DNA of 64,000 nucleotides, taken from positions 1-64,000 of the forward strand of contig CANGNV010000003.1 of NCBI GenBank assembly GCA_947455485.1. Reading direction: 5' to 3'. Numbering within the stretch: position 1 is the stretch's first letter; every line of letters begins with the position of its first letter. Of this stretch, positions 1-64,000 are shown piece by piece. The DNA is from Burkholderiaceae bacterium (GTDB lineage Bacteria; Pseudomonadota; Gammaproteobacteria; Burkholderiales; Burkholderiaceae). The notes beneath the pieces are model-generated. The model worked only from the letters and a program-made list of their open reading frames with translations, did not search any database and was not told the DNA's origin. The position numbers and the translations under genes are program-made.

Positions 1-134
1 AATGGATATTCATTGCCATCTTCCCACTTGATTGTCTCTTTAGTAGACATAGTGGAGCGAGTCTTGAAGCTGAAGTTATTAGAAACGTCTACGAAGACGA
101 TTTCACGATATTCGGGGTGAATGCCAGGTTTCAT
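1..134 (-). CDS. rpmE2: 50S ribosomal protein L31 type B (partial, runs off the window edge)
   Basis: Reverse complement from 134 translates [44 protein letters not shown], typical of L31 type B. Confidence 0.9.
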
Positions 135-280
135 TATTAAGTCCTATTAGCAGGCAGCCGTTCGGGTCCTAAGACCTAAATACTTACCCAAGTTAAATGC
201 AAATTATTAAAGCGGTAAAGGCGAAATTATGCCATGAAATCAACAACAAAGCGCACTTTTACCGTCTCTGAGAGCCTAAA

Positions 281-1543
281 TTAGCCACCCTTACGCATTA
301 AATCGAAGAATTCACCGTTATTTTTGGTGGATTTGAGCTTATCAACGATAAAGTTCATCGCCTCAATATCGTCCATATCGGCCAATAATTTACGTAAAAC
401 CCAGATTTTCTGGAGGTTTTCAGCTTTAACCAGCAACTCTTCACGGCGGGTGCCGGACTTGTTGAGGTTAATCGATGGGTAAACACGACGCTCAGCCAAA
501 CGACGCTCAAGGTGAACTTCCATATTGCCGGTACCTTTGAACTCTTCGTAGATGAGGTCATCCATACGGCTACCAGTTTCAATCAAGGCAGTAGCGATGA
601 TAGTGAGTGAGCCACCTTCTTCAACGTTACGCGCAGCACCGAAGAAACGTTTTGGGCGCTGTAATGCGTTGGCATCCACACCACCGGAGAGTACTTTTCC
701 AGATGAAGGGATAACGGTGTTGTAAGCGCGAGCAAGCCGGGTAATCGAGTCAAGCAAGATGATGACGTCTTTTTTCATCTCCACTAAACGCTTAGCCTTT
801 TCAATCACCATCTCGGCAACTTGCACGTGACGCACAGCTGGCTCATCAAATGTAGAGGCAACCACTTCACCACGTACAGAGCGCTGCATTTCAGTAACTT
901 CTTCAGGACGCTCATCAACCAACAGCACGATCAAGATCGCATCTGGGTTGTTCGCAGAAATCGCATGGGCGATGTGCTGCATCATCACGGTCTTGCCGGA
1001 TTTAGGTGAAGACACGATCAAGCCACGCTGGCCATAGCCAATCGGGGAGATCATGTCGATGATGCGGCCAGTTAAATTCTCTTCAGCTTTGATGTCACGC
1101 TCTAACTGAATGACGCGATTGGGATGCAAAGGCGTTAAGTTCTCGAACATGATGCGGTTCTTTAGGGCCTCAGGAGCCAAACCGTTGATCTTGTCTACCT
1201 TAACCAATGCAAAGTAACGTTCACCATCCTTAGGGGTGCGAACCTCGCCTTCAACGCTGTCACCAGTGTGCAGGTTAAAGCGGCGGATCTGTGCAGGGGA
1301 GATATAGATATCGTCCGGAGAAGCCATGTAAGAGGCATCTGGGGAGCGCAAGAAACCAAAGCCATCAGGCAATACTTCCAAAGTACCATCACCGAAAACA
1401 GATTCACCTTCCTTGGCGCGCTTCTTGAGGATGGCAAACATCAACTCTTGTTTGCGCATACGTTGTGTATTTTCAATCTCCAGACTGGCTGCCATTTCAA
1501 GCAGAGCGGATACGTGGAGTACTTTGAGTTCAGATAATTGCAT
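281..1543 (-). CDS. rho: Transcription termination factor Rho
   Basis: 420 aa; [13 protein letters not shown] Walker [47 protein letters not shown]. Confidence 0.98.
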
Positions 1544-1734
1544 GTGGTTCTCGGGTGTAAATAAGGATGTAGATGTGTTTTGGGTTATCGCTGTCTAGAT
1601 GGACATCAGACAGATTGGAAAAACAGAATTTTGGGGAGTTTGCTAAAAAAGAGGGGGAGGGAAAATTGCTGGGAATATTGCCGAAAATCGGGGCACTGAA
1701 AGTGCGTTGAAATAGATACTACACTAAAAACAGC

Positions 1735-1766
1735 TAAAAACCACAGGCTCACCCAGTGAACCTGTG
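1735..1766 (-). terminator. Rho-independent terminator of trxA
   Basis: Minus strand CACAGGTTCAC-TGG-GTGAGCCTGTG followed by GTTTTT; 11-bp stem with one wobble. Confidence 0.8.
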
Positions 1767-1778
1767 ATCAAGGACTAT

Positions 1779-2105
1779 TTACAGATGACTATCAATAAAT
1801 GCAGTCAACTGGGATTTAGCCAAAGCGCCTACTTTTTGAGCAGCAACGGTGCCGTTCTTAAAGAGGATCAATGTTGGGATGCCACGAATGTTGAATTGGG
1901 CGGGAACGCCTTGGTTCTCATCCACGTTCATCTTGGCGATTTGGATCTTGTCGCCGTATTCACCAGCCAGCTCTTCAAGGATAGGGCCGATCATCTTGCA
2001 AGGACCACACCACTCAGCCCAGAAGTCGAGGAGAACAGGTTTATCGGACTTGAGAACGTCTTGCTCGAAAGAAGCGTCAGTTACATATTTGATGCCGGCA
2101 CTCAT
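1779..2105 (-). CDS. trxA: Thioredoxin
   Basis: 108 aa; [20 protein letters not shown] active site. Confidence 0.98.
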
Positions 2106-2224
2106 GAAAATTCCTTAATTAGTCTTATTTAGTTTTATATAGTTATTGCTCTACAACGCTTATATTAGCAATAAGCCACACTTTCTGCCTAAATACTAAA
2201 AAACCAGCCCTAGAACCACCCTCA

Positions 2225-5218
2225 ATGCCGCACCCATTCCCAACCCTAAATAAGCAAAAGCTGCCACATGCTTGGGCAATAGCCCCCAATGCCAGTGCTC
2301 TGAAGTCGCTCGCCGAGGGTATCTGGAATTGTGCAAAGCAAACAAACCAGCGCCCCTTAGTGGTGCTAAGTACCGCAGGCCCATTAATGGGGGTGAGAGC
2401 TGCCCTGGAAAAGTATCGACCTAAAGATCTGCCAAATCACATTGCCTTCCTGCCCCAAGTCATGAGTTTTAACGATTGGCTTGAAGCAGCACCAGGCGCA
2501 TGGAAGCTCCCCAAGAAGCAAACGGATCTAGAGCGTTGGTTATCTGTTTATATCAATTTACGTAAACACAAGATATTGCAAAGCTGGTTTAAGGCAGAGA
2601 GTGAAGCGGGGGCTTGGGGTTTAGCGCAGGCAGTGATCGACGCATGTGATTCATTGTCAGAGGCGGTTGTGCCACTGATGCAAAGTGAAATTAATGTCTT
2701 GGTACAAAACCAAACTCTCGATTCAGAGTTGTGGGTAAAACAAGTAGAAACACTGTTGGATCAAGCGATCGCTAAAGCCTATGTTGGTTTATCTCGTAAG
2801 GTCGTTGATCAAGAATCCACTGTTTTATTGGCCTTCTGGCGCTTCCTCAGTAGCCCTGGTGATCCTGTCATGCGAAAGCATTTCGCATTAGCCGCTCATC
2901 TGCAAGCAGCAAGTGCTAATCAAGCTCTGGCAAGACCTTTGATCTGGGTAGAGACTGCCGATCCCAAACCGATCGATCAAGAAATGATGTCTCGGTATTT
3001 AAATGAGTATTCACAATTTGCACCTGTAGTGAATATTGGAATGGATTGGCATTCAGTAGCGCTCTGGTCTGAGGCGCTAACTGGTCAAGATGCTGAAGGG
3101 CAGCTCAAACCAGTAGATAGTGAACAGCAGATCCTGATTGATCAAAGTATTCAAGCAAGCTTCCATGATGGATGGAAATTGCTAGCAGCTAGACGCTTTG
3201 AAGAATTAGCTTGGGCGGCTGCCAAATCGATTGAGGCACATTTAATTGCGGGTAAAACCAACATTGCATTAGTTGCGCAAGATCGTTTAGCTGCAAGAAG
3301 GGCGCGCGCATTGCTGTCACGCTTTGGTCCAAGTCTGCGTATACGTGACGAGACCGGCTGGAAACTTTCAACTACCCGTGCCGCAGCATCGCTCAATAGT
3401 TGGTTGGAGTTGATTCGCTCGCCCAAGGAGGGGCCGAGTGCAAGCTCCTTGCTGGAGTTTTTGCAAAACCCATTTTTTGATATTGCCCATGCCTTACAAA
3501 AGCCATCGGAGGCTTGTGTCAGGCTCATTGCTCAGCTTGAAGATATTTTGATTGCAAGCCAAGCAAAGTCTGGCTGGGAAACCTTTCGGATTGCGATTGA
3601 GCGAGCCAACACCTATTCATCATCGCGCGGTAGCGTGCCTCATGAATCACTCTTAGAGTTGCTCGCTTTATTGCAACGACATCATGCTCAGTGGTTGGAG
3701 CTCAAACTCGATTGTGAAAATGCTTATGTACTCCTGCAATCTAATTTGCAAGAGATGGGTATGGCGCAGCAACTTGAAAAAGACTCCGCTGGTAAGCAGT
3801 TGCTCGAAGTGCTCAAGACTTTTGATTTAGGCGCTGGAGCTTACCGGCAGGTCGCTATGCGTTTGCCTGAGTGGTTGAGCTTGCTCAAGACTGTAATTGA
3901 GGAGGCCTCCTATCAAGAGGTAGGTCAACAAGCGCAAGCAACTTTAAGTATCTTGCCGCTGAGCTCAACACGTTTGCGAGAGTTTGATGCGGTTGTCCTG
4001 GTGGGTTGCGATGAGCAACAGTTGCCAGCGTTTTCTGAGCCGCCATTATTTTTCTCGGATACGCTCAATCGCCTATTAAAAGCATCAACCGTTACGGCGC
4101 AATATATTCAGCAGGCTAGAGATCTCTCGCAATTACTGATTTCCTGTCCACAAGTCGATTTACTTTGGCAAAGTAAAAGCAAAAGCGGCGAACCTCTCAG
4201 GCCATCGGCCTGGATTAGCCGCTTACGCACGCAACTGCCAGATTGGCCAATATTAGAGGCGAAGCCTGATACGCACTCAAACCAATCTAACCCATTGCAA
4301 GAAGCGGTCACAACCGTTAACCCTGACATTGCTTTGCCAATCAGCATGTCTCCTAGTGCATATAAAGCATTAAGAGATTGTCCTTATCGTTACTACGTCC
4401 GTAGCATCTTGTGTTTACGTAAGGCAAAAGAATTCGAAGATGGCTTTGATGCCTCATTGGCAGGGCAGGTTTTACATGCTTTGTTAAAGAACTTCTTCCA
4501 AGCATTAAAAACAGAAGAGAAAAAATCCCATTCAAGTATTCATCAAGGTGAAGATGCTCGTCGTGAGTGGATGCAAGAACATCTCATCAAGCATTCAGAA
4601 AAAGAGTTTGAGCGCTTGATCAAGGGTGATGCCAGAGTCACTGGCACTTTGCGTGATTGGCAAAAGCAGATTCCTAGCTTTGTAGATTGGCAACTCAAGC
4701 GCGAGGCTGAAGGTTGGCAGTATCACGATGCGGAGTTACCAGTTGGATTTATGGTGATGCTGACCGATCCCGATGGCGTGCAAAGAGAGATTGAGATTGC
4801 GGGGCGCGCTGACCGCTTTGACGTGAATGCCAATAATTCGAATGCTGCAGCAGTCATTGATTACAAGAATCAGGGTATTAACAAAATCAAGAAGCGGGCA
4901 GTTCACCTCTTGGATGATCCTCAATTGCTCATCTATGCCCGCGCAGTCAATGAGAATGCTATTGCAGCGCATCTTCCTGGTCGCACCATTGAGCAAGCTG
5001 AGTGGGTGGCATTAAAGGCAGATCTCAAGAAAGCCGATGACAAGATTGTGAGAGCGTATTCGGTTGAACCGATGCCGGAGATGATGGAGCAATTCTCAGA
5101 GCAACTCAATGAGGATCTAGAGGTCTTATGGGCGCGCAAGCCCATGAAAGCTTTTGCACCGGATAGCGTTTGCCAGTATTGCGAAGCCAGAGGTATTTGC
5201 AGAAAGGGGATGTGGTGA
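2225..5218 (+). CDS. AddB-like DNA repair protein with C-terminal PD-(D/E)XK nuclease domain
   Basis: 997 aa; VIDYKNQ nuclease motif and YKALRDCPYRYYVRS...CQYCEARGIC cysteine set typical of AddB/Cas4 Fe-S nucleases; next to a UvrD/AddA-like helicase. Confidence 0.85.
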   Translation: MPHPFPTLNKQKLPHAWAIAPNASALKSLAEGIWNCAKQTNQRPLVVLSTAGPLMGVRAALEKYRPKDLPNHIAFLPQVMSFNDWLEAAPGAWKLPKKQTDLERWLSVYINLRKHKILQSWFKAESEAGAWGLAQAVIDACDSLSEAVVPLMQSEINVLVQNQTLDSELWVKQVETLLDQAIAKAYVGLSRKVVDQESTVLLAFWRFLSSPGDPVMRKHFALAAHLQAASANQALARPLIWVETADPKPIDQEMMSRYLNEYSQFAPVVNIGMDWHSVALWSEALTGQDAEGQLKPVDSEQQILIDQSIQASFHDGWKLLAARRFEELAWAAAKSIEAHLIAGKTNIALVAQDRLAARRARALLSRFGPSLRIRDETGWKLSTTRAAASLNSWLELIRSPKEGPSASSLLEFLQNPFFDIAHALQKPSEACVRLIAQLEDILIASQAKSGWETFRIAIERANTYSSSRGSVPHESLLELLALLQRHHAQWLELKLDCENAYVLLQSNLQEMGMAQQLEKDSAGKQLLEVLKTFDLGAGAYRQVAMRLPEWLSLLKTVIEEASYQEVGQQAQATLSILPLSSTRLREFDAVVLVGCDEQQLPAFSEPPLFFSDTLNRLLKASTVTAQYIQQARDLSQLLISCPQVDLLWQSKSKSGEPLRPSAWISRLRTQLPDWPILEAKPDTHSNQSNPLQEAVTTVNPDIALPISMSPSAYKALRDCPYRYYVRSILCLRKAKEFEDGFDASLAGQVLHALLKNFFQALKTEEKKSHSSIHQGEDARREWMQEHLIKHSEKEFERLIKGDARVTGTLRDWQKQIPSFVDWQLKREAEGWQYHDAELPVGFMVMLTDPDGVQREIEIAGRADRFDVNANNSNAAAVIDYKNQGINKIKKRAVHLLDDPQLLIYARAVNENAIAAHLPGRTIEQAEWVALKADLKKADDKIVRAYSVEPMPEMMEQFSEQLNEDLEVLWARKPMKAFAPDSVCQYCEARGICRKGMW

Positions 5219-8200
5219 GCGATAAGTTTGATTACGCCGTAGCCTGCAACCCAAATAACTCGGTGATTGTTTCTGCCTGTGCGGGTAGTGGCAAGACCTG
5301 GCTATTGGTCGCACGCATGGTGCGCCTATTGATCGCTGGTGCTAAACCTCAAGAGATCTTAGCGCTGACCTTTACCCGTAAAGCTGCCCAAGAAATGCGC
5401 GACCGTCTATACGGATTGCTGGAACAGTTTTCCCAAATGACTGATGAGAAGCTCATTCATGAGCTCACGATCAGGGGTTTGAATGATGCAGAGGCTAATA
5501 AATTGCTACCGCAAGCAAGGGCGCTGTATCTCAAAGTGCTAATGAGTCCCCAATCGATTGTGATTGATACCTTTCATGGATGGTTTGGCAGACTTCTTGG
5601 AGCAGCGCCAATCTCTGCGGAAGTCCAGCCTGGATTTAGTCTTCGTGAAGATGCTAAACGTTTACAAGAAGAGTGCATGCAAGATTGGTGGGGGGATTTA
5701 CCTGCTGATCTTAAAAAACACTATGACGTTTTACTCAAAGAATTTGGCGCTTTTGAGACTGACAAGTTCTTGATGGGTAATTACAGCCTCTTTAAGCAAA
5801 GAGGTGCTTGGACATTCTTCTTAGCTTCTTGTAAGGCTAAGGGCATTAGTCCGGCCGAAGCTTTAGCGCAATGCTTGCCGAATCTATCTTTGCCAAACCC
5901 GCTAGAAGAATTTTGGCGACGCCCTGGCACTAAAGAAGATTTGCAAGTGATGCTCGATTGCTATAGCAATGGCACGCCTGGTCAAAAGAAAAGTGCGCCA
6001 TTTATTCAGAGAGTCATTGCACTGCATGCGGCAGGTAGTTCAGTGATGGAGGTTGCGGATCAATGGCAAAGCTATTTCTTAACCAAGACTCTGACGCCAC
6101 TAAAAGATATTGCGACGATGTCTGTGCCCATGCGAGATTATCTTGCTGCGACTGGCGGTGACCCAACGCAGATTACCTCCATTCGTAATGCTTGGGTGGA
6201 TGCATATGAAGCATGGTTCCCCTGGAAAAGCGATCAAGATGCTTATGCAATCAATGCCGCTTGGTTTGCGATGAGCGAGGCAATGCTAGGTCATATGCAA
6301 AAGGCAAAAGAATCGATGCGCGTGCGCGACTTCGATGATTTAGAGATTGGTGTGAGCCAGTTGATGGCTAGTTCGGATAACGCCGCTTATCTTCAAGCAC
6401 GACTAGATGCGAAGTACAGCCACATTCTGATTGATGAGTTTCAGGATACCAATCCACTGCAATGGCAGATTTTGCGTTCTTGGTTGGAGGGTTATGGACA
6501 AGACGGCTCTCGTCCAAGCGTCTTTATTGTCGGGGATCCCAAGCAGTCGATCTATCGCTTCCGCCGAGCTGACCCAAGACTGTTTACTAGTGCAACTACT
6601 TTCCTCGAGTCGACTTTACAGGCGAAGTATTTGGAAAAGAACACTACCCGCAGAAATGCCGATGCAATTAATAAAGCCGTTAACAGCATCTTTTTGACCG
6701 ATGCAGTTCCTCCGACCTATGTATTTGCCAAACAAGATACTGACTGGAAAGCGCCATTAGAGGGTATTGCTGAACAGGAGTTTGCTGCCAAGGGCGAGGC
6801 GATGTTGCTGCCACTCATTGAGCGTACAGAGCAGGATCAAGCTGAACGCACTGGTAGCGCTCTAGATAATCCCATTGAGGATTCAGGGTTGACTGTTGGA
6901 GTGCAACAGCGCTATTGGGAGGGTCAACAAGTAAGTCGCTTGATTCATCATGTTTTAGCAACACGCCAAGTAATTGATAAAAAAGATGGCAAAGAGTATT
7001 GGCGCCCAGCAAGAGCTAGCGACTTTATCTTGCTCGTTAAGCGCCGAGCCTACTTGCCGCAGTTTGAGCGAGCGCTGCGAGAAGCTGACTTGGCTTACGA
7101 TAGTTCTCGCTTAGGCGGCCTCCTGAATACTCTAGAGATCGATGACTTAATTGCCTTGCTCACTGTCTTGGTATCCCCAAGGCACGATTTGCCATTGGCG
7201 CAAGTACTGCGTAGTCCGATCTTTAGTTTTACCGAGCAGCAAATGCAGGAGCTCAGCAGTCATGTAGGCGACAGTCAAAGCGAAAGCCAAGGCCAAGCTA
7301 AATCATCTTGGTGGGATGCTTTACAAAGCAGCTCTGTGGCAGAAGTTCAGAAGGCGGCGCGCTATTTAGAGCGCTGGAGAAGTCTAGGCGAGGTATTGCC
7401 TGTACATGACCTGCTTGATCTCATTTATCAAGAGAGTAATTTACGAATCAGTTATGCGGTAGCCTCTCAAAATCTAGCGCGCGCTCAGGTATTAGCTAAT
7501 TTAGATGCGTTCTTGGAGCTCGCCTTAAATCAAGACGGTGGTCGCTACCCGAGCTTGAGTCGCTTTATCGATGAGATTAATGCGATGCGCAGGGGTGACG
7601 ATGATGAGACTCCGGATGAGGGTGATGTAGAGGCTGAGGCCGATGACGACATTGGTGAAGTAGATCTCGATAGCGAGATGTCCGAGGAAGATCAGCATAA
7701 GCGTGTGCGCCTCATGACTATTCATGGCGCTAAGGGGCTAGAGGCACCATTTGTGATCATGCTCGATGCCAACCATACAGAGTGGAAGGCACCTCATCGT
7801 GGCGTACTGATGGATTGGTCTCCAGATGAGACTGGCCCAAGCCATCTTTCTTTGTATGCAGCAAAGTCTTTGACAGAGAAGCGTGCAGCAATCTACGAAA
7901 AAGAGAATGAAGTTAGTGAGAATGAAAATTGGAACGTCCTATACGTTGCGATGACTCGCGCACAGCAAGGCTTATGGATTAGCGGCGTGCAATCTCATAT
8001 TAAAGATGGCATTAGCCAAAAATCTTGGTATGGCAGGGCACTTGCGGCAGGCATGGAGACCTTGGATGTTACCCAGTTAGGTGAACTGCCAACCCAAGAG
8101 CAGGAGAAAGTAAATTCCAACAGTAGCGAGCCATTTCAGATAAATCATTTCCAATTGTCATGGGATGCAGCCAAGCAATCCCATCAAGAAACAATTGCCG

Positions 8201-8739
8201 ATATTGAAAGCGGTGCGCTAGCGATTGCCGCAAAAGAAAAAGAGCAGGCGCAAGCGGTAGAGCAACCCGATCCAGAGATTTTGGAAGAGGGAACGCATTT
8301 TCATAAATTGCTAGAGTTTTTAACTCCGCATTCAGGTAGTCAAACAACTGCCCTAATGCCAAGCGAGCAAGAGCTCATGAATTGGCTCAGTATCGATCAA
8401 GAGCGGGCCCAAAAACTGACAGAGCGCGTTCAGACTGTTATGAATGCAAAAGCGCTCCAAAAGTACCTCACTGAAAACCAGTGGGTTCAAGCTTGGAATG
8501 AGATCGACATCGCTGATGAGGACGGCAAGGGCTTCCGCTTAGATCGCCTAGTAGAGTTTGAGGACCATTTGGCCATCCTCGATTACAAGCTCACCATTCC
8601 AGAAGAGGGTGATGAGATGTATGAGAAGTACCGCAAGCAATTGAAGGGTTACCAGGATGAGTTGGGCCGCATTCGTAAAGATAAGCCCAATAAGGCCTTT
8701 TTAATCTCTGCAAACGGTGAGATTAAAGAAATTATTTAA
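5215..8739 (+). CDS. AddA/UvrD-like ATP-dependent exonuclease (helicase-nuclease)
   Basis: SACAGSGKTWLLVARM Walker A, ILIDEFQDTNPLQW, VGDPKQSIYRFRRADP, RVRLMTIHGAKGLEAP, VLYVAMTRAQ, C-terminal LAILDYKLT nuclease motif; GTG start at 5215 overlaps the upstream TGA. Confidence 0.92.
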   Translation: MSDKFDYAVACNPNNSVIVSACAGSGKTWLLVARMVRLLIAGAKPQEILALTFTRKAAQEMRDRLYGLLEQFSQMTDEKLIHELTIRGLNDAEANKLLPQARALYLKVLMSPQSIVIDTFHGWFGRLLGAAPISAEVQPGFSLREDAKRLQEECMQDWWGDLPADLKKHYDVLLKEFGAFETDKFLMGNYSLFKQRGAWTFFLASCKAKGISPAEALAQCLPNLSLPNPLEEFWRRPGTKEDLQVMLDCYSNGTPGQKKSAPFIQRVIALHAAGSSVMEVADQWQSYFLTKTLTPLKDIATMSVPMRDYLAATGGDPTQITSIRNAWVDAYEAWFPWKSDQDAYAINAAWFAMSEAMLGHMQKAKESMRVRDFDDLEIGVSQLMASSDNAAYLQARLDAKYSHILIDEFQDTNPLQWQILRSWLEGYGQDGSRPSVFIVGDPKQSIYRFRRADPRLFTSATTFLESTLQAKYLEKNTTRRNADAINKAVNSIFLTDAVPPTYVFAKQDTDWKAPLEGIAEQEFAAKGEAMLLPLIERTEQDQAERTGSALDNPIEDSGLTVGVQQRYWEGQQVSRLIHHVLATRQVIDKKDGKEYWRPARASDFILLVKRRAYLPQFERALREADLAYDSSRLGGLLNTLEIDDLIALLTVLVSPRHDLPLAQVLRSPIFSFTEQQMQELSSHVGDSQSESQGQAKSSWWDALQSSSVAEVQKAARYLERWRSLGEVLPVHDLLDLIYQESNLRISYAVASQNLARAQVLANLDAFLELALNQDGGRYPSLSRFIDEINAMRRGDDDETPDEGDVEAEADDDIGEVDLDSEMSEEDQHKRVRLMTIHGAKGLEAPFVIMLDANHTEWKAPHRGVLMDWSPDETGPSHLSLYAAKSLTEKRAAIYEKENEVSENENWNVLYVAMTRAQQGLWISGVQSHIKDGISQKSWYGRALAAGMETLDVTQLGELPTQEQEKVNSNSSEPFQINHFQLSWDAAKQSHQETIADIESGALAIAAKEKEQAQAVEQPDPEILEEGTHFHKLLEFLTPHSGSQTTALMPSEQELMNWLSIDQERAQKLTERVQTVMNAKALQKYLTENQWVQAWNEIDIADEDGKGFRLDRLVEFEDHLAILDYKLTIPEEGDEMYEKYRKQLKGYQDELGRIRKDKPNKAFLISANGEIKEII

Positions 8740-8932
8740 GCTTGGAGGTGTTTGTTTTTGTGGTGGTTGGCGTTTTGGCTTTGTGATCCATAGGGTTGCC
8801 GCGACCGCGAATCATGGTAGGTCTAGCCTTTTCCCACTCTTCATCAGTGAATGGAATGGAGTCTGGATCTTCCAGTGCGGCTTTGGTGATTGCCGCATCT
8901 TCCGCAGCGCTGTGTCTAATGATTATTTTCAT
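8732..8932 (-). CDS. Small antitoxin-like protein (BrnA-like pattern)
   Basis: From ATG at 8932: MKIIIRHSAAEDAAITKAALEDPDSIPFTDEEWEKARP..., resembling EDAAI..A..DPD....TDEE...ARP antitoxins; no adjacent toxin; 8-nt convergent overlap with the upstream helicase gene. Confidence 0.55.
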   Translation of the reverse strand: MKIIIRHSAAEDAAITKAALEDPDSIPFTDEEWEKARPTMIRGRGNPMDHKAKTPTTTKTNTSKLK

Positions 8933-9065
8933 GTGCTCAGGATAGCTAATTTCAAGCTTTACCCCCTTGAAATCAGCTCTAAAGACCCTATATAAGTAGG
9001 GAATAGCAAAAATCCCCAAACTAGGGATAATGAAATTCACACGAAACATCCTACAAGGGGTCCTG

Positions 9066-9893
9066 ATGAAAATTCGTAAAGTAATTAATTTATTCGTTGG
9101 CGTATTTGCGGCGGCGCTACTGTTAACTAGCAACGCAGCATTTGCCGAGGCAACTTTGCCTGAGGTATATCAAGCTGTGCAATCTGGGCAGATGGCTAAA
9201 GCCGATGCCATGATGCAAGAGGTTCTGCAAAACCATCCTAATAGCGCTAAAGCACACTACGTAGCTTCTGAGCTTTACCTTAAAGAGGGTAAGTTGGAAG
9301 CAGCGCGCAATCATTTCATCAAAGCGCAAAACTTGGCGCCTGGTTTACCGTTTGCCCAACCTGAGTCTGTACAAAAACTTCAGATGCAATTAGCTAGTAC
9401 TCAAGTTGCGCCTGCTGCCAGTCAGACATCCATTTTTAGTAATCCACTCTTTTGGGGCCTGATTGCCATCTTGGTGATTGGCGTCATGATTGTGATGAGA
9501 CGTCGTAGGGCAGAAGCAGTGCAAGTCTACAACGCACCAAGCGCTGGTTATCCTGGTACTCCAGGTGGCCCAACTGGCTATCCCGGTGGTCCTGGCGGTC
9601 CTGGTTACCCTGGAGCACCAGCAGGTGGCATGGGTAGCGGTTTGATGGGCAGTCTGGCAACTGGTGCCGCATTAGGCGCCGGTATGTATGCTGGTCAAGC
9701 GCTAGCAAGCAATCTTATGGGTGGTCACGATAATGGCCATTCCAATGCCGGCTCTAACCCTAACTTGAATCAGGTTGGTGGCCCAGCATCTTTAGATCCA
9801 AACTTTGGCGTACGTGATGCCAGCTCTTGGGATGATGGTGGCGCTAGTTCATGGGATGACAGTGGTGGTGGCGATTTCATGAGTGATGTTTAA
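9066..9893 (+). CDS. Secreted/membrane TPR protein with Gly-Pro-rich linker
   Basis: Signal peptide, TPR-like HPNSAKAHYVASELYLKEGKLEAARNHFIKAQNLAP, TM helix LFWGLIAILVIGVMIVM, GYPGTPGGPTGYPGGPGGPGYPG. Confidence 0.75.
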   Translation: MKIRKVINLFVGVFAAALLLTSNAAFAEATLPEVYQAVQSGQMAKADAMMQEVLQNHPNSAKAHYVASELYLKEGKLEAARNHFIKAQNLAPGLPFAQPESVQKLQMQLASTQVAPAASQTSIFSNPLFWGLIAILVIGVMIVMRRRRAEAVQVYNAPSAGYPGTPGGPTGYPGGPGGPGYPGAPAGGMGSGLMGSLATGAALGAGMYAGQALASNLMGGHDNGHSNAGSNPNLNQVGGPASLDPNFGVRDASSWDDGGASSWDDSGGGDFMSDV

Positions 9894-9931
9894 TTCGCTC
9901 TCAGTCCAGTAATTTATATAAGAAAGTATTT

Positions 9932-10432
9932 ATGGCAATTTCCATGTACCAAGCATCGGTTCCTCAGTTAAAGAAAATGCTGGTCAACTTGACCACCATT
10001 CTCACTAAGGCTGAAGAGCATGTAGCCACAAAAGGAATCGATGGCAAGGTCTTGGTGGAGGCGCGCTTATTTCCGGATATGTTTCCTTTAGCCAAGCAGG
10101 TGCAGATTGCTTGTGATCAAGTGAAGTTTGGTTTGGCACGTTTGGCTAGTGTTGAAGCGCCTAAATTTGACGATACCGAAAGCACGCTTGCTCAATTAAA
10201 AGAGCGTATCGCAAAAACGATTACCTTTATGGACAGCATTAAGCCAGAGCAGATTGACGGCACAGAAGCAAAAGAGATTAAGTTCTCCATTAAAGAATGG
10301 AGCTTTGAGTTTGTAGGTGAGCAATATGTACTCACTTGGGTTATTCCAAACTTTTACTTCCACGTCACGACGACTTACAACATCTTGCGTCACAACGGTG
10401 TTGAGCTTGGTAAAGCGGATTACCTGGGCTAA
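9932..10432 (+). CDS. DUF1993 domain-containing protein
   Basis: MAISMYQASVPQLKKMLVNLTTILTKAEEH..., matches the DUF1993 N-terminal pattern. Confidence 0.85.
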   Translation: MAISMYQASVPQLKKMLVNLTTILTKAEEHVATKGIDGKVLVEARLFPDMFPLAKQVQIACDQVKFGLARLASVEAPKFDDTESTLAQLKERIAKTITFMDSIKPEQIDGTEAKEIKFSIKEWSFEFVGEQYVLTWVIPNFYFHVTTTYNILRHNGVELGKADYLG

Positions 10433-10577
10433 TGCAGCGAGTAATAGAGATCATCGAAGTAGGGCATGCCTGGCTGTATCGGGCAAGTATCTACACCTCT
10501 AATGCATTCTTGGATGATCCAGCCATTCTGGCCTTTGCATTCTGCTAAGAAAAAACCAATCAGATCAAGTAAATACG

Positions 10578-10597
10578 CCACCCCTGGGTGGTTTTTA
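10578..10597 (+). terminator. Rho-independent terminator
   Basis: CCACCC-CT-GGGTGG followed by TTTTTATTG. Confidence 0.7.
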
Positions 10598-10691
10598 TTG
10601 CGGAAAAAATTATTAACTTTATTAATAACGGTATTAAATTTCATGGATAATGAAGCCCTTATCAGTCATTAATTGCCTTAAACACTTATTT

Positions 10692-11108
10692 ATGAAAATA
10701 ACTATTTATTCAGTAGCATCATTTGCCGTCCTTATGCTTGGAGCTGGATGTGTTAATCAACAGCCTGTTGGACAGCCGATCGCTAACAGTAATTTGACGG
10801 CAGGCCAAGTTAGTCTGACCTTAAAAAAGAATGTCACCACTCAAGCTGAGGTTGTAGAAACCTTTGGTGCACCAAATATTGTCACCTCTAATGGCGATGG
10901 TGAAGAGGTTTGGACTTATCAAAAAAATGCCACAGTTTCTAGTGGAAGCTCTAGCTCGGGATATGCCACTATTATTTTGGCAGGAACTTCGTCCTCCAAT
11001 TCTGGGTTTGAGCAGTCCAGCAGAACAATTACTTTAATCATTAAATTTAGAGAGGTTAAAGGAGTCAAGATTGTGAGCGACTTTTCCTCAAGATCCTCCT
11101 CTTTCTAA
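10692..11108 (+). CDS. SmpA/OmlA-like lipoprotein
   Basis: Lipobox VLMLGAGC; repetitive SSGSSSSGY region; pattern LKKNVTTQAEVVETFGAPNIV. Confidence 0.7.
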   Translation: MKITIYSVASFAVLMLGAGCVNQQPVGQPIANSNLTAGQVSLTLKKNVTTQAEVVETFGAPNIVTSNGDGEEVWTYQKNATVSSGSSSSGYATIILAGTSSSNSGFEQSSRTITLIIKFREVKGVKIVSDFSSRSSSF

Positions 11109-11117
11109 GGCATAAGA

Positions 11118-11618
11118 ATGAAGTTTTTATTGGCTGTCACTAGCGCATTTTTGCTTTCATTATTGGGTGCTTGCTCCTCGGGGCCAGCGAAGCCCCAGTT
11201 GACCTCTCTTGAGATTCAGGCAATTCAGGCGAAAAACTTTGATGTAGATAAAAAAACTTCGTTTGATTCTTCCTTGTCCGTTCTTCAGGACTTGGGTTAC
11301 ATCATTGGTTCTGCCAGCTTTGAAACAGGATTCATTACCGCACAGTCACCTGCAAAGGGCACTAGCGGTAGCGTTTATTTCATAGGCATGCTACCCATTC
11401 CAGTCTCAGGCTCAGAGCAAAAGACAGTTGTGACGGTAGCAGTAGAAGCGGTAGGCCCCAAGAAATCCCGCATCCGCTTAAATTTTGTTGATAAAACGCG
11501 TGGTGGAGGTATGTTTGGCGCTGGTGAAAACGACACTCCGATACTAGATCCGGTCATCTATCAAAATGCTTTTGATAAGATCGGTGAGACAGTATTTATA
11601 AAGACATCGCAAAAATAA
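11118..11618 (+). CDS. Putative lipoprotein
   Basis: Signal peptide with lipobox SLLGACSSG; 166 aa. Confidence 0.75.
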   Translation: MKFLLAVTSAFLLSLLGACSSGPAKPQLTSLEIQAIQAKNFDVDKKTSFDSSLSVLQDLGYIIGSASFETGFITAQSPAKGTSGSVYFIGMLPIPVSGSEQKTVVTVAVEAVGPKKSRIRLNFVDKTRGGGMFGAGENDTPILDPVIYQNAFDKIGETVFIKTSQK

Positions 11619-11619
11619 A

Positions 11620-11643
11620 AAAGCCACCTTCGGGTGGTTTTTC
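11620..11643 (+). terminator. Rho-independent terminator
   Basis: AAAAAAGCCACC-TTCG-GGTGGTTTTTC tetraloop hairpin. Confidence 0.85.
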
Positions 11644-11734
11644 TTTGGGTCGATTGCGCCCCTTGTTTTGCCAGTCCCCCTAAAAAAGGGGTCAAAAACC
11701 ACGTTTTTGAAAAAATAAGGCCCGGGTATTGAAA

Positions 11735-11754
11735 TACTGTATGGATATACAGTA
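11735..11754 (+). promoter_or_regulatory. LexA/SOS box upstream of umuDC
   Basis: TACTGTATGGATATACAGTA, nearly identical to the E. coli consensus TACTGTATATATATACAGTA, 11 nt before the umuD ATG. Confidence 0.93.
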
Positions 11755-11765
11755 TATTAGAACCC

Positions 11766-12263
11766 ATGGCACTTATCGCACTTCCACAAAGCTCCTCAGA
11801 AAGCACGCTGACCCAGGCCCCACAGGCCTTGGCGGCCAATGGCGCCTATGAGTTCAAGCTCCTGAGCCACCGCATTTCAGCCGGATTTCCGAGCCCAGCA
11901 GCGGATTATGCGGAGGAAGGTCTCGATTTAAACCACTATTTAGTCCAAAACAAGCCAGCTACCTTCATGTTCACCGTCAAGGGTGATTCGATGATGGGTG
12001 CGGGTATTTGTGACGGCGACAAGGTGGTGGTCGATAAAGCCCTTAAGCCAAAACATAAAGACATCGTGGTTGCCGTAGTGGACGACGAGTACACCATCAA
12101 GCGCCTGTATCAATTGCGCGGCAAAACCGAACTCCAGCCAGAGAACCCAAATTACGAGCCCATTACCTTTAACGAGAACAGCGAACTCCAAATCTGGGGT
12201 GTAGTCGTTGGGGTAGTGCGCAAGTACAGCCACGCAAGCAGCAGAAACGGGAGGTCCGCATGA
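11766..12263 (+). CDS. umuD: UmuD-like S24 peptidase, DNA polymerase V subunit
   Basis: 165 aa; [23 protein letters not shown] catalytic Ser region; followed by umuC. Confidence 0.95.
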
Positions 12264-13561
12264 GCCAAGCTGGTCAAACCAATCAACTCTTCGCGCTCGT
12301 AGATGTGAACAACTTCTACGTATCTTGCGAGCGCGTATTTGCTCCCAAGTTAGAAGATGTACCAATGGTGGTGCTATCTAATAACGATGGTTGTGCAGTA
12401 GCGCGTAGTGCTGAAGTTAAAGCGCTGGGCGTGAAGATGGGTACACCCTGGTTTCAGATGAAGGACCTAGCTAAGCAACATGGCATCCAAGCCTATTCCT
12501 CAAACTACACCTTGTATGGCGATATGAGCGGCAGGGTGGTAGAAGTCTTAAGAAAGTTCACGCCCAATCTTGAGGTCTACAGTATTGATGAGAGCTTTCT
12601 GCAAATCGAGACCGTACTCAAGCAATACACTGATCCAACTAGCCTAGGTCAAATCATCAAGCAAGATGTTAAAGACACTACCGGCTTACCTGTATGCGTT
12701 GGTATTGGCGCTAGCAAGACGCTCGCTAAGTTGGCCAATCACTTGGCTAAAAAGAATCCTCAGTTTGCTGGTGTATGTGACATCAGTTCTATGTCTAAAG
12801 AAGCGCTCTATCAATGGATGGCAGAGACAGCCGTAGGTGAGGTGTGGGGCATTGGTGGCAAGACTGCCAAGAAGCTCAAAGAGCTCAAGATCAATAGCGT
12901 ATTTGATTTGGTGCAAATATCACCACAAGCCATGCGCCAACAGTTTGGTGTTGTGGTTGAGCGTATTTGCTACGAGTTGCGTGGCGTATCTTGCCTGCAG
13001 CTCGAAGAAGTGGCCCCAGCTAAACAGCAGATTATTTCTTCAAGAAGCTTTGGTAAGCCAGTGACCTCCATGGAAGAGTTAGCTGAGTCTGTTGCTACTC
13101 ATGCTGCAAGAGGTGCCGAGAAACTCAGAAGCCAAAAGTCAGTCACGGGCGCACTCACTATTTTTGTGCAAACCAACCCACATAAGCCGTTTGAGCCACA
13201 ACATCATCAAAGCATCACAGTGGTTCTGAGTGACCCTAGTGATAACACCTTAACGCTCACAAGCGCTGCATTAAAAGGCTTGAAGCAAATCTACAAGACA
13301 GGCTTTAAGTACAAAAAAGCAGGCGTCATTCTTAACCTCTTGGCTGACAAACCCACGATGCAGCAATCATTATTTGATGACATGGAAGTCAAAGGTAAGT
13401 CTGCTGGACTCATGAAAGCTATGGACTCGATCAATACCCGTTTTGGTAACTCTGCCATCAAAACCGCAGCATCTGGAACTAAGCAAGACTGGCAAATGAG
13501 ATCAGGCAATAGATCGCCGAACTACACCACGCAGTGGGATGAATTGCCGGTAGCACGTTAA
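12260..13561 (+). CDS. umuC: DNA polymerase V catalytic subunit UmuC
   Basis: [39 protein letters not shown]-family polymerase. Confidence 0.97.
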
Positions 13562-13711
13562 AAAATGAATAAAAAAACAACAAATAACACAACAAAAATT
13601 ACTAGCTCATTTCGTGAGCCAGTAAGCCAATATTCTGAATGCATGGCAGCAAAATAGAAGCAGAAAACAAGTAAAACCTAATTAACGTAGATACACACCA
13701 GGAGAAATCAA

Positions 13712-13843
13712 ATGGAACTAATCAATAACTTCAACGGCATCTCACTCGCAATCATCATGATCTTGTCTTACTGCGCAGTACTGAAAAGCACAAAGCGTAA
13801 CGAGCGTAGCAATACTCAAATATTCAGCCGTAAGTATCAGTAA
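13712..13843 (+). CDS. Small 43-aa predicted membrane peptide
   Basis: MELINNFNGISLAIIMILSYCAVLKSTKRNERSNTQIFSRKYQ*, Shine-Dalgarno-like AGGAG upstream; not in the ORF track. Confidence 0.5.
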   Translation: MELINNFNGISLAIIMILSYCAVLKSTKRNERSNTQIFSRKYQ

Positions 13844-13954
13844 GGCAAATTAAAAATCAGCAAAGAGGTGCATCAGAAGCGCTAAAGAAAAAGCAGCAGG
13901 CCTGGTGGGGGAATAAGGAAATCACGGATTCTTAATTCCCCAGACGTGGGTTGG

Positions 13955-13988
13955 AAAGGATTGGGATCAAAAGATCTCAATCCTTTTT
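13955..13988. terminator. Strong hairpin terminator, probably bidirectional
   Basis: AAAGGATTGGGATC-AAAA-GATCTCAATCCTTTTT, 14-bp stem with one wobble, between a plus-strand small ORF and a minus-strand gene. Confidence 0.85.
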
Positions 13989-13991
13989 CAT

Positions 13992-15491
13992 TTAACTTTC
14001 GGCAATATATTTAATAAAGTCGTACATCGCCAAAGTGTCTTGTGCGCAATAGTGTTTCAACTTGTTCTCCCAATCCAATTTCTCGGATGAAGAAATGTTC
14101 GGATCGGTGCATTTAAACCAGGCAATTTGTGCATCGCCACCACCACTTAATCCGTTTGAGCTCGAATAGTCGACTGTCGTAGGAATCGCCTTTACGATGT
14201 TCTTGAGAGAGTAAGACCCCATCATGACTGGTGAGTAAAAGCCATCACGTGCAATATCTAGAGTGTCAATAATGCGAGCAATCAAGGCCTCAACCGGGAC
14301 ATGAAGATCCGCACAAGTAGAGCGCTTTACTAAGGCACGAAGTTTAGAGCGTTCAAATGACGCGTTATGAACGAAGATGGGCCCATTTGTGCCAACTGCA
14401 CTCAAGAGGGTTTGAAGAAACTCGCGATCCATGTTGGGGTCATAAAACTTGAGATAGCCAAGACCATCATCAACATTGAGGATTTGATCGGCACTATCCC
14501 AGCGGTGAATTGACCATTGAAAAGGTAGGGCGTCATAGGCCTTCGTGCCAGCCAACAAAGGCACCCCTTGTTGTACAGTCTCAAAGTCCATGAAATAGCG
14601 AGGCCAAGTATAGGAGCATGCCTGAGACTTAAGATGCGGCGAGAGCCAAACCGTATTGGATTGATGCGCTGCCTGAATCATCAGGTGTTGAGGTTTTGTT
14701 AGGCTGGATGCGGGGATGTTGCGAAGATCATAAACGCCTTGTTTGGCAAAATCTTCGATGAGGTTCTTATTGGCATATGGAAGAATGGAGATAGGGACTT
14801 CAGCTAGCTTCTGAAGAAGAGCGCTGCAGCGTTCTTGATATGGGCAGTTATATGGCTCAGTGCATTGAGTGCCCATCGCAATGTCCGGCATGCTCGCGCC
14901 TAATGTAGCAATGGGCTTTAATTGGGCAATCCATTGAGGTACTTCATTCATGTTCTGGAGTACCTCTTTAGTGATGTCAGCTTCGGTGATGAGATTTTGA
15001 TAGTCCCCATTGCCCGAGTAGATAAAGTCTTTGTTGATGTGAGCAATTTGAATTTTATTTAGCGTGATCCCACAGGCTTTAGCGATATATGCTTGGACGG
15101 AAGCATCTTTTATATGTTCATTTTTCAGGCTGGTAGATGATTTCACTTCGATCATCTCCCAGGCATCAGAGTTTCGACGTAGTACATCAACACGTACTAA
15201 GGTGCCGTCATGCAGAAAAGCGGCTTCGTAAATAACCTGGATTAACGGATCATTGACTGCGGACTTTGTAGCGGCAATTGCTGATATCGCATCTAGATTG
15301 CCGGTTAAGTCGCAACCTTCCCCATAGTAGGTGCGTGCAAATTCGCCAAAGCGGTTGCCGATATAAAAAATATGTAACTCTTGCTTAATTGGTTCATTGG
15401 TGTCGAGCCAAAGCTTTTTATGGCACTGGAGCCCTGAGATAACCTTCGATTTGGTTAATACATAGAGCTTTGGCACGCTATTTGATTTCAT
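13992..15491 (-). CDS. DUF2779 domain protein: Cas4/RecB-like N-terminus plus DEDD exonuclease-like C-terminus
   Basis: TKSKVISGLQCHKKLWLDTNEP, VRVDVLRR...MIEVKSST nuclease motif, CTEPYNCPYQERC cysteines, RYFMDFETVQQGVP exonuclease motif. Confidence 0.85.
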   Translation of the reverse strand: MKSNSVPKLYVLTKSKVISGLQCHKKLWLDTNEPIKQELHIFYIGNRFGEFARTYYGEGCDLTGNLDAISAIAATKSAVNDPLIQVIYEAAFLHDGTLVRVDVLRRNSDAWEMIEVKSSTSLKNEHIKDASVQAYIAKACGITLNKIQIAHINKDFIYSGNGDYQNLITEADITKEVLQNMNEVPQWIAQLKPIATLGASMPDIAMGTQCTEPYNCPYQERCSALLQKLAEVPISILPYANKNLIEDFAKQGVYDLRNIPASSLTKPQHLMIQAAHQSNTVWLSPHLKSQACSYTWPRYFMDFETVQQGVPLLAGTKAYDALPFQWSIHRWDSADQILNVDDGLGYLKFYDPNMDREFLQTLLSAVGTNGPIFVHNASFERSKLRALVKRSTCADLHVPVEALIARIIDTLDIARDGFYSPVMMGSYSLKNIVKAIPTTVDYSSSNGLSGGGDAQIAWFKCTDPNISSSEKLDWENKLKHYCAQDTLAMYDFIKYIAES

Positions 15492-15538
15492 GGGTATATA
15501 TCCATTGGGGCTAAGGTAGATCTTATTAAATCAAAAAT

Positions 15539-15559
15539 AAATGATACTTTTTGTCATTA
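15539..15559. promoter_or_regulatory. Operator-like palindrome A
   Basis: AAATGAT-ACTTTTT-GTCATTA; same 7+7+7 architecture as two other sites, 48 nt before ATG 15608. Confidence 0.65.
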
Positions 15560-15607
15560 ATGCGGATTAGACTCTATAGTTACAAATATATGACGAGAAG
15601 AGGCCCC

Positions 15608-15871
15608 ATGTCTTTTAATGTAAATGATTGTGACTTGATTGTGATTGATGCAGCCGATACCGACTCTGGAATAGATGCTGAATATGCTTATATCAGTGAG
15701 CAGTTTGGTCCTTTTGGGGTTGGATGGCAATTGCAGCGTCAAAAGGTGTTAACGCATGTTTTGCCAGGGGAGGGCGATCAAATACAGGTGGATGTTCTCA
15801 CTATTGAGCTGGCAAATGGTGAGGTTAAGGATATCGCTTTTGATATCACCTCTTTTTATGGCAAATGGTGA
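15608..15871 (+). CDS. Hypothetical protein (87 aa), first gene of the WYL regulator unit
   Basis: MSFNVNDCDLIVIDAADTDSGIDAEYAYISEQFGPFGVGWQLQRQKVL...; no family recognised. Confidence 0.65.
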   Translation: MSFNVNDCDLIVIDAADTDSGIDAEYAYISEQFGPFGVGWQLQRQKVLTHVLPGEGDQIQVDVLTIELANGEVKDIAFDITSFYGKW

Positions 15872-15878
15872 TCGCGCA

Positions 15879-16619
15879 ATGATGCCTATTGAGTATTTAT
15901 ATGATCTTGGTCCTGTTCGTTGGGGTAACCCGAGCGAGAGTGCCTGCCTTTATTATCCAGGTGCCTATACCGATACTGGCCCGCTAGATTTGATTATGAG
16001 AAGTCGGTCTGAAAGTGCGAGTCAGCCATTTGATTCATTTGCCACGGCAATCTATGTAGATATCGCCATTACTCCTGAGGCAATAGAGCAGGTCATTCAT
16101 CGAATTAAGCATAACTATTCGACAAGAACAGTATTGGTGAGTGAAATATTGCCCGCTGACTTTGGGGCATTTAGATATGCTGATTTTTTGCCCAAGGAGG
16201 ACGATACTTTTTATGAGTCTGTGCCGAATTACGCACAGTTATACGCCGCAGAACATGATGAGTTTTTTGGTCTGCGTGCCTTTTTTCCTGAACTTCAATT
16301 AAATCTAATCTATCTCAAAGCAGAGGGAATTCAGGCGTACAGAACCCTTCAAAAAGCAAAGATCTTTCCTAATATTGTGGTCCTGCAAGATCATGGGCCT
16401 TGGGGTTATCAGTACGCCACTTTTTATGGCGAATGTCTTCTCTATAAGGCGGCAAAGAAATTGCCGCGATTCTTGTATCAAGCAACAGAGGGGGAGGCGT
16501 GGCCTGGTTACGAGCAGATCAGTGAAGGGTATTGCGATGAGGGCCAGGAGCATCGCTATGAGCGTTGTCTTAGTGCCAGAAAAACCGTTATTGCAGAAAT
16601 AAACAGAAGGAATAAGTAG
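15879..16619 (+). CDS. Hypothetical protein
   Basis: MMPIEYLYDLGPVRWGNPSESACLYYPGAYTDTGPLDL...; 8 nt after the previous stop (alternative ATG at 15858 would overlap it); 5 nt before the WYL gene. Confidence 0.7.
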   Translation: MMPIEYLYDLGPVRWGNPSESACLYYPGAYTDTGPLDLIMRSRSESASQPFDSFATAIYVDIAITPEAIEQVIHRIKHNYSTRTVLVSEILPADFGAFRYADFLPKEDDTFYESVPNYAQLYAAEHDEFFGLRAFFPELQLNLIYLKAEGIQAYRTLQKAKIFPNIVVLQDHGPWGYQYATFYGECLLYKAAKKLPRFLYQATEGEAWPGYEQISEGYCDEGQEHRYERCLSARKTVIAEINRRNK

Positions 16620-16624
16620 CGCAT

Positions 16625-17830
16625 ATGGCAAAGAAAAAGATAGCTGAGGATTTTGATTCTACTGATGAGGCTCTGGAAGAGAAAGGTGCATTGCGAGTAA
16701 TCCAGCGTCGTTGGGATGTTCTAAAAATGATTCCCCCTAATGGCCGCCTGATGAGTAAGAAAGAGGTTGCCGATCGCTTATATAAGCGCCATAGTGTTGG
16801 GCATAGTATTCAAGTATCACCAATGGCATTTTTGCGATATATCCAGCGAGATTTTGAGGCATTGAGCCGTGCAATTAATGCATTAAAGAAAGAGCAGATT
16901 ATTTCGACCCGGAAGGGTGTTTCTTGGGGTGAGGCTGGATCGCCATTTAAGTTAGCCGGCCTATCAAAAGACGAGATGATTGCGTTCGGTATGCTTAAAA
17001 AATTAGGCACATCTTGGATGCCTTCCTCTATCCGCGAGACATTAGAGCCATACTTCACGATGGCCATGGATGAGGCCAAGCAAAGGGTGATTGAGAATTC
17101 CGCCATTCCACCGCGACAGGCCGAGCTCCAGGCAAAGAAGTGGCTCGATAAGCTAGAGCGTCTTCCCGATTGGATTCAGTTTAAAAAAAGAAATATTGAT
17201 AAGAACGTCGAGAAAGTAATTCATGAGGCCTTGCTGCAAGAACAGAGTCTAGAGGTGGTCTATAAAGGCAAGCCAAGAGGTGTAATGTTTCCTCAGGCGC
17301 TAGTGCAAAGAGGCGCAAGAACTTATTTGCTTTCCACTTCGCCCAACGAACCAAGCTTGAGGCCTTACCTATTAAATAGGATGAATTCAGCCAGGATATC
17401 CCCGGAGCGCTTTAAGCTAACCCCGAAGGCTGATATTAAGGAGCAATTAAACCGGGGAATTGCTCAGCCAAAGTATTTGGAAGTTGACTATAAGGGTGAA
17501 TCGATTGCTTATGGTCAGCCAATTAAATTGCAATTTATAGCTGATGCGGGTACTGCGGATATATTGGAAGAGACTCCAATGGGGGATGATCAAGTAATTA
17601 CCCCCGTTGACTACTCATTAGTCACTCGCTGGAAGAAAGTGAAGGCGGATATTAAGTTAATTGATGAGTCTGAAAAAAATTGGGCAATCATTAGTGTCAC
17701 CGTGCTTTTGCAGGAAGAGTTGATATGGTGGTTACGTAGTCTTGGGCCATTCCTAAAGGTCATCGAGCCTGAATTTATAAGAGATCGAATTGAGTATGAC
17801 CTAAAGAGGGCTTTAGCGAACTACTCGTAA
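16625..17830 (+). CDS. WYL domain-containing transcriptional regulator
   Basis: N-terminal helix-turn-helix-like region (SPMAFLRYIQRDFEALSR), WYL-like core LEVVYKGKPRGVMFPQALVQRGARTYLLSTSPNEPSLRPYLLNRMNSA. Confidence 0.8.
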   Translation: MAKKKIAEDFDSTDEALEEKGALRVIQRRWDVLKMIPPNGRLMSKKEVADRLYKRHSVGHSIQVSPMAFLRYIQRDFEALSRAINALKKEQIISTRKGVSWGEAGSPFKLAGLSKDEMIAFGMLKKLGTSWMPSSIRETLEPYFTMAMDEAKQRVIENSAIPPRQAELQAKKWLDKLERLPDWIQFKKRNIDKNVEKVIHEALLQEQSLEVVYKGKPRGVMFPQALVQRGARTYLLSTSPNEPSLRPYLLNRMNSARISPERFKLTPKADIKEQLNRGIAQPKYLEVDYKGESIAYGQPIKLQFIADAGTADILEETPMGDDQVITPVDYSLVTRWKKVKADIKLIDESEKNWAIISVTVLLQEELIWWLRSLGPFLKVIEPEFIRDRIEYDLKRALANYS

Positions 17831-17859
17831 TCCATCCTCTTTAATTTACCGCCTCTCAC

Positions 17860-17905
17860 GAGCGCAAAGATATTTGTATTTTGAGTGTCTTTGCGCTCTT
17901 TCCCT
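17860..17905 (+). terminator. Terminator of the WYL unit
   Basis: GAGCGCAAAGA...TCTTTGCGCTC, perfect 11-bp arms, followed by T-rich tract. Confidence 0.8.
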
Positions 17906-17957
17906 TTTTATCTCTCCAACCCCATATTTATGGGGGTTAAATATATTGAGAAAGTTA

Positions 17958-17988
17958 TTTATAAATGACAAATAATGTCATTTATAAA
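17958..17988. promoter_or_regulatory. Operator-like palindrome B
   Basis: TTTATAAATGAC-AAATAAT-GTCATTTATAAA, perfect 12-bp arms; 21-bp core 17963-17983 ends 48 nt before ATG 18032. Confidence 0.75.
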
Positions 17989-18031
17989 TGGCAGTATTAA
18001 ACCTATCCCAATCAAACGGAAGGGTCTTCTC

Positions 18032-18184
18032 ATGAAAATGTTCCAAGCAACAGTCCGCCTAGGCGGCGGTAGTGTATTGCAAACATTGGAGGTTATGGCG
18101 ACAACTGCAATTGAAGCTAAAAACAATCTAGAGATGGAGTTTGGCGATGGAAATGTAGTGTATTTCCCCAAAGAAATTAGGTGA
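18032..18184 (+). CDS. Small hypothetical protein (50 aa)
   Basis: MKMFQATVRLGGGSVLQTLEVMATTAIEAKNNLEMEFGDGNVVYFPKEIR; directly upstream of the AAA+ ATPase gene. Confidence 0.65.
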   Translation: MKMFQATVRLGGGSVLQTLEVMATTAIEAKNNLEMEFGDGNVVYFPKEIR

Positions 18185-18204
18185 GTGTGTTGTGTGTAGC
18201 ACCT

Positions 18205-18229
18205 CTTCTCAGAATCGCTTTCTGGGAAG
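18205..18229 (+). promoter_or_regulatory. Hairpin between the 50-aa ORF and the AAA+ gene
   Basis: CTTCTCAGAA-TCGCT-TTCTGGGAAG, 10-bp stem with one wobble and no U-tract. Confidence 0.4.
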
Positions 18230-18263
18230 GGCTTTAAAAACCTAATAGACGAGGAAGTCAAAA

Positions 18264-20519
18264 ATGAATCTAGATCAACTATTAAATGCAAATGAACAGA
18301 ACTCAGAAGATCCGGGAGTGGTCGAAAAATTAACACCTGCTGAAAGCCTGGCTTTTCGTAAAGAGCGCCAGTTAAAGCTTAAAAAGGAAAAGTATCTCTC
18401 TATAGACCAAATACCTCAAGAGCAGCTAGAGGATGTAATAGATGCAGATGCTTCATACGCCCAGTGGTTGCGTGTAGTGTTGTTACGCACTCTTTTAAAT
18501 ACTAGTGCACTCAATAATCTAAAGTCATCTTATACATTTTGTAGTGCTAAGTTATACGGTTTTATGGGCTTCAGAAATTTTGAGGAATATTCAAAAAAGC
18601 GTGATTTGACAGAGTTGCGCGCTGATCTCTTGTTGATTTTGAGTGTATGGGAGTGTGAGCTTGGTGCTGGGTCCCGCTTCCCCAAAAATCTGACCCGTAA
18701 TTTAGAGGTCCTTGGAGAGATGGCCAACCTGACCCCTACAGAGCTGGAGGTATTGGGGCTAACAATCTTGATCCATAGCGAAGCAATTTTGCTCGAGTGT
18801 ACGGATTTGATTGGAGAGTCTGTGTCGGCATTTTCGGTTGCCAAGATCTATGCACCTATGCTGGGTGTGAAAAGTGCGCAGTTGGAATCGGTGTTCGATG
18901 AGCACTCCACTCTGAGTCGAACCGGCTTGATTTCACTGGATCATCGTGGTGAGGGCAATATTCGTTCGCGCGTCGATTTAATTACTTGGACATTTGCCAA
19001 GCGGGCGGTGATGTATCAACACAATGCTCGTGACTTAATTAAGGCATATGTGCGGCCGGTTAATGACGGTGATTTGCAAATGGTTGATTTTGATCACATT
19101 AAAGAGCGTGCCCAAGCAGTAAAGGCCTATTTGCAAGATGTCGTTGAGCAAGGCAAGTCCGGAGTCAATATCTTGATTTACGGTCGCCCAGGTACAGGTA
19201 AAACCGAATTTTCAAAGCTTATGAGCAAGGAGCTTGGTTGCGAATTGATGGAGGTTGCTGCAACTAATGTCGCGGGAAACCCTGTTACTCCTATGCGCCG
19301 CTTACGCAGTTATCGTGCAGCGCAATCCCTTTTTCAGAAGGGTAGTACCGTTATCTTGTTCGATGAATGTGAGGAGGTATTGACGGGTCGTTCGCGTCCG
19401 TTGGCAGATGATGAGGCAACCATGGCGCAAAAATCATGGATAAATCTGACTCTGGAAAGTAATGCATTGCCAGCAATCTGGGTGGCTAATTCAATTGACT
19501 CCTTTGACCAGGCTTATATTCGCCGTTTTGATATGTGTTTTGAGATGCCTAATCCCGATGAGGCTCAGCGTCGCAATATGTTAACCAAGATGTGCGGGGA
19601 AGTTTTGGGGCAGCAAATTATTGGCGATATTGCTAAAAATAAAAATACATCTCCCGCCCTGGTGGTGAAGACTGCTCAGGTAGTGAAGGCCTTGGCAGAT
19701 AACAAAACTGTAGCTGAGCGCAACGAGTTGGCATTGATGTTGGTGAACGATAAATTGCAAGCGCAGGGCGCTACTCAGGTTCAAACCTTTGACTCCGGAT
19801 CGCTTGGTTTGGGTTTTAAGCCTGACATGGTTAATTCCACAGTCAATATTCAGAATTTGCTTGATGGTGTAGCGCAAACCCGTGAAGCGCGAATCTGTGC
19901 CTGGGGGCCTCCTGGCACAGGGAAAACCGCTTTTGGTAAGTGGATGGCAGATCAGCTTGGTATTGCTCATATGGTATTGAAGGCCTCTGACTTATTGGGG
20001 TCACATGTGGGTGAAACGGAGCAAAAAATTGCTGGTGCATTTGCGGCGGCAAAACATCAGAAAGCGCTATTACAGTTTGATGAGGTTGATACCTTTCTCA
20101 TTGCCCGCACAAACGCAAAGCAAAGCTGGGAAATTAGCATGGTGAATGAAATGCTGACCCAAATGGAGTGCTTTAAAGGTGTCTTTATTGCATCCACCAA
20201 CTTGTTCGATAACTTGGATGAGGCGGCACTACGTCGTTTCGATATCAGCCTAAAGTTCGACTTTATGAAGCAAGAGCAGGCATGGGAGATGTTTATTGCT
20301 ACTTGCGAAACATTGCAATTACCAATTGGCGGTGTAGAGGTGAAGTCTCGCTTTCACGAATTACGCAACCTCACGCCTGGAGACTTCGAGCAGCTCGGTC
20401 GTCAAAGTCGTTTTCTCAAGCTCCAATCTGCGAATGATGCCCTTGAGGTGTTGGGTAAAGCGGTTGGCGTTAAAAAGTCCTGCCATTCACGCCAAATTGG
20501 ATTCCTAGCGGCCGCCTAG
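18264..20519 (+). CDS. Double AAA+ domain ATPase
   Basis: Two Walker A motifs (GRPGTGKTEF, GPPGTGKTAFGK), two Walker B motifs (VILFDECEE, LLQFDEVDTF), RRFD arginine-finger-like motifs in both halves. Confidence 0.92.
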   Translation: MNLDQLLNANEQNSEDPGVVEKLTPAESLAFRKERQLKLKKEKYLSIDQIPQEQLEDVIDADASYAQWLRVVLLRTLLNTSALNNLKSSYTFCSAKLYGFMGFRNFEEYSKKRDLTELRADLLLILSVWECELGAGSRFPKNLTRNLEVLGEMANLTPTELEVLGLTILIHSEAILLECTDLIGESVSAFSVAKIYAPMLGVKSAQLESVFDEHSTLSRTGLISLDHRGEGNIRSRVDLITWTFAKRAVMYQHNARDLIKAYVRPVNDGDLQMVDFDHIKERAQAVKAYLQDVVEQGKSGVNILIYGRPGTGKTEFSKLMSKELGCELMEVAATNVAGNPVTPMRRLRSYRAAQSLFQKGSTVILFDECEEVLTGRSRPLADDEATMAQKSWINLTLESNALPAIWVANSIDSFDQAYIRRFDMCFEMPNPDEAQRRNMLTKMCGEVLGQQIIGDIAKNKNTSPALVVKTAQVVKALADNKTVAERNELALMLVNDKLQAQGATQVQTFDSGSLGLGFKPDMVNSTVNIQNLLDGVAQTREARICAWGPPGTGKTAFGKWMADQLGIAHMVLKASDLLGSHVGETEQKIAGAFAAAKHQKALLQFDEVDTFLIARTNAKQSWEISMVNEMLTQMECFKGVFIASTNLFDNLDEAALRRFDISLKFDFMKQEQAWEMFIATCETLQLPIGGVEVKSRFHELRNLTPGDFEQLGRQSRFLKLQSANDALEVLGKAVGVKKSCHSRQIGFLAAA

Positions 20520-20564
20520 GCAGTAGACCACCTTTAGAGGGTGCTAGCTATATTTTTCAGAAGA

Positions 20565-20597
20565 AATCCTAAATGACAAATATCGTCATTTAGGATT
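20565..20597. promoter_or_regulatory. Operator-like palindrome C
   Basis: AATCCTAAATGAC-AAATATC-GTCATTTAGGATT, perfect 13-bp arms; core 20571-20591 ends 46 nt before ATG 20638. Confidence 0.75.
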
Positions 20598-20637
20598 GAT
20601 ATCCTGATGACTCAGTAAATCAAAAAGGTAAATAAAG

Positions 20638-21132
20638 ATGAAAAATCGTAAATACAATTTTGGCAAGTTATTGGCGCAAGCACAGCAGGGGCAACTCGAG
20701 GTTAAAGAGTTAAAGAAAGTCATTAAGGCAGCTCAAGACTTCGGCTTTACGGTAATTGCTGGTCAATTTCAAATGTATGTATATCAGCCGGCCAATATTG
20801 CGCCAGATCACGCACCTGCAGAGGTATTGGCCCGAGTTGCCCAGGGCATCAGTTACCTCAATGCTCATCGCATCCCCCTAACGCGCACTAAGCAAATGCT
20901 TAAACGTCACGGCGTCATCGAAACCATTCATCGCATCACATCGGATGCTATACCTAGTAAAAACCTGGAAATCCTTGCTAGTTCTAACCATCTGTATTTG
21001 TCTGCCGAAGCAATTGTGCTGGATCACCCAGAACTCTTTTCAGAGAAGGTGGTCAGCCTCGCAAAAATCAAGCTGGCAAAGGTCGATGGACACCCCAATT
21101 CTTCCTGTGGCCCATTCTTGTTGGCGGCTTAA
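20638..21132 (+). CDS. Hypothetical protein (164 aa)
   Basis: MKNRKYNFGKLLAQAQQGQLEVKELKKVIKAAQDFG...; no family recognised. Confidence 0.75.
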   Translation: MKNRKYNFGKLLAQAQQGQLEVKELKKVIKAAQDFGFTVIAGQFQMYVYQPANIAPDHAPAEVLARVAQGISYLNAHRIPLTRTKQMLKRHGVIETIHRITSDAIPSKNLEILASSNHLYLSAEAIVLDHPELFSEKVVSLAKIKLAKVDGHPNSSCGPFLLAA

Positions 21133-21171
21133 AACACTCATTAACAATCATTCTCTACAGGAGCTCGCCTT

Positions 21172-21309
21172 ATGAATTCAATCTATCAACAAACCATCGA
21201 TGCCATTCTTCATTTAAGTGCCGAAATATTTTTGGATGCTAATTCAGGTGCCGGTGATGCAATCCAGTCTACGGTTTTATGTGCAACTTCTTCTGGTATG
21301 GAGGCCTAA
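21172..21309 (+). CDS. Small 45-aa hypothetical protein
   Basis: MNSIYQQTIDAILHLSAEIFLDANSGAGDAIQSTVLCATSSGMEA*, with AGGAG upstream; stop abuts the next start; not in the ORF track. Confidence 0.5.
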   Translation: MNSIYQQTIDAILHLSAEIFLDANSGAGDAIQSTVLCATSSGMEA

Positions 21310-21684
21310 GTGAGTAAGCAAGCCTGCGCATCAATTGCATTAACTAAGACCTTATTGAATAAGGCTCTAGTAATCTCACTGTCGCTCACTTTCTCTACAT
21401 CTATTTTTGCCACTACTGAAGATCCACACCAACAATTTTCGGTGAATAAAAATAACACCAATAAATCAACCATTACTTGGCGTCCGGTTGTCGATGTTCA
21501 GGCTGAGTGCGAAAAGGAAAGTAAACGCTTGGGATATGGTGGGTTTGGCTATTCCGTAGAGGCGTGCTCCTTCTGGGACAAGAGCCCTTTAAGCAACGTT
21601 TGCACAATCATCACAGCCAAAACTGTCAATTTTCATACCGTGGGGCATGAGATTCGCCATTGCTTTCAAGGCAACTTCCACTAA
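21310..21684 (+). CDS. Small predicted secreted protein with HEIRH (HExxH) metalloprotease-like motif
   Basis: GTG start; hydrophobic N-terminus ending SIFA; C-terminus TVNFHTVGHEIRHCFQGNFH. Confidence 0.7.
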   Translation: MSKQACASIALTKTLLNKALVISLSLTFSTSIFATTEDPHQQFSVNKNNTNKSTITWRPVVDVQAECEKESKRLGYGGFGYSVEACSFWDKSPLSNVCTIITAKTVNFHTVGHEIRHCFQGNFH

Positions 21685-21707
21685 ATTCACAAATAAGAAA
21701 GTCTCAC

Positions 21708-22265
21708 ATGAAGACATTAGCATTCCCCATCATCCTGGCTGTATTACTTAGTGCCTGTAGCAGCGTTGATCCCTATACGAAGCGTGCAAACCAAGAGCGC
21801 GAGATGCAGGAGCGCTATGTGGAGCGAGCAATTAGTAATGCACCACCTTGGATGTTTAAAGTACCCAGTAGTAATTCAGCCATCTATGAGAGTGGGACGG
21901 GTGTAAGTGGAGACTTCTCAATGGCTGAGGTAAAAGCTAAAACAGATGCTTATGCCAAGATTTGCATGATGTTGGGCGGAGCTGTTAGCCAAAAGACAAA
22001 AATCTACCGGACAGATTCCGAGGTAAGCAGTACCGAGTTAAGTGAAATGGCTATGAAGGCAGGGTGCAAGGAGGTTGATTTAACGGGGATTGAGGTGCGT
22101 GATATCAAGCGCACTTCTGAAGGCGGACGTTTTCGTACCTATGTCCTGGTAGCAATGCCAACTGGAGACGCCAATATTTTGCGCAAAGCCAAAGAAGCGC
22201 ATCAGCAAAAGGAGTTGGCAATGCAACGAGCGCCTGAGGCGTTTAAAGAGCTTGATAAGCCATAA
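21708..22265 (+). CDS. Putative lipoprotein (LPP20-like)
   Basis: MKTLAFPIILAVLLSACSSV lipobox; PPWMFKVPSSNSAIYESGTGVSGDFSMAEVKAKTDAYAKIC. Confidence 0.75.
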   Translation: MKTLAFPIILAVLLSACSSVDPYTKRANQEREMQERYVERAISNAPPWMFKVPSSNSAIYESGTGVSGDFSMAEVKAKTDAYAKICMMLGGAVSQKTKIYRTDSEVSSTELSEMAMKAGCKEVDLTGIEVRDIKRTSEGGRFRTYVLVAMPTGDANILRKAKEAHQQKELAMQRAPEAFKELDKP

Positions 22266-22267
22266 GT

Positions 22268-22543
22268 ATGAATAAGTATTGCTATCGCTTCGCATGCTTG
22301 GTGGCATCTGGAGTGCTTCTTGGATGTGACAGTCCTCCGTCACCAATGTTAAGTTATGACGAGTTAAAGCGTTTCCCAGCACAATGCACAAAGGCCGATC
22401 AGCAACTGAGGCAGCTTCATGCGATCTTGGAAGCGAAGAATTTTGATAGTGATCCAGACAAGCTGAATGATGATGATCGCGCATATAACCGTCGCTTAAA
22501 ATCTACGATTTGGTGGTTTGCCTACGAGTGCGATCAATCATGA
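22268..22543 (+). CDS. Putative lipoprotein
   Basis: MNKYCYRFACLVASGVLLGCDSPPS lipobox; 2 nt after the upstream stop. Confidence 0.75.
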   Translation: MNKYCYRFACLVASGVLLGCDSPPSPMLSYDELKRFPAQCTKADQQLRQLHAILEAKNFDSDPDKLNDDDRAYNRRLKSTIWWFAYECDQS

Positions 22544-23085
22544 GTCACAGATTAGCTGCGCTACTCATATTGGGGTCGGTGTGCTGTCATTCGGTAATGG
22601 CGGGTTGTGATGTTCGATCGGCTAGCCAGCTTGTCAATGAGCGCGAAGTGGGGTCAGTATTGGATTTGGAGAAATTCAAATCCACAGGAAAGTGTTTGGT
22701 CAGATACCGACTAGTAATTGATGGAATATCCCATAATCTTGAGGCTGAGGAGCTTGGTCTCGAGCAAGAAGATTCCTTATGCTATTACGCCATTGAAAAG
22801 GCGAGGAAAGAATTGCTAGTAAGCCTGGGCGGAAAGTTCCAAACTCAGGCAGTTACGGTATGCAGCGATCAAGCGCCCCCAAGATCAAAGGTTTTGATTG
22901 GTGATGTTGTTTTGGAGAATGAGCTTGCACAAGTGAAGGATCGAAAGTACTTCACCTATCGGAACTCAAAATGCAGGCTATTCGTAGAGCGCCGAGAGTT
23001 AAACCGTAAGCTAGTCGTTAATCATGGGGTAATCTGTCAGCTTGACGATATCAGTGAGAGCTGGCTTGTTGTAGATAAGTGGTGA
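22540..23085 (+). CDS. Predicted secreted hypothetical protein
   Basis: ATGA overlap with upstream gene; MSHRLAALLILGSVCCHSVMAGC signal peptide. Confidence 0.65.
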   Translation: MSHRLAALLILGSVCCHSVMAGCDVRSASQLVNEREVGSVLDLEKFKSTGKCLVRYRLVIDGISHNLEAEELGLEQEDSLCYYAIEKARKELLVSLGGKFQTQAVTVCSDQAPPRSKVLIGDVVLENELAQVKDRKYFTYRNSKCRLFVERRELNRKLVVNHGVICQLDDISESWLVVDKW

Positions 23086-23158
23086 CCGCAGGATGGAGGC
23101 TAAGTACTTTCAGTGGTCCAATATCGCTATAAATTTCTATATTTTTTGAATTGACAAT

Positions 23159-24349
23159 ATGATTACTTTTGCAGAATTTCAAACTCAAGCTCTGGCACGT
23201 GGTTACAAACCCAGAGCTGATAGTTGCAGACCTGAATTGTTCATTATCAATTCAAAAAATCGAGTGAAGGTAGAGATTAATACCAAGTCCAGAACCTACA
23301 TCGCTGGCTATAACATTTCGCCTGAAAACAGGCTTCTGTTAAAGCAAGCTCTCGCATCTTCAGACTTATTTCAAATGAATTTTCTTGGGCGCTCTCTTGC
23401 TTGTGCTCAATATGAGGGCCTGGAAAAGTTTTGGCGTTGGGTATCAATCATTGAGGCAGTTGAATTTATCGCTATAGAGCGGAAATCAGATTCAGTCAGT
23501 CAACCTATTACTGGCGATGCTATTCCGATGGTCAGCTTTCAAGAATTTGCCTCCCAGTGCCAGGCCCGTGGATATAAAGGAAGAATGCAATCAGATCGAC
23601 CTGAACTCTTTGTACTCAAAACTAAAAATGGCGTTAAGGTTCAGCTGAATACCAAGTTAAGAAACTATGGGGCTGGTTATGGCCTTGATGAAGAGGAGCG
23701 ACTTGCTTTGATGGCCGAGCTAACTCGACAGCAAGAGCTTGGAGTCTTTGAATTGATCACTTCCAATACCAAGTCGGCCTTTGCCAGGTATGAGGGAATG
23801 GAGAAGTTTTGGAAGTGGACTGAAATTATTGAGAACATCGACTCTATCGTTGCCTCAACGAGAGGGTTTGCTACAAAATTGTTCACAAGAGATCAGGCGG
23901 ATGAAAGAATTTTTGAAAAAATTGCCAGGACATACCAGTTTGCTATCCGACTAGAGCATCAAAATTTACTCGATACCTCAAGAATACTTTTGGAGGCCGA
24001 TAAATTGGATCATCTTATTACAGTGGGTAAGTCTGCCAATGCTCCAGAGGATAGGCCATACCGGGAGCACATTGTTCCTTGCGTGATGATTCACAATGAG
24101 GTGATTCGACTGCTGCTGGACGCAGGTGTTCGTGAACGCGAAGTGCCAGAGGAAGTAATTCATCAGATTGCAACGTTCATTAAAAATAATTTGGCAATTG
24201 TGCTGATTTGCAAAGAGGAGCAGGAAAAGCTTGATATCACTTTGGGCTTAAGAACATCTATGCCGAAAAATTGGAAATTTGGAGATAGCATATTCGCTCG
24301 ACTAGAGGCCGCAGAATTGGAATGGGAATCCTTTGACGAGGAATCCTGA
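23159..24349 (+). CDS. Protein with tandem duplicated domain of unknown function
   Basis: 396 aa; two homologous ~105-aa units sharing F.EF..Q..ARGYK.R..S.RPELF......VKV.(I/L)NTK.R.Y.AGY and A.YEG(L/M)EKFW(R/K)W. Confidence 0.8.
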   Translation: MITFAEFQTQALARGYKPRADSCRPELFIINSKNRVKVEINTKSRTYIAGYNISPENRLLLKQALASSDLFQMNFLGRSLACAQYEGLEKFWRWVSIIEAVEFIAIERKSDSVSQPITGDAIPMVSFQEFASQCQARGYKGRMQSDRPELFVLKTKNGVKVQLNTKLRNYGAGYGLDEEERLALMAELTRQQELGVFELITSNTKSAFARYEGMEKFWKWTEIIENIDSIVASTRGFATKLFTRDQADERIFEKIARTYQFAIRLEHQNLLDTSRILLEADKLDHLITVGKSANAPEDRPYREHIVPCVMIHNEVIRLLLDAGVREREVPEEVIHQIATFIKNNLAIVLICKEEQEKLDITLGLRTSMPKNWKFGDSIFARLEAAELEWESFDEES

Positions 24350-24426
24350 GTGATGACTCCAAGGTCGAGTGTTATGATGTTTAATGATAGAAATTTGTAT
24401 TAGTTTTTGACTCTCTGGACCTTGTT

Positions 24427-25134
24427 ATGCCGCTTATATTTAGCAACTTATATAAATTAGACGTTATTTGCGATGTTGGCATTACAGGCCCTTTCAACAC
24501 ATCGTGGACAAAATCGTATGTGGCAATTCCTTCCGGAAAGGCAACATCTACGAAGCCAGATGGTGTGGGCTCTGGCCTTAAAATCCGCCCATTAAAGCTC
24601 AAGCCCGGTATTGAGCTAGCTGGATACCAGAATTCCATTGCCGACCTAGTTCCTATGGCCAATTTAAATCATTTGATTTATCTGGTGGTTAGTACGCGTT
24701 ACCCAATGTTTTATGTCGGGGTAACGGAAGGAGGCCTGCGTTCAGGAATATTTGACACCGGGCGCTTAATTCATCACGCACGAAAAATGCTGGCAATTCG
24801 CGAGAGTAGCACCAGTCATACAGGCGGTTGGTTGACTCATGCTATGGAGCGTTACGATGCCAATCTGGCTGCGCATACATTACGCGTTAATGATCAAGAC
24901 TTTCTTCAGGACTTGCTAGGTGATGTTTATATTGCAGTTGGCCATCAAGGCCATGATGCCTGGACTCCTGCTAGTGTTGAGGATACGGTATTGAGTCAGG
25001 TAGAGACAAAATTAAATAGCGATGGAAGGGTGGTTCAAAAAATGAATACTGCAGGCTCTGGACGAGACCCAGTTGATATTGAGCTCCCGGACAATTTTGA
25101 TCGAATTATTCAGGAATCTATTGCGCGGGAATAG
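24427..25134 (+). CDS. Hypothetical protein with possible GIY-YIG-like core
   Basis: LIYLVVSTRYPMFYVGVTEGGLRSGIFDTGRLIHHARKML. Confidence 0.6.
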   Translation: MPLIFSNLYKLDVICDVGITGPFNTSWTKSYVAIPSGKATSTKPDGVGSGLKIRPLKLKPGIELAGYQNSIADLVPMANLNHLIYLVVSTRYPMFYVGVTEGGLRSGIFDTGRLIHHARKMLAIRESSTSHTGGWLTHAMERYDANLAAHTLRVNDQDFLQDLLGDVYIAVGHQGHDAWTPASVEDTVLSQVETKLNSDGRVVQKMNTAGSGRDPVDIELPDNFDRIIQESIARE

Positions 25135-25207
25135 CCTGCCAGGGTTATAGGGGAAATGGAACCCCATCCCTTTTTGAAAAATACGACGCTAGCAGGCCAA
25201 GTCTGAT

Positions 25208-25885
25208 TTAGGCGTCTAGGGCTTTGCGTAGATACTCAGATACATTTTCTTGACGCAACATCCATTGCTTGTAGTCGGATGGCACTTGGCTAATCAATTC
25301 CCCCTTATGTTTGCCAAAAGGCATAACAGTTGGAATGCGAGCTTTCTCAGACATTTCCCATAAAGCATCTAAAGATGCAGGGTGCAAACGATCAATAATC
25401 TGCCCCAAAATCTTAGAGCAAATCCAAACATCAGCTAATGCGCTATGCGCATCACGAAGTTGTTCTCTAGCAGTAGCCCTTTCAAAGTAATAGAGAAGGG
25501 CACTCTGAGTATGGCTATCTAACTCAGGCCAAAGGCTACGAGTGAGGGCAAGAGTACAAATGCGTTTCACTTCAGGTTTACCAATAGCCTCCCAGTCAAA
25601 ATCAATACTGTGACCAATGATGTACTTAGTGCCAGCAGGCAATCTAAATGAAGTGCTAGCAGGGCAATTAACCAATTCCTCATCCATGATGTGGTGAGTC
25701 GCTAAAGCACCCAAACTAATAGGCTTACCAGGGTTGTAACGCTGCACCCAGGGATTACCAACCGCCAGAGGATTAATCGACGTGACGTCTAAGGATGCGG
25801 CCTCAATAATGACGGCATTGTTCTTGTCAGTTGCTTCTACATCAAAAATAATGGCTTGGGGCATGAGGGCTTCTTTAGGTAACAT
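25208..25885 (-). CDS. ExoX-like DEDDh 3'-5' exonuclease with DUF3820-like C-terminus
   Basis: AIIFDVEATDKNNAVIIEAA, IGHSIDFDW, LRDAHSALADV; MPFGKHKGELISQVPSDYKQWML C-terminus. Confidence 0.88.
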   Translation of the reverse strand: MLPKEALMPQAIIFDVEATDKNNAVIIEAASLDVTSINPLAVGNPWVQRYNPGKPISLGALATHHIMDEELVNCPASTSFRLPAGTKYIIGHSIDFDWEAIGKPEVKRICTLALTRSLWPELDSHTQSALLYYFERATAREQLRDAHSALADVWICSKILGQIIDRLHPASLDALWEMSEKARIPTVMPFGKHKGELISQVPSDYKQWMLRQENVSEYLRKALDA

Positions 25886-25897
25886 TTGGTTAGATAG

Positions 25898-26320
25898 CTA
25901 TTGTGCCTTGATGAGCGCCTCAACATCCTTAATTAAAGATGCCGTTAGGTCGCGTAGCTCGTCAATGGTTGACTCTTCAATCTCTAGGTAGCCCTCGTAC
26001 TCAGCCAAATTGCGTTTTTGATGAACTGCATCAAAAACTCGCCATTTATTAGCGGGCCAGCCTAGCGTGTCGCCGAGACATTGGAATACCATGAATCGAT
26101 TTTCGCTTCTATACCCATGCCAGCGTAGGGCAGCAAGTGCCGCACCATGAGCAGCATTGTAGGCAGACGTAAATCGACCCTCTATAGACACCTCTGCGAT
26201 CCCGGAGTCTAGTAAACGTCTGTGAGAAATCTCAAGCATCCTAAGTACTTCAATTTCTTCGGAAGGTTCAGATTTAAGTTGACCAATTTTGACCAAATTA
26301 TCTAAATTTTGATTAGTCAA
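25898..26320 (-). CDS. HEPN-like protein, partner of the adjacent nucleotidyltransferase
   Basis: FTSAYNAAHGAALAALRWHGYRSENR..., HQKRNLAEYEG; overlaps the MNT gene by 8 nt. Confidence 0.7.
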   Translation of the reverse strand: MTNQNLDNLVKIGQLKSEPSEEIEVLRMLEISHRRLLDSGIAEVSIEGRFTSAYNAAHGAALAALRWHGYRSENRFMVFQCLGDTLGWPANKWRVFDAVHQKRNLAEYEGYLEIEESTIDELRDLTASLIKDVEALIKAQ

Positions 26321-26888
26321 TTAAGGCGCCATACACTGAGATGGTAGGTAGTTCTAACACTTTATTTACAAATGAATTTCGCTCTGCGCGACGATTCTCA
26401 AACTCTTTTGGTGTGTAGCAGGTGGGATTAATTTTTCGTCCTAACTTATGTTCAACTGGGGTGAGTAGATCCAGTATTTTACTAAGACGTAAATTCTTTC
26501 CGACTAAAAGAAGGTCAATGTCACTACTTGCTGTATCGGTATTTTTGGCGACCGAACCGTAGATCAATGCGTGCTGTAAATCTTGATGCAATGGTAATAA
26601 AGCAACATTGATTTCGTGATCAATACCCAATGTCTTTTTTACAAGGCTATGAAGCTCTTTATAGATAGGTGAGCTTTGATTGGCTTTGCAAATTCTTAAG
26701 TTTCCAAGCTTTGTTGAGCTAATAATCCCGCTTTCCGAAAGTCGGTTTAACTCTCTCTGTAGTGATGCGCTACTTAACTTAGTCAGGCGCAATAATTCAC
26801 TTAAATGAAATTCTCGTTCAGGATGGCCAAAGACCCAGCCTAAGACTAGGCTTTGGCTGGGTGAAAAAAGAGCGCTTGATAGTGACAT
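26313..26888 (-). CDS. MNT-type nucleotidyltransferase with N-terminal winged HTH
   Basis: ALIYGSVAKNTDTASSDIDLLLVG (GS-X10-DxD); N-terminal HLSELLRLTKLSSASLQRELNRLSESGII. Confidence 0.85.
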   Translation of the reverse strand: MSLSSALFSPSQSLVLGWVFGHPEREFHLSELLRLTKLSSASLQRELNRLSESGIISSTKLGNLRICKANQSSPIYKELHSLVKKTLGIDHEINVALLPLHQDLQHALIYGSVAKNTDTASSDIDLLLVGKNLRLSKILDLLTPVEHKLGRKINPTCYTPKEFENRRAERNSFVNKVLELPTISVYGALID

Positions 26889-27084
26889 TACTAAATAATA
26901 GCATGATTGTGCTAAAAATTAGCAAGTAATATTCACAATAAACAACAGAAACCACGGGGCGTATGTTGAATGCGTTGGGGCGCCAAACTAGATTCCATAC
27001 TTGCTGGGGATTCAGATCGGTTGGATCTGTGAAGGGTGGGGATCCTCCCATCCCTGCAATACCTGTCTTAAGAAGCGACCTTAT

Positions 27085-27552
27085 TTATTGATCTGGCTTA
27101 TGACCAGAGCATTCATTAGGCTCTAATTCCTTATCCCATAAATCATACTTAGATTGCATTACTATCCACAGCTGAGGCCCATTGCCTAAATAAGTGCCTA
27201 GCCTTAGCGCTAGTTTTGGTGTGATGCGGTATCTCTCAGACAGAACAGCATGCAGAGTTTGCTTTGAGACTCCAAGATGCTTGGCAAATGTAGCGGCAGA
27301 AATGCCCAATGCAGGTAAAACATCCTCTCGCAGGATAGTGCCAGGGTGGGTAGGCAATCGTTTACGCATACTTTTGGAAAGTGAGTTTCTTGCGTTGATT
27401 TTTTTCAGCGCATTTCGAAAATCTTTGAGATCTTCATAGCTGTGTGCTTCTGTAAGGCCGATAGATTTCCTCTGATCTAATTCTTTTGCTATTTCCCTTG
27501 CTCTTGCAAAAAAATCGTCAACATTTCTGAGTCTGACTATTGGTTTTCGCAT
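27085..27552 (-). CDS. HigA-family XRE antitoxin with extra N-terminal domain
   Basis: C-terminal LPTHPGTILREDVLPALGISAATFAKHLGVSKQTLHAVLSERYRITPKLALRLGTYLGNGPQLWI is a HigA signature; N-terminal VRLRNVDDFFARAREIAKELDQRKSI. Confidence 0.85.
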   Translation of the reverse strand: MRKPIVRLRNVDDFFARAREIAKELDQRKSIGLTEAHSYEDLKDFRNALKKINARNSLSKSMRKRLPTHPGTILREDVLPALGISAATFAKHLGVSKQTLHAVLSERYRITPKLALRLGTYLGNGPQLWIVMQSKYDLWDKELEPNECSGHKPDQ

Positions 27553-27701
27553 CTATAGCTATTTCTTAATCTCAAGGGCAGAGTTATCTATGCCTTAAAT
27601 AATAAATGATTAATGTTTGTGAATTGGTGACCACTACGAGAGTAGGTCTATGGTGGGAAATAAAATAATGTCTTAACCACTGAATGAAATTTTGAATAAA
27701 T

Positions 27702-28049
27702 ATGCTGCGCTACAAGGATGGTGGTTTAAAAAACGTTTGGCTCAAGAACGGATTTGAGATTCGTGAGACACCTTATGGGGAGGGTGTAGCCATTCATGAC
27801 ATTGATGGCTTAACCAATGCGATCTGTTTGGCTTTGACTAATAAATCTAGCGCATTAACTGGCGTGGAATTCCGTTACATACGTAGCGCTGGAATTTTAC
27901 TTTCCGTCTCTGAGCTTGCTACGATGATGGGGGTGAATACCCAAACGGTCACTCGGTGGGAGAAGAATGGACGATTGCCCAAGTGGGCAGATAGGCTGAT
28001 CCGAGCCCTATTTATTGCCCATGTAGAAGCAGGCAAAACTACTAGCTAA
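27702..28049 (+). CDS. HTH domain protein
   Basis: MLRYKDGGLKNVWLKNGFEIRETPYGEGVAIHDIDGLTNAIC..., HTH LSVSELATMMGVNTQTVTRWEKNGRLP. Confidence 0.75.
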   Translation: MLRYKDGGLKNVWLKNGFEIRETPYGEGVAIHDIDGLTNAICLALTNKSSALTGVEFRYIRSAGILLSVSELATMMGVNTQTVTRWEKNGRLPKWADRLIRALFIAHVEAGKTTS

Positions 28050-28053
28050 AGCT

Positions 28054-29037
28054 TCAATACAAACCCAGTGCTTTGGTTAATTCCGCCTTTACCCTTGTCT
28101 TAAGACTAGCCGGCCCAATTACCTCAACGCCTGATCCATGTTTCAGGATATCCATAACCAACTCGGGATCTTGGTTGTAATCAAACTCTAGGTTGTAATA
28201 ACCGTCTTTATCAAAGCTGCCCACTTGCTGGCCATGCCAATGCTCGCCTGACACCCATTTTGCATGCTCAGGAGTAAAGCGTAGCTTAGCTCTTTGTGTG
28301 GCTTTACCTGAGAAGATACCGTAGCTCTGTGCAAAGTGTTCCTGACATTCTTTTTCAGAAACTTCTTGAGCTTTCTTATTGGTAAGTACTGCACTCTGAA
28401 TACCATCTACAGAAAAACTCCTCAAACCATTGCGTAAGTGGCAATACGCATCGAGGTACCAGTTCTCGCGGTAATAGATTAATCGTTGAGGAGAGATTTC
28501 ACGAGCAGTGTTCTCGTCTTTACCCCTAGAGTGGTAGGTGATCTCTAGACGATTACGTTTGAGTAGGGCGGCACCAATTTCAGAGAAGTTCTCAATAGAG
28601 TTCTTACGTGAACCCATGCCGATTACTTTGATGCGTTTACGTAACTCTTTAGCTGTTGCTTCACTTTGACCAAGGATGCCATCAATGATGGCTGTAAGTG
28701 GCTCAATATGGGGTCCAATTAAACCGCCTTGATCGAGGGAGGAGAGTAAGTGCTGCATTAGTACTAAGGCAGTAGCCTCTTTCTCGGAGAACCAGAGGCC
28801 TGGCATCTCAATCCTCTCGATCGAGGAGGAATTCTCAAACTTATATCCACCCATGAAGCGGTCATAAACTATGGATGCCTGCATACGGCTACGCAGATAC
28901 TCTAGGTCACGCTTGAAGGTAGCGGGGGAGATCTCTAGCTCGGATAAGAAATCCTCCCTTGGAACGCATTTGCGTTGCTGAATCATGTACTTAATCCGGT
29001 GCAGACGCTCCATATCGCTCATATCAACCCAATCCAA
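28054..29037 (-). CDS. WYL domain-containing HTH transcriptional regulator
   Basis: RLHRIKYMIQQRKCVPREDFLSELEISPATFKRDLEYLRSRM HTH; LEITYHSRGKDENTAREISPQRLIYYRENWYLDAYCHLRNGLRSFSVDGIQSA WYL. Confidence 0.93.
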   Translation of the reverse strand: MDWVDMSDMERLHRIKYMIQQRKCVPREDFLSELEISPATFKRDLEYLRSRMQASIVYDRFMGGYKFENSSSIERIEMPGLWFSEKEATALVLMQHLLSSLDQGGLIGPHIEPLTAIIDGILGQSEATAKELRKRIKVIGMGSRKNSIENFSEIGAALLKRNRLEITYHSRGKDENTAREISPQRLIYYRENWYLDAYCHLRNGLRSFSVDGIQSAVLTNKKAQEVSEKECQEHFAQSYGIFSGKATQRAKLRFTPEHAKWVSGEHWHGQQVGSFDKDGYYNLEFDYNQDPELVMDILKHGSGVEVIGPASLKTRVKAELTKALGLY

Positions 29038-29129
29038 AGAAGAGAAACATTTATTGTTTTTATAACTTTAGATACTTTATAGCTCATTTATTGAGCTAGT
29101 GGCAACTATGTAGTAAATACGGCGTTAAA

Positions 29130-29441
29130 TCAGCGTTTTGAAGGCGAATAACCAATCCGATTGCCATTGTTATCAAAGACATTAGTGACACCCGAGGGTG
29201 CAGTGACTTCGTAACCCATCCGCTTGCCGCTATTGTCATAGACCCCATTAGTGGAATTCCAGTTACTGGAGCTGTTTTGCCAATTGCTAGGACTGTTCTG
29301 CCAGTTACTTGGTGAATTATTCCAATTACTTTCAGAGTTTTTCCAATTGCTTGGCGAGTTATCCCAATTTGTTGTCTGTGTAAACGCGGGTATTGCGATA
29401 CCAGAGAGCAATAATGCAATGAGTAATCTACTTGTATTCAT
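29130..29441 (-). CDS. Secreted NSxSNW heptad-repeat protein
   Basis: Signal peptide; six Trp residues at period 7; C-terminal GYEVTAPSGVTNVFDNNGNRIGY. Confidence 0.75.
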   Translation of the reverse strand: MNTSRLLIALLLSGIAIPAFTQTTNWDNSPSNWKNSESNWNNSPSNWQNSPSNWQNSSSNWNSTNGVYDNSGKRMGYEVTAPSGVTNVFDNNGNRIGYSPSKR

Positions 29442-29444
29442 CTC

Positions 29445-29759
29445 TTACCAGCCTTTCACTGAGGGTACTTGAGGAGCTTGACGAGGGGCATTGATGCTTG
29501 AGTTGGGTGCTGCATAAACGGGGGCTGTTGAAGCGCCTTGATAGTTGCCTTGCGGACTATAGAAATTGGTTTGACCGTTATCCGTCTGAAACGACTGAAC
29601 GTTCTGACCAGTGGCGCTGTAGATATTGGTCACACCGCTAGGAGAGGTTTGGCTGTAACCCACATAGTTTCCGTTGGGACCATAAATAGCCTGAGCAGAA
29701 GCGCTGCGAGCCAATATGACGCACTGAGCCACGAGAAGAAGGGTGATTAGGTATTTCAT
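29445..29759 (-). CDS. Secreted protein sharing a motif with its downstream neighbour
   Basis: MKYLITLLLVAQCVILARSASA signal peptide; GPNGNYVGYSQTSPSGVTNIYSATGQ. Confidence 0.7.
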   Translation of the reverse strand: MKYLITLLLVAQCVILARSASAQAIYGPNGNYVGYSQTSPSGVTNIYSATGQNVQSFQTDNGQTNFYSPQGNYQGASTAPVYAAPNSSINAPRQAPQVPSVKGW

Positions 29760-29836
29760 ATTGAGCTTCTGAAGAGTATTCATAACAACAGAATAAAAAC
29801 CTTAAAGCTCACCTAATGAGCTAGTAGCTCAAGAAA

Positions 29837-30160
29837 ATGAAATATCTAATAAATCAACAAAAGAGCGACATGCTGACCAGTGCCTTCGTATTCATGACAA
29901 TCTTGCCGCTACAGATAAGCCCAAGTAGCAAACCAGCCCATGTGCTTGATAGGCCTCTGATGGTGTCTGCGGTAGTCGATTGCGCTCGCATACTGGGTTT
30001 GCCCAAACTAAAACTCAGGGATAGCAATGGCAACCGCTATCAAGCAGAAAAAATCATCATGCAAGAACCCTTTGCTATCTTGCAAGCATCATCAGATCAA
30101 ATGGCTTTTAACCAAACGGGTCTCAGAAAAGCTTATATTCAATCCTATGTGCTTAGATAA
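29837..30160 (+). CDS. Hypothetical protein (107 aa)
   Basis: ORF between divergent and convergent minus-strand genes; no family recognised. Confidence 0.4.
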   Translation: MKYLINQQKSDMLTSAFVFMTILPLQISPSSKPAHVLDRPLMVSAVVDCARILGLPKLKLRDSNGNRYQAEKIIMQEPFAILQASSDQMAFNQTGLRKAYIQSYVLR

Positions 30161-30183
30161 GCAATTCGAGCTAAATTATGTAT

Positions 30184-30522
30184 TCAGGACTCATTGCCTA
30201 TATTTTCTTGGGAGTTGATGATGAATTTTTTTAAGCGCTCATGGCGTCCAAGATGAATCATTTCAGCTGGAGAAGTGTCGCCTAATAAGGGGTTTCTTGC
30301 CTTGAACCAGGCGCACGCTCTCGCGATATCACCATTGAATATTTTTACGACCATCATGATGGTGTCACTAATATCTTCCGTCTTGCAAGACTCTTGTGAT
30401 ATCAATTCTTGTTGAATTTGCCGGGATATAGTTCTTGCGATTGCAACGGCACTAGAGTGGTCATAAAGAGATTCCTCTTTCAAGAAGTCATCGAAACTGC
30501 TGCCATTATGTTTTTTCTTCAT
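30184..30522 (-). CDS. MbcA/ParS/Xre toxin-binding-like (DUF2384-like) antitoxin
   Basis: C-terminal VVKIFNGDIARACAWFKARNPLLGDTSPAEMIHLGRHERLKKFI matches the domain pattern; no RES toxin gene adjacent. Confidence 0.7.
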   Translation of the reverse strand: MKKKHNGSSFDDFLKEESLYDHSSAVAIARTISRQIQQELISQESCKTEDISDTIMMVVKIFNGDIARACAWFKARNPLLGDTSPAEMIHLGRHERLKKFIINSQENIGNES

Positions 30523-30747
30523 GATGATTTTCCTAGCTCGAGATTTGTCACTTAAAAAATAAATCAATGACAAAAATTTCGTTCTACAGTTTTATCAGCT
30601 GCTTGAGATAGTTGATGTCATCTTTTACTGAAAAGCTTGTAGGAAAGCATAGATATTATGAGGGGCAAAGAAAGCCAGTTTCTATGGGTCGTCTGCTTGC
30701 ACATATGGAAAAAATTAGGAAAATCTGAAATAAAGTTATCTAATTAG

Positions 30748-33700
30748 TTATGCTGATCTAATGATGGATAGTCTCCTGAATATTTCAGCCGTCATGGCTT
30801 GCTTGAGTAGCCAGGTAATTTGAATTGGACGCTCCCCTTCATAAGCTTGTAAGATCGCCTCTCCAAGCGCAAGAAAGGCTGATTCATTGTTTTCTCGTAC
30901 AAATAAGAAAAATTTCCAACCATTTCCACTAGCGCTCTCAATGTATCTTCGACCAGTTTTATTGCTTAAGCTTGCTTTATTTTGAGTTTGCCAATGGAAT
31001 AGAGATGGGCTGATTGCATAATCGTGATACTGCACCGATTCGTTAAAGCCCTTACTTTTATCGAGAGTCACAAACATTAATTCAGTTTTGATGCCGTCTA
31101 AAGTGAGGCAGCCTTCTCGAAAGTCGGGCCTCTTAAGTGCATCTCGAAAGCCAACTGCTGTCAATATATCGGACCTTGTATACCGACAGTGGAGAGAGAT
31201 TGGCCAACTGGCTGGCGCATTTTCTAATGAAATATAGGATTTATCTGACTGATTTAGTTGCCAGTCAATTAACTCAATCAATTCATCCTTAGCGTAAGGT
31301 TGATTTATTAACTTTGTTATGAATTGGTCTGGACTGATCGTGCCCGAAGTTATTAACTGATAGGCAAGCATTTGAGTGCGAACTAAATCGATGGGCTTGC
31401 CACTTAACGCTTCCCGCCAACAGGTTAGCAATTCCCTGTCATCCACATAAAGGAGGCTACCAAAACGCTTGGATAATTTATCGTCTACAACGTCTATGGG
31501 ATGAGAAATAAGATTACACCTTAGCTTATATTCGTTCCAGTAATGCTTGCCGTTATAAATATCACTTACTTCAATCTGATTTTCGATTAAAAAATTATTT
31601 AGAGTAATTTGTTCTCTTGACTTAGTTGATGCCCACGCAGCGAGTTCTGATGTTAGACGAAGTGAATTAAGTTTAAGAGACTTCTTAAGGCTATCAAGTA
31701 CCCGTTCACGCGCCACTTTGTCAAATTGGATATAGCATCCGGGTGGTAAGAAGCTAAATCCAGACTCAACGGCTTCCTTGATTCTTAATCTCGTTTGACC
31801 AGTGAGAGACCTAAAAAGAATATCAAATCTAAATTCCTCCGAATAGTTGCCAATAAAATCCAATACAAGGCAGCAATCTTTCCCTATAGATAATCTGAGG
31901 CCTCTGCCAATTTGTTGTTGAAATAAGATCGGACTCTGGGTTGGCCTAAGTAGAAGTAAGGTATTAATTTCTGGGATATCAACACCTTCATTAAATAGAT
32001 CGCAGGTAAAAATCACCTTAATATTGCCAGAGGATAATTCCTTGATTGCAATATTTCGCTCGAGCTCAGATTGGGCTCCAGTCAGAGATCTTGCAGGTAT
32101 ATTTCTTTTATTAAAAAAATCAGCCATGAATTCAGCATGCTTTACGCTCACGCAAAACCCAATTGACTTCAAATCATCTAGGCTTGATGAGTACCTCTCA
32201 ACAGCTTGATATACCGAGCGCGCTCGCACGTTGTTGGAAGATATGATGGCATCAAGTTGATTTTCAATATTTGACTTACGCCAGTCAATTGATGTTAGGT
32301 CAATATCATCATGTGTTGCATAGTATTCAAATGGGGCAAGCAACTGCTGATCTAATGCATCCCATAGGCGGAGAGAAACTGACGGAGATCCATCAGGTCT
32401 CAAGTCAAAATATTTTCCTAGCGACATCCCATCTGTTCTTTCGGGGGTAGCTGTCAACCCTAATAATATTTTTGGTTTAATTGATGTGGCAAATTTATCG
32501 AAAGATTGCGCTGGTAAATGATGCGCTTCATCAATAATTACCATCAGCCAGTAATCATTGCCGAGCTTATCAATTAGATTTCTGGTGTTGATAGTATTAA
32601 TAGTTGCAAACAGATGTTCATATTGGGTTGGCTCATTATTACCGTCCATCAATTCACCGAAGCTCGAGTCCCGAAGTACTTGTCTAAAAGTATAAATAGC
32701 CTGCTTAAGTATTTGAACGCGATGAGCTACGAATAGTAATTTTGGTTGCCCACCTTCCTGCCTGCATACTCTTTCGTAATCAAATGCTGCAACAACTGTC
32801 TTTCCAGTACCAGTTGCTGCAACAACTAAATTCTTTTTTCTATTTTGATCTCGCTCGGACTGGAGTCTATCTAACATCCCTTGTTGATAAAACTTAGGCC
32901 TTAATTCAAACCACGTTTGATTGGCAATAATTTCTGATGGACTAGATTTGGTAGTGAGATATTTTTGCTCATGCAGGGCCCTGTTCAGGGCTTCTCGATG
33001 ACTTTCGTTATATGGGTCATAAGTCTGAAATTCAGCGTCATTCCATAAAGTCTCAAAATGTGCCTCCGCATTTTGATAGACTTGCCCGCTAGTTTTTTGT
33101 GCAATTTTAATTGTCCATTCAATTCCACTTACTAATGCTGACTCGGATAAATTAGCGCTACCTATATAGGCAGTTCCAAAGCCAGTATCCCTTTTAAAAA
33201 TCCAGGCCTTTGCGTGTAAGCGCGTTCTTCTTCCATCTAGTGAAATTTTCAATTCAACATTAGGAAGTTCGGCTAAGGAATTGACAGCCCTTGCATCAGT
33301 TGCGCCAATATATGTTGTAGTGATAAATCTAAATTTAGTCTTTGATTTGCCTTGGGCATTAACTGACGTAATGCTCTTTAGTACATCGTAAATTTTTCTG
33401 ACACCACTCCAGGTAATAAAGCTAACTAATATGTCTACGGAATCAACGGCCTGTAGCTCGCTAATAAGCTCAGAAAGAAGTGCGGGCTCAGATTTTGATG
33501 AGCTAAATAGCCATGAGCTTCTTAGTCCTGTAATTGGGAAAATTCCCGGTAAATTTGGTTCATGTATGGACTTTAGTAATTGCGGCGGAGTGGCTAGTAG
33601 TTCTGTGTCTTGATCTGCCTTAGCAAGCAATCTGGCTTGTTTTAATATTTCAGAAATTAGCTTAAGTTCAATTTTTGCCTTTTCGTCACTTCCATCCTTG

Positions 33701-33885
33701 TTTATTGATATCTGGTCTAGCAATTCAGGAATTCTAGAAACTAATTCTGAAATGAGATAGCTGCGACTATTTTCTGCTGAAGGCAATTCAATGCTTGCTC
33801 GACCTTCTCGCTCCAATTCGTCAAGCTCCGGCAACTCACTTTCATAAATTAATCTATCGTATAGGCCATGCTTAAATTTTGACAT
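30748..33885 (-). CDS. DEAD/DEAH helicase with N-terminal PLD nuclease domain and C-terminal DUF3427
   Basis: RLHAKAWIF...GSANLS (PLD), VVAATGTGKTVVAAF, VIIDEAHHLPA, LLGLTATPERTDG, QQIGRGLRLS, C-terminal SGNGWKFFLFVRENN. Confidence 0.93.
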   Translation of the reverse strand: MSKFKHGLYDRLIYESELPELDELEREGRASIELPSAENSRSYLISELVSRIPELLDQISINKDGSDEKAKIELKLISEILKQARLLAKADQDTELLATPPQLLKSIHEPNLPGIFPITGLRSSWLFSSSKSEPALLSELISELQAVDSVDILVSFITWSGVRKIYDVLKSITSVNAQGKSKTKFRFITTTYIGATDARAVNSLAELPNVELKISLDGRRTRLHAKAWIFKRDTGFGTAYIGSANLSESALVSGIEWTIKIAQKTSGQVYQNAEAHFETLWNDAEFQTYDPYNESHREALNRALHEQKYLTTKSSPSEIIANQTWFELRPKFYQQGMLDRLQSERDQNRKKNLVVAATGTGKTVVAAFDYERVCRQEGGQPKLLFVAHRVQILKQAIYTFRQVLRDSSFGELMDGNNEPTQYEHLFATINTINTRNLIDKLGNDYWLMVIIDEAHHLPAQSFDKFATSIKPKILLGLTATPERTDGMSLGKYFDLRPDGSPSVSLRLWDALDQQLLAPFEYYATHDDIDLTSIDWRKSNIENQLDAIISSNNVRARSVYQAVERYSSSLDDLKSIGFCVSVKHAEFMADFFNKRNIPARSLTGAQSELERNIAIKELSSGNIKVIFTCDLFNEGVDIPEINTLLLLRPTQSPILFQQQIGRGLRLSIGKDCCLVLDFIGNYSEEFRFDILFRSLTGQTRLRIKEAVESGFSFLPPGCYIQFDKVARERVLDSLKKSLKLNSLRLTSELAAWASTKSREQITLNNFLIENQIEVSDIYNGKHYWNEYKLRCNLISHPIDVVDDKLSKRFGSLLYVDDRELLTCWREALSGKPIDLVRTQMLAYQLITSGTISPDQFITKLINQPYAKDELIELIDWQLNQSDKSYISLENAPASWPISLHCRYTRSDILTAVGFRDALKRPDFREGCLTLDGIKTELMFVTLDKSKGFNESVQYHDYAISPSLFHWQTQNKASLSNKTGRRYIESASGNGWKFFLFVRENNESAFLALGEAILQAYEGERPIQITWLLKQAMTAEIFRRLSIIRSA

Positions 33886-34979
33886 TACACGCTTTCTACG
33901 ATCTCAACTTGGCCTGACCTAAGTTGTGCCATATTGGAATATTCTCCTGGCTTTATCCAGCCTGATCCGCCACCCTTGTTGGCGGCCTCATACCCCCACT
34001 TTGCGATTGCCATTGTGGTTTCAAGGTTAGCACTAATCCCAACCTCATTTCCTATCTTCACAATTTCATCAGAGTTTTTGGCAATTAACTCAACCCATTT
34101 ATTCAAATGAATATTTGCTGCCAAGGTATCTGATTTACTTCTATTGCATGTTGGACATGCTAAGACAAAGTTATGCATCAAATCTCTTGGGTAAAGCGAG
34201 AATGGGACGAAATGGTCCACCTCCAACTTGGAAGAGGTTTTGTTGCAATAAAAACATTTGTTTCCATAGATTTCTTTAAGCCCCTTGCATACAAGCGCAA
34301 GAGTCTTTCTTGAGGTTTCAAACAAGAAGCTATTGAGGTCATCTTTTTTCCCAAGAATGGGGGCGTTATTGGTATTTCTCTTAATGAAGTCAGTCCATCG
34401 GTTTCTAGCTAGTTGCTGAATTAAAGGCTGAAACCGCCTTAAGCAGTAAGCCACTCCATTTTTAAGTGTGATGGAGCTTGAATTGCGCTCATAGAGGAAT
34501 GGAAGGGTTGCTCCACCAACATTCTGTAGGTAATTGATTGGTTGCTTTGCAACTGTTGCAGCAACTGCAGCAACCAGCCGTTCATATTCCTTTGAGCCCT
34601 TGGCCGATGAGGGTGAATTGAAGCGGTTGCCCTGTCTAAACGCATCAATAGACTTCACAATTGCAGCTTGAACCCCATTATTTTGGAAGAGAACGCCACT
34701 TTCATTTGCCTTAGATGTTTTATAGGGGCTCGATTGTTGCCAGTACAGCTCTATGAATCTTTCTGCAATTGTTTTGTTGCTAATCTCCAGTCGTGAGCTA
34801 TCGTCTTTTCCATGTTCAATTGCTAAATCAGCCAAGGAAATAAGCAAGGCGTACTTATAGGTAGAGCTGAAGTCGCTCTCATTGAATAGTCGTTGAATCT
34901 TTGTAAGGAAGTCGAGTTGATCTTCTGCTGATGGGGTAGCAATCATTCCCAATACTTCGCTTTCTCGGGAATAATCCAT
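33885..34979 (-). CDS. HNH endonuclease
   Basis: CFYCNKTSSKLEVDHFVPFSLYPRDLMHNFVLACPTCNRSKSD; TAATG overlap with the helicase start. Confidence 0.92.
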   Translation of the reverse strand: MDYSRESEVLGMIATPSAEDQLDFLTKIQRLFNESDFSSTYKYALLISLADLAIEHGKDDSSRLEISNKTIAERFIELYWQQSSPYKTSKANESGVLFQNNGVQAAIVKSIDAFRQGNRFNSPSSAKGSKEYERLVAAVAATVAKQPINYLQNVGGATLPFLYERNSSSITLKNGVAYCLRRFQPLIQQLARNRWTDFIKRNTNNAPILGKKDDLNSFLFETSRKTLALVCKGLKEIYGNKCFYCNKTSSKLEVDHFVPFSLYPRDLMHNFVLACPTCNRSKSDTLAANIHLNKWVELIAKNSDEIVKIGNEVGISANLETTMAIAKWGYEAANKGGGSGWIKPGEYSNMAQLRSGQVEIVESV

Positions 34980-35323
34980 CTCACGCCACCCCTAGGATCA
35001 TCTTGATCATCCTTATATCTGGGGATGAGGTGCATATGTAGATGAGGGACAGTTTGTCCGGCTACAGGCCCATCATTAATTCCTATGTTGTATCCATCTG
35101 GATTGAGTTCATGTTGTAGGACTGTTTTAGCTCTTGCTAGAAGATCTAGAAGCGCAAGCTGTTCATCGCTTGTGATTTCAAACCAAGACCCAATATGTCG
35201 CTTCGGTATCACCAGAGTGTGGCCAGGTGAAACAGGATAGCCATCCCGAATCGTCACGCCAAATTCATTCGAGTCAATGATTCGCTCGGCTGGCAGAGTA
35301 CAGAAGGGGCATGGCTTACTCAT
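34943..35323 (-). CDS. HIT family protein
   Basis: GQTVPHLHMHLIPRYKDDQDDPRGGVRWIIPEKAKYW (HxHxH); 37-nt overlap with the HNH ORF. Confidence 0.95.
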   Translation of the reverse strand: MSKPCPFCTLPAERIIDSNEFGVTIRDGYPVSPGHTLVIPKRHIGSWFEITSDEQLALLDLLARAKTVLQHELNPDGYNIGINDGPVAGQTVPHLHMHLIPRYKDDQDDPRGGVRWIIPEKAKYWE

Positions 35324-35656
35324 GAAATAGATCTATTGATATTGGTATTTATGTTGTTTCATACTATTACATAACAAGACTGGCTCATATTCTGACCTTT
35401 AACCCATCCATTTCCTACATCCAAATCATCCCTAATGCCTGTCATTTGGTCTTGCCAACCTCTACGCTAAATCTTTCAGACTACGGCGGAGATTTGGATG
35501 CGACTTTCAATTGAGTGTTCTCACAAGCATTTAAAGCTATTCCGAATCTCTTTGGATTCAAGGGTCATGCTGGTTTTGCTGATTATTTGGATGATTTGGG
35601 GGATCTTCAGGGTCTTAAAGATCCTGTAATTGAGCTAAATCTAGCTTGGGGGAGGT

Positions 35657-35753
35657 GGACGAGCCCGACCCCCGGCACTGACAGAATTGGGTTTGGCTGC
35701 TTCGTTCCCGACCTGACCAGGTTATCCAAACCGCCATGCGGGGAGGCCCGTCC
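35657..35753 (-). ncRNA. ffs: Signal recognition particle RNA (4.5S, small bacterial type)
   Basis: Minus strand GGACGGGCCTCCCCGC...AACCTGGTCAGGTCGGGAACGAAGCAGCC...GGGGTCGGGCTCGTCC; apical SRP motif and pairing ends. Confidence 0.93.
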
Positions 35754-35784
35754 AATTCCATTTTAGCTTGTTAGAATGTAATAC

Positions 35785-37458
35785 ATGACAGCATTGGCTT
35801 TAGCCCGTTCGTGGCGCCCTAAAACTTTCTCCCAATTGGTAGGACAAGACCATGTGGTTAAGGCCTTAACCCATGCCTTAGACCAGGGTCGACTACACCA
35901 CGCTTGGCTCTTTACAGGCACTCGCGGGGTCGGAAAGACCACCATTGCCCGAATTATGGCCAAAGCCCTCAATTGCACCGGGGAAGACGGTCAAGGTCGC
36001 ATGACCTCAGAACCTTGCGGAAAATGCCCAGCTTGCCTAGAAATCGATGCCGGTCGCTTTGTTGACTATATCGAGATGGATGCTGCGAGTAATCGCGGGG
36101 TAGACGATATTGCTGCTCTATTAGAGAAGGCAGCCTACGCTCCAAGTAATGCACGCTACAAGGTCTACATGATTGACGAGGTGCACATGCTCACCAATCA
36201 TGCCTTTAATGCCATGCTCAAGACACTCGAAGAGCCGCCTGAACATGTGAAGTTCATACTTGCGACTACTGACCCACAAAAGATTCCGGTAACTATTCTG
36301 TCCCGTTGCTTGCAGTTCAATCTCAAGCAAATGCCAGTGCCGCTCATCGTTGAGCATTTAGAAAAAGTACTTGCTGCAGAAAAAGTGGATTGCGAAACCA
36401 ACGCACTGCGTGTTTTAGCTAAAGCAGCACAGGGTTCGATGCGTGATGCCTTATCGCTGACTGATCAAGCCATTGCATACGCAGCTGGAAAAGTATCTGA
36501 AGAAGCAGTGCGCGGCATGCTCGGCACATTGGATGATGCTTATCTCATTCGCATTCTGGATGCCTTGATTGCAAAAGATGGGGCGACGTTGCTAGCCATC
36601 TCTAATGAGATGGGTGAGCGCAGCATGTCTTTCTCATTAGCTCTGGCAGATTTATCCAGCCTGATTCAAAAAATCGCTGCCGCACAAATTGTTCCGGAAT
36701 CTGTTTTAGAAGATTGGCCTGAAGCTACAGAAATTCGTCGCTTAGCTGGTGCGCTTACCAAAGAAGAAGCACAACTCTTCTACCAAATTAGCATTACGAG
36801 TCGTCCAGATTTATCACTTGCTCCAGATGAGCAAACTGGCTTTGCTATGACGCTCCTGCGCATGCTAGCCTTTCGCCCCGGAAATGAAACTCCAGGCAGA
36901 GCAGGGAATTCAGCGCCACCAATAGCAAGCGCCCCAAGACCAGCAGCACCAGCAAATCAAACAGCTGCTCCGGTCAGGTCGGCGCCTGCAGCATCTGCTC
37001 CAGCACCTATGGCGGCTAAGCCTGCCGCTTCAGCTCCCCCAGCTTCTGTGCCAGTGGCCACTGCATCTGCAGCCAGCCGCCCAGACTGGCATGCCTTGAT
37101 GCGTCAGTTGCCAGTTAAAGGTTTGGTTCAGCAGTTAGCGTTTCAGACGGAGTTGCAAGATTGGGAAGATTCACCAGCAGGCGTGCGCGCTACTGTTGTG
37201 ACACCAATGCCGCAACTGGCTTCCGAAGCTTCTGTTGGTCGTCTTGCCGATGCACTCACTGCGCACTTTGGTAAACCGGTCAAAGTGGTAATGGAGAAGG
37301 GTGAAGTTGAAGGCAAGACAGTTGCTAAAGTCGATGCCCAGATTCATCAAGAGAAAAGACAAAACGCAGAGCAGATGATTGCTCAAGATCCATTTATTCA
37401 GCAATTAGAAAAAGAGTTTGGAGCCAAAGTAGTTGGTGGTTCTGTTAAACCTCTTTGA
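35785..37458 (+). CDS. dnaX: DNA polymerase III subunit gamma/tau
   Basis: ALARSWRPKTFSQLVGQDHVVKAL, FTGTRGVGKTTIARIMAKALNC. Confidence 0.98.
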   Translation: MTALALARSWRPKTFSQLVGQDHVVKALTHALDQGRLHHAWLFTGTRGVGKTTIARIMAKALNCTGEDGQGRMTSEPCGKCPACLEIDAGRFVDYIEMDAASNRGVDDIAALLEKAAYAPSNARYKVYMIDEVHMLTNHAFNAMLKTLEEPPEHVKFILATTDPQKIPVTILSRCLQFNLKQMPVPLIVEHLEKVLAAEKVDCETNALRVLAKAAQGSMRDALSLTDQAIAYAAGKVSEEAVRGMLGTLDDAYLIRILDALIAKDGATLLAISNEMGERSMSFSLALADLSSLIQKIAAAQIVPESVLEDWPEATEIRRLAGALTKEEAQLFYQISITSRPDLSLAPDEQTGFAMTLLRMLAFRPGNETPGRAGNSAPPIASAPRPAAPANQTAAPVRSAPAASAPAPMAAKPAASAPPASVPVATASAASRPDWHALMRQLPVKGLVQQLAFQTELQDWEDSPAGVRATVVTPMPQLASEASVGRLADALTAHFGKPVKVVMEKGEVEGKTVAKVDAQIHQEKRQNAEQMIAQDPFIQQLEKEFGAKVVGGSVKPL

Positions 37459-37498
37459 TTGCCAGATTTAACAATATTAGATACAAGGAAATAAAGCG

Positions 37499-37822
37499 AT
37501 GATGAAAGGTGGCCTTGCTGGTTTGATGAAACAAGCCCAGCAGATGCAAGAGAAGATGAAAGTAGCGCAAGAGCAATTGGCAGCGCTAGAAGTCACTGGC
37601 CAAGCAGCCGGTGGTTTGGTTAAAGTCACCATCTCTGGAAAACACGAAATGAAACGCGTGCAGATCGATCCAGGCGCAATGGATGATCGCGAAATGCTGG
37701 AAGACTTATTAGTCACTGCCTATACAGAAGCATTCAAACAAGTAGAAGCTGCTAGCTCACAAGTGATGTCTGGTGCTACTGCTGGTATGCCAATGCCTCC
37801 TGGCTTCAAGTTGCCTTTTTAA
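37499..37822 (+). CDS. ybaB: YbaB/EbfC nucleoid-associated protein
   Basis: [44 protein letters not shown]; dnaX-ybaB-recR order. Confidence 0.96.
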
Positions 37823-37847
37823 TCATTAATAAAAAACTGTTCATTTA

Positions 37848-38471
37848 ATGGCACGTCAAGAGGCTCCACAAGATGCCCTCGGTCGATTGATCGAGGCATT
37901 GCGCGTATTGCCTGGAGTGGGACCAAAGTCAGCGCAACGCATGGCTTTCTATTTGCTGCAGCACGATCGCAATGGTGCGGCTGTGCTTGCCCAATCATTA
38001 GGTGAAGCTGTAGAAACAGTAGGTCACTGCGCCCGTTGTAATACTTTCTCGGAAACCCAAATCTGCGCAACTTGTAATGATGATCGTCGTGATCCATCGT
38101 TACTGTGCATTGTGGAAACGCCAGCCGATCAAGTGATGGTCGAGCAGACCTTGAGCTTTAAAGGTAATTACTTTGTATTGATGGGTCGTATCTCACCACT
38201 CGATGGCATGGGCCCCAATGAAATCCATTTCGATCGATTACTCAATCGCATTGAATCTCCGGATACCGGAGTGCCAGTGAGAGAAGTAGTTCTGGCTACG
38301 AATTTCACAAGTGAAGGTGAGGCCACAGCCCACTATATTGGTGAAGTGCTCAAATCCAAAGGCATCAAAGTCACCAGAATCGCCAGAGGCATTCCGGTAG
38401 GCGGTGAACTTGAGTATGTGGATGCAGGCACCTTAGCCAGGGCGCTGATGGATCGTCGAACAGTAGGTTAG
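37848..38471 (+). CDS. recR: Recombination protein RecR
   Basis: [26 protein letters not shown]4 zinc finger; Toprim region. Confidence 0.98.
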
Positions 38472-38575
38472 ATCTCTAAAACCCCTTTGCTCTTGGCGTT
38501 GATATCAATGAGCTAACAAGTTACATTCATCTTTTAACTATAGTGCTGTCAGATATTCTTCTGATCTATTAAAAG

Positions 38576-38809
38576 ATGCCCTCAAAGCCTAATAAAAACC
38601 TTTTGCAAACTTTAGCTGCAATTGCAGAACTTGAGTCTGGTAAAGGGCAAGCGTTTAATACCGTCGAAGAATTAATGGCTGATCTGCATTGCAAAGAGCT
38701 TGAGGATCAACAGGATCTAACGATGGCTGATAAATCCATGAAAGAGCTGCGAAGTGGAAAGGTTAAGGCTACCCCTATAGATTTGGTGATTAAGAGGCTT
38801 AACTTATAA
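38576..38809 (+). CDS. RelB-like antitoxin, unpaired
   Basis: AIAELESGKGQAFNTVEELMADLHCKELEDQ pattern; no adjacent toxin ORF. Confidence 0.5.
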   Translation: MPSKPNKNLLQTLAAIAELESGKGQAFNTVEELMADLHCKELEDQQDLTMADKSMKELRSGKVKATPIDLVIKRLNL

Positions 38810-39001
38810 GCTCTCATGCCCAATCGTCACTAAATCGACATAAATTCTAGGTAAATTGCCTCTTTTTGGGGATAATTTGGCCTGCACCCCTGTTGAGCTT
38901 CAATCTCACGCCGTGCCTATCTGAGTTGTCTTGTTTTTACCCCGGTAGATCTGGCCCTTAATTTTCATTGGCCATTGATGCTAAGCATGATGAAATTGTG
39001 A

Positions 39002-40414
39002 ATGACCCACAAATCCTATCTTCTCCTGTTGAGCTTGCTTGCTGCCTTTTACAGCGCGACTACGCTCGCCCAGAAGGCGGGATCTGGTTCTGATCAGATA
39101 GCAAGTTTTGCAGCGCAGATTGCCGACCTTCCTACTGAGGGAGAGTTGTTAGGTTTGCCTGTGAATGTGCATGGCCAAACGACTTATATCAATCAGCGCT
39201 ATAACAATTTCACATCCTCCTACTCGGGTATGCGAAGCCTATCTAACGATAAGGCAATGAGTTACACCTGGTCAGGCACTTTATTTCTGGGTGCTCGTAT
39301 TGCACCAGATACCGATATTTACTTCAATCCAGAAGTTATTTCTGGGGTCCCTTTCTCCGGTTTAAATGGTTTAGGTGGTTTCACAAACGGTGAAGCGACT
39401 AAAGCCAATGGCGCGCAAGCGAAGTTTTATTCAGCTCGTGCCTTTGTGCGTCAAACTATTAATCAAGAGGGCGATAAAGTCGTTCTTGAAAACGAAGCCA
39501 ATCAAATTACCCAAACTGTCAGTAGTAATCGTGTTGTACTGACTGGTGGCCAGTTCTCCACGCTCGACATTTTTGATGACAGCCGTTATGCCAAAGATCC
39601 TCGCGTTCAGTTCATGAACTGGGGCAATATGACCTATCTAGCCTATGACTACGCAGCAGATGCCAGAGGCTACAGCTGGGGCTTAGCGGGTGAGTGGTAT
39701 CTTGATAACTGGGTGATGCGCGCCTCACGCATGCTTGCCCCTAAATCACCGAATGGCCGTGATCTCAATTGGCAAATCTTCAATACCTATGGCGATCAAG
39801 TAGAAGTAGAGCGTCAGCATAATATTGCCGACCTTCCTGGCAAAGTGAGCGTCTTGGCTTACCGCAACAAAATGATGTTGGCACGCTTCTCAGATGCCAC
39901 TAATTACGTCATTCAAAATAATGCGCAGGGCACACAAGCAATTAACAATGTACGCAACAACATGCAATACAAAACCGGTATTGGTTTGCATGGAGAGCAA
40001 GCTTTAACAAAAGACCTTGGTATCTATGGCCGCGCCTTTACATCGGATGGCCATACCGAAACAATGTCCTTCACTGAAGCAGACAACTCCATCTCTGTTG
40101 GTATGGGCATGAACGGTACAAGTTGGAAGCGCCCCCATGACAGTATTGGTATCTCTATGATGCAAAACGGCTTGTCTAGCTATCGTCGTTCCTACCTGCA
40201 AGCAGGGGGCGTGTCTTATTTCATTGGTGACTACGCTAGCCCAAGCCAGACGATTTCATATTCACCTGAGCGGATCGGTGAGGTCTACTACAACGCCATC
40301 GTTATTAAGAATGTTCTGGCTGGATTGAACTTTCAGCACATCATTAATCCCGCCTATAACTCTGCCCGCGGACCGGTAAATATCCTGTCTTTTAGGGTTC
40401 ACGCCGAGTTTTAA
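39002..40414 (+). CDS. OprB-like carbohydrate porin
   Basis: Signal peptide; NVHGQTTYINQRYNNFTSSYSG; porin-like C-terminal beta strands ending NILSFRVHAEF. Confidence 0.8.
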   Translation: MTHKSYLLLLSLLAAFYSATTLAQKAGSGSDQIASFAAQIADLPTEGELLGLPVNVHGQTTYINQRYNNFTSSYSGMRSLSNDKAMSYTWSGTLFLGARIAPDTDIYFNPEVISGVPFSGLNGLGGFTNGEATKANGAQAKFYSARAFVRQTINQEGDKVVLENEANQITQTVSSNRVVLTGGQFSTLDIFDDSRYAKDPRVQFMNWGNMTYLAYDYAADARGYSWGLAGEWYLDNWVMRASRMLAPKSPNGRDLNWQIFNTYGDQVEVERQHNIADLPGKVSVLAYRNKMMLARFSDATNYVIQNNAQGTQAINNVRNNMQYKTGIGLHGEQALTKDLGIYGRAFTSDGHTETMSFTEADNSISVGMGMNGTSWKRPHDSIGISMMQNGLSSYRRSYLQAGGVSYFIGDYASPSQTISYSPERIGEVYYNAIVIKNVLAGLNFQHIINPAYNSARGPVNILSFRVHAEF

Positions 40415-40589
40415 GCATTGCAAGGCGGTTCAGATTAATTATTGTCTTTAGAATCAATAAGATACAAAACCCCAATAATTCGACTTTTGGGATTTCTCAC
40501 CTATAATCGTCCAAACCCCCTATAAATTCAGGGAAACCTGCATCTGGGGCTATAAAAACAGCATTAGTACAGATTTAGAGGCAGCCGAT

Positions 40590-42116
40590 TTGATTCACGG
40601 CCATAAAAAAACGAGCGCATTTGTTGATGCAAGATTAACTCCCAAGAGTCGGGTTGCTTGTGCCGTCGCCTCTTTATTTTTTGTGTCCTCTGTTTTTGCC
40701 CAGTCAAATGCCCCCATTCCAGCTGGCGTCACAGTCCAAACGAATGAATCTAAGGATTCTTTGTCGGCGCCGCCGGTAGTCAGTAACGAGACTGCTAATC
40801 CTGCCAATGCCGCATCGTTGTTTGCACCGGTAACGAAGAGCGATACACCCAAGATCTATACCAAGGGTGCACCATCAGGCCCGGCTGAAATGGATTTGCG
40901 TCAGCTCTGGACTGAACTGAAATTAAACAACCCGCAGTTGTCTTCATTGCGTGAGTCATACCTATCTGCCAAAGCGACTGTGCCGCAAATCAATGCGCCA
41001 GCTAATCCGCAAGTCGGCTTGGTGTGGTCTGGTATGCCAGCAAATTCACCATTAGGATTGGGCGGAGCTAATGCGCCGTCGCCACAGTACCCCAATGGCA
41101 TTAGTAGCAATAACGCTATTTCTATTGCCCAGCCGTTTCAGTTTCCGGGCAAGAAGAGTCTTGCATCAGACATTGCTAATACCAATGCGGAAGCCTTGCT
41201 TGCCCAAAGTGAAGCAACCTATTTGCAGTTAGGCGCACAGCTTTCAACTCTGTATTACGGTGCACTGGCATCACAAAAGCAATTGCAAGTTTTAAAAGAG
41301 TCTGTAATGCGTTTGGAGATGATTAAGAACGTCGCTAAGGCGCGTTACTCCAACAATGCGGCTGCTTATGTTGAATATCTCAATGCGCAAGTGTCACAAA
41401 GCGCAGCGCAAGCAGACCAATTTAATGTGGAGCGCCAGCTATCGGTTGCCCTAAACAATATCAATACTTTAGTAGGTCGCCACTCTAGAGAAAAGCTTGT
41501 ACTGCGTGGGGATGTTCGCCGCGCAATGAATAGCGTCCCAACCTTAATTGAGTTGGAAGACTATGCTGAAACTAGTCATCCTTCACTAAAGAGTTCAGCA
41601 TTGCAGTTAGAGGCAGCACGCAAAGGCGTGGATTTGGCGAAGAAGGCATATTTGCCGGACTTCCAAGTGATTGGCTCCTCATTTACTCCGCGCGGCCCAT
41701 TCTCGGCCAATAACGGCGCGATGTTCTATCAGTTTGAGTTGGATTTAATCATTCCCTTGTATTTCTTCACGAAGGAGAAATACGGGGTAGAGCAGGCACA
41801 GCGCAATCAAGCGGCAGCCGAAGCGGGCAATATCTCCAACCGTCAACAGATTGTGCTGGCGGTGAATGGTGCCTATGCTGCGTATGAGCAAGCAAAGAAT
41901 CAAACGCAATTTCTGAAAGAGCGCCAAGTTCCCCAAGCGGATGCTGCTTATAAGGTTGGCCTCACTCAGTACTCCAATAATGGTCAGGGATTTAACGATT
42001 TGCTGACAGCGCAAACCCAATTACGCAATCTCGAAGTTCAATTGGCGCAAGCTGAGAGCAATCTCCTCCAAGCGCAAGCAGTGTTGCTAGTGACATCTGG
42101 CAAAGAACCTTTTTAA
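40590..42116 (+). CDS. TolC/CusC-family outer membrane efflux protein
   Basis: TolC-like repeats; TTG start; first gene of an RND operon. Confidence 0.92.
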   Translation: MIHGHKKTSAFVDARLTPKSRVACAVASLFFVSSVFAQSNAPIPAGVTVQTNESKDSLSAPPVVSNETANPANAASLFAPVTKSDTPKIYTKGAPSGPAEMDLRQLWTELKLNNPQLSSLRESYLSAKATVPQINAPANPQVGLVWSGMPANSPLGLGGANAPSPQYPNGISSNNAISIAQPFQFPGKKSLASDIANTNAEALLAQSEATYLQLGAQLSTLYYGALASQKQLQVLKESVMRLEMIKNVAKARYSNNAAAYVEYLNAQVSQSAAQADQFNVERQLSVALNNINTLVGRHSREKLVLRGDVRRAMNSVPTLIELEDYAETSHPSLKSSALQLEAARKGVDLAKKAYLPDFQVIGSSFTPRGPFSANNGAMFYQFELDLIIPLYFFTKEKYGVEQAQRNQAAAEAGNISNRQQIVLAVNGAYAAYEQAKNQTQFLKERQVPQADAAYKVGLTQYSNNGQGFNDLLTAQTQLRNLEVQLAQAESNLLQAQAVLLVTSGKEPF

Positions 42117-42122
42117 GGAGCA

Positions 42123-43397
42123 GTGTTGAAAGACAAAATTCTTTCTTTTCTAAAGCAGCTTGCTGATAAAGCAAAGCCTATTACTGATAAGGCATTACAT
42201 TTTGGCGGCCACAGATTGCATGTAGCCCTTGCTAGTGTTGCTGGCCTGTATTGGAATCTCAGTCCACAAAATCGTCATCGCGTTCGCTTGGCTGCCTTTG
42301 CGTTTGCCATTCTTTCGGTGGGTATCGTTGTTGGTCGCATTACCAATGTAAACCGTAACGTCAAAATTGAAGCCTCTGATAAAGCATTGAAAGTAGAGAA
42401 GAGCGGCATTCTAGAATTGAAGTTGGCGGGCGTTAAATTAAATCCAGAAATTTACGTTTTCCAAACGGCTGAAAGAGTTCAAGTACCAGTTGATATCAAA
42501 GTGCCTGGACGTTTAGCATTCAATGCAGAAAAATCCAAAATGCTATCCGCACGGGCACCTGGCCGTGTAGAGCGTATTTATGCATTCGATGGTGCTGAGG
42601 TCAATATTGGTTCTCCAGTAGTAGAGCTCTATAGCCCAGAATTCCTGTCCGCTCAGCAAGAGTATTTACTTTCCTCAAAAATGGCCAAAGTGCTAGAGGC
42701 TAATAAGACCATGAGCGACTTGCTAGGTGATGCCCGCATTACTCAACAAGCTGCTGCAAACCGTATGCGTAATCTTGGTGCTGGCGATGGCGATATCAAG
42801 GCAATTGAAACAACTGGTAAAACCCAGAACAATTTAGTAATGCGTTCCCCACTCAAGGGGGTGGTAGTGAAGCGTAATGTTGAGCCTGGATCAGCCCTCA
42901 GCGCTGGTGATGTGATTGCCACTTTGGCCGATCCAAAACAGCTCTGGTTCTTGGGTAATGTGTTTGAGCAAGATTTCCGCTTGATTAAGCCGGGTCAAAA
43001 AATGGTGTTACAGGTTGAGGCCTACCCAGATAAAGAATTTGTAGCTTACGCGAACTATGTGGCTCCAACGATAGATCCGCAAACTCGCGCTTTATTGATT
43101 CGTGCGGATATTGAGAACAATGACGATCTCCTTCGTCCAGATATGTACGCTTCTGCCAAGCTAACTACCGGCATGGCTGATGCTATCGTGGTTCCGCAAA
43201 CCGCTGTAGTGCGTATTCGTGAGATGCGTTATGTCATTGTGAAGGCGGGTGATGAGGTGTACCGCCGCTTGCCTGTTAAGGGCTATGACCTCAATAGCAA
43301 AACTTTTGCTATTACAGAAGGTGTGGAGCCAGGTTCACGTGTATTGGCCGAAGGCGCAGTCTTATTAAACGATCGATTCGCAAAGCAGGAAGACTAA
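42123..43397 (+). CDS. RND efflux periplasmic adaptor (CusB/CzcB-like)
   Basis: GRVERIYAFDGAEVNIGSPVVELYSPEFLSAQQEYL; MRSPLKGVVVKRNVEPGSAL. Confidence 0.94.
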   Translation: MLKDKILSFLKQLADKAKPITDKALHFGGHRLHVALASVAGLYWNLSPQNRHRVRLAAFAFAILSVGIVVGRITNVNRNVKIEASDKALKVEKSGILELKLAGVKLNPEIYVFQTAERVQVPVDIKVPGRLAFNAEKSKMLSARAPGRVERIYAFDGAEVNIGSPVVELYSPEFLSAQQEYLLSSKMAKVLEANKTMSDLLGDARITQQAAANRMRNLGAGDGDIKAIETTGKTQNNLVMRSPLKGVVVKRNVEPGSALSAGDVIATLADPKQLWFLGNVFEQDFRLIKPGQKMVLQVEAYPDKEFVAYANYVAPTIDPQTRALLIRADIENNDDLLRPDMYASAKLTTGMADAIVVPQTAVVRIREMRYVIVKAGDEVYRRLPVKGYDLNSKTFAITEGVEPGSRVLAEGAVLLNDRFAKQED

Positions 43398-46300
43398 GTG
43401 AGCGTATTTACATCCTTTATTCGAGGCGTACTTGAGAAGCGGGTGCTGGTCATCGTTGGCTCTATCGTGCTCCTCGGTTTGGGGATGTTCAGCCTTTCTA
43501 AGCTACCAATTCAGCCTTACCCAGGCGTAGCGCCATTAACCATTCAGGCGATTTCACAATGGCCAGGAAGAAGTACGACTGAGGTAGAGCAGCAAGTTAC
43601 GATTCCGGTCGAGAATGCCTTGGCTGGTATTCCGGGCTTGCAAGCCTTCCGCTCGGTATCTTTATTTGGGTTGTCGGTTGTTACATTGAAGTTCAATGAC
43701 ACCACGGATCCATTTAAAGCGCGCCAAACATTTATTACCAGTCTTGCCAACGTCACTTTCCCACCAGGCGTTACTTCGAGCATCAGTCCGGATTCGGATG
43801 CGACTGGCGAGATCATGCGTTATGAGGTGAAGTCGGATTACGCTTCATCGACTCAATTAAAGACACTACAAAACTACGAGATCTATAAAGAGCTCAAGCA
43901 AACCCCTGGTGTGGCTGACGTTTCCTCCTTTGGTGGCAAAGTTCGCCAATATCAAGTCATCGTTAGCCCAGAGAGTTTGCAATCGAAGGGTGTTACCGTT
44001 AATGAGCTGATTGATGCTTTAACAAACGCCAATAGCAATACTGGTGGTGGTCTATTGCCTAGTGGTGAACAGCAATTTGTAGTCCGTGGTGTTGGTCTCC
44101 TTAGAAATATTGATGACATTAAGCGGGTGGTGATCTCGATTCACAATGGAGTGCCAATTCGAATTGGTGATGTTGCCCGAGTAGAGATTGGTAATGCACC
44201 GCGCTTGGGTTTGTTCCAGTTCAATGACAACCCAGACTCTGTTGAGGGCATCGTCTACTTACGTCGTGGCGAGAATGCCACTGAGGTTTTAGCCCGCGTT
44301 CGCAATACTGTTGAAAATATCAACAAACAGGTGCTCCCCCCTGGAATTGAAGTAGTGCCATTCTATGACCGACAAGTGCTCTTGGATATCACCATTGGCA
44401 CTGTGAAACACACATTGTTCTTTGGTATTTCTTTAGTTCTCGCGGTACTCTTTTTCTTCTTAGGTAATTTGCGTGCAGCAGCCGTAGTGGCAGCAGTGAT
44501 TCCTTTGGCGCTGTGCGTCTCGTTTATTCAGATGCATCTGTGGAGTGTGCCGGCGAATTTGATTTCTCTTGGTGCGATTGACTTTGGTGTGATCGTAGAC
44601 TCTGCGGTGATTCTGACCGAGAACGTCATGCGCCACTTGGAAGAGGGCGGCAAGCGTCTTAATCAAAGCATTATCTTGGCGACTAGCGAAGTGCAACGCG
44701 CCATGATTTACTCAACTGGCATCATTATTGTTGCCTACTCACCATTGTTCTTCATGGGCGGAGTAGAGGGCATCATCTTTAAGCCAATGGCATTCACCAT
44801 GGGCTTTGCTTTGATCGCTGCAATGGTGCTGAGCTTAACCTTCTTGCCAGCCATGATTTCTTTGGTATTTGGCGAGAACTTACATCACAAACCGCCTGGA
44901 TTTATTACTAAGCTTCTGAATGGCTACAAACCGCTGTTGAGAAAGTGGATGGACCGCCCATTAACAGTTGTATCTGTTGCGGTATTTGTTCTAGGTCTGA
45001 CCTTATTAAGTGTGACCCGTCTGGGAACGGCATTCTTACCAACGCTAGAAGAGAACAATATTTGGTTGCGCGTCACTTTGCCAAATACCGTTGATCTCGA
45101 CTACTCTGTCAAGATAGCCAATCAATTGCGTGAGACTTTCTTAAAGCAGCCTGAAATCGATAAAGTTGCTGGGCAGATTGGTCGTCCTGATGATGGTACG
45201 GACTCTACTGGTGTGTTTAACCAAGAGTACGGTCTGTACTTGAAAAGTCCGGAGAATATGCCAAGCGGCTCGAGCAAGAAGGATTTGATTGTTCACCTTG
45301 AAGCAGAGCTCAATAAAATCCCGGGCATCACCTACAGCTTCTCTCAATACATTCAAGATAACGTGAACGAGGCCTTATCGGGAGTTAAAGGCGAGAACTC
45401 CGTCAAAATTTACGGCACCGACTTAGATGTTTTGGATCAAAAGGCGCATGAGGTAATTGACCAGCTCAAAAAAGTACGCGGCGTAGCGGACGAGGGCATT
45501 CTGAAGGAATTAGGTCAGCCAACCTTGAATATCCAGATTGATCGTGAGCGCGCAGCGCGCTACGGTATCAATGTCAATGATATTCAGACCGTGGTGGCAA
45601 ATGCCATTGGCGGCGCTGCCGTTACCAATCTCCTGGAAGATGAAAAGACTTTCGGTATTGCGATTCGTTTAAATGAGGGTAGTCGCAATGATGTCGCTGA
45701 TATTGGTCACCTCTTGGTTGACTCTCCAAATGGTGCGGCTATTCCTTTATCGATGGTGGCAACTGTACAGTTATCTGACGGTCCATTCTTTATTTATCGC
45801 GAAGCAGGTAAGCGCTATATCGCGATTAAGTTCAGCGTCCGTAATCGTGACTTGGGTAGCGCCGTTGAGGATGCCCAATACTTGGTTGAGAAAAATATCA
45901 CCTTGCCACCAAATTACTCTATTAGCTGGGATGGTCAGTTCAACCAAATGAAGCAGGCTCAGAAGAAGTTGATGTTGATCGTGCCACTGGCATTGCTGGG
46001 TATTTTCTTATTGCTAGTTAGCGCTTTTGGTAATTTCCGTGATGCGGTGATCGTTATGATCAATGTGCCATTTGCTGCAATTGGTGGCGTGATTGCTTTA
46101 CATCTTGCCGGTGAAACTTTAAGTATTTCTGCCTTTTTTGGATTCTTATCGCTCTTTGGTATCGCGATTCAGGATGGCGTGATTCTCATCTCCTTTATAA
46201 ATAAAACTGCAGCTACAGAACATGGCGAGATGAAAGATGTCATGGTGGAGGGTGCTTCATTGCGCGTCCGACCGGTATTAATGACTGCAATGCTTTCAGG

Positions 46301-46475
46301 TCTTGGGCTCTTGCCGGCTGCGTTATCACATTCGATTGGTTCTGAAGCGCAACGTCCTCTAGCACTGGTGATCGTAGGTGGCATGGTGACCACCACTATT
46401 TTGACCCTCTTGGTGCTGCCAGTAATCTATGGATGGTTCAGGGGTCGCTCATTAACCCCAATGGCAAAAGCCTAA
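43398..46475 (+). CDS. CusA/CzcA-family heavy-metal RND transporter
   Basis: 1025 aa; PIQPYPGVAPLTIQAISQWPGRSTTEVEQQVTIPVE; DFGVIVDSAVILTENVMRHLE. Confidence 0.95.
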   Translation: MSVFTSFIRGVLEKRVLVIVGSIVLLGLGMFSLSKLPIQPYPGVAPLTIQAISQWPGRSTTEVEQQVTIPVENALAGIPGLQAFRSVSLFGLSVVTLKFNDTTDPFKARQTFITSLANVTFPPGVTSSISPDSDATGEIMRYEVKSDYASSTQLKTLQNYEIYKELKQTPGVADVSSFGGKVRQYQVIVSPESLQSKGVTVNELIDALTNANSNTGGGLLPSGEQQFVVRGVGLLRNIDDIKRVVISIHNGVPIRIGDVARVEIGNAPRLGLFQFNDNPDSVEGIVYLRRGENATEVLARVRNTVENINKQVLPPGIEVVPFYDRQVLLDITIGTVKHTLFFGISLVLAVLFFFLGNLRAAAVVAAVIPLALCVSFIQMHLWSVPANLISLGAIDFGVIVDSAVILTENVMRHLEEGGKRLNQSIILATSEVQRAMIYSTGIIIVAYSPLFFMGGVEGIIFKPMAFTMGFALIAAMVLSLTFLPAMISLVFGENLHHKPPGFITKLLNGYKPLLRKWMDRPLTVVSVAVFVLGLTLLSVTRLGTAFLPTLEENNIWLRVTLPNTVDLDYSVKIANQLRETFLKQPEIDKVAGQIGRPDDGTDSTGVFNQEYGLYLKSPENMPSGSSKKDLIVHLEAELNKIPGITYSFSQYIQDNVNEALSGVKGENSVKIYGTDLDVLDQKAHEVIDQLKKVRGVADEGILKELGQPTLNIQIDRERAARYGINVNDIQTVVANAIGGAAVTNLLEDEKTFGIAIRLNEGSRNDVADIGHLLVDSPNGAAIPLSMVATVQLSDGPFFIYREAGKRYIAIKFSVRNRDLGSAVEDAQYLVEKNITLPPNYSISWDGQFNQMKQAQKKLMLIVPLALLGIFLLLVSAFGNFRDAVIVMINVPFAAIGGVIALHLAGETLSISAFFGFLSLFGIAIQDGVILISFINKTAATEHGEMKDVMVEGASLRVRPVLMTAMLSGLGLLPAALSHSIGSEAQRPLALVIVGGMVTTTILTLLVLPVIYGWFRGRSLTPMAKA

Positions 46476-46509
46476 GAGCATTGATCAGAAATCAAAGGGT
46501 ATTTAAAGC

Positions 46510-47304
46510 ATGAGTGAAAATTCAAAGCAGCCACATATTCTGATTTCAAATGATGATGGCTATCTTGCTCCTGGTCTGTTGGCCTTGGTTAATGCCATTC
46601 GCCCATTGGGTCGTGTAACAGTCATTGCCCCAGAGCAAAATCACAGTGGCGCCTCTAACTCTCTCACTCTTTCGCGACCACTCTCTATTCATCGTGTAGC
46701 TGGTGGTGAGCGTGATGGATTCTTATTTATTAATGGCACTCCAACTGACTGTGTGCATATTGCTATGACCGGTTTCTTGGATGAAAAACCCGATCTCGTA
46801 GTTTCTGGAATTAATCAGGGCGAGAACATGGGCGAAGATACTCTGTATTCCGGTACTGTTGCTGCGGCAGTTGAAGGCGTTATGTTTGGAGTTCCTGGGA
46901 TCGCTTTCTCACAAATTGATAAAGGTTGGAACCGCATTGAAGATGCTGCAAAAGCAGCGCACGATATCGTGGCTCAAATGCTGGTATCTAAGTTGGCGCA
47001 TAGCGAAGGCCCTGCAACTTTGCTGAACGTGAATATCCCAAATCGTCCTTATGCTGACCTGTATCGCTGGAGAGTTACTCGCTTGGGTAACCGCCACCAT
47101 TCCCAGCCGGTAGTAGTTCAAAAAAGCCCTCGCGGTGAATTGATTTACTGGATTGGTGCAGCAGGGGATGCAAAAGATAGCTCTGAAGGAACAGACTTTC
47201 ATGCAATTGACGATGGCTGCATTTCAATCACACCGATGCAATTGGATCTAACCCATCATGCCCGTTTAGCCGCTATGCGCGCCAATGGTTGGGATCGCGG
47301 TTGA
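46510..47304 (+). CDS. surE: 5'/3'-nucleotidase SurE
   Basis: [50 protein letters not shown]. Confidence 0.98.
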
Positions 47305-47957
47305 GGCCAACCGCAGAGCGTAATGCCGGTCATCGGCAAGCCTTAGCAGCGAAAGTACTCGCTGCCGGGGTTAAGCACGGTAAAACATTAGAAGCGATTG
47401 CTACTGTTCCACGCCATGCGTTCATGGATGCAGGCATGCATCCTCAAGCCTATGAAGATACCGCTTTACCAATTGGCCATTCACAAACGATTTCTAAGCC
47501 ATCAGTAGTGGCTCGCATGATCGAGCTATTGCATAAGCCCAAGCAGTCGCTAGGCAAAGTATTGGAGATTGGCACTGGCTGTGGATATCAGGCAGCAGTT
47601 CTCAGTTTGCTATCAGATGAGGTGTATTCCATAGAGCGTATTCGTCCATTGCACGATATGGCTAGAGAGAAGCTCCGCCCATTTCGGATTAAAAATCTGC
47701 GCCTGATCTACGGGGATGGCATCTTAGGTTTGCCCCAAGCCGCTCCATTTGACGGAATTATTCTGGCAGCAGCAGGCTTAGGCATTCCGGATGCCTTATT
47801 GGATCAATTGGCTATAGGCGGGCGCTTAGTCGCCCCAGTGGCCAAAAATGAGAAAGAGCAGCAATTGATCATGGTGGAGAGGATGAGCTCCCAGCGCTAT
47901 CAAAGAACCGTTCTGGACGAGGTCTTTTTTGTCCCCTTACAATCAGGGGTAGTATGA
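47289..47957 (+). CDS. pcm: Protein-L-isoaspartate O-methyltransferase
   Basis: [36 protein letters not shown]. Confidence 0.97.
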
Positions 47958-48748
47958 AAAACCCAATGAACATTTTGTCTAAATACTTCTTATTGCTAGC
48001 AGCAATTGTATCCCTGGTGCTCAATACGGGTTGTTCAACAACCCCGAGAGCGAAGCCAGCGAATGTCGTTGATCGCACCAATGGAAACACTGAGCCTACG
48101 CCTCCTGGTTACTATCGTGTGAAACGTGGCGATACTTTAGCTCGGATTGCATTGGATAACGGTCAATCTCCTCGAGATGTAGCTCAGTGGAACAACATGT
48201 CAAACCCTAATCAGATTGAAGTAGGGGATTTGATATTAGTGAAGCCACCAGCAGGGTCTAAGTCTGCGGTAAAACCAGTCGCCAAGCCGCCAACAAATAT
48301 TGATACTGCGAAAACAGATGCGCCAAAGGTTGATGCTGCCAAGGCAGATACACCAAAACCAGAAGCTCCAAAAGAAATTGTTGCCGAGCCTGGAATTCGT
48401 TTGTCATCCCCAGCTAAAGGCAAAGTCACTGAAGAGTTCAATGACAAGAACAAAGGCATTGATATCGCTGGTAAGTTGGGTGATCCTGTGACGGCAGCTT
48501 CAGATGGAAAAGTGGTTTACGCCGGCAATAGCTTGCGTGGCTATGGCAATCTGGTCATCATCAAACATGACAATACCTATCTCACAGCCTATGCCCATAA
48601 CCGCACACTCCTCGTTAAAGAGGGTGATACGGTAAAGAAGGGGCAGAAGATTGCGGAGATGGGCGATACCGATGCTACTTCAGTCAAGCTCCACTTTGAA
48701 CTCCGCGTGAATGGCAAGCCAGTAAATCCAACGCCATACTTGCAGTAA
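47954..48748 (+). CDS. nlpD: LysM/M23 peptidase lipoprotein, NlpD-like
   Basis: Lipobox [19 protein letters not shown] Lys[26 protein letters not shown]23; follows surE-pcm. Confidence 0.93.
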
Positions 48749-48779
48749 TTGCCATCAATAAATTGCTAGTGATTTAAGT

Positions 48780-49601
48780 ATGGCAACGGTTCTCGTCTTC
48801 GATATTGAAACTATTCCCGATGTAGCGGGACTACGTCGTCTCAATGACTATCCCGATACATTGTCAGATAGCGAAGTCGCTGCTACAGCGATGGCAGAGC
48901 GCGCTGAGAAAACGGGTAGTGAGTTTTTGCCACTCTATCTGCAACGTATCTGCGCCATCTCTTGTGTGATTCGTAGAACTACCAAAGATGGTTCACCGCA
49001 AATAAAGGTGGGAACCTTGGGCACCCCTCAAGATGATGAGAAGGTATTGATTCAGACCTTCTTTGAGCTCGTTGAAAAATATACCCCCCAGTTAGTGTCT
49101 TGGAATGGAAGTGGTTTTGATCTGCCAGTTCTGCACTACCGCGCATTAGCAAACCATGTGCAAGCACCCCGCTACTGGGAGATGGGTGAGAGTCAAGAAA
49201 ACGATAGCCGCGAATTTAAGTGGAATAACTACATCAGTCGTTATCACATGCGCCACCTCGATTTGATGGATCTCTTGGCTAAATTTAATGGTCGCGCCAA
49301 TGCGCCTTTGGATGGGCTAGCAAAGCTCTGCGGTTTCCCAGGCAAGATGGGCATGGATGGCAGTCAAGTCTGGCCCGCTTATCAAGATGGCAGGATCGAT
49401 GAGATTCGTCGCTATTGCGAAACCGATGTCGTTAATACGTATTTAATGTACTGCCGCTTTCAGTTGATGCGAGGCGGCTTCTCATTAGAAGAGTACAAAG
49501 AAGAAATCATTTTCGTTAAAGCCTATTTAGAAAAAGAATCTAAAGAGCCGCATGGCGAGCAGTGGCAAGAATATCTCTTGGACTTTGCTCCCGATGCGTA
49601 G
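48780..49601 (+). CDS. Predicted 3'-5' exonuclease, PolB-like
   Basis: LVFDIETIPDVAGLRRL; LVSWNGSGFDLPVLHYRAL; YCETDVVNTYLMYCR. Confidence 0.9.
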   Translation: MATVLVFDIETIPDVAGLRRLNDYPDTLSDSEVAATAMAERAEKTGSEFLPLYLQRICAISCVIRRTTKDGSPQIKVGTLGTPQDDEKVLIQTFFELVEKYTPQLVSWNGSGFDLPVLHYRALANHVQAPRYWEMGESQENDSREFKWNNYISRYHMRHLDLMDLLAKFNGRANAPLDGLAKLCGFPGKMGMDGSQVWPAYQDGRIDEIRRYCETDVVNTYLMYCRFQLMRGGFSLEEYKEEIIFVKAYLEKESKEPHGEQWQEYLLDFAPDA

Positions 49602-51021
49602 AGGTGAGAAGCCAGTCCATATCGTTGTGACTGAGCCGGTACGAGTTGACTCCCTTGATCTAGATGCCCAAGGCATTGCGCGCTTAGCGCCGAATGAGGA
49701 AGAGGCAGCAGAGGGTCAAAGTGGCAAGGTCATTTTTATTCAGGGGGCGTTGCCAACTGAGCTCGTCACTTATGTCATTACACGAGATAAAGCCCGTTTC
49801 AGTAAAGCCAAAGTACTCGATATCCTTAAGCCTGCAGTATTTCGAGCTGAGCCTAAATGCAAAGCCTTTGGTGTTTGCGGTGGTTGTACTATGCAACACT
49901 TGGATATACGGGCGCAGGTTGCAATGAAGCAGCGTGTACTTGAGGATGATCTCAAGCACATAGCAAAAGTCGCCCCCGAAGAAATTCTTCGCCCCATGGG
50001 TGGTCCCGCCTGGGAATACCGTCATCGCGCGCGCTTAAGTGCGGTTAATCGCTCGATCAAAAAAGGCACCGTGCTGATTGGGTTTCATGAGGGCAAGAGT
50101 GGTTATGTTGCTGACATGACTGCTTGCGAGATTTTGCCTAAACACGTTTCCGATCTGCTTCCAGAAATGCGTAAATTGGTCATGGGCTTATCCATTGTCG
50201 ATCGCATGCCGCAGATTGAGATTGCTGTAGGCGAACCAGAGGATCCCAATTCGGATGATCCAAAAAAATCAAAGCCAGTCACTGCATTGGTTTTCAGAAA
50301 CCTCCTACCTTTAACACCAGCTGATGAACAACTGCTCAGAGACTTCGCAGACACCCATCAAGTCTGGGTGTGGTTGCAACCTAAAGGCATTGAAACTGTT
50401 GCGCCGTTCTACCCATTAACGGGCAAGCTTTGTTACCGCCTGCCCGAATTTGAAATCGAGATGCCGTTTAAGCCGGCGGATTTCACACAAGTGAATCACA
50501 TGATGAATCGCGCTTTGGTCAGTAGGGCGATTCGCTTGCTGGAAGTGAAGCCAAGTGATCGAGTCCTCGACTTGTTCTGCGGTATTGGTAATTTCACACT
50601 GCCGCTCGCAAGACGAGCAAAAACTGTATTAGGTATCGAGGGCTTAGAAAGCCTGACCACTAGAGCCAAAGCCAATGCGGAACACAATCAGCTCGCCGAT
50701 AAAGTCAGCTTCATGCAAAGCAATTTGTTTGAAGTGACAACAGAAACAATTGCCTCATGGGGCAAAGCTGAGCGCTGGCTAATGGACCCTCCGCGTGAAG
50801 GCGCCATGGAGATCTGCCATGCGCTAGCCTTATTGCATGAGCAGGGCAGTGACTTGCCACCGCAGCGCATTGTGTATGTCTCTTGCAATCCAAAGACGCT
50901 AGCTAGAGATACTGACATCCTTTGCCATCAAGCAGGCTATGTCCTCAAGAGTGCGGGCATCGTCAATATGTTCCCTCATACTTCACACGTGGAGTCGATG
51001 GCGGTATTTGAAAGACCCTGA
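49594..51021 (+). CDS. rlmD: 23S rRNA (uracil-5-)-methyltransferase RlmD
   Basis: CKAFGVCGGCTMQHLDIRAQVAMKQ; VLDLFCGIGNFTLPLAR; VYVSCNPKTLARD. Confidence 0.95.
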   Translation: MRRGEKPVHIVVTEPVRVDSLDLDAQGIARLAPNEEEAAEGQSGKVIFIQGALPTELVTYVITRDKARFSKAKVLDILKPAVFRAEPKCKAFGVCGGCTMQHLDIRAQVAMKQRVLEDDLKHIAKVAPEEILRPMGGPAWEYRHRARLSAVNRSIKKGTVLIGFHEGKSGYVADMTACEILPKHVSDLLPEMRKLVMGLSIVDRMPQIEIAVGEPEDPNSDDPKKSKPVTALVFRNLLPLTPADEQLLRDFADTHQVWVWLQPKGIETVAPFYPLTGKLCYRLPEFEIEMPFKPADFTQVNHMMNRALVSRAIRLLEVKPSDRVLDLFCGIGNFTLPLARRAKTVLGIEGLESLTTRAKANAEHNQLADKVSFMQSNLFEVTTETIASWGKAERWLMDPPREGAMEICHALALLHEQGSDLPPQRIVYVSCNPKTLARDTDILCHQAGYVLKSAGIVNMFPHTSHVESMAVFERP

Positions 51022-51050
51022 GGATTGCGCAGGCAACTATCGAGATAAAG

Positions 51051-51076
51051 AAAAAGGCACCCGAGGGTGCCTTTTC
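51051..51076. terminator. Convergent (bidirectional) terminator
   Basis: AAAAAGGCACCC-GA-GGGTGCCTTTT between rlmD and the minus-strand BI-1 gene. Confidence 0.9.
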
Positions 51077-51097
51077 TATTGAAGCTTGAAGCAATAC

Positions 51098-51799
51098 TTA
51101 GTCTCTATTGCCACCCACAATACCCAAGAGTGCGAGCAAGTTGGTGAAGACGTTATAGACATCTAGGTAGATAGCTAAGGTAGCCATGATGTAGTTAGTC
51201 TCACCACCATTGATGATGCGCTGGACATCAACCAAGATGAAGGCCGAGAAGATCGCAATTGCCAAAACCATCACAGTCAACATCAAGGCAGGTAACTGCA
51301 ACCAGATGTTGGCCAATGAAGCCACGATCAAGAGCAGTACGCCAACCATCAACCATTTGCCCATGCCTGAGAAATCGCTCTTGCTCACGGTAGCAATGGT
51401 TGCCATCACAGCAAAAATTGCACCAGTGCCGCCAAAAGCCAGCATGATTAAGGTAGCGCCATTGCTGTAGTTATTGAGTGTGTAGCCCACCAAGCCGGAC
51501 ATCATGATGCCCATGAAGAAGGTGAAGCCTAAAAGCAGCAGAACACCAGCTCCGGTGTCTTTGTTTTTCTCAATTGCCCAGAAGAAGCCAAAGGCGATTG
51601 CCATAAAGACGATGAAACCCATAAAAGGGCTGCTCGCCATGAAGTTAAGCCCAAATGCAACGCCAAGCCATGCGCCAATGACAGTAGGGACCATTGAGAG
51701 CGCCAAAAGGGCATAGGTATTGCGAAGTACGCGGTTGCGTATCTGCGGGGTGCTAATCGAGCTGGTTTGCCCAAAGCCGTAAGAGTTCAGATCACTCAT
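51098..51799 (-). CDS. Bax inhibitor-1/YccA family membrane protein
   Basis: VLRNTYALLALSMVPTVIGAWLG; multi-pass; C-terminal YNVFTNLLALLGIVGGNRD. Confidence 0.95.
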   Translation of the reverse strand: MSDLNSYGFGQTSSISTPQIRNRVLRNTYALLALSMVPTVIGAWLGVAFGLNFMASSPFMGFIVFMAIAFGFFWAIEKNKDTGAGVLLLLGFTFFMGIMMSGLVGYTLNNYSNGATLIMLAFGGTGAIFAVMATIATVSKSDFSGMGKWLMVGVLLLIVASLANIWLQLPALMLTVMVLAIAIFSAFILVDVQRIINGGETNYIMATLAIYLDVYNVFTNLLALLGIVGGNRD

Positions 51800-52093
51800 A
51801 TTGACTCCTTTTTCATAGTTAATACACGAGCCCACAAGGGGCTGTTGTCAGTAAGTATAGACAAAATGGGCTAATTTCAAGCCCCCCATGAAAAGGACTA
51901 CAAGTTAAAGGGTTATGCCCTGTAAATTCAATGGCTTAGCTACGCCCAGATCAGGGTAAATACGGTCAGGCGATGTATAATTCGGGGGTCGCTGAATTCC
52001 TGGCGCGTTGTAGGAAATAGGGCAGAAGTTCACCCTGGGTCCAAATTGGCGCCAATTTCAGCAAAATCTTTGAAATCACTATTGGAGTTTTAC

Positions 52094-52519
52094 ATGGCTA
52101 TCGAACGCACCCTTTCTATTATCAAACCAGATGCTGTTGCAAAAAACGTCATCGGCAAGATCTATGACCGTTTTGAATCTGCTGGTTTGAAGATTGTTGC
52201 GTCCAGAATGGCGCATTTGTCACAAGCTGAAGCTGAGCAGTTCTACGCTGTGCACGCTGCACGTCCTTTCTTTAAAGATTTGGTGAGCTTCATGATTTCT
52301 GGTCCTGTAATGATTCAGGTATTAGAAGGCGAAGGCGCAATTGCTAAGAACCGTGACTTGATGGGCGCTACTGATCCTAAGAAAGCTGATGCTGGCACTA
52401 TTCGTGCTGACTTCGCTGACAGCATCGATGCAAACGCTGTTCATGGCTCTGATGCTCCTGAAACTGCTGCTGTCGAAGTTGCATTCTTCTTCGCTGGCAT
52501 GAACGTTTTCAATCGTTAA
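52094..52519 (+). CDS. ndk: Nucleoside diphosphate kinase
   Basis: [38 protein letters not shown]. Confidence 0.98.
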
Positions 52520-52565
52520 TTCACGATTGCCAACGAATAACCTATTTAATACATAAGTAGGCGCA

Positions 52566-53804
52566 TTGACCTCCCCGCGCGTAAATCTCTTAGATTTTGA
52601 CGCTGACCAAATGGCAGCGTATGTCGCGGGGTTGAATGAAAAGCCCTTCAGGGCGAAGCAACTCATGCAGTGGATACACCAACGTGGTGTTTCTGACATC
52701 AACGACATGAGTGACTTAGCAAAAAGCTTTAGAGCAACACTGCTCGATAAAGCAGAAGTCCTTTCTCTCCCGGTAATTAAAGATGAGCATGCAGCAGACG
52801 GCACCCGTAAATGGTTGCTAGATGTTGGCGCTGGTAATGCTGTGGAGTCTGTATTTATTCCTGAAGATGATCGTGGCACCTTGTGCATTTCATCTCAGGC
52901 TGGTTGTGCAGTTAATTGCCGTTTTTGCTCAACAGGGCATCAGGGCTTCTCGCGTAATCTGACCTCTGGTGAAATTATTGGCCAACTCTGGTTTGCTGAG
53001 CATTTACTCCGCACCGATCCGAATGCCGTTCGCCGAATTGAAAAATACCCAACACCAGGCTGGGAGCACACCGGTCGTGTGATCTCGAATGTGGTCTTGA
53101 TGGGTATGGGTGAGCCCTTGCTCAACTATGACAACGTTGTCACTGCTTTGCGTTTAATGCTCGATGACAGGGCTTATGGTTTATCACGTCGCCGTGTGAC
53201 CGTATCTACTTCTGGCGTCGTGCCGATGATTGATCGCTTGGCGCAAGATTGCCCTGTAGCATTAGCTGTGTCATTGCACGCACCGAATGACAAACTGCGT
53301 GACCAACTTGTCCCACTAAACCAAAAATATCCTTTAAGAGAATTACTTGCTGCGTGCGAACGGTATTTGCCTTTTGCCCCAAGGGATTTCTTAACCTTCG
53401 AGTACTGCATGCTCGATGGTGTGAATGACTCCGACATTCAGGCAAAAGAGTTGGTGCGCTTATTGGCGAACATCAAGTGCAAGATCAATCTCATTCCATT
53501 TAATCCATTCCCTGAATCTGGATTAAAGCGCTCAACAGCGCAACGTGTACATGCTTTCGCCAGCATATTGTTAGACGCTGGCATGGTGGCTACTGTTCGT
53601 AAAACCCGTGGTGATGATATTGCTGCTGCCTGTGGCCAGTTAGCAGGTGACGTAGTCGATCGCACTAGAGTGCGTGAGCGTGCGGTACATGACAAAAAAA
53701 TAGAGCATGATTTAGATGATGATGCTCAAGAGCTCGAAGATGAAGAAGAGCAAGAGTATCAAGCCGAGCACCCAGTGCAATGGCTCAAAAGATTAGACGA
53801 CTGA
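52566..53804 (+). CDS. rlmN: Dual-specificity RNA methyltransferase RlmN
   Basis: [33 protein letters not shown] radical SAM; TTG start. Confidence 0.97.
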
Positions 53805-53822
53805 TTTCAGAATACAAGTCCA

Positions 53823-55091
53823 ATGAGTAATTCATCTCACAATCTTCCAAAGCTGCCTTTAGGCCCATCGCCTAAGAGAGCTACACGCCAGGCAACGGTT
53901 GCCTGGAAAACGAACATCATTACGGTTGGTGGTGATGCGCCAGTGCGCGTCCAATCCATGACCAATACTGATACTGCTGATGCAGTGGCTACTGCAATTC
54001 AAGTGAAAGAGTTAGCGCGTGCCGGTTCAGAGATGGTGCGTATTACGGTAGACACGCCAGCAGCAGCTGAAGCGGTGCCTTATATTCGTGAGCAGTTGGA
54101 CAAGATGGATGTTTTGGTCCCATTGATTGGCGACTTCCATTACAACGGCCACACTTTATTAAATGACTACCCAGAGTGCGCCAAAGCTTTATCCAAATAT
54201 CGTATCAATCCGGGTAACGTAGGTAAGGGCGCTAAACGCGATCCTCAATTTGCACAAATGATCGAAGCCGCTTGTAAATATGACAAGCCGATTCGGATTG
54301 GTGTGAACTGGGGCAGCCTAGACCAAGACTTGCTCGCTAGCATTATGGATGCCAATGCAGCCTTGCCAGCCCCCAAGACTGCCCAAGAAGTGATGATTGA
54401 GGCATTGATTCAATCCGCATTGCAGTCTGCAGAAAAGGCTGTGGAGTTCGGCATGAACCCCAATCAAATTTTGCTGTCTTGCAAAGTCAGTAATGTGCAA
54501 GATTTAGTTGCCGTGTATCGCGATCTATCGCGTCGCTCTAATTACCCATTGCATTTGGGTCTTACAGAAGCGGGCATGGGCAGTAAAGGTATCGTATCTT
54601 CAACAGCAGCAATGGGCATCTTGTTGCAAGAGGGTATTGGCGACACGATTCGGGTTTCTTTAACGCCTGATCCTGGCGCGCCACGCGAGAACGAAATTAT
54701 TGTGGCGCAAGAGATTTTGCAAACCATGGGATTGCGTAACTTCACACCGATGGTGATTGCGTGTCCTGGTTGCGGTAGAACGACAAGTACGACCTTCCAA
54801 GAATTGGCTGCGAATATTCAGTCATACCTGCGTCAACAAATGCCGGTCTGGAAAAAGACTCACCCTGGTGTTGAGGCAATGAATGTCGCCGTCATGGGTT
54901 GTATCGTCAATGGCCCAGGCGAAAGTAAGCACGCTAATATTGGCATCTCACTACCCGGTACTGGCGAGACTCCTGCTGCCCCCGTCTTTGTGGATGGCGT
55001 CAAAGTAAAGACTTTGCGTGGCGACAATATTGCCCAAGAGTTTCAGGTGATTGTGGATGAGTACGTGAACCAGAATTACGCACCGAAATAA
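53823..55091 (+). CDS. ispG: 4-hydroxy-3-methylbut-2-enyl diphosphate synthase
   Basis: [47 protein letters not shown]. Confidence 0.98.
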
Positions 55092-55137
55092 ATTAAGCTA
55101 AAAATAAGAACAACAAAGAAGAACTGAAGCGCACATC

Positions 55138-56466
55138 ATGACTGACCAAGCTAATCTAGCTAAAACACAAAAGATCCAAAAAATTAATGGCGTTCGCGGC
55201 ATGAACGATCTCTTGCCAGCTGATGCTGCGCAGTGGACACATTTAGAGCATGTCTTGCGAGATCTCACTCGCGCCTATGGCTATGAGTTCTTGCGCACTC
55301 CGATTGTGGAAGCGACTGCGGTGTTTCAGCGTGGCATTGGTGAAGTAACCGATATCGTTGAAAAAGAAATGTATTCCTTTGAGGATCGCCTGAATGGTGA
55401 GCAACTCACATTGCGACCAGAAGGTACTGCCGCGGTAGTTCGCGCCGTAGTTGAGAATAATCTTCTTTATGAAGGACCAAAGCGTCTTTGGTACACAGGC
55501 CCGATGTTCCGCCATGAGCGTCCACAACGTGGTCGCTATCGCCAATTCCATCAATTTGGTATTGAGGCGATGGGCTTTGCTGGTCCGGATATTGATGCTG
55601 AAATCATTTTGATGGGTCAACGCCTGTGGGATGAGCTTGGCTTGAAGGGTGTGCGTTTAGAGATTAATTCTTTAGGACAAGCTCCTGAGCGTGCTGAGCA
55701 TCGTGCTGCCTTAGTAACGTACTTCGAGAAAAATAAGGAACAGCTTGACGAGGATTCCCAGCGACGCTTGTTAACCAATCCATTGCGCATCTTGGATTCT
55801 AAAAATCCAGCAATGCAGGATTTGATTGAAGGCGCGCCAAAGTTATTGGATTTCTTGGGTGAAGAGTCGCTCAAGCATTTCGACGCAGTTCAGGCATTGC
55901 TCAAGGCAAATAACATTCCTTGCAAGATCAACCCCCGTTTAGTGCGTGGCTTGGATTATTACAACCTGACTGTTTTTGAGTGGATTACCGAAGAGTTAGG
56001 TGCTCAGGGCACGATCGCTGGTGGTGGTCGTTATGACCCCTTGATCGAACGCATGGGTGGTAAAGCTGCTCCAGCTTGCGGTTGGGCCATGGGCATGGAA
56101 CGTGTTTTGGAGTTGATGAAGGTTTCTGGATCCTTGCCAGAGCCGCAGGCTCAGTGCGATGCCTTTGTGATTCACCAGGGTGGCGAAACCTTGACTGCCG
56201 CCATGATCATTGCCGAGCGCCTGCGTAACGCCGGTATCGATGTCATCCTCTTTTGCCCTCCAGATGGCCAAACTGCGAGCTTTAAGTCTCAAATGAAGAA
56301 GGCGGATGCGAGCGGGGCAGCCTATGCAGTCATTATTGGACCGGATGAGTTGGCTAAAAATGAGGCTCAGCTCAAGGATTTACGTAGCAGCGGTGAACAA
56401 AAGGCTGTAGCGCTAGATAGCGTTGTGGAGGCTGTAATTGATGCCATAGTTGGCGCCACCGAATAG
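55138..56466 (+). CDS. hisS: Histidyl-tRNA synthetase
   Basis: [40 protein letters not shown]. Confidence 0.98.
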
Positions 56467-56513
56467 AATTAAGACATTAATATTAAAAACTGTATTTATT
56501 AGCTTGGATTGAC

Positions 56514-57173
56514 ATGCCTTTAGACCTAGAAGAACAAGAACAAGTAGATCAACTTAAAGCATTCTGGCAAAAGTATCGCAACCTGATTACCGGTGTTGTG
56601 ACTACTGCTTTATTTGCCTATGCGGCCTATAGCGGATACCAATGGTGGCGTACTAGCCAGGCCGCAGCCGCATCTCAGTTATACGAGACCATGGTTACCG
56701 CGATTAACAAGGGCGATAAAGATCAAACCTTGCGCGCTGCCGATGATTTGCAGAAGCAGTTTTCTGGCACCCCTTATGCGGCCATGTCCAGCCTAGTCGC
56801 TGCCAAGATTGCGTCTGATGCGGGTGACTCGGCAAAGGCCATGGATTATTTGCGTTGGGCTGCTAAGAATTCTTCTGACCAGGGTTATTTGGCTTTAGCT
56901 AAATTACGTTTGGCAGCGCAATTGATAGAGCAGGGTGCTGAAAAAGATTTAGCGGAAGCGGATGCCATTCTGAAAGAAAAACCTGTCTCAGGTTTTGAGG
57001 CTCTTTGGTTAGAGCGTCGCGGTGATTGGTATTTGGCTCAAAAGAACACGGCAGATGCCCGCAAGAGTTATGAGGCTGCATGGAAGCAGTTAAATGATGC
57101 AAAAGAATTCCCTGAAGAGGCGCGCCGTCTCTTGAAGGTTAAATTGGATGCCGTCGGAGGAGTAGCTCAGTGA
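56514..57173 (+). CDS. yfgM: YfgM-like tetratricopeptide membrane protein
   Basis: MPLDLEEQEQVDQLKAFWQKYRNLITGVVTTALFAYAAYSGYQWW; hisS-yfgM-bamB-der order. Confidence 0.93.
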   Translation: MPLDLEEQEQVDQLKAFWQKYRNLITGVVTTALFAYAAYSGYQWWRTSQAAAASQLYETMVTAINKGDKDQTLRAADDLQKQFSGTPYAAMSSLVAAKIASDAGDSAKAMDYLRWAAKNSSDQGYLALAKLRLAAQLIEQGAEKDLAEADAILKEKPVSGFEALWLERRGDWYLAQKNTADARKSYEAAWKQLNDAKEFPEEARRLLKVKLDAVGGVAQ

Positions 57174-58327
57174 TGATGGATTGCAAACGTGCAGCAAAAC
57201 TAGCAACTACAACCCTCATATTGGGTTCTGTAGTGCTGGCCTTAACGGCTTGTTCTGGTGGCTCACGTGTACGCAAGCCTGCTGAGCTCGTCCCGGTTAC
57301 CAATCAATTTGACTTAACTCCCGTATGGTCAACCAGCGTCGGTTCATCTGAGACATTTAACTTTCATCCTGCGGTAGCGGGTGATGCGGTCTACGCCGCT
57401 TCTCATCGCGGAAATCTCACTAAGCTTGATTTACGTACCGGTGAAAAGTTGTGGGAAGTATCAGTGCCAGATCGCTTGTCTATTGGCCCTGGATCTGACG
57501 GTCGCACTACAGCGGTAGTCACTACCAAAGGCACTGTTTATGCTTACGACGATACTGGTAAGCCTATCTGGAATGTTAGCGTTGGCAGTGAAGTGTTATC
57601 TGAGCCAGTGGTTGCTGGTGGCGTAGTCATCATTCGCGCATTGGATAACCGCTTTATTGGGTTTGATGCGCAGACAGGTGTGCGTAAGTGGACTTATCAA
57701 CGCCAACAATCTGCACTGTCATTACGTGTTGGCTATGGCATGCTTGCCATTGGTAATGAAGTAATTGTCACTGGATTTTCTGGTGGTCGTTTTGGCATGA
57801 TCGCAATTGCAAACGGTGGCCTAATTTGGGAAACCCCAGTCTCCTTTCCAAAAGGCTTCTCTGAAATTGAACGCCTTAATGATGTGACTGCTAAGCCAAG
57901 TATGGAAGGCGAAATTATTTGCGCTGTTTCATATCAAGGTCGCGTAGGTTGCGGCCAAGCGCGTACTGGAAACCTTTTATGGTTCAAAGATTATTCAAGC
58001 TTTACTGGTACAGCACAAAGTCCTGATCTAGTTTTCTCCTCCAATGAAAAATCGTATGTCACTGCGTTTGCAGTCAAGGATGGCTCACAAGTTTGGGAAA
58101 ATACGCAGCTGACATTTAGAGATGTTGGTGAGCCGATGGCAGTTGGCAGAGTATTACTCGTTGGTGATGCACAGGGTTATGTGCATGCACTTTCACAAGC
58201 GAATGGTGAAATGCTGGCACGCATTCGTCATGACAGTAGTCCAATCACAGCCGCACCGATTGCGGTGAATGGCCTCATCTTGGTTCAATCTCAAGGTGGC
58301 AAACTAGCGGCGTACAGTCCAAAATGA
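57170..58327 (+). CDS. bamB: Outer membrane assembly lipoprotein BamB
   Basis: Lipobox [12 protein letters not shown]-like beta-propeller repeats; gene order. Confidence 0.96.
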
Positions 58328-59688
58328 ATCCAGTAATTACTATTGTCGGTCGTCCTAATGTTGGTAAATCGACACTCTTTAATCGCTTAACGCGTTCACG
58401 TGATGCCTTGGTTGCTGACTTCTCGGGTTTAACTCGCGATCGTCACTACGGTAAAGGTCGTATTGGTGAGCGTGCATTTATTTGCGTAGACACTGGCGGT
58501 TTTGAGCCTGTAGCTAAGACCGGCATTGTTGCCGAGATGGCCAAGCAAACCAAGCAAGCTGTAGCCGAATCCGACATCATTATTTTCTTGGTGGACGGCC
58601 GTTTGGGTATGGCGCCACAAGATCGTGTGATTGCTGATTTCTTGCGCAAGACAGGTAGACCAGTCATCCTAGCGGTGAATAAAACTGAAGGTATGCAAGC
58701 TGGCGTAGTTACTGCAGACTTCCATGAAATGGGTCTTGGTGAGCCATTCCCAATTTCATCTGCACATGGTGATGGTGTTCGTGGCTTGATTGATGATGCT
58801 TTGGATTCCTTAGGGATCCCAGAGCCTGAACCAGAAGAATTAGAAAACGACCCTAATCGCCCAATGAAGATTGCGGTAGTGGGGCGTCCTAACGTTGGCA
58901 AATCTACCTTGATCAATAAATTGATCGGTGAAGAGCGTGTTATTGCATTTGATATGCCAGGTACAACGCGCGACGCAATTGAAGTTCCTTTCGAGCGTAA
59001 TGGCAAGCCTTATATCTTGATTGATACTGCGGGCCTGCGTCGTCGTGGCAAAGTATTTGAAGCAATTGAGAAGTTCTCGGTTGTAAAAACATTGCAAGCG
59101 ATTGCCGATTGCAATGTAGTGATCTTGATGCTCGATGCCCAGCAAGATATTTCTGAGCAAGATGCTCACATCGCCGGCTTTATTGTGGAAGCAGGGCGTG
59201 CATTGGTTGTTGCTGTTAATAAATGGGATGGTTTGGATGCCTACGTTAAAGAGCGTGCGCGTTTAGAGATTGCTCAAAAGTTGCGCTTCCTCGATTTTGC
59301 AAACGTACACCCCATCTCAGCTAAAAAAGGCACCGGCCTGAAAGAGTTATTTAAAGACGTTGACCTTGCCTACGCTGCTGCGATGGCGAAATTACCAACG
59401 CCTAAGCTCACCCGTATTTTGCAAGAGGCGATTGAGCACCAACAGCCTAAGCGTGTGGGTATGGGTCGTCCAAAATTACGCTACGCCCACCAAGGTGGCA
59501 TGAATCCTCCAATTGTGGTCATTCATGGAACATCGTTAAGCGGTGTTACTGATAGCTATAAACGCTACCTGGAAGGTCGTTTTAGAGAAGTCTTCAAGTT
59601 ACGCGGCACCCCATTGCGCATTCAGATGAATACAGCCAAAAACCCCTATGTTGATGCGGACAAAGGCAAAAAAGGCAAAAAGAAGTAA
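58324..59688 (+). CDS. der: Ribosome biogenesis GTPase Der (EngA)
   Basis: Two GTPase domains [14 protein letters not shown] and [14 protein letters not shown]. Confidence 0.98.
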
Positions 59689-59729
59689 AAATACAGAAAT
59701 GGCGCTACAGATTTAATTGTGTTTTCAGT

Positions 59730-59761
59730 AAGGGGCTTGATTTTTCAATATCAGACCCCTT
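59730..59761 (+). promoter_or_regulatory. Stem-loop in der-hfq intergenic region
   Basis: AAGGGG-c-TTGAT...ATCAG-a-CCCCTT, 11-bp stem with a mismatch and wobble, no obvious U-tract. Confidence 0.4.
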
Positions 59762-59780
59762 ATGTTGGAGGTAGACAGCA

Positions 59781-59806
59781 GCAGTAAGCAGTAGCAGTAA
59801 GCAGTA
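59781..59806 (+). repeat. Two perfect tandem copies of a 13-bp unit
   Basis: GCAGTAAGCAGTA x2. Confidence 0.8.
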
Positions 59807-59872
59807 GATTGATAAATAAAAAAGCAAGACTCCCAAAATAGAAGCAGCGTATAAAAACCAATAAGGAGCAGT

Positions 59873-60115
59873 ATGAATAACAGCAAAATCCAATTGCTAC
59901 AGGATCCCTTCCTCAATGCTTTGCGCAAAGAGCACGTTCCTGTCTCCATCTATCTTGTCAACGGCATCAAGCTGCAAGGCAATATTGAATCTTTTGATCA
60001 ATACGTAGTCCTTTTGCGCAATACCGTTACTCAGATGGTTTACAAACACGCCATTTCCACGATTGTTCCTGCTCGTGCAGTGGAGTTCCGTACGGAAGAA
60101 GTTAGCTCTGTATAA
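59873..60115 (+). CDS. hfq: RNA chaperone Hfq
   Basis: [57 protein letters not shown]. Confidence 0.98.
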
Positions 60116-61349
60116 AACGGGTGTAGATGCGGCGCGTGCCGTTCTAGTAGGAGTCGATACAGGCCGCGAAGATTTTGCGGACAGCATGGCAGAGCTCAGC
60201 CTTTTGGCTGAGAGTGCCGGCTCCATACCTACAGCTAGTGTGATTGCCCGTAAGGGTAAAACAGATCCCGCTTTATTCATTGGCTCAGGCAAAGCAAATG
60301 AAGTTAAAAAAGTGATGGAAGAGCAAGGTGCCGAATTGGTCATCTTTAACCATCCGCTATCTCCAACACAGCAACGCAATTTAGAGCGCCATATTGGCTT
60401 TCACGTCATGGACCGTACGGGCCTGATTTTGGATATCTTTAGTCAGAGAGCGCAAAGCCATATTGGTAAAACTCAGGTTGAGCTGGCTCAAGTGCGCTAT
60501 CGCATGTCTCGTTTAGTACGTGCCTGGAGTCACTTGGAACGTCAACGAGGCGGTATCGGTGTACGCGGTGGCCCTGGTGAAACCCAGATGGAGCTCGATC
60601 GACGGATGCTGGCTACCAAGGCTAAGCGTCTAGAAACAGAGCTTGAGAAGCTCCAGCGCCAGCAAAGAACCCAAAGAAGGGCTCGCAATCGCAAGGATGT
60701 CTTTTCAGTATCCTTGGTTGGGTATACCAATGCTGGGAAGTCCACATTGTTCAATTCCCTCACAAAGGCAGGGACATATGCTGCAGATCAGCTATTTGCG
60801 ACCCTAGATACCACCTCCCGAAAGGTCCATTTAGATGGCGTGGGATCGATTGTGGTCTCCGATACGGTTGGATTTATCCGCGAGTTACCTCACCAGCTGG
60901 TGGAGGCGTTTAGAGCTACTTTGGATGAAACCATCCATGCGGACCTGATTTTGCACGTGATTGACGCCTGTAGTCCGGTTGCCAGGGAGCAAAAGGCCGA
61001 AGTAGAGGCTGTTTTACGGGAAATTGGCGCAGATGACATTCCCCGTATTGAGGTGATGAACAAAATTGATCAGATGCCCCAGACTTTTACGGAGGGTGCA
61101 GTCCTGGTCCGCGATTCCGAGGGAATTCCGAGCCAGGTTTTCCTCTCTGCCAAGACTGGCCTAGGCCTGGATTTATTGCGTTCAGCCCTCGCCGAATGCT
61201 CTCAAATGACTGATAGAATAAGGGTCGAGCAGAATCGTGCCAAGGTCCAAATGGCCCCAGACGAGTTTTTAGCTCCTTTACCCGAACGACCAGAGACTTC
61301 TGAATTTAACCCGATTCCCAACCGAAAATATTCACCAAACGATGCGTAA
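60063..61349 (+). CDS. hflX: GTPase HflX
   Basis: [34 protein letters not shown]; possible TTG 60063 or GTG 60075 start, overlapping hfq. Confidence 0.96.
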
Positions 61350-62850
61350 ATTTCTTGAGCTGTTTTCGGTCAATGATCCAGGCTGGGGCAATAGTCACCC
61401 AGGCAATGGATCCAAAGATGCCAAAGGTGGGCAGGGTAGCGATCAACCCCCTCAAGCTGAACCTAGCAATCCAGATGCTGAAAAGCCGGTAGAGGCTCAG
61501 CCAAATAACCAGCCCGCTAAACCGGATGGCCCTCCCGATTTAGATGAGTTGTGGCGTGATTTCAATGACCGCCTCAGCGGAATTTTTGGCGGCAAGAAAA
61601 AACCTGGTGCAACTTCAAGCAAGCCTGCCAATAAACCAAATAGTACCGACATTCCTCCGCCATCTCAGCGTGGCAATGGTGGTGGCAACAATGGCGGTAA
61701 TGGTGGCGGTAGTATGAGTGCGCCTAATTTCAATTTCAGCAATCCATTTGGCTCTAAAGCTACAGTCTTGTTGGCTGCTGGTGGCGTGGTATTGGTTTGG
61801 ATCTTTAGTGGCTTCTTCATTATTCAAGAAGGCCAAGCTGGAGTGATCTCTACCTTCGGTAAATATGATTACACCGCTAAGCCAGGTATTAACTGGCGCA
61901 TGCCTTGGCCAATTCAATCTCAAGAGACGGTTAATTTATCTGGCGTGCGATCTGTAGAGGTGGGTCGCCCAACATTAATTAAGGCAACCAATCAAAAAGA
62001 TTCTTCGATGTTGACCGAAGATGAAAACATTATTGATGTGCGCTTCGCAGTTCAATACAGATTAAAAGATCCTACCGATTATTTATTCAATAATCGCGAT
62101 CCTGATGCCACAGTAGTTCAAGCAGCAGAGACCTCCGTTCGTGAAATCGTTGCTCGTAGCAAGATGGATACCGTCTTGTACGAAGGGCGCGAGAAGATTG
62201 GTGTTGATCTCGCAAACTCGATTCAGAAAATTTTAGATAGCTACAAGACCGGCATCTATGTAACTAGCGTGACCGTTCAAAACGTTCAGCCCCCAGAGCA
62301 AGTCCAAGCTGCGTTTGATGATGCTGTAAAAGCAGGGCAAGACCAAGAGCGTTTAAAGAGTGAAGGTCAGGCTTATGCAAACGATATTATTCCGCGCGCC
62401 AAAGGTACGGCAGCTCGTTTGATTCAAGAGGCTGAAGGTTATAAGGCACGTGTAGTGGCTACAGCTGAAGGTGACGCTGCCCGCTTTAAACAAGTATTTG
62501 TGGAGTATGCAAAAGCGCCCGGCGTGACGCGTGATCGCATGTATATCGACAGCATGCGCGAGATGTATAACAACGTGACTAAAGTTTTGGTGGACACGAC
62601 TAAAAACAATAGCCTCCTCTATCTCCCGCTAGATAAGTTGGTCGCTCAAGTGAGCGCTGAAAGTACTCAAGTAGCAACAGGCCAAGCGCCTGCTACTACA
62701 CCAACTGGATCTGTCACAGTGGGTGGGGCAACAGGCAATCCTGCGGCGCCAACCCCTGTTTCTCCAAGTGTTGCCGCTCCTAATAGTGGGTCTGCAAATA
62801 CTGCTGATAAACGTGATGGCTTACGTAGTCGTGATCGGGAGGCAAGATAA
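61342..62850 (+). CDS. hflK: FtsH protease modulator HflK
   Basis: SPFH protein with Gly/Asn-rich N-terminus; GVISTFGKYDYTAKPGINWRMPWPIQSQETVNL. Confidence 0.97.
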   Translation: MRKFLELFSVNDPGWGNSHPGNGSKDAKGGQGSDQPPQAEPSNPDAEKPVEAQPNNQPAKPDGPPDLDELWRDFNDRLSGIFGGKKKPGATSSKPANKPNSTDIPPPSQRGNGGGNNGGNGGGSMSAPNFNFSNPFGSKATVLLAAGGVVLVWIFSGFFIIQEGQAGVISTFGKYDYTAKPGINWRMPWPIQSQETVNLSGVRSVEVGRPTLIKATNQKDSSMLTEDENIIDVRFAVQYRLKDPTDYLFNNRDPDATVVQAAETSVREIVARSKMDTVLYEGREKIGVDLANSIQKILDSYKTGIYVTSVTVQNVQPPEQVQAAFDDAVKAGQDQERLKSEGQAYANDIIPRAKGTAARLIQEAEGYKARVVATAEGDAARFKQVFVEYAKAPGVTRDRMYIDSMREMYNNVTKVLVDTTKNNSLLYLPLDKLVAQVSAESTQVATGQAPATTPTGSVTVGGATGNPAAPTPVSPSVAAPNSGSANTADKRDGLRSRDREAR

Positions 62851-63722
62851 TGAATGCAAATCGTCTCCTAGCTAGCATTGCTGGATTAATAGCTCTTGCC
62901 TATGTTCTAGCATCCAGCATTTTTATTGTCGATCAACGCAACTTTGCTGTTGTCTTTGCTTTTGGTCAGATTGTTCGCGTGATCGAGCAGCCTGGCTTGC
63001 AAATGAAATATCCAGCGCCGTTCGAAAGCGTACGTTTCTTTGATCGCCGTATTCTCACAATCGACAACCCTGAAGCAGAACGTTTTATTACTGCTGAGAA
63101 GAAGAATCTCTTGGTGGATTCGTATGTGAAATGGCGCATTGTGGATCCACGCAAATTCTTCATCAGCTTTAAGGGTGATGAGCGTTTGGCGCAAGATCGT
63201 TTAACTCAGTTGGTTCGCTCCGCCTTGAACGAAGAGTTCACCAAGCGGACTGTGCGTGAGTTGATTTCTGATCAGCGTGAAGAGGTAATGCAAGGTATAC
63301 GCAAGAAGGTGGCTGATGATGCTTCAGATATCGGCGTAGAAATTGTGGATGTCCGACTCAAGCGCGTTGATTTGCTTGCTGAGATTAGTGATTCTGTTTA
63401 TCGCCGTATGGAAGCGGAACGTAAACGCGTTGCCAATGAGTTGCGCTCTACTGGTGCAGCAGAATCAGACAAGATTCGAGCAAATGCTGAGCGTCAACGT
63501 GACACAATTCTGGCTGAAGCTTATCGTGATGCGCAAAAGATTAAAGGTTCAGGCGATGCAAAGGCCACTGCACTGTATGCAGAAGCGTTTGGTCGCGATC
63601 CACAGTTTGCACAGTTCTATCAGAGTCTTGAGGCTTACCGCAGCTCCTTCAAAGATAAGAAGGATGTCATGGTGGTTGAGCCTAATGGCGAGTTCTTTAA
63701 GTTCTTGCACAAAAAAAATTGA
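62850..63722 (+). CDS. hflC: FtsH protease modulator HflC
   Basis: FIVDQRNFAVVFAFGQIVRVIEQPGLQMKYP; SPFH domain; follows hflK. Confidence 0.97.
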   Translation: MNANRLLASIAGLIALAYVLASSIFIVDQRNFAVVFAFGQIVRVIEQPGLQMKYPAPFESVRFFDRRILTIDNPEAERFITAEKKNLLVDSYVKWRIVDPRKFFISFKGDERLAQDRLTQLVRSALNEEFTKRTVRELISDQREEVMQGIRKKVADDASDIGVEIVDVRLKRVDLLAEISDSVYRRMEAERKRVANELRSTGAAESDKIRANAERQRDTILAEAYRDAQKIKGSGDAKATALYAEAFGRDPQFAQFYQSLEAYRSSFKDKKDVMVVEPNGEFFKFLHKKN

Positions 63723-63740
63723 AAGTGAATATTTCAGATC

Positions 63741-64000
63741 ATGAATCGTTGGTTACTTCCTGAAGATATTGCTGATGTTTTACCAGCCGAGGCTCGTAAG
63801 GTAGAGTCTCTGCGTCGCGCCATTCTGGATTTGTATGAGTCCTATGGATATGAGCTGGTTGCCCCTCCGATTCTGGAGTTCCTGGATTCATTGCTCACAG
63901 GCACTGGTTCAGATCTCAATTTGCAAACATTCAAATTGGTTGATCAATTATCTGGTCGTACTTTAGGTCTGCGTGCAGACATGACTCCACAAGTGGCTCG
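63741..64000 (+). CDS. hisZ: ATP phosphoribosyltransferase regulatory subunit (partial)
   Basis: [87 protein letters not shown]. Confidence 0.93.

Follow-up and report, generated by a model that had tools for sequence, protein, structure and literature searches.

Three palindromes, A, B and C, upstream of a small gene block in a freshwater Polynucleobacter are probably bound by a WYL-WCX protein that the block itself encodes (16625-17830), which, on the analogy of DriD, would work as a transcriptional activator. The block lies in a 64,000-nucleotide stretch of DNA, referred to below as the window, from a host genome of 1.65 Mb that is 85% complete. For comparison we use a sister species (G527) and a more distant relative (G399). 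The three sites are:

15539-15559: site A, AAATGAT-ACTTTTT-GTCATTA, a putative DriD-type operator in a divergent promoter region; the 21-mer is identical in G527.
17963-17983: core of site B, AAATGAC-AAATAAT-GTCATTT, with perfect arms extending over 17957-17989.
20571-20591: core of site C, AAATGAC-AAATATC-GTCATTT, with perfect arms extending over 20565-20597.

All three 21-mers were re-found where the initial annotation of this DNA had placed them, and re-measurement of the distance from each site to the next in-frame ATG gave the same 48 (A), 48 (B) and 46 nt (C). In sites B and C, two 13-bp arms flank a 7-nt spacer as a perfect inverted repeat; the 13-bp arms first reported for C are correct, while those of B are 13 bp long, not 12. 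Both show GAC...GTC in a 7+7+7 layout, and site A, which is imperfect with mismatches at the innermost and the seventh pair, has GAT/GTC instead. Outside the core, B and C each have six further base pairs of outer arm that are perfectly self-complementary, mutually different and lost in G527. On its other side, site A is separated by 47 nt from the start codon of a divergent gene encoding a DUF2779 protein (13992-15491, minus strand), bringing to four the start codons found at 46-48 nt from these sites. Given that site A is divergent and faces the DUF2779 gene, the block contains four transcription units, not the three initially proposed to form a self-contained regulon; that gene had been overlooked, but the local confinement of the regulon was supported. 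Specifically, the pattern AAATGAY-N7-GTCATTW occurs exactly three times in the host genome, as A, B and C, against a chance expectation of 0.086 occurrences over both strands of the entire genome or 0.003 in the window, and a reversed control pattern has 0 occurrences in the same genome. On allowing three mismatches the host genome yields 104 matches to the motif and 117 to the control; this lack of excess means that the 85%-complete assembly gives no sign of a wider regulon.

In Caulobacter crescentus DriD binds ATACGAC-N7-GTCGTAT over the -35 position, and its promoters have a fixed distance to a weak -10 element and almost no -35 (PMC12340889). In the window the following elements were recognized:

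15568-15573, plus strand: putative -10 TAGACT for rightward transcription from site A, spaced 16 nt from where the right half-site begins; conserved in G527.
15525-15530, minus strand: putative -10 TTTAAT of the leftward DUF2779 promoter, at the same spacing; identical in G527.
15575-15580, plus strand: alternative -10 TATAGT at site A, with the -35 TTGTCA.
17992-17997, plus strand: putative -10 CAGTAT at site B, with an alternative TATTAA 3 nt downstream.
20600-20605, plus strand: putative -10 TATCCT at site C; TATTCT in G527.

Counted from the first base of the right half-site, the best -10 hexamer falls at +15/+16 in 20 of 22 sites, as against 2.1 +/- 1.4 in shuffles, with sites oriented by the nearest start codon and a few of these assignments being soft. 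A larger set of family promoters gave the same picture (25/29 with the best -10 at 15-16 nt), and in this 29-promoter set no conservation of a -35 was detected, the best match being 2.3/6 versus a random 2.4. The sites overlap the -35 position, keep a fixed distance to the -10 and are accompanied by a poor -35, with site A having in addition a good classical promoter, TTGTCA-N18-TATAGT, that overlaps it. Due to this classical promoter, the regulator's own unit may have basal expression or even be repressed.

The fixed relation to the -10 elements also bears on a reading in which the repeats are RNA or DNA hairpins, i.e. terminators or attenuators, rather than protein-binding sites. The intergenic location of B and C and their 13-bp perfect arms are compatible with such structures, but the repeats are AT-rich (G+C of 12% in B and 27% in C), no T-run follows the right arm, and G527 has lost the outer arms while keeping the core, which is altered in turn in G399. 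We consider hairpins a very improbable explanation.

The genes of the block are organized as follows:

13992-15491, minus strand: DUF2779/TM0106-like nuclease of the RecB/Cas4 type with a C-terminal DEDD-type exonuclease-like domain (Pfam DUF2779, 4.7e-26).
15608-15871, plus strand: hypothetical 87-aa ORF, first in the WYL unit, with no family match; G527 orthologue 63% identical.
15879-16619, plus strand: hypothetical 246-aa ORF with no Pfam family; 73% identical in G527.
16625-17830, plus strand: DriD-like WYL-WCX regulator (Pfam WYL and WCX; DriD first by profile and fold), proposed binder of A-C.
18032-18184, plus strand: 50-aa ORF ahead of the ATPase, 88% identical in G527 and 41% in G399.
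18264-20519, plus strand: double AAA+ (Cdc48/VCP-like) ATPase, with two AAA domains and two Walker A motifs.
20638-21132, plus strand: hypothetical 164-aa protein that opens the third unit, with no family match; its G527 and G399 orthologues are preceded by the same type of site.
21172-23085, plus strand: remainder of the putative third unit, comprising small hypothetical proteins and a lipoprotein.

The DUF2779 protein combines PD-(D/E)XK-type and DEDD-type features with four cysteines (C23, C210, C216, C222); a D..EVK motif and a DFE motif were recognized in it, along with weak PADLOC matches to Cas4 and DEDDh, and its orthologues adjoin WYL and AAA2 genes in other loci. Within the literature searched, no paper was found to link DUF2779 or TM0106 with WYL. 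The gene for the double AAA+ ATPase follows the 50-aa ORF and begins 280 nt beyond site B. Its product has VCP-like ATPases as its nearest solved structures and matches phrog_10401, a phage family of this ATPase, with 2.2e-110; a 38% identical double AAA+ ATPase is also encoded by a metagenomic phage record (MT835507.1, our locus L194). It shares AAA+ domain similarity with the IetAS system (AAA+ ATPase plus protease), but differs in carrying two AAA+ domains, and its identification as IetA was rejected, since it scores 101.8 bits where the IetA-type model has a curated cut-off of 510. No serine protease partner was found among the annotated neighbours. The locus of G399 also holds orthologues of the 124-aa ORF and the lipoprotein of the third unit, and nothing informative matched the remaining ORFs of the block in family searches.

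The predicted regulator matches Pfam WYL and WCX above cut-off, and these domains are preceded by an N-terminal wHTH, the helices of which fall in the low-confidence part of an AlphaFold model of moderate confidence overall (mean pLDDT 65.7, pTM 0.41, HTH region poorly modelled). Profile comparisons with solved relatives recovered DriD as the best match (3e-14 to 1e-13), followed by PafBC and then by BrxR and CapW; likewise, the Foldseek ranks 1-8 are all DriD, ahead of BrxR and CapW. By neither profile nor fold is the best match to BrxR or CapW, DriD and PafBC scoring better. Identity to DriD itself is low (12-16%). A search of viral contigs with the WYL protein gave no matches.

DriD, a WYL protein that activates a response to damage independently of SOS, shares with the system in the window the wHTH-WYL-WCX architecture, the 7+7+7 layout with inner GAC/GTC and the overlap of the site with the -35 position. 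The two differ in their half-sites, which are AAATGAC in the window and AGACGAT/ATCGTTT in G399, and in the scope of the regulon: that of DriD is dispersed (didA, bapE, recJ, dnaG), whereas that in the window is local and mobile and comprises a nuclease and an AAA+ ATPase. Moreover, DriD is not self-controlling, while in the window a site precedes the regulator's own unit. The mycobacterial PafBC is likewise an ssDNA-sensing WYL-WCX activator, and the spacing of half-site to -10 in its RecA-NDp motif looks similar to that of the sites in the window. However, PafBC is a heterodimer that binds a non-palindromic site only with RNA polymerase present; here a PafBC-like heterodimeric or fused arrangement acting on a non-palindromic site was not found, and there are instead a single WYL-WCX protein and palindromic sites.

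BrxR and CapW present the converse model, in that the WYL protein would bind the sites but repress, with a ligand releasing the repressor during infection. WYL proteins that adjoin defence genes frequently bind inverted repeats as repressors (PMC9122601), the block has defence genes in its neighbourhood, and the classical promoter overlapped by site A could be a target of repression. Against this, the inverted repeats of BrxR are spaced by 5 bp and situated downstream of the -10 (PMC9122601), in contrast to the 7-bp spacer and the upstream position at a fixed distance seen here; the promoters at B and C lack a -35 at which repression could act; and BrxR and CapW, which are also shorter (about 295 aa), fall well below DriD by profile and fold similarity. 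Given the DriD-like geometry and the ranking of DriD, together with the different spacer and position in BrxR, we favour activation, for which we have a fair degree of confidence, and regard repression as unlikely.

We also examined related genomes, in which the double AAA+ ATPase is patchily distributed (5/186 genomes of the genus, 39/398 of the order). In G527, with an ATPase 83-84% and a WYL protein 73% identical, B and C retain TGAC-N7-GTCA with drifted outer arms. In G399 (ATPase 54-56%, WYL 40% identical) the form CGAT-N7-ATCG occurs ahead of three genes, those for the 50-aa ORF, the double AAA+ ATPase and the 164-aa protein, with a fourth copy elsewhere in the locus. The motif thus stands upstream of orthologous units, as a dedicated regulon would predict: G527 has it there, and G399 has a changed version of it. 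The same 7+7+7 architecture recurs at other loci with the WYL/AAA+ pair: Burkholderiales loci with a trio of double AAA+, DUF2779 and WYL genes have TGCGAC-N7-GTCGCA upstream of DUF2779 or AAA2, and on plasmids of Rhodoferax antarcticus and Diaphorobacter the ATPase, DUF2779 and WYL genes stand in a row with a site of this type before the ATPase. Scanning 398 whole genomes for the exact TGCGACA-N5-TGTCGCA yielded matches in 14; a DUF2779, WYL or AAA2 gene lies within 1.5 kb at 12/16 fetched sites, and at five of the nine loci outside the set from which the pattern was derived the site adjoins a trio gene at the same distance. Among 49 examined loci the neighbours include the ATPase in 44, WYL in 24 and DUF2779 in 14; these loci were picked by ATPase or WYL matches, and hence only the co-occurrence is informative.

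In other genera several AAA2 loci lack such a site or a nearby WYL gene, and homologues of the 164-aa protein in G008, G497 and G023 have no matching upstream site. Matches to the AT-rich motif at one or two mismatches in other genomes of the genus were taken as chance, since the five inspected were not beside trio genes. A scan for long perfect palindromes across the loci missed most sites because the outer arms are not conserved, whereas a short-core scan succeeded. When any 5-bp arm pair with spacers of 3-12 was counted across the loci, spacer 7 showed no excess over others, as GC-rich loci yield many chance pairs; the recurrence of such pairs was used solely to spot the CGACA-N5-TGTCG motif. 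A covariation at one residue of the presumed recognition helix (R to S in G399, alongside G to A at the first base of the half-site) was suggestive but was discarded, because it is contradicted by G357, whose WYL protein is devoid of the usual arginines in that helix and whose site nonetheless retains GAC/GTC. Two further genomes of Polynucleobacter (L044:10229-11596 and L045:7060-8472) have a DriD-type site ahead of a protein with an M41-peptidase domain, which adjoins WYL and DUF2779 genes without the double AAA+ ATPase and might be a second effector of the same switch.

That the motif tracks the WYL-DUF2779-AAA2 trio across genera also argues against the palindromes being operators of another regulator. 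Further regulators do occur within 10 kb of site C, namely a second WYL protein (28054-29037) and an HTH protein (27085-27552), and a chromosomal factor could be invoked as well. However, the genome has no further copies of the motif, and the second WYL protein is adjoined by palindromes of different construction, TAGCTCA..TGAGCTA, making this reading quite improbable. The second protein (minus strand) is also of the WYL-WCX type and 85% identical in G399; its palindromes lie at 29082-29096 and 29807-29821, and a similar one is found ahead of its G399 orthologue (L041 at 346).

Within 14 kb of the block are a type IV methyl-directed restriction helicase, in which PLD and DUF3427 domains are present (30748-33885, minus strand; 638 bits, PADLOC mREase_IV), and a PDC-M05 nucleotidyltransferase defence candidate (26313-26888, minus strand). 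These neighbouring restriction genes suggest that the block lies in a defence island, and the plasmid copies of the trio lie near PLD/helicase genes. Such a context favours a defence or DNA-repair function. Just ahead of the block lie a gene for a UvrD/AddA-like helicase-nuclease (5170-8739) and, as read from the sequence, UmuD/UmuC-like genes (11766-13561), and a bacterial small SRP RNA gene is present at 35655-35752 (minus strand).

Taken as a DriD-type activator, which the DriD-like layout, the best profile and fold match, the fixed -10 and the lack of a -35 point to, the WYL protein would read, as a homodimer, two inverted half-sites 7 bp apart at the usual position of the -35, and would help sigma70 RNA polymerase start at promoters with a weak -10 and without a -35. 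By analogy with DriD and PafBC the inducer is likely to be ssDNA held by the WYL domains, signalling replication-related or phage-inflicted DNA damage. The local regulon would comprise the DUF2779 nuclease (leftward from A), the regulator's own unit (rightward from A), the 50-aa ORF and ATPase (B) and the string of the 164-aa protein and lipoprotein (C), and would act in defence or DNA repair. More tentatively, the widespread and mobile trio of Cdc48-like double AAA+ ATPase, Cas4/RecB-DEDD DUF2779 protein and DriD-like WYL regulator could constitute an undescribed anti-phage or DNA-damage system with an SOS-independent ssDNA switch, in which the half-sites shift together with the regulator between species.

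To our knowledge, no WYL activator of this type has been studied better than DriD, which is known from a single alphaproteobacterium, where its regulon is chromosomal. If our proposal is correct, its promoter logic would serve as a plug-in switch of mobile defence-like modules across many beta- and some gammaproteobacteria, coupling the sensing of ssDNA to induced expression of a nuclease and an ATPase. Targets of WYL activators could then be predicted by searching for YGAY-N7-RTCR combined with a -10 placed 15-16 nt away, and a hitherto unnamed gene trio would become a testable system.

What the first reader, a model, noticed from the sequence alone, without database searches (positions are those of the whole stretch)
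15608..23085. Candidate undescribed system: two unknown proteins, WYL regulator, 50-aa protein, double-AAA+ ATPase and a secreted/lipoprotein cassette
The gene order is compact and on one strand, with gaps of 0 to about 80 nt within units. A cytosolic remodelling ATPase is linked by shared operator-like sites to a set of envelope proteins, two of them lipoproteins and one carrying HExxH. WYL regulators are an established marker of phage-defence and stress islands. I recognise no named defence system with this combination, but I could not search.
Basis: inference. Interest (0 to 1): 0.8.

Follow-up and report, generated by a model that had tools for sequence, protein, structure and literature searches.

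The report
WYL-controlled Cdc48-like ATPase–nuclease island
A freshwater bacterium carries a switchable gene cluster, probably aimed at foreign or damaged DNA, in which one control protein appears to govern a protein-unfolding motor, a two-headed DNA-cutting enzyme and some cell-surface proteins; the motor, nuclease and controller travel together in many unrelated bacteria and plasmids, but no catalogue searched here lists them as a system.

Summary
The window is a Polynucleobacter genome, in an integration hotspot beside umuDC. Three 21-23-bp palindromes (AAATGAC-N7-GTCATTT type) sit at the starts of all transcription units. They recur at the same three places in a relative with 83% identical ATPase; a more distant relative (56%) uses a different palindrome of the same geometry in matching places.

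The missed gene is divergent at 13992-15491: a DUF2779 protein with invariant Cas4-type nuclease, four-cysteine and DEDD-exonuclease residues. Operator 1 lies in the shared intergenic region.

ATPase + WYL + DUF2779 recurs across alpha- and betaproteobacteria and plasmids (Burkholderiales co-occurrence odds ratio 10, p=3e-8; the DUF2779 link changes at least 8 times on the ATPase tree), often beside defence genes. The lipoprotein cassette is specific to Polynucleobacter; 15608/15879 were found only in the nearest relative.

Best reading: an uncatalogued, WYL-switched anti-mobile-DNA module with a Cdc48-like unfoldase and a dual nuclease. Architecture and regulon are well supported by sequence; the defence function is inferred.

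The parts
13992..15491 (-). DUF2779 protein, 499 aa: N-terminal Cas4/RecB-like PD-(D/E)XK nuclease (E89, D102, E115-V-K117, Q133) with four invariant Cys (C23, C210, C216, C222), C-terminal RNase H-fold DEDD-type exonuclease (D302-F-E304, D409, Y481-x3-D485)
   Evidence: Pfam DUF2779 4.7e-26; invariant residues in 15 homologues; AF2 model pLDDT 85, top PDB fold hits Cas4 (5e-4) and MGME1; DUF2779 placed in the RNase H-like 3'-5' exonuclease clade with a Cas4-like domain in PMC3985635
15538..15560 (.). operator 1 (AAATGATACTTTTTGTCATTA core), in the intergenic region between divergent DUF2779 and 15608-15879-WYL
   Evidence: identical core at the same position in 31A-FELB
15608..15871 (+). 87-aa protein of unknown function
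   Evidence: no Pfam hit; 63% identical homologue in L047 only
15879..16619 (+). 246-aa protein of unknown function
   Evidence: no Pfam/NCBIfam hit; 73% homologue in L047 only; none in plasmids
16625..17830 (+). WYL regulator (predicted HTH-like N terminus, WYL, WCX), 401 aa
   Evidence: Pfam WYL/WCX; profile best matches in PDB are WYL regulators of the DriD/PafBC type
17860..17898 (+). terminator-like stem-loop ending the WYL unit
   Evidence: 17 pairs; the scan as a whole finds no more sites than shuffles
17962..17984 (.). operator 2 (perfect palindrome) upstream of 50-aa protein and ATPase
18032..18184 (+). 50-aa protein, conserved in three Polynucleobacter loci
   Evidence: 88% in L047, 41% in L048
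18264..20519 (+). tandem-AAA+ ATPase, 751 aa; helical N domain, D1 and D2 with intact Walker A/B and arginine fingers
   Evidence: Pfam AAA; invariant motifs in 56 homologues; AF2 pLDDT 86 with NVL/Rix7/Cdc48 as top folds
20570..20592 (.). operator 3 (perfect palindrome) upstream of 20638
20638..21132 (+). 164-aa protein of unknown function, follows the ATPase in three Polynucleobacter loci
   Evidence: 81% in L047, 48% in L048
21310..21684 (+). secreted 124-aa HExxH protein
   Evidence: HEIRH in sequence; homologue in L048 with HEVGH between 20638 and DUF2779
21708..22265 (+). lipoprotein (LSAC lipobox)
   Evidence: 43% homologue upstream of the 50-aa/WYL genes in L048
22268..22543 (+). small lipoprotein (LLGC)
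   Evidence: weak similarity to L048 279-aa lipoprotein, 1e-4
22540..23085 (+). secreted protein; not found in the compared loci

Best explanation
The locus is a WYL-switched accessory module that acts on foreign or damaged DNA. Its widespread core is three genes: WYL regulator, Cdc48/NVL-like tandem AAA+ ATPase, and DUF2779 protein (Cas4-like nuclease plus DEDD 3'-5' exonuclease). The WYL dimer binds the 21-23-bp palindromes at each unit and holds the regulon in check or activates it on a signal (inferred; single-stranded DNA is the best guess because its WYL profile matches DriD/PafBC-type structures best). When switched on, the AAA+ ring strips or unfolds nucleoprotein while the dual nuclease degrades the exposed DNA (inferred). 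In Polynucleobacter the same operators also precede 20638 and a variable envelope cassette, perhaps sensing or altering the cell surface (inferred). Shown here: gene content, catalytic motifs, conserved operators, recurrent linkage. Not shown: regulator binding, catalysis, defence.
For: Operators conserved at three positions in 31A-FELB and replaced by another palindrome of the same 7-N7-7 geometry (AAACGAT-N7-ATCGTTT) before the 50-aa/WYL, ATPase and 20638 genes of G061. DUF2779 near ATPase in 17 of the loci, at least 8 changes on starred branches. Burkholderiales: 16 genomes with both versus 3.9 expected, p=2.9e-8. WYL near ATPase in 36 of 76 loci against about two WYL genes per genome. Invariant active-site residues in both enzymes; model folds. 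Defence neighbours: type IV restriction and PDC-M05 pair in the window, PDC-M27 and DISARM drmD/methyltransferase, BREX genes, GmrSD. Hotspot: umuC-35785 distance 1.4-31 kb in 25 Polynucleobacter genomes, 22 kb here.
Against: Across the whole phylum sample ATPase/DUF2779 co-occurrence is not significant (5 genomes, p=0.07), so the trio is a subset of ATPase contexts. Nearness to defence genes can be passive island co-travel. No homologue with a tested function was found. In the window the DUF2779 gene is divergent, not co-transcribed with the WYL gene. The exonuclease motif-II acid is Glu (E380), absent in one homologue. L049 (47% ATPase) lacks the other core genes in the DNA held.
Confidence: 0.5

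Rival explanations
1. A WYL-controlled DNA-damage/repair regulon, in the manner of Caulobacter DriD: ssDNA from broken forks activates it, the nuclease processes ends and the Cdc48-like ATPase clears proteins; phage defence is not its purpose.
For: WYL profile matches DriD/PafBC-type structures (1e-14 to 1e-10) better than CapW/BrxR (7e-6, 9e-4); DriD binds a 20-bp pseudo-palindrome and regulates an endonuclease and recJ (PMC12340889); umuDC lies next door.
Against: Sporadic distribution, plasmid carriage and repeated gain or loss beside defence systems are unusual for repair; umuC is near-universal in the genus and only marks the hotspot.
Confidence: 0.2
2. No system: ATPase+WYL, DUF2779+WYL and the envelope genes are independent island cargo that cluster because they share integration hotspots.
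For: The ATPase occurs in many contexts without DUF2779; DUF2779-WYL occurs without the ATPase; phylum-wide co-occurrence weak.
Against: Shared, conserved and co-diverged operators across the units; ATPase-DUF2779-WYL tandem on one strand with gaps of 10-63 nt between ATPase and DUF2779 in several lineages.
Confidence: 0.2
3. An envelope-stress system: the WYL/ATPase core controls a lipoprotein/HExxH cassette that senses or remodels the cell surface (for example receptor masking); the nuclease is incidental.
For: Envelope genes accompany the ATPase in Polynucleobacter loci, with 21310 and 21708 shared by window and G061 and a DUF4407 membrane protein and TPR lipoprotein in G061; operator 3 precedes the cassette.
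Against: Envelope genes absent from nearly all other ATPase loci (3/744 lipoprotein-like neighbours) and not the same set in 31A-FELB.
Confidence: 0.1

Closest known systems
BrxR/CapW WYL repressors of BREX and CBASS (PMC9122601, PMC9122588)
   Same: WYL regulator in a defence island; ~20-bp inverted repeats at promoters of the regulated genes; autoregulatory position
   Different: Sequence profile is nearer DriD/PafBC; spacer 7 rather than 5; associated with an ATPase-nuclease set, not BREX/CBASS
DriD / PafBC ssDNA-sensing WYL activators (PMC12340889)
   Same: WYL-WCX core is the best match among solved structures; palindrome length similar; targets include nucleases
   Different: Here the targets are local accessory genes, not a chromosomal repair regulon; ssDNA binding untested
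Cdc48/p97, NVL, Rix7, VAT (type II AAA+)
   Same: Two AAA domains with intact Walker and arginine-finger motifs; top fold and sequence matches
   Different: Own helical N domain of about 260 residues without a Pfam match; 16-20% identity; accessory bacterial gene
Cas4 / TM0106-family RecB-like nucleases (TIGR03491, DUF83 + RNase H-like)
   Same: Cas4-like PD-(D/E)XK with four Cys followed by RNase H-fold exonuclease; near full-length but sub-threshold match to TIGR03491 (35 versus 97 bits)
   Different: DUF2779 domain instead; no CRISPR genes seen nearby; paired with WYL
IetAS (PADLOC IetA)
   Same: AAA domain similarity (5e-33)
   Different: Single AAA in IetA (from memory), two here; no subtilisin-like IetS in the locus

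Membership tests
BrxR/CapW-type WYL regulator | wHTH-WYL-WCX architecture | tested here: inconclusive
   WYL and WCX found; HTH expected at residues 30-100 but no Pfam HTH hit; weak profile hits of that part to HTH repressors
BrxR/CapW-type WYL regulator | palindromic ~20-bp sites at promoters of the controlled genes and its own | tested here: met
   three sites in register in two genomes, changed palindrome with same geometry in a third; binding itself not tested
BrxR/CapW-type WYL regulator | closest sequence kin are BrxR/CapW | tested here: not met
   DriD/PafBC-type structures score far better
DriD/PafBC-type WYL activator | ssDNA bound by the WYL-WCX core | not testable with these tools
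   only family similarity seen
Type II AAA+ (Cdc48/NVL-like) | two AAA modules, Walker A/B and arginine fingers intact in both | tested here: met
   invariant G307-K313, D367-E368, R420-R421, G548-K554, D606-E607, R657-R658 in 56 sequences
Cas4-like nuclease | acid...D...ExK...Q motif plus four Cys | tested here: met
   E89, D102, E115-V-K117, Q133, C23, C210, C216, C222 invariant in 15; Cas4 top fold hits
DEDD 3'-5' exonuclease | DxE, second acid, third Asp, Y-x3-D | tested here: inconclusive
   D302, E304 and D409 invariant and Y481-x3-D485 nearly so, but the motif-II position is Glu (E380) and lost in L048
IetAS | single AAA IetA with adjacent subtilase IetS | tested here: not met
   two AAA domains; no subtilase among Pfam hits of the locus
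Any PADLOC 2.0 system | all components match one system's models | tested here: not met
   only generic WYL, AAA and weak Cas4 hits

The most novel reading that the evidence does not exclude
A new class of inducible anti-mobile-DNA system in which a WYL protein senses single-stranded DNA and switches on a bacterial Cdc48-type unfoldase coupled to a Cas4/DEDD double nuclease, with lineage-specific add-ons such as the Polynucleobacter envelope cassette.
Probability: 0.2. Interest if true: 0.8.

Novelty: new variant of a known kind. Interest (0 to 1): 0.58.

Why it matters
Cdc48-like tandem AAA+ unfoldases are best known from eukaryotes and archaea; here a distinct bacterial family, present in about 10% of sampled Pseudomonadota genomes, recurs with a WYL switch and a two-domain nuclease in defence neighbourhoods. 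If real it gives DUF2779 and this ATPase family a testable joint role and a natural set of operators for assaying what a WYL protein senses.

Tried and rejected
Known-system match: PADLOC hits were generic AAA (IetA, TRIP13), WYL and weak Cas4, so no named system. Chromosomal UvrD/PD-(D/E)XK pair at 2225-8739 as part of the module: rejected, only ~30% local similarity to the pairs seen beside other ATPase copies and outside the operator set. UmuDC as part: rejected, umuC is near-universal in the genus. Phage origin: the IMG/VR scan gave no relative; no DUF2779 in phage records; one unverified 'Bacteriophage sp.' record has ATPase+WYL. A general palindrome rule upstream of all ATPases: only slight excess and no preferred spacer, so the 7-N7-7 geometry is claimed only for Polynucleobacter. 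Papers: none describing ATPase+WYL+DUF2779 found in the open library.
Full report
WHAT WAS CHECKED. The window lies on contig C3 of a 1.65-Mb, 85%-complete genome; the nearest named relative is Polynucleobacter sp. 31A-FELB, whose ATPase is 83% identical. 15608, 15879, 20638, 21310, 21708 and 22268 have no Pfam match; 22540 has none that counts. The ATPase has two AAA domains; the WYL protein has WYL and WCX domains.

OPERATORS. Three palindromes fall at the three starts of transcription units: 15538-15560 (between divergent DUF2779 and 15608), 17962-17984 (before the 50-aa protein and ATPase) and 20570-20592 (before 20638). In the whole assembly only two matches to AAATGACN7GTCATTT are perfect, both here; at two mismatches the reversed-pattern control is as frequent, so the weaker 15538 site would not be convincing alone. 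It becomes convincing because the relative 31A-FELB has the identical core at the same place and near-perfect copies at the other two. In the more distant G061 the old sequence is gone, but a different palindrome, AAACGATN7ATCGTTT-like, stands before the 50-aa/WYL, ATPase and 20638 genes and once more before a 287-aa gene, where shuffles give about one such hit per locus. This is what co-evolution of a regulator (about 40% identical) with its sites would look like. A 17-pair stem-loop with a T tail follows the WYL gene. Binding by the WYL protein is inferred.

THE MISSED GENE. 13992-15491 on the minus strand encodes a DUF2779 protein. In 15 homologues the Cas4/RecB nuclease motif and four cysteines are invariant, as are DxE and D409 of a DEDD-type exonuclease, with Y481-x3-D485 nearly so. 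The model (pLDDT 85) finds Cas4 and MGME1 first and RNase T further down. PMC3985635 places DUF2779 in the 3'-5' exonuclease clade and notes its Cas4-like domain.

THE ATPASE. Walker A/B and arginine fingers of both rings are invariant in 56 homologues. The model (pLDDT 86) matches NVL, Rix7 and Cdc48, as does sequence. Homologues at E<=1e-40 occur in 42 of 399 sampled Pseudomonadota and 35 of 399 Burkholderiales genomes, sporadically, and on plasmids.

LINKAGE. A WYL gene is near the ATPase in 36 of 76 loci by profile, and annotated in a few more, while the genomes hold about two WYL genes each. DUF2779 is near in 17 loci including the window; in the Rhodoferax, Diaphorobacter and several Burkholderiales loci ATPase and DUF2779 are in tandem with WYL following. 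On the ATPase tree the association changes at least 8 times on starred branches. In the Burkholderiales sample 16 genomes hold both versus 3.9 expected (odds ratio 10, p=2.9e-8); in the phylum sample the excess is not significant (5 versus 2.3, p=0.07). Genomes are related, so these p-values are optimistic. Alpha-proteobacterial plasmids of Sphingobium and Azospirillum also carry ATPase, WYL and DUF2779 together.

WHICH GENES BELONG. In three Polynucleobacter loci (window, 31A-FELB, G061) the constant set is 50-aa, WYL, ATPase, 20638 and DUF2779. 15608/15879 are shared only with 31A-FELB. 21310 and 21708 are shared only with G061, in a different order; 22540 is window-only. 31A-FELB has other secreted proteins at that spot. 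A coarse lipobox scan gives 4/33 neighbours in the other Polynucleobacter loci and 3/744 elsewhere; the scan missed the LLGC lipobox of 22268, so it undercounts. So the envelope link looks real in this genus but is not part of the wider module.

SETTING. The locus sits between umuC and the gene at 35785. In 25 genomes of the genus that interval is 1.4-31 kb (median 3.2; 22 kb here): an integration hotspot. It also holds a type IV restriction enzyme and a candidate defence pair PDC-M05A/B. Elsewhere the ATPase stands beside PDC-M27, DISARM drmD with a methyltransferase, BREX genes or GmrSD-like genes.

MECHANISM AND LIMITS. The WYL profile is nearest to DriD/PafBC-type structures and weaker to CapW/BrxR; identification of the top chains as DriD is from my own knowledge. 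DriD is activated by ssDNA and binds a 20-bp pseudo-palindrome, whereas CapW and BrxR are repressors at similar sites. Hence the proposal of a DNA-triggered switch. Whether it represses or activates, what it senses, and whether the module defends, are not shown.

Noticed in passing
window 13558-35785: Interval between umuC and 35785 varies 1.4-31 kb across 25 Polynucleobacter genomes: a chromosomal integration hotspot.
   Followed up: yes
window 30748-34979: Type IV methyl-directed restriction enzyme (PADLOC 5.6e-192) with an adjacent HNH/PtuB-like protein on the minus strand.
   Followed up: partly
window 25898-26888: Pair matching candidate defence families PDC-M05A/B (1e-71, 9e-57; nucleotidyltransferase/HEPN-like by eye); a weaker homologous pair lies downstream in 31A-FELB.
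   Followed up: partly
window 28054-29037: Second WYL regulator, 85% identical to one 6.8 kb from the ATPase in G061 (L048 918-1886).
   Followed up: no
window 27085-27552: HigA-family antitoxin (NCBIfam 1.6e-26); no HigB toxin looked for.
   Followed up: no
window 23159-24349: Protein of unknown function with an internal duplication (83-nt repeat at 23229 and 23598, 71% identical), not found in the compared loci.
   Followed up: no
window 24427-25134: Unknown protein 67% identical to a longer one in 31A-FELB, with a GIY-YIG-like stretch by eye; the G061 locus has a LEM-3-like GIY-YIG hit after DUF2779.
   Followed up: partly
L131 7734-8669; L124 8018-8632; L015 10572-11567: The gene just upstream of the ATPase varies: FtsZ-like, RNase T-like exonuclease, FtsK-gamma-like; possibly a swapping slot.
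   Followed up: no
L101 (MT835507) 17392-19476: An unverified 'Bacteriophage sp.' faecal contig carries the ATPase with a WYL gene 85 nt downstream.
   Followed up: no
L142, L146, L147: Alpha-proteobacterial plasmids pair ATPase+WYL with AddAB-like PD-(D/E)XK + UvrD genes, two with an ADP-ribosylglycohydrolase: another recurring set.
   Followed up: no
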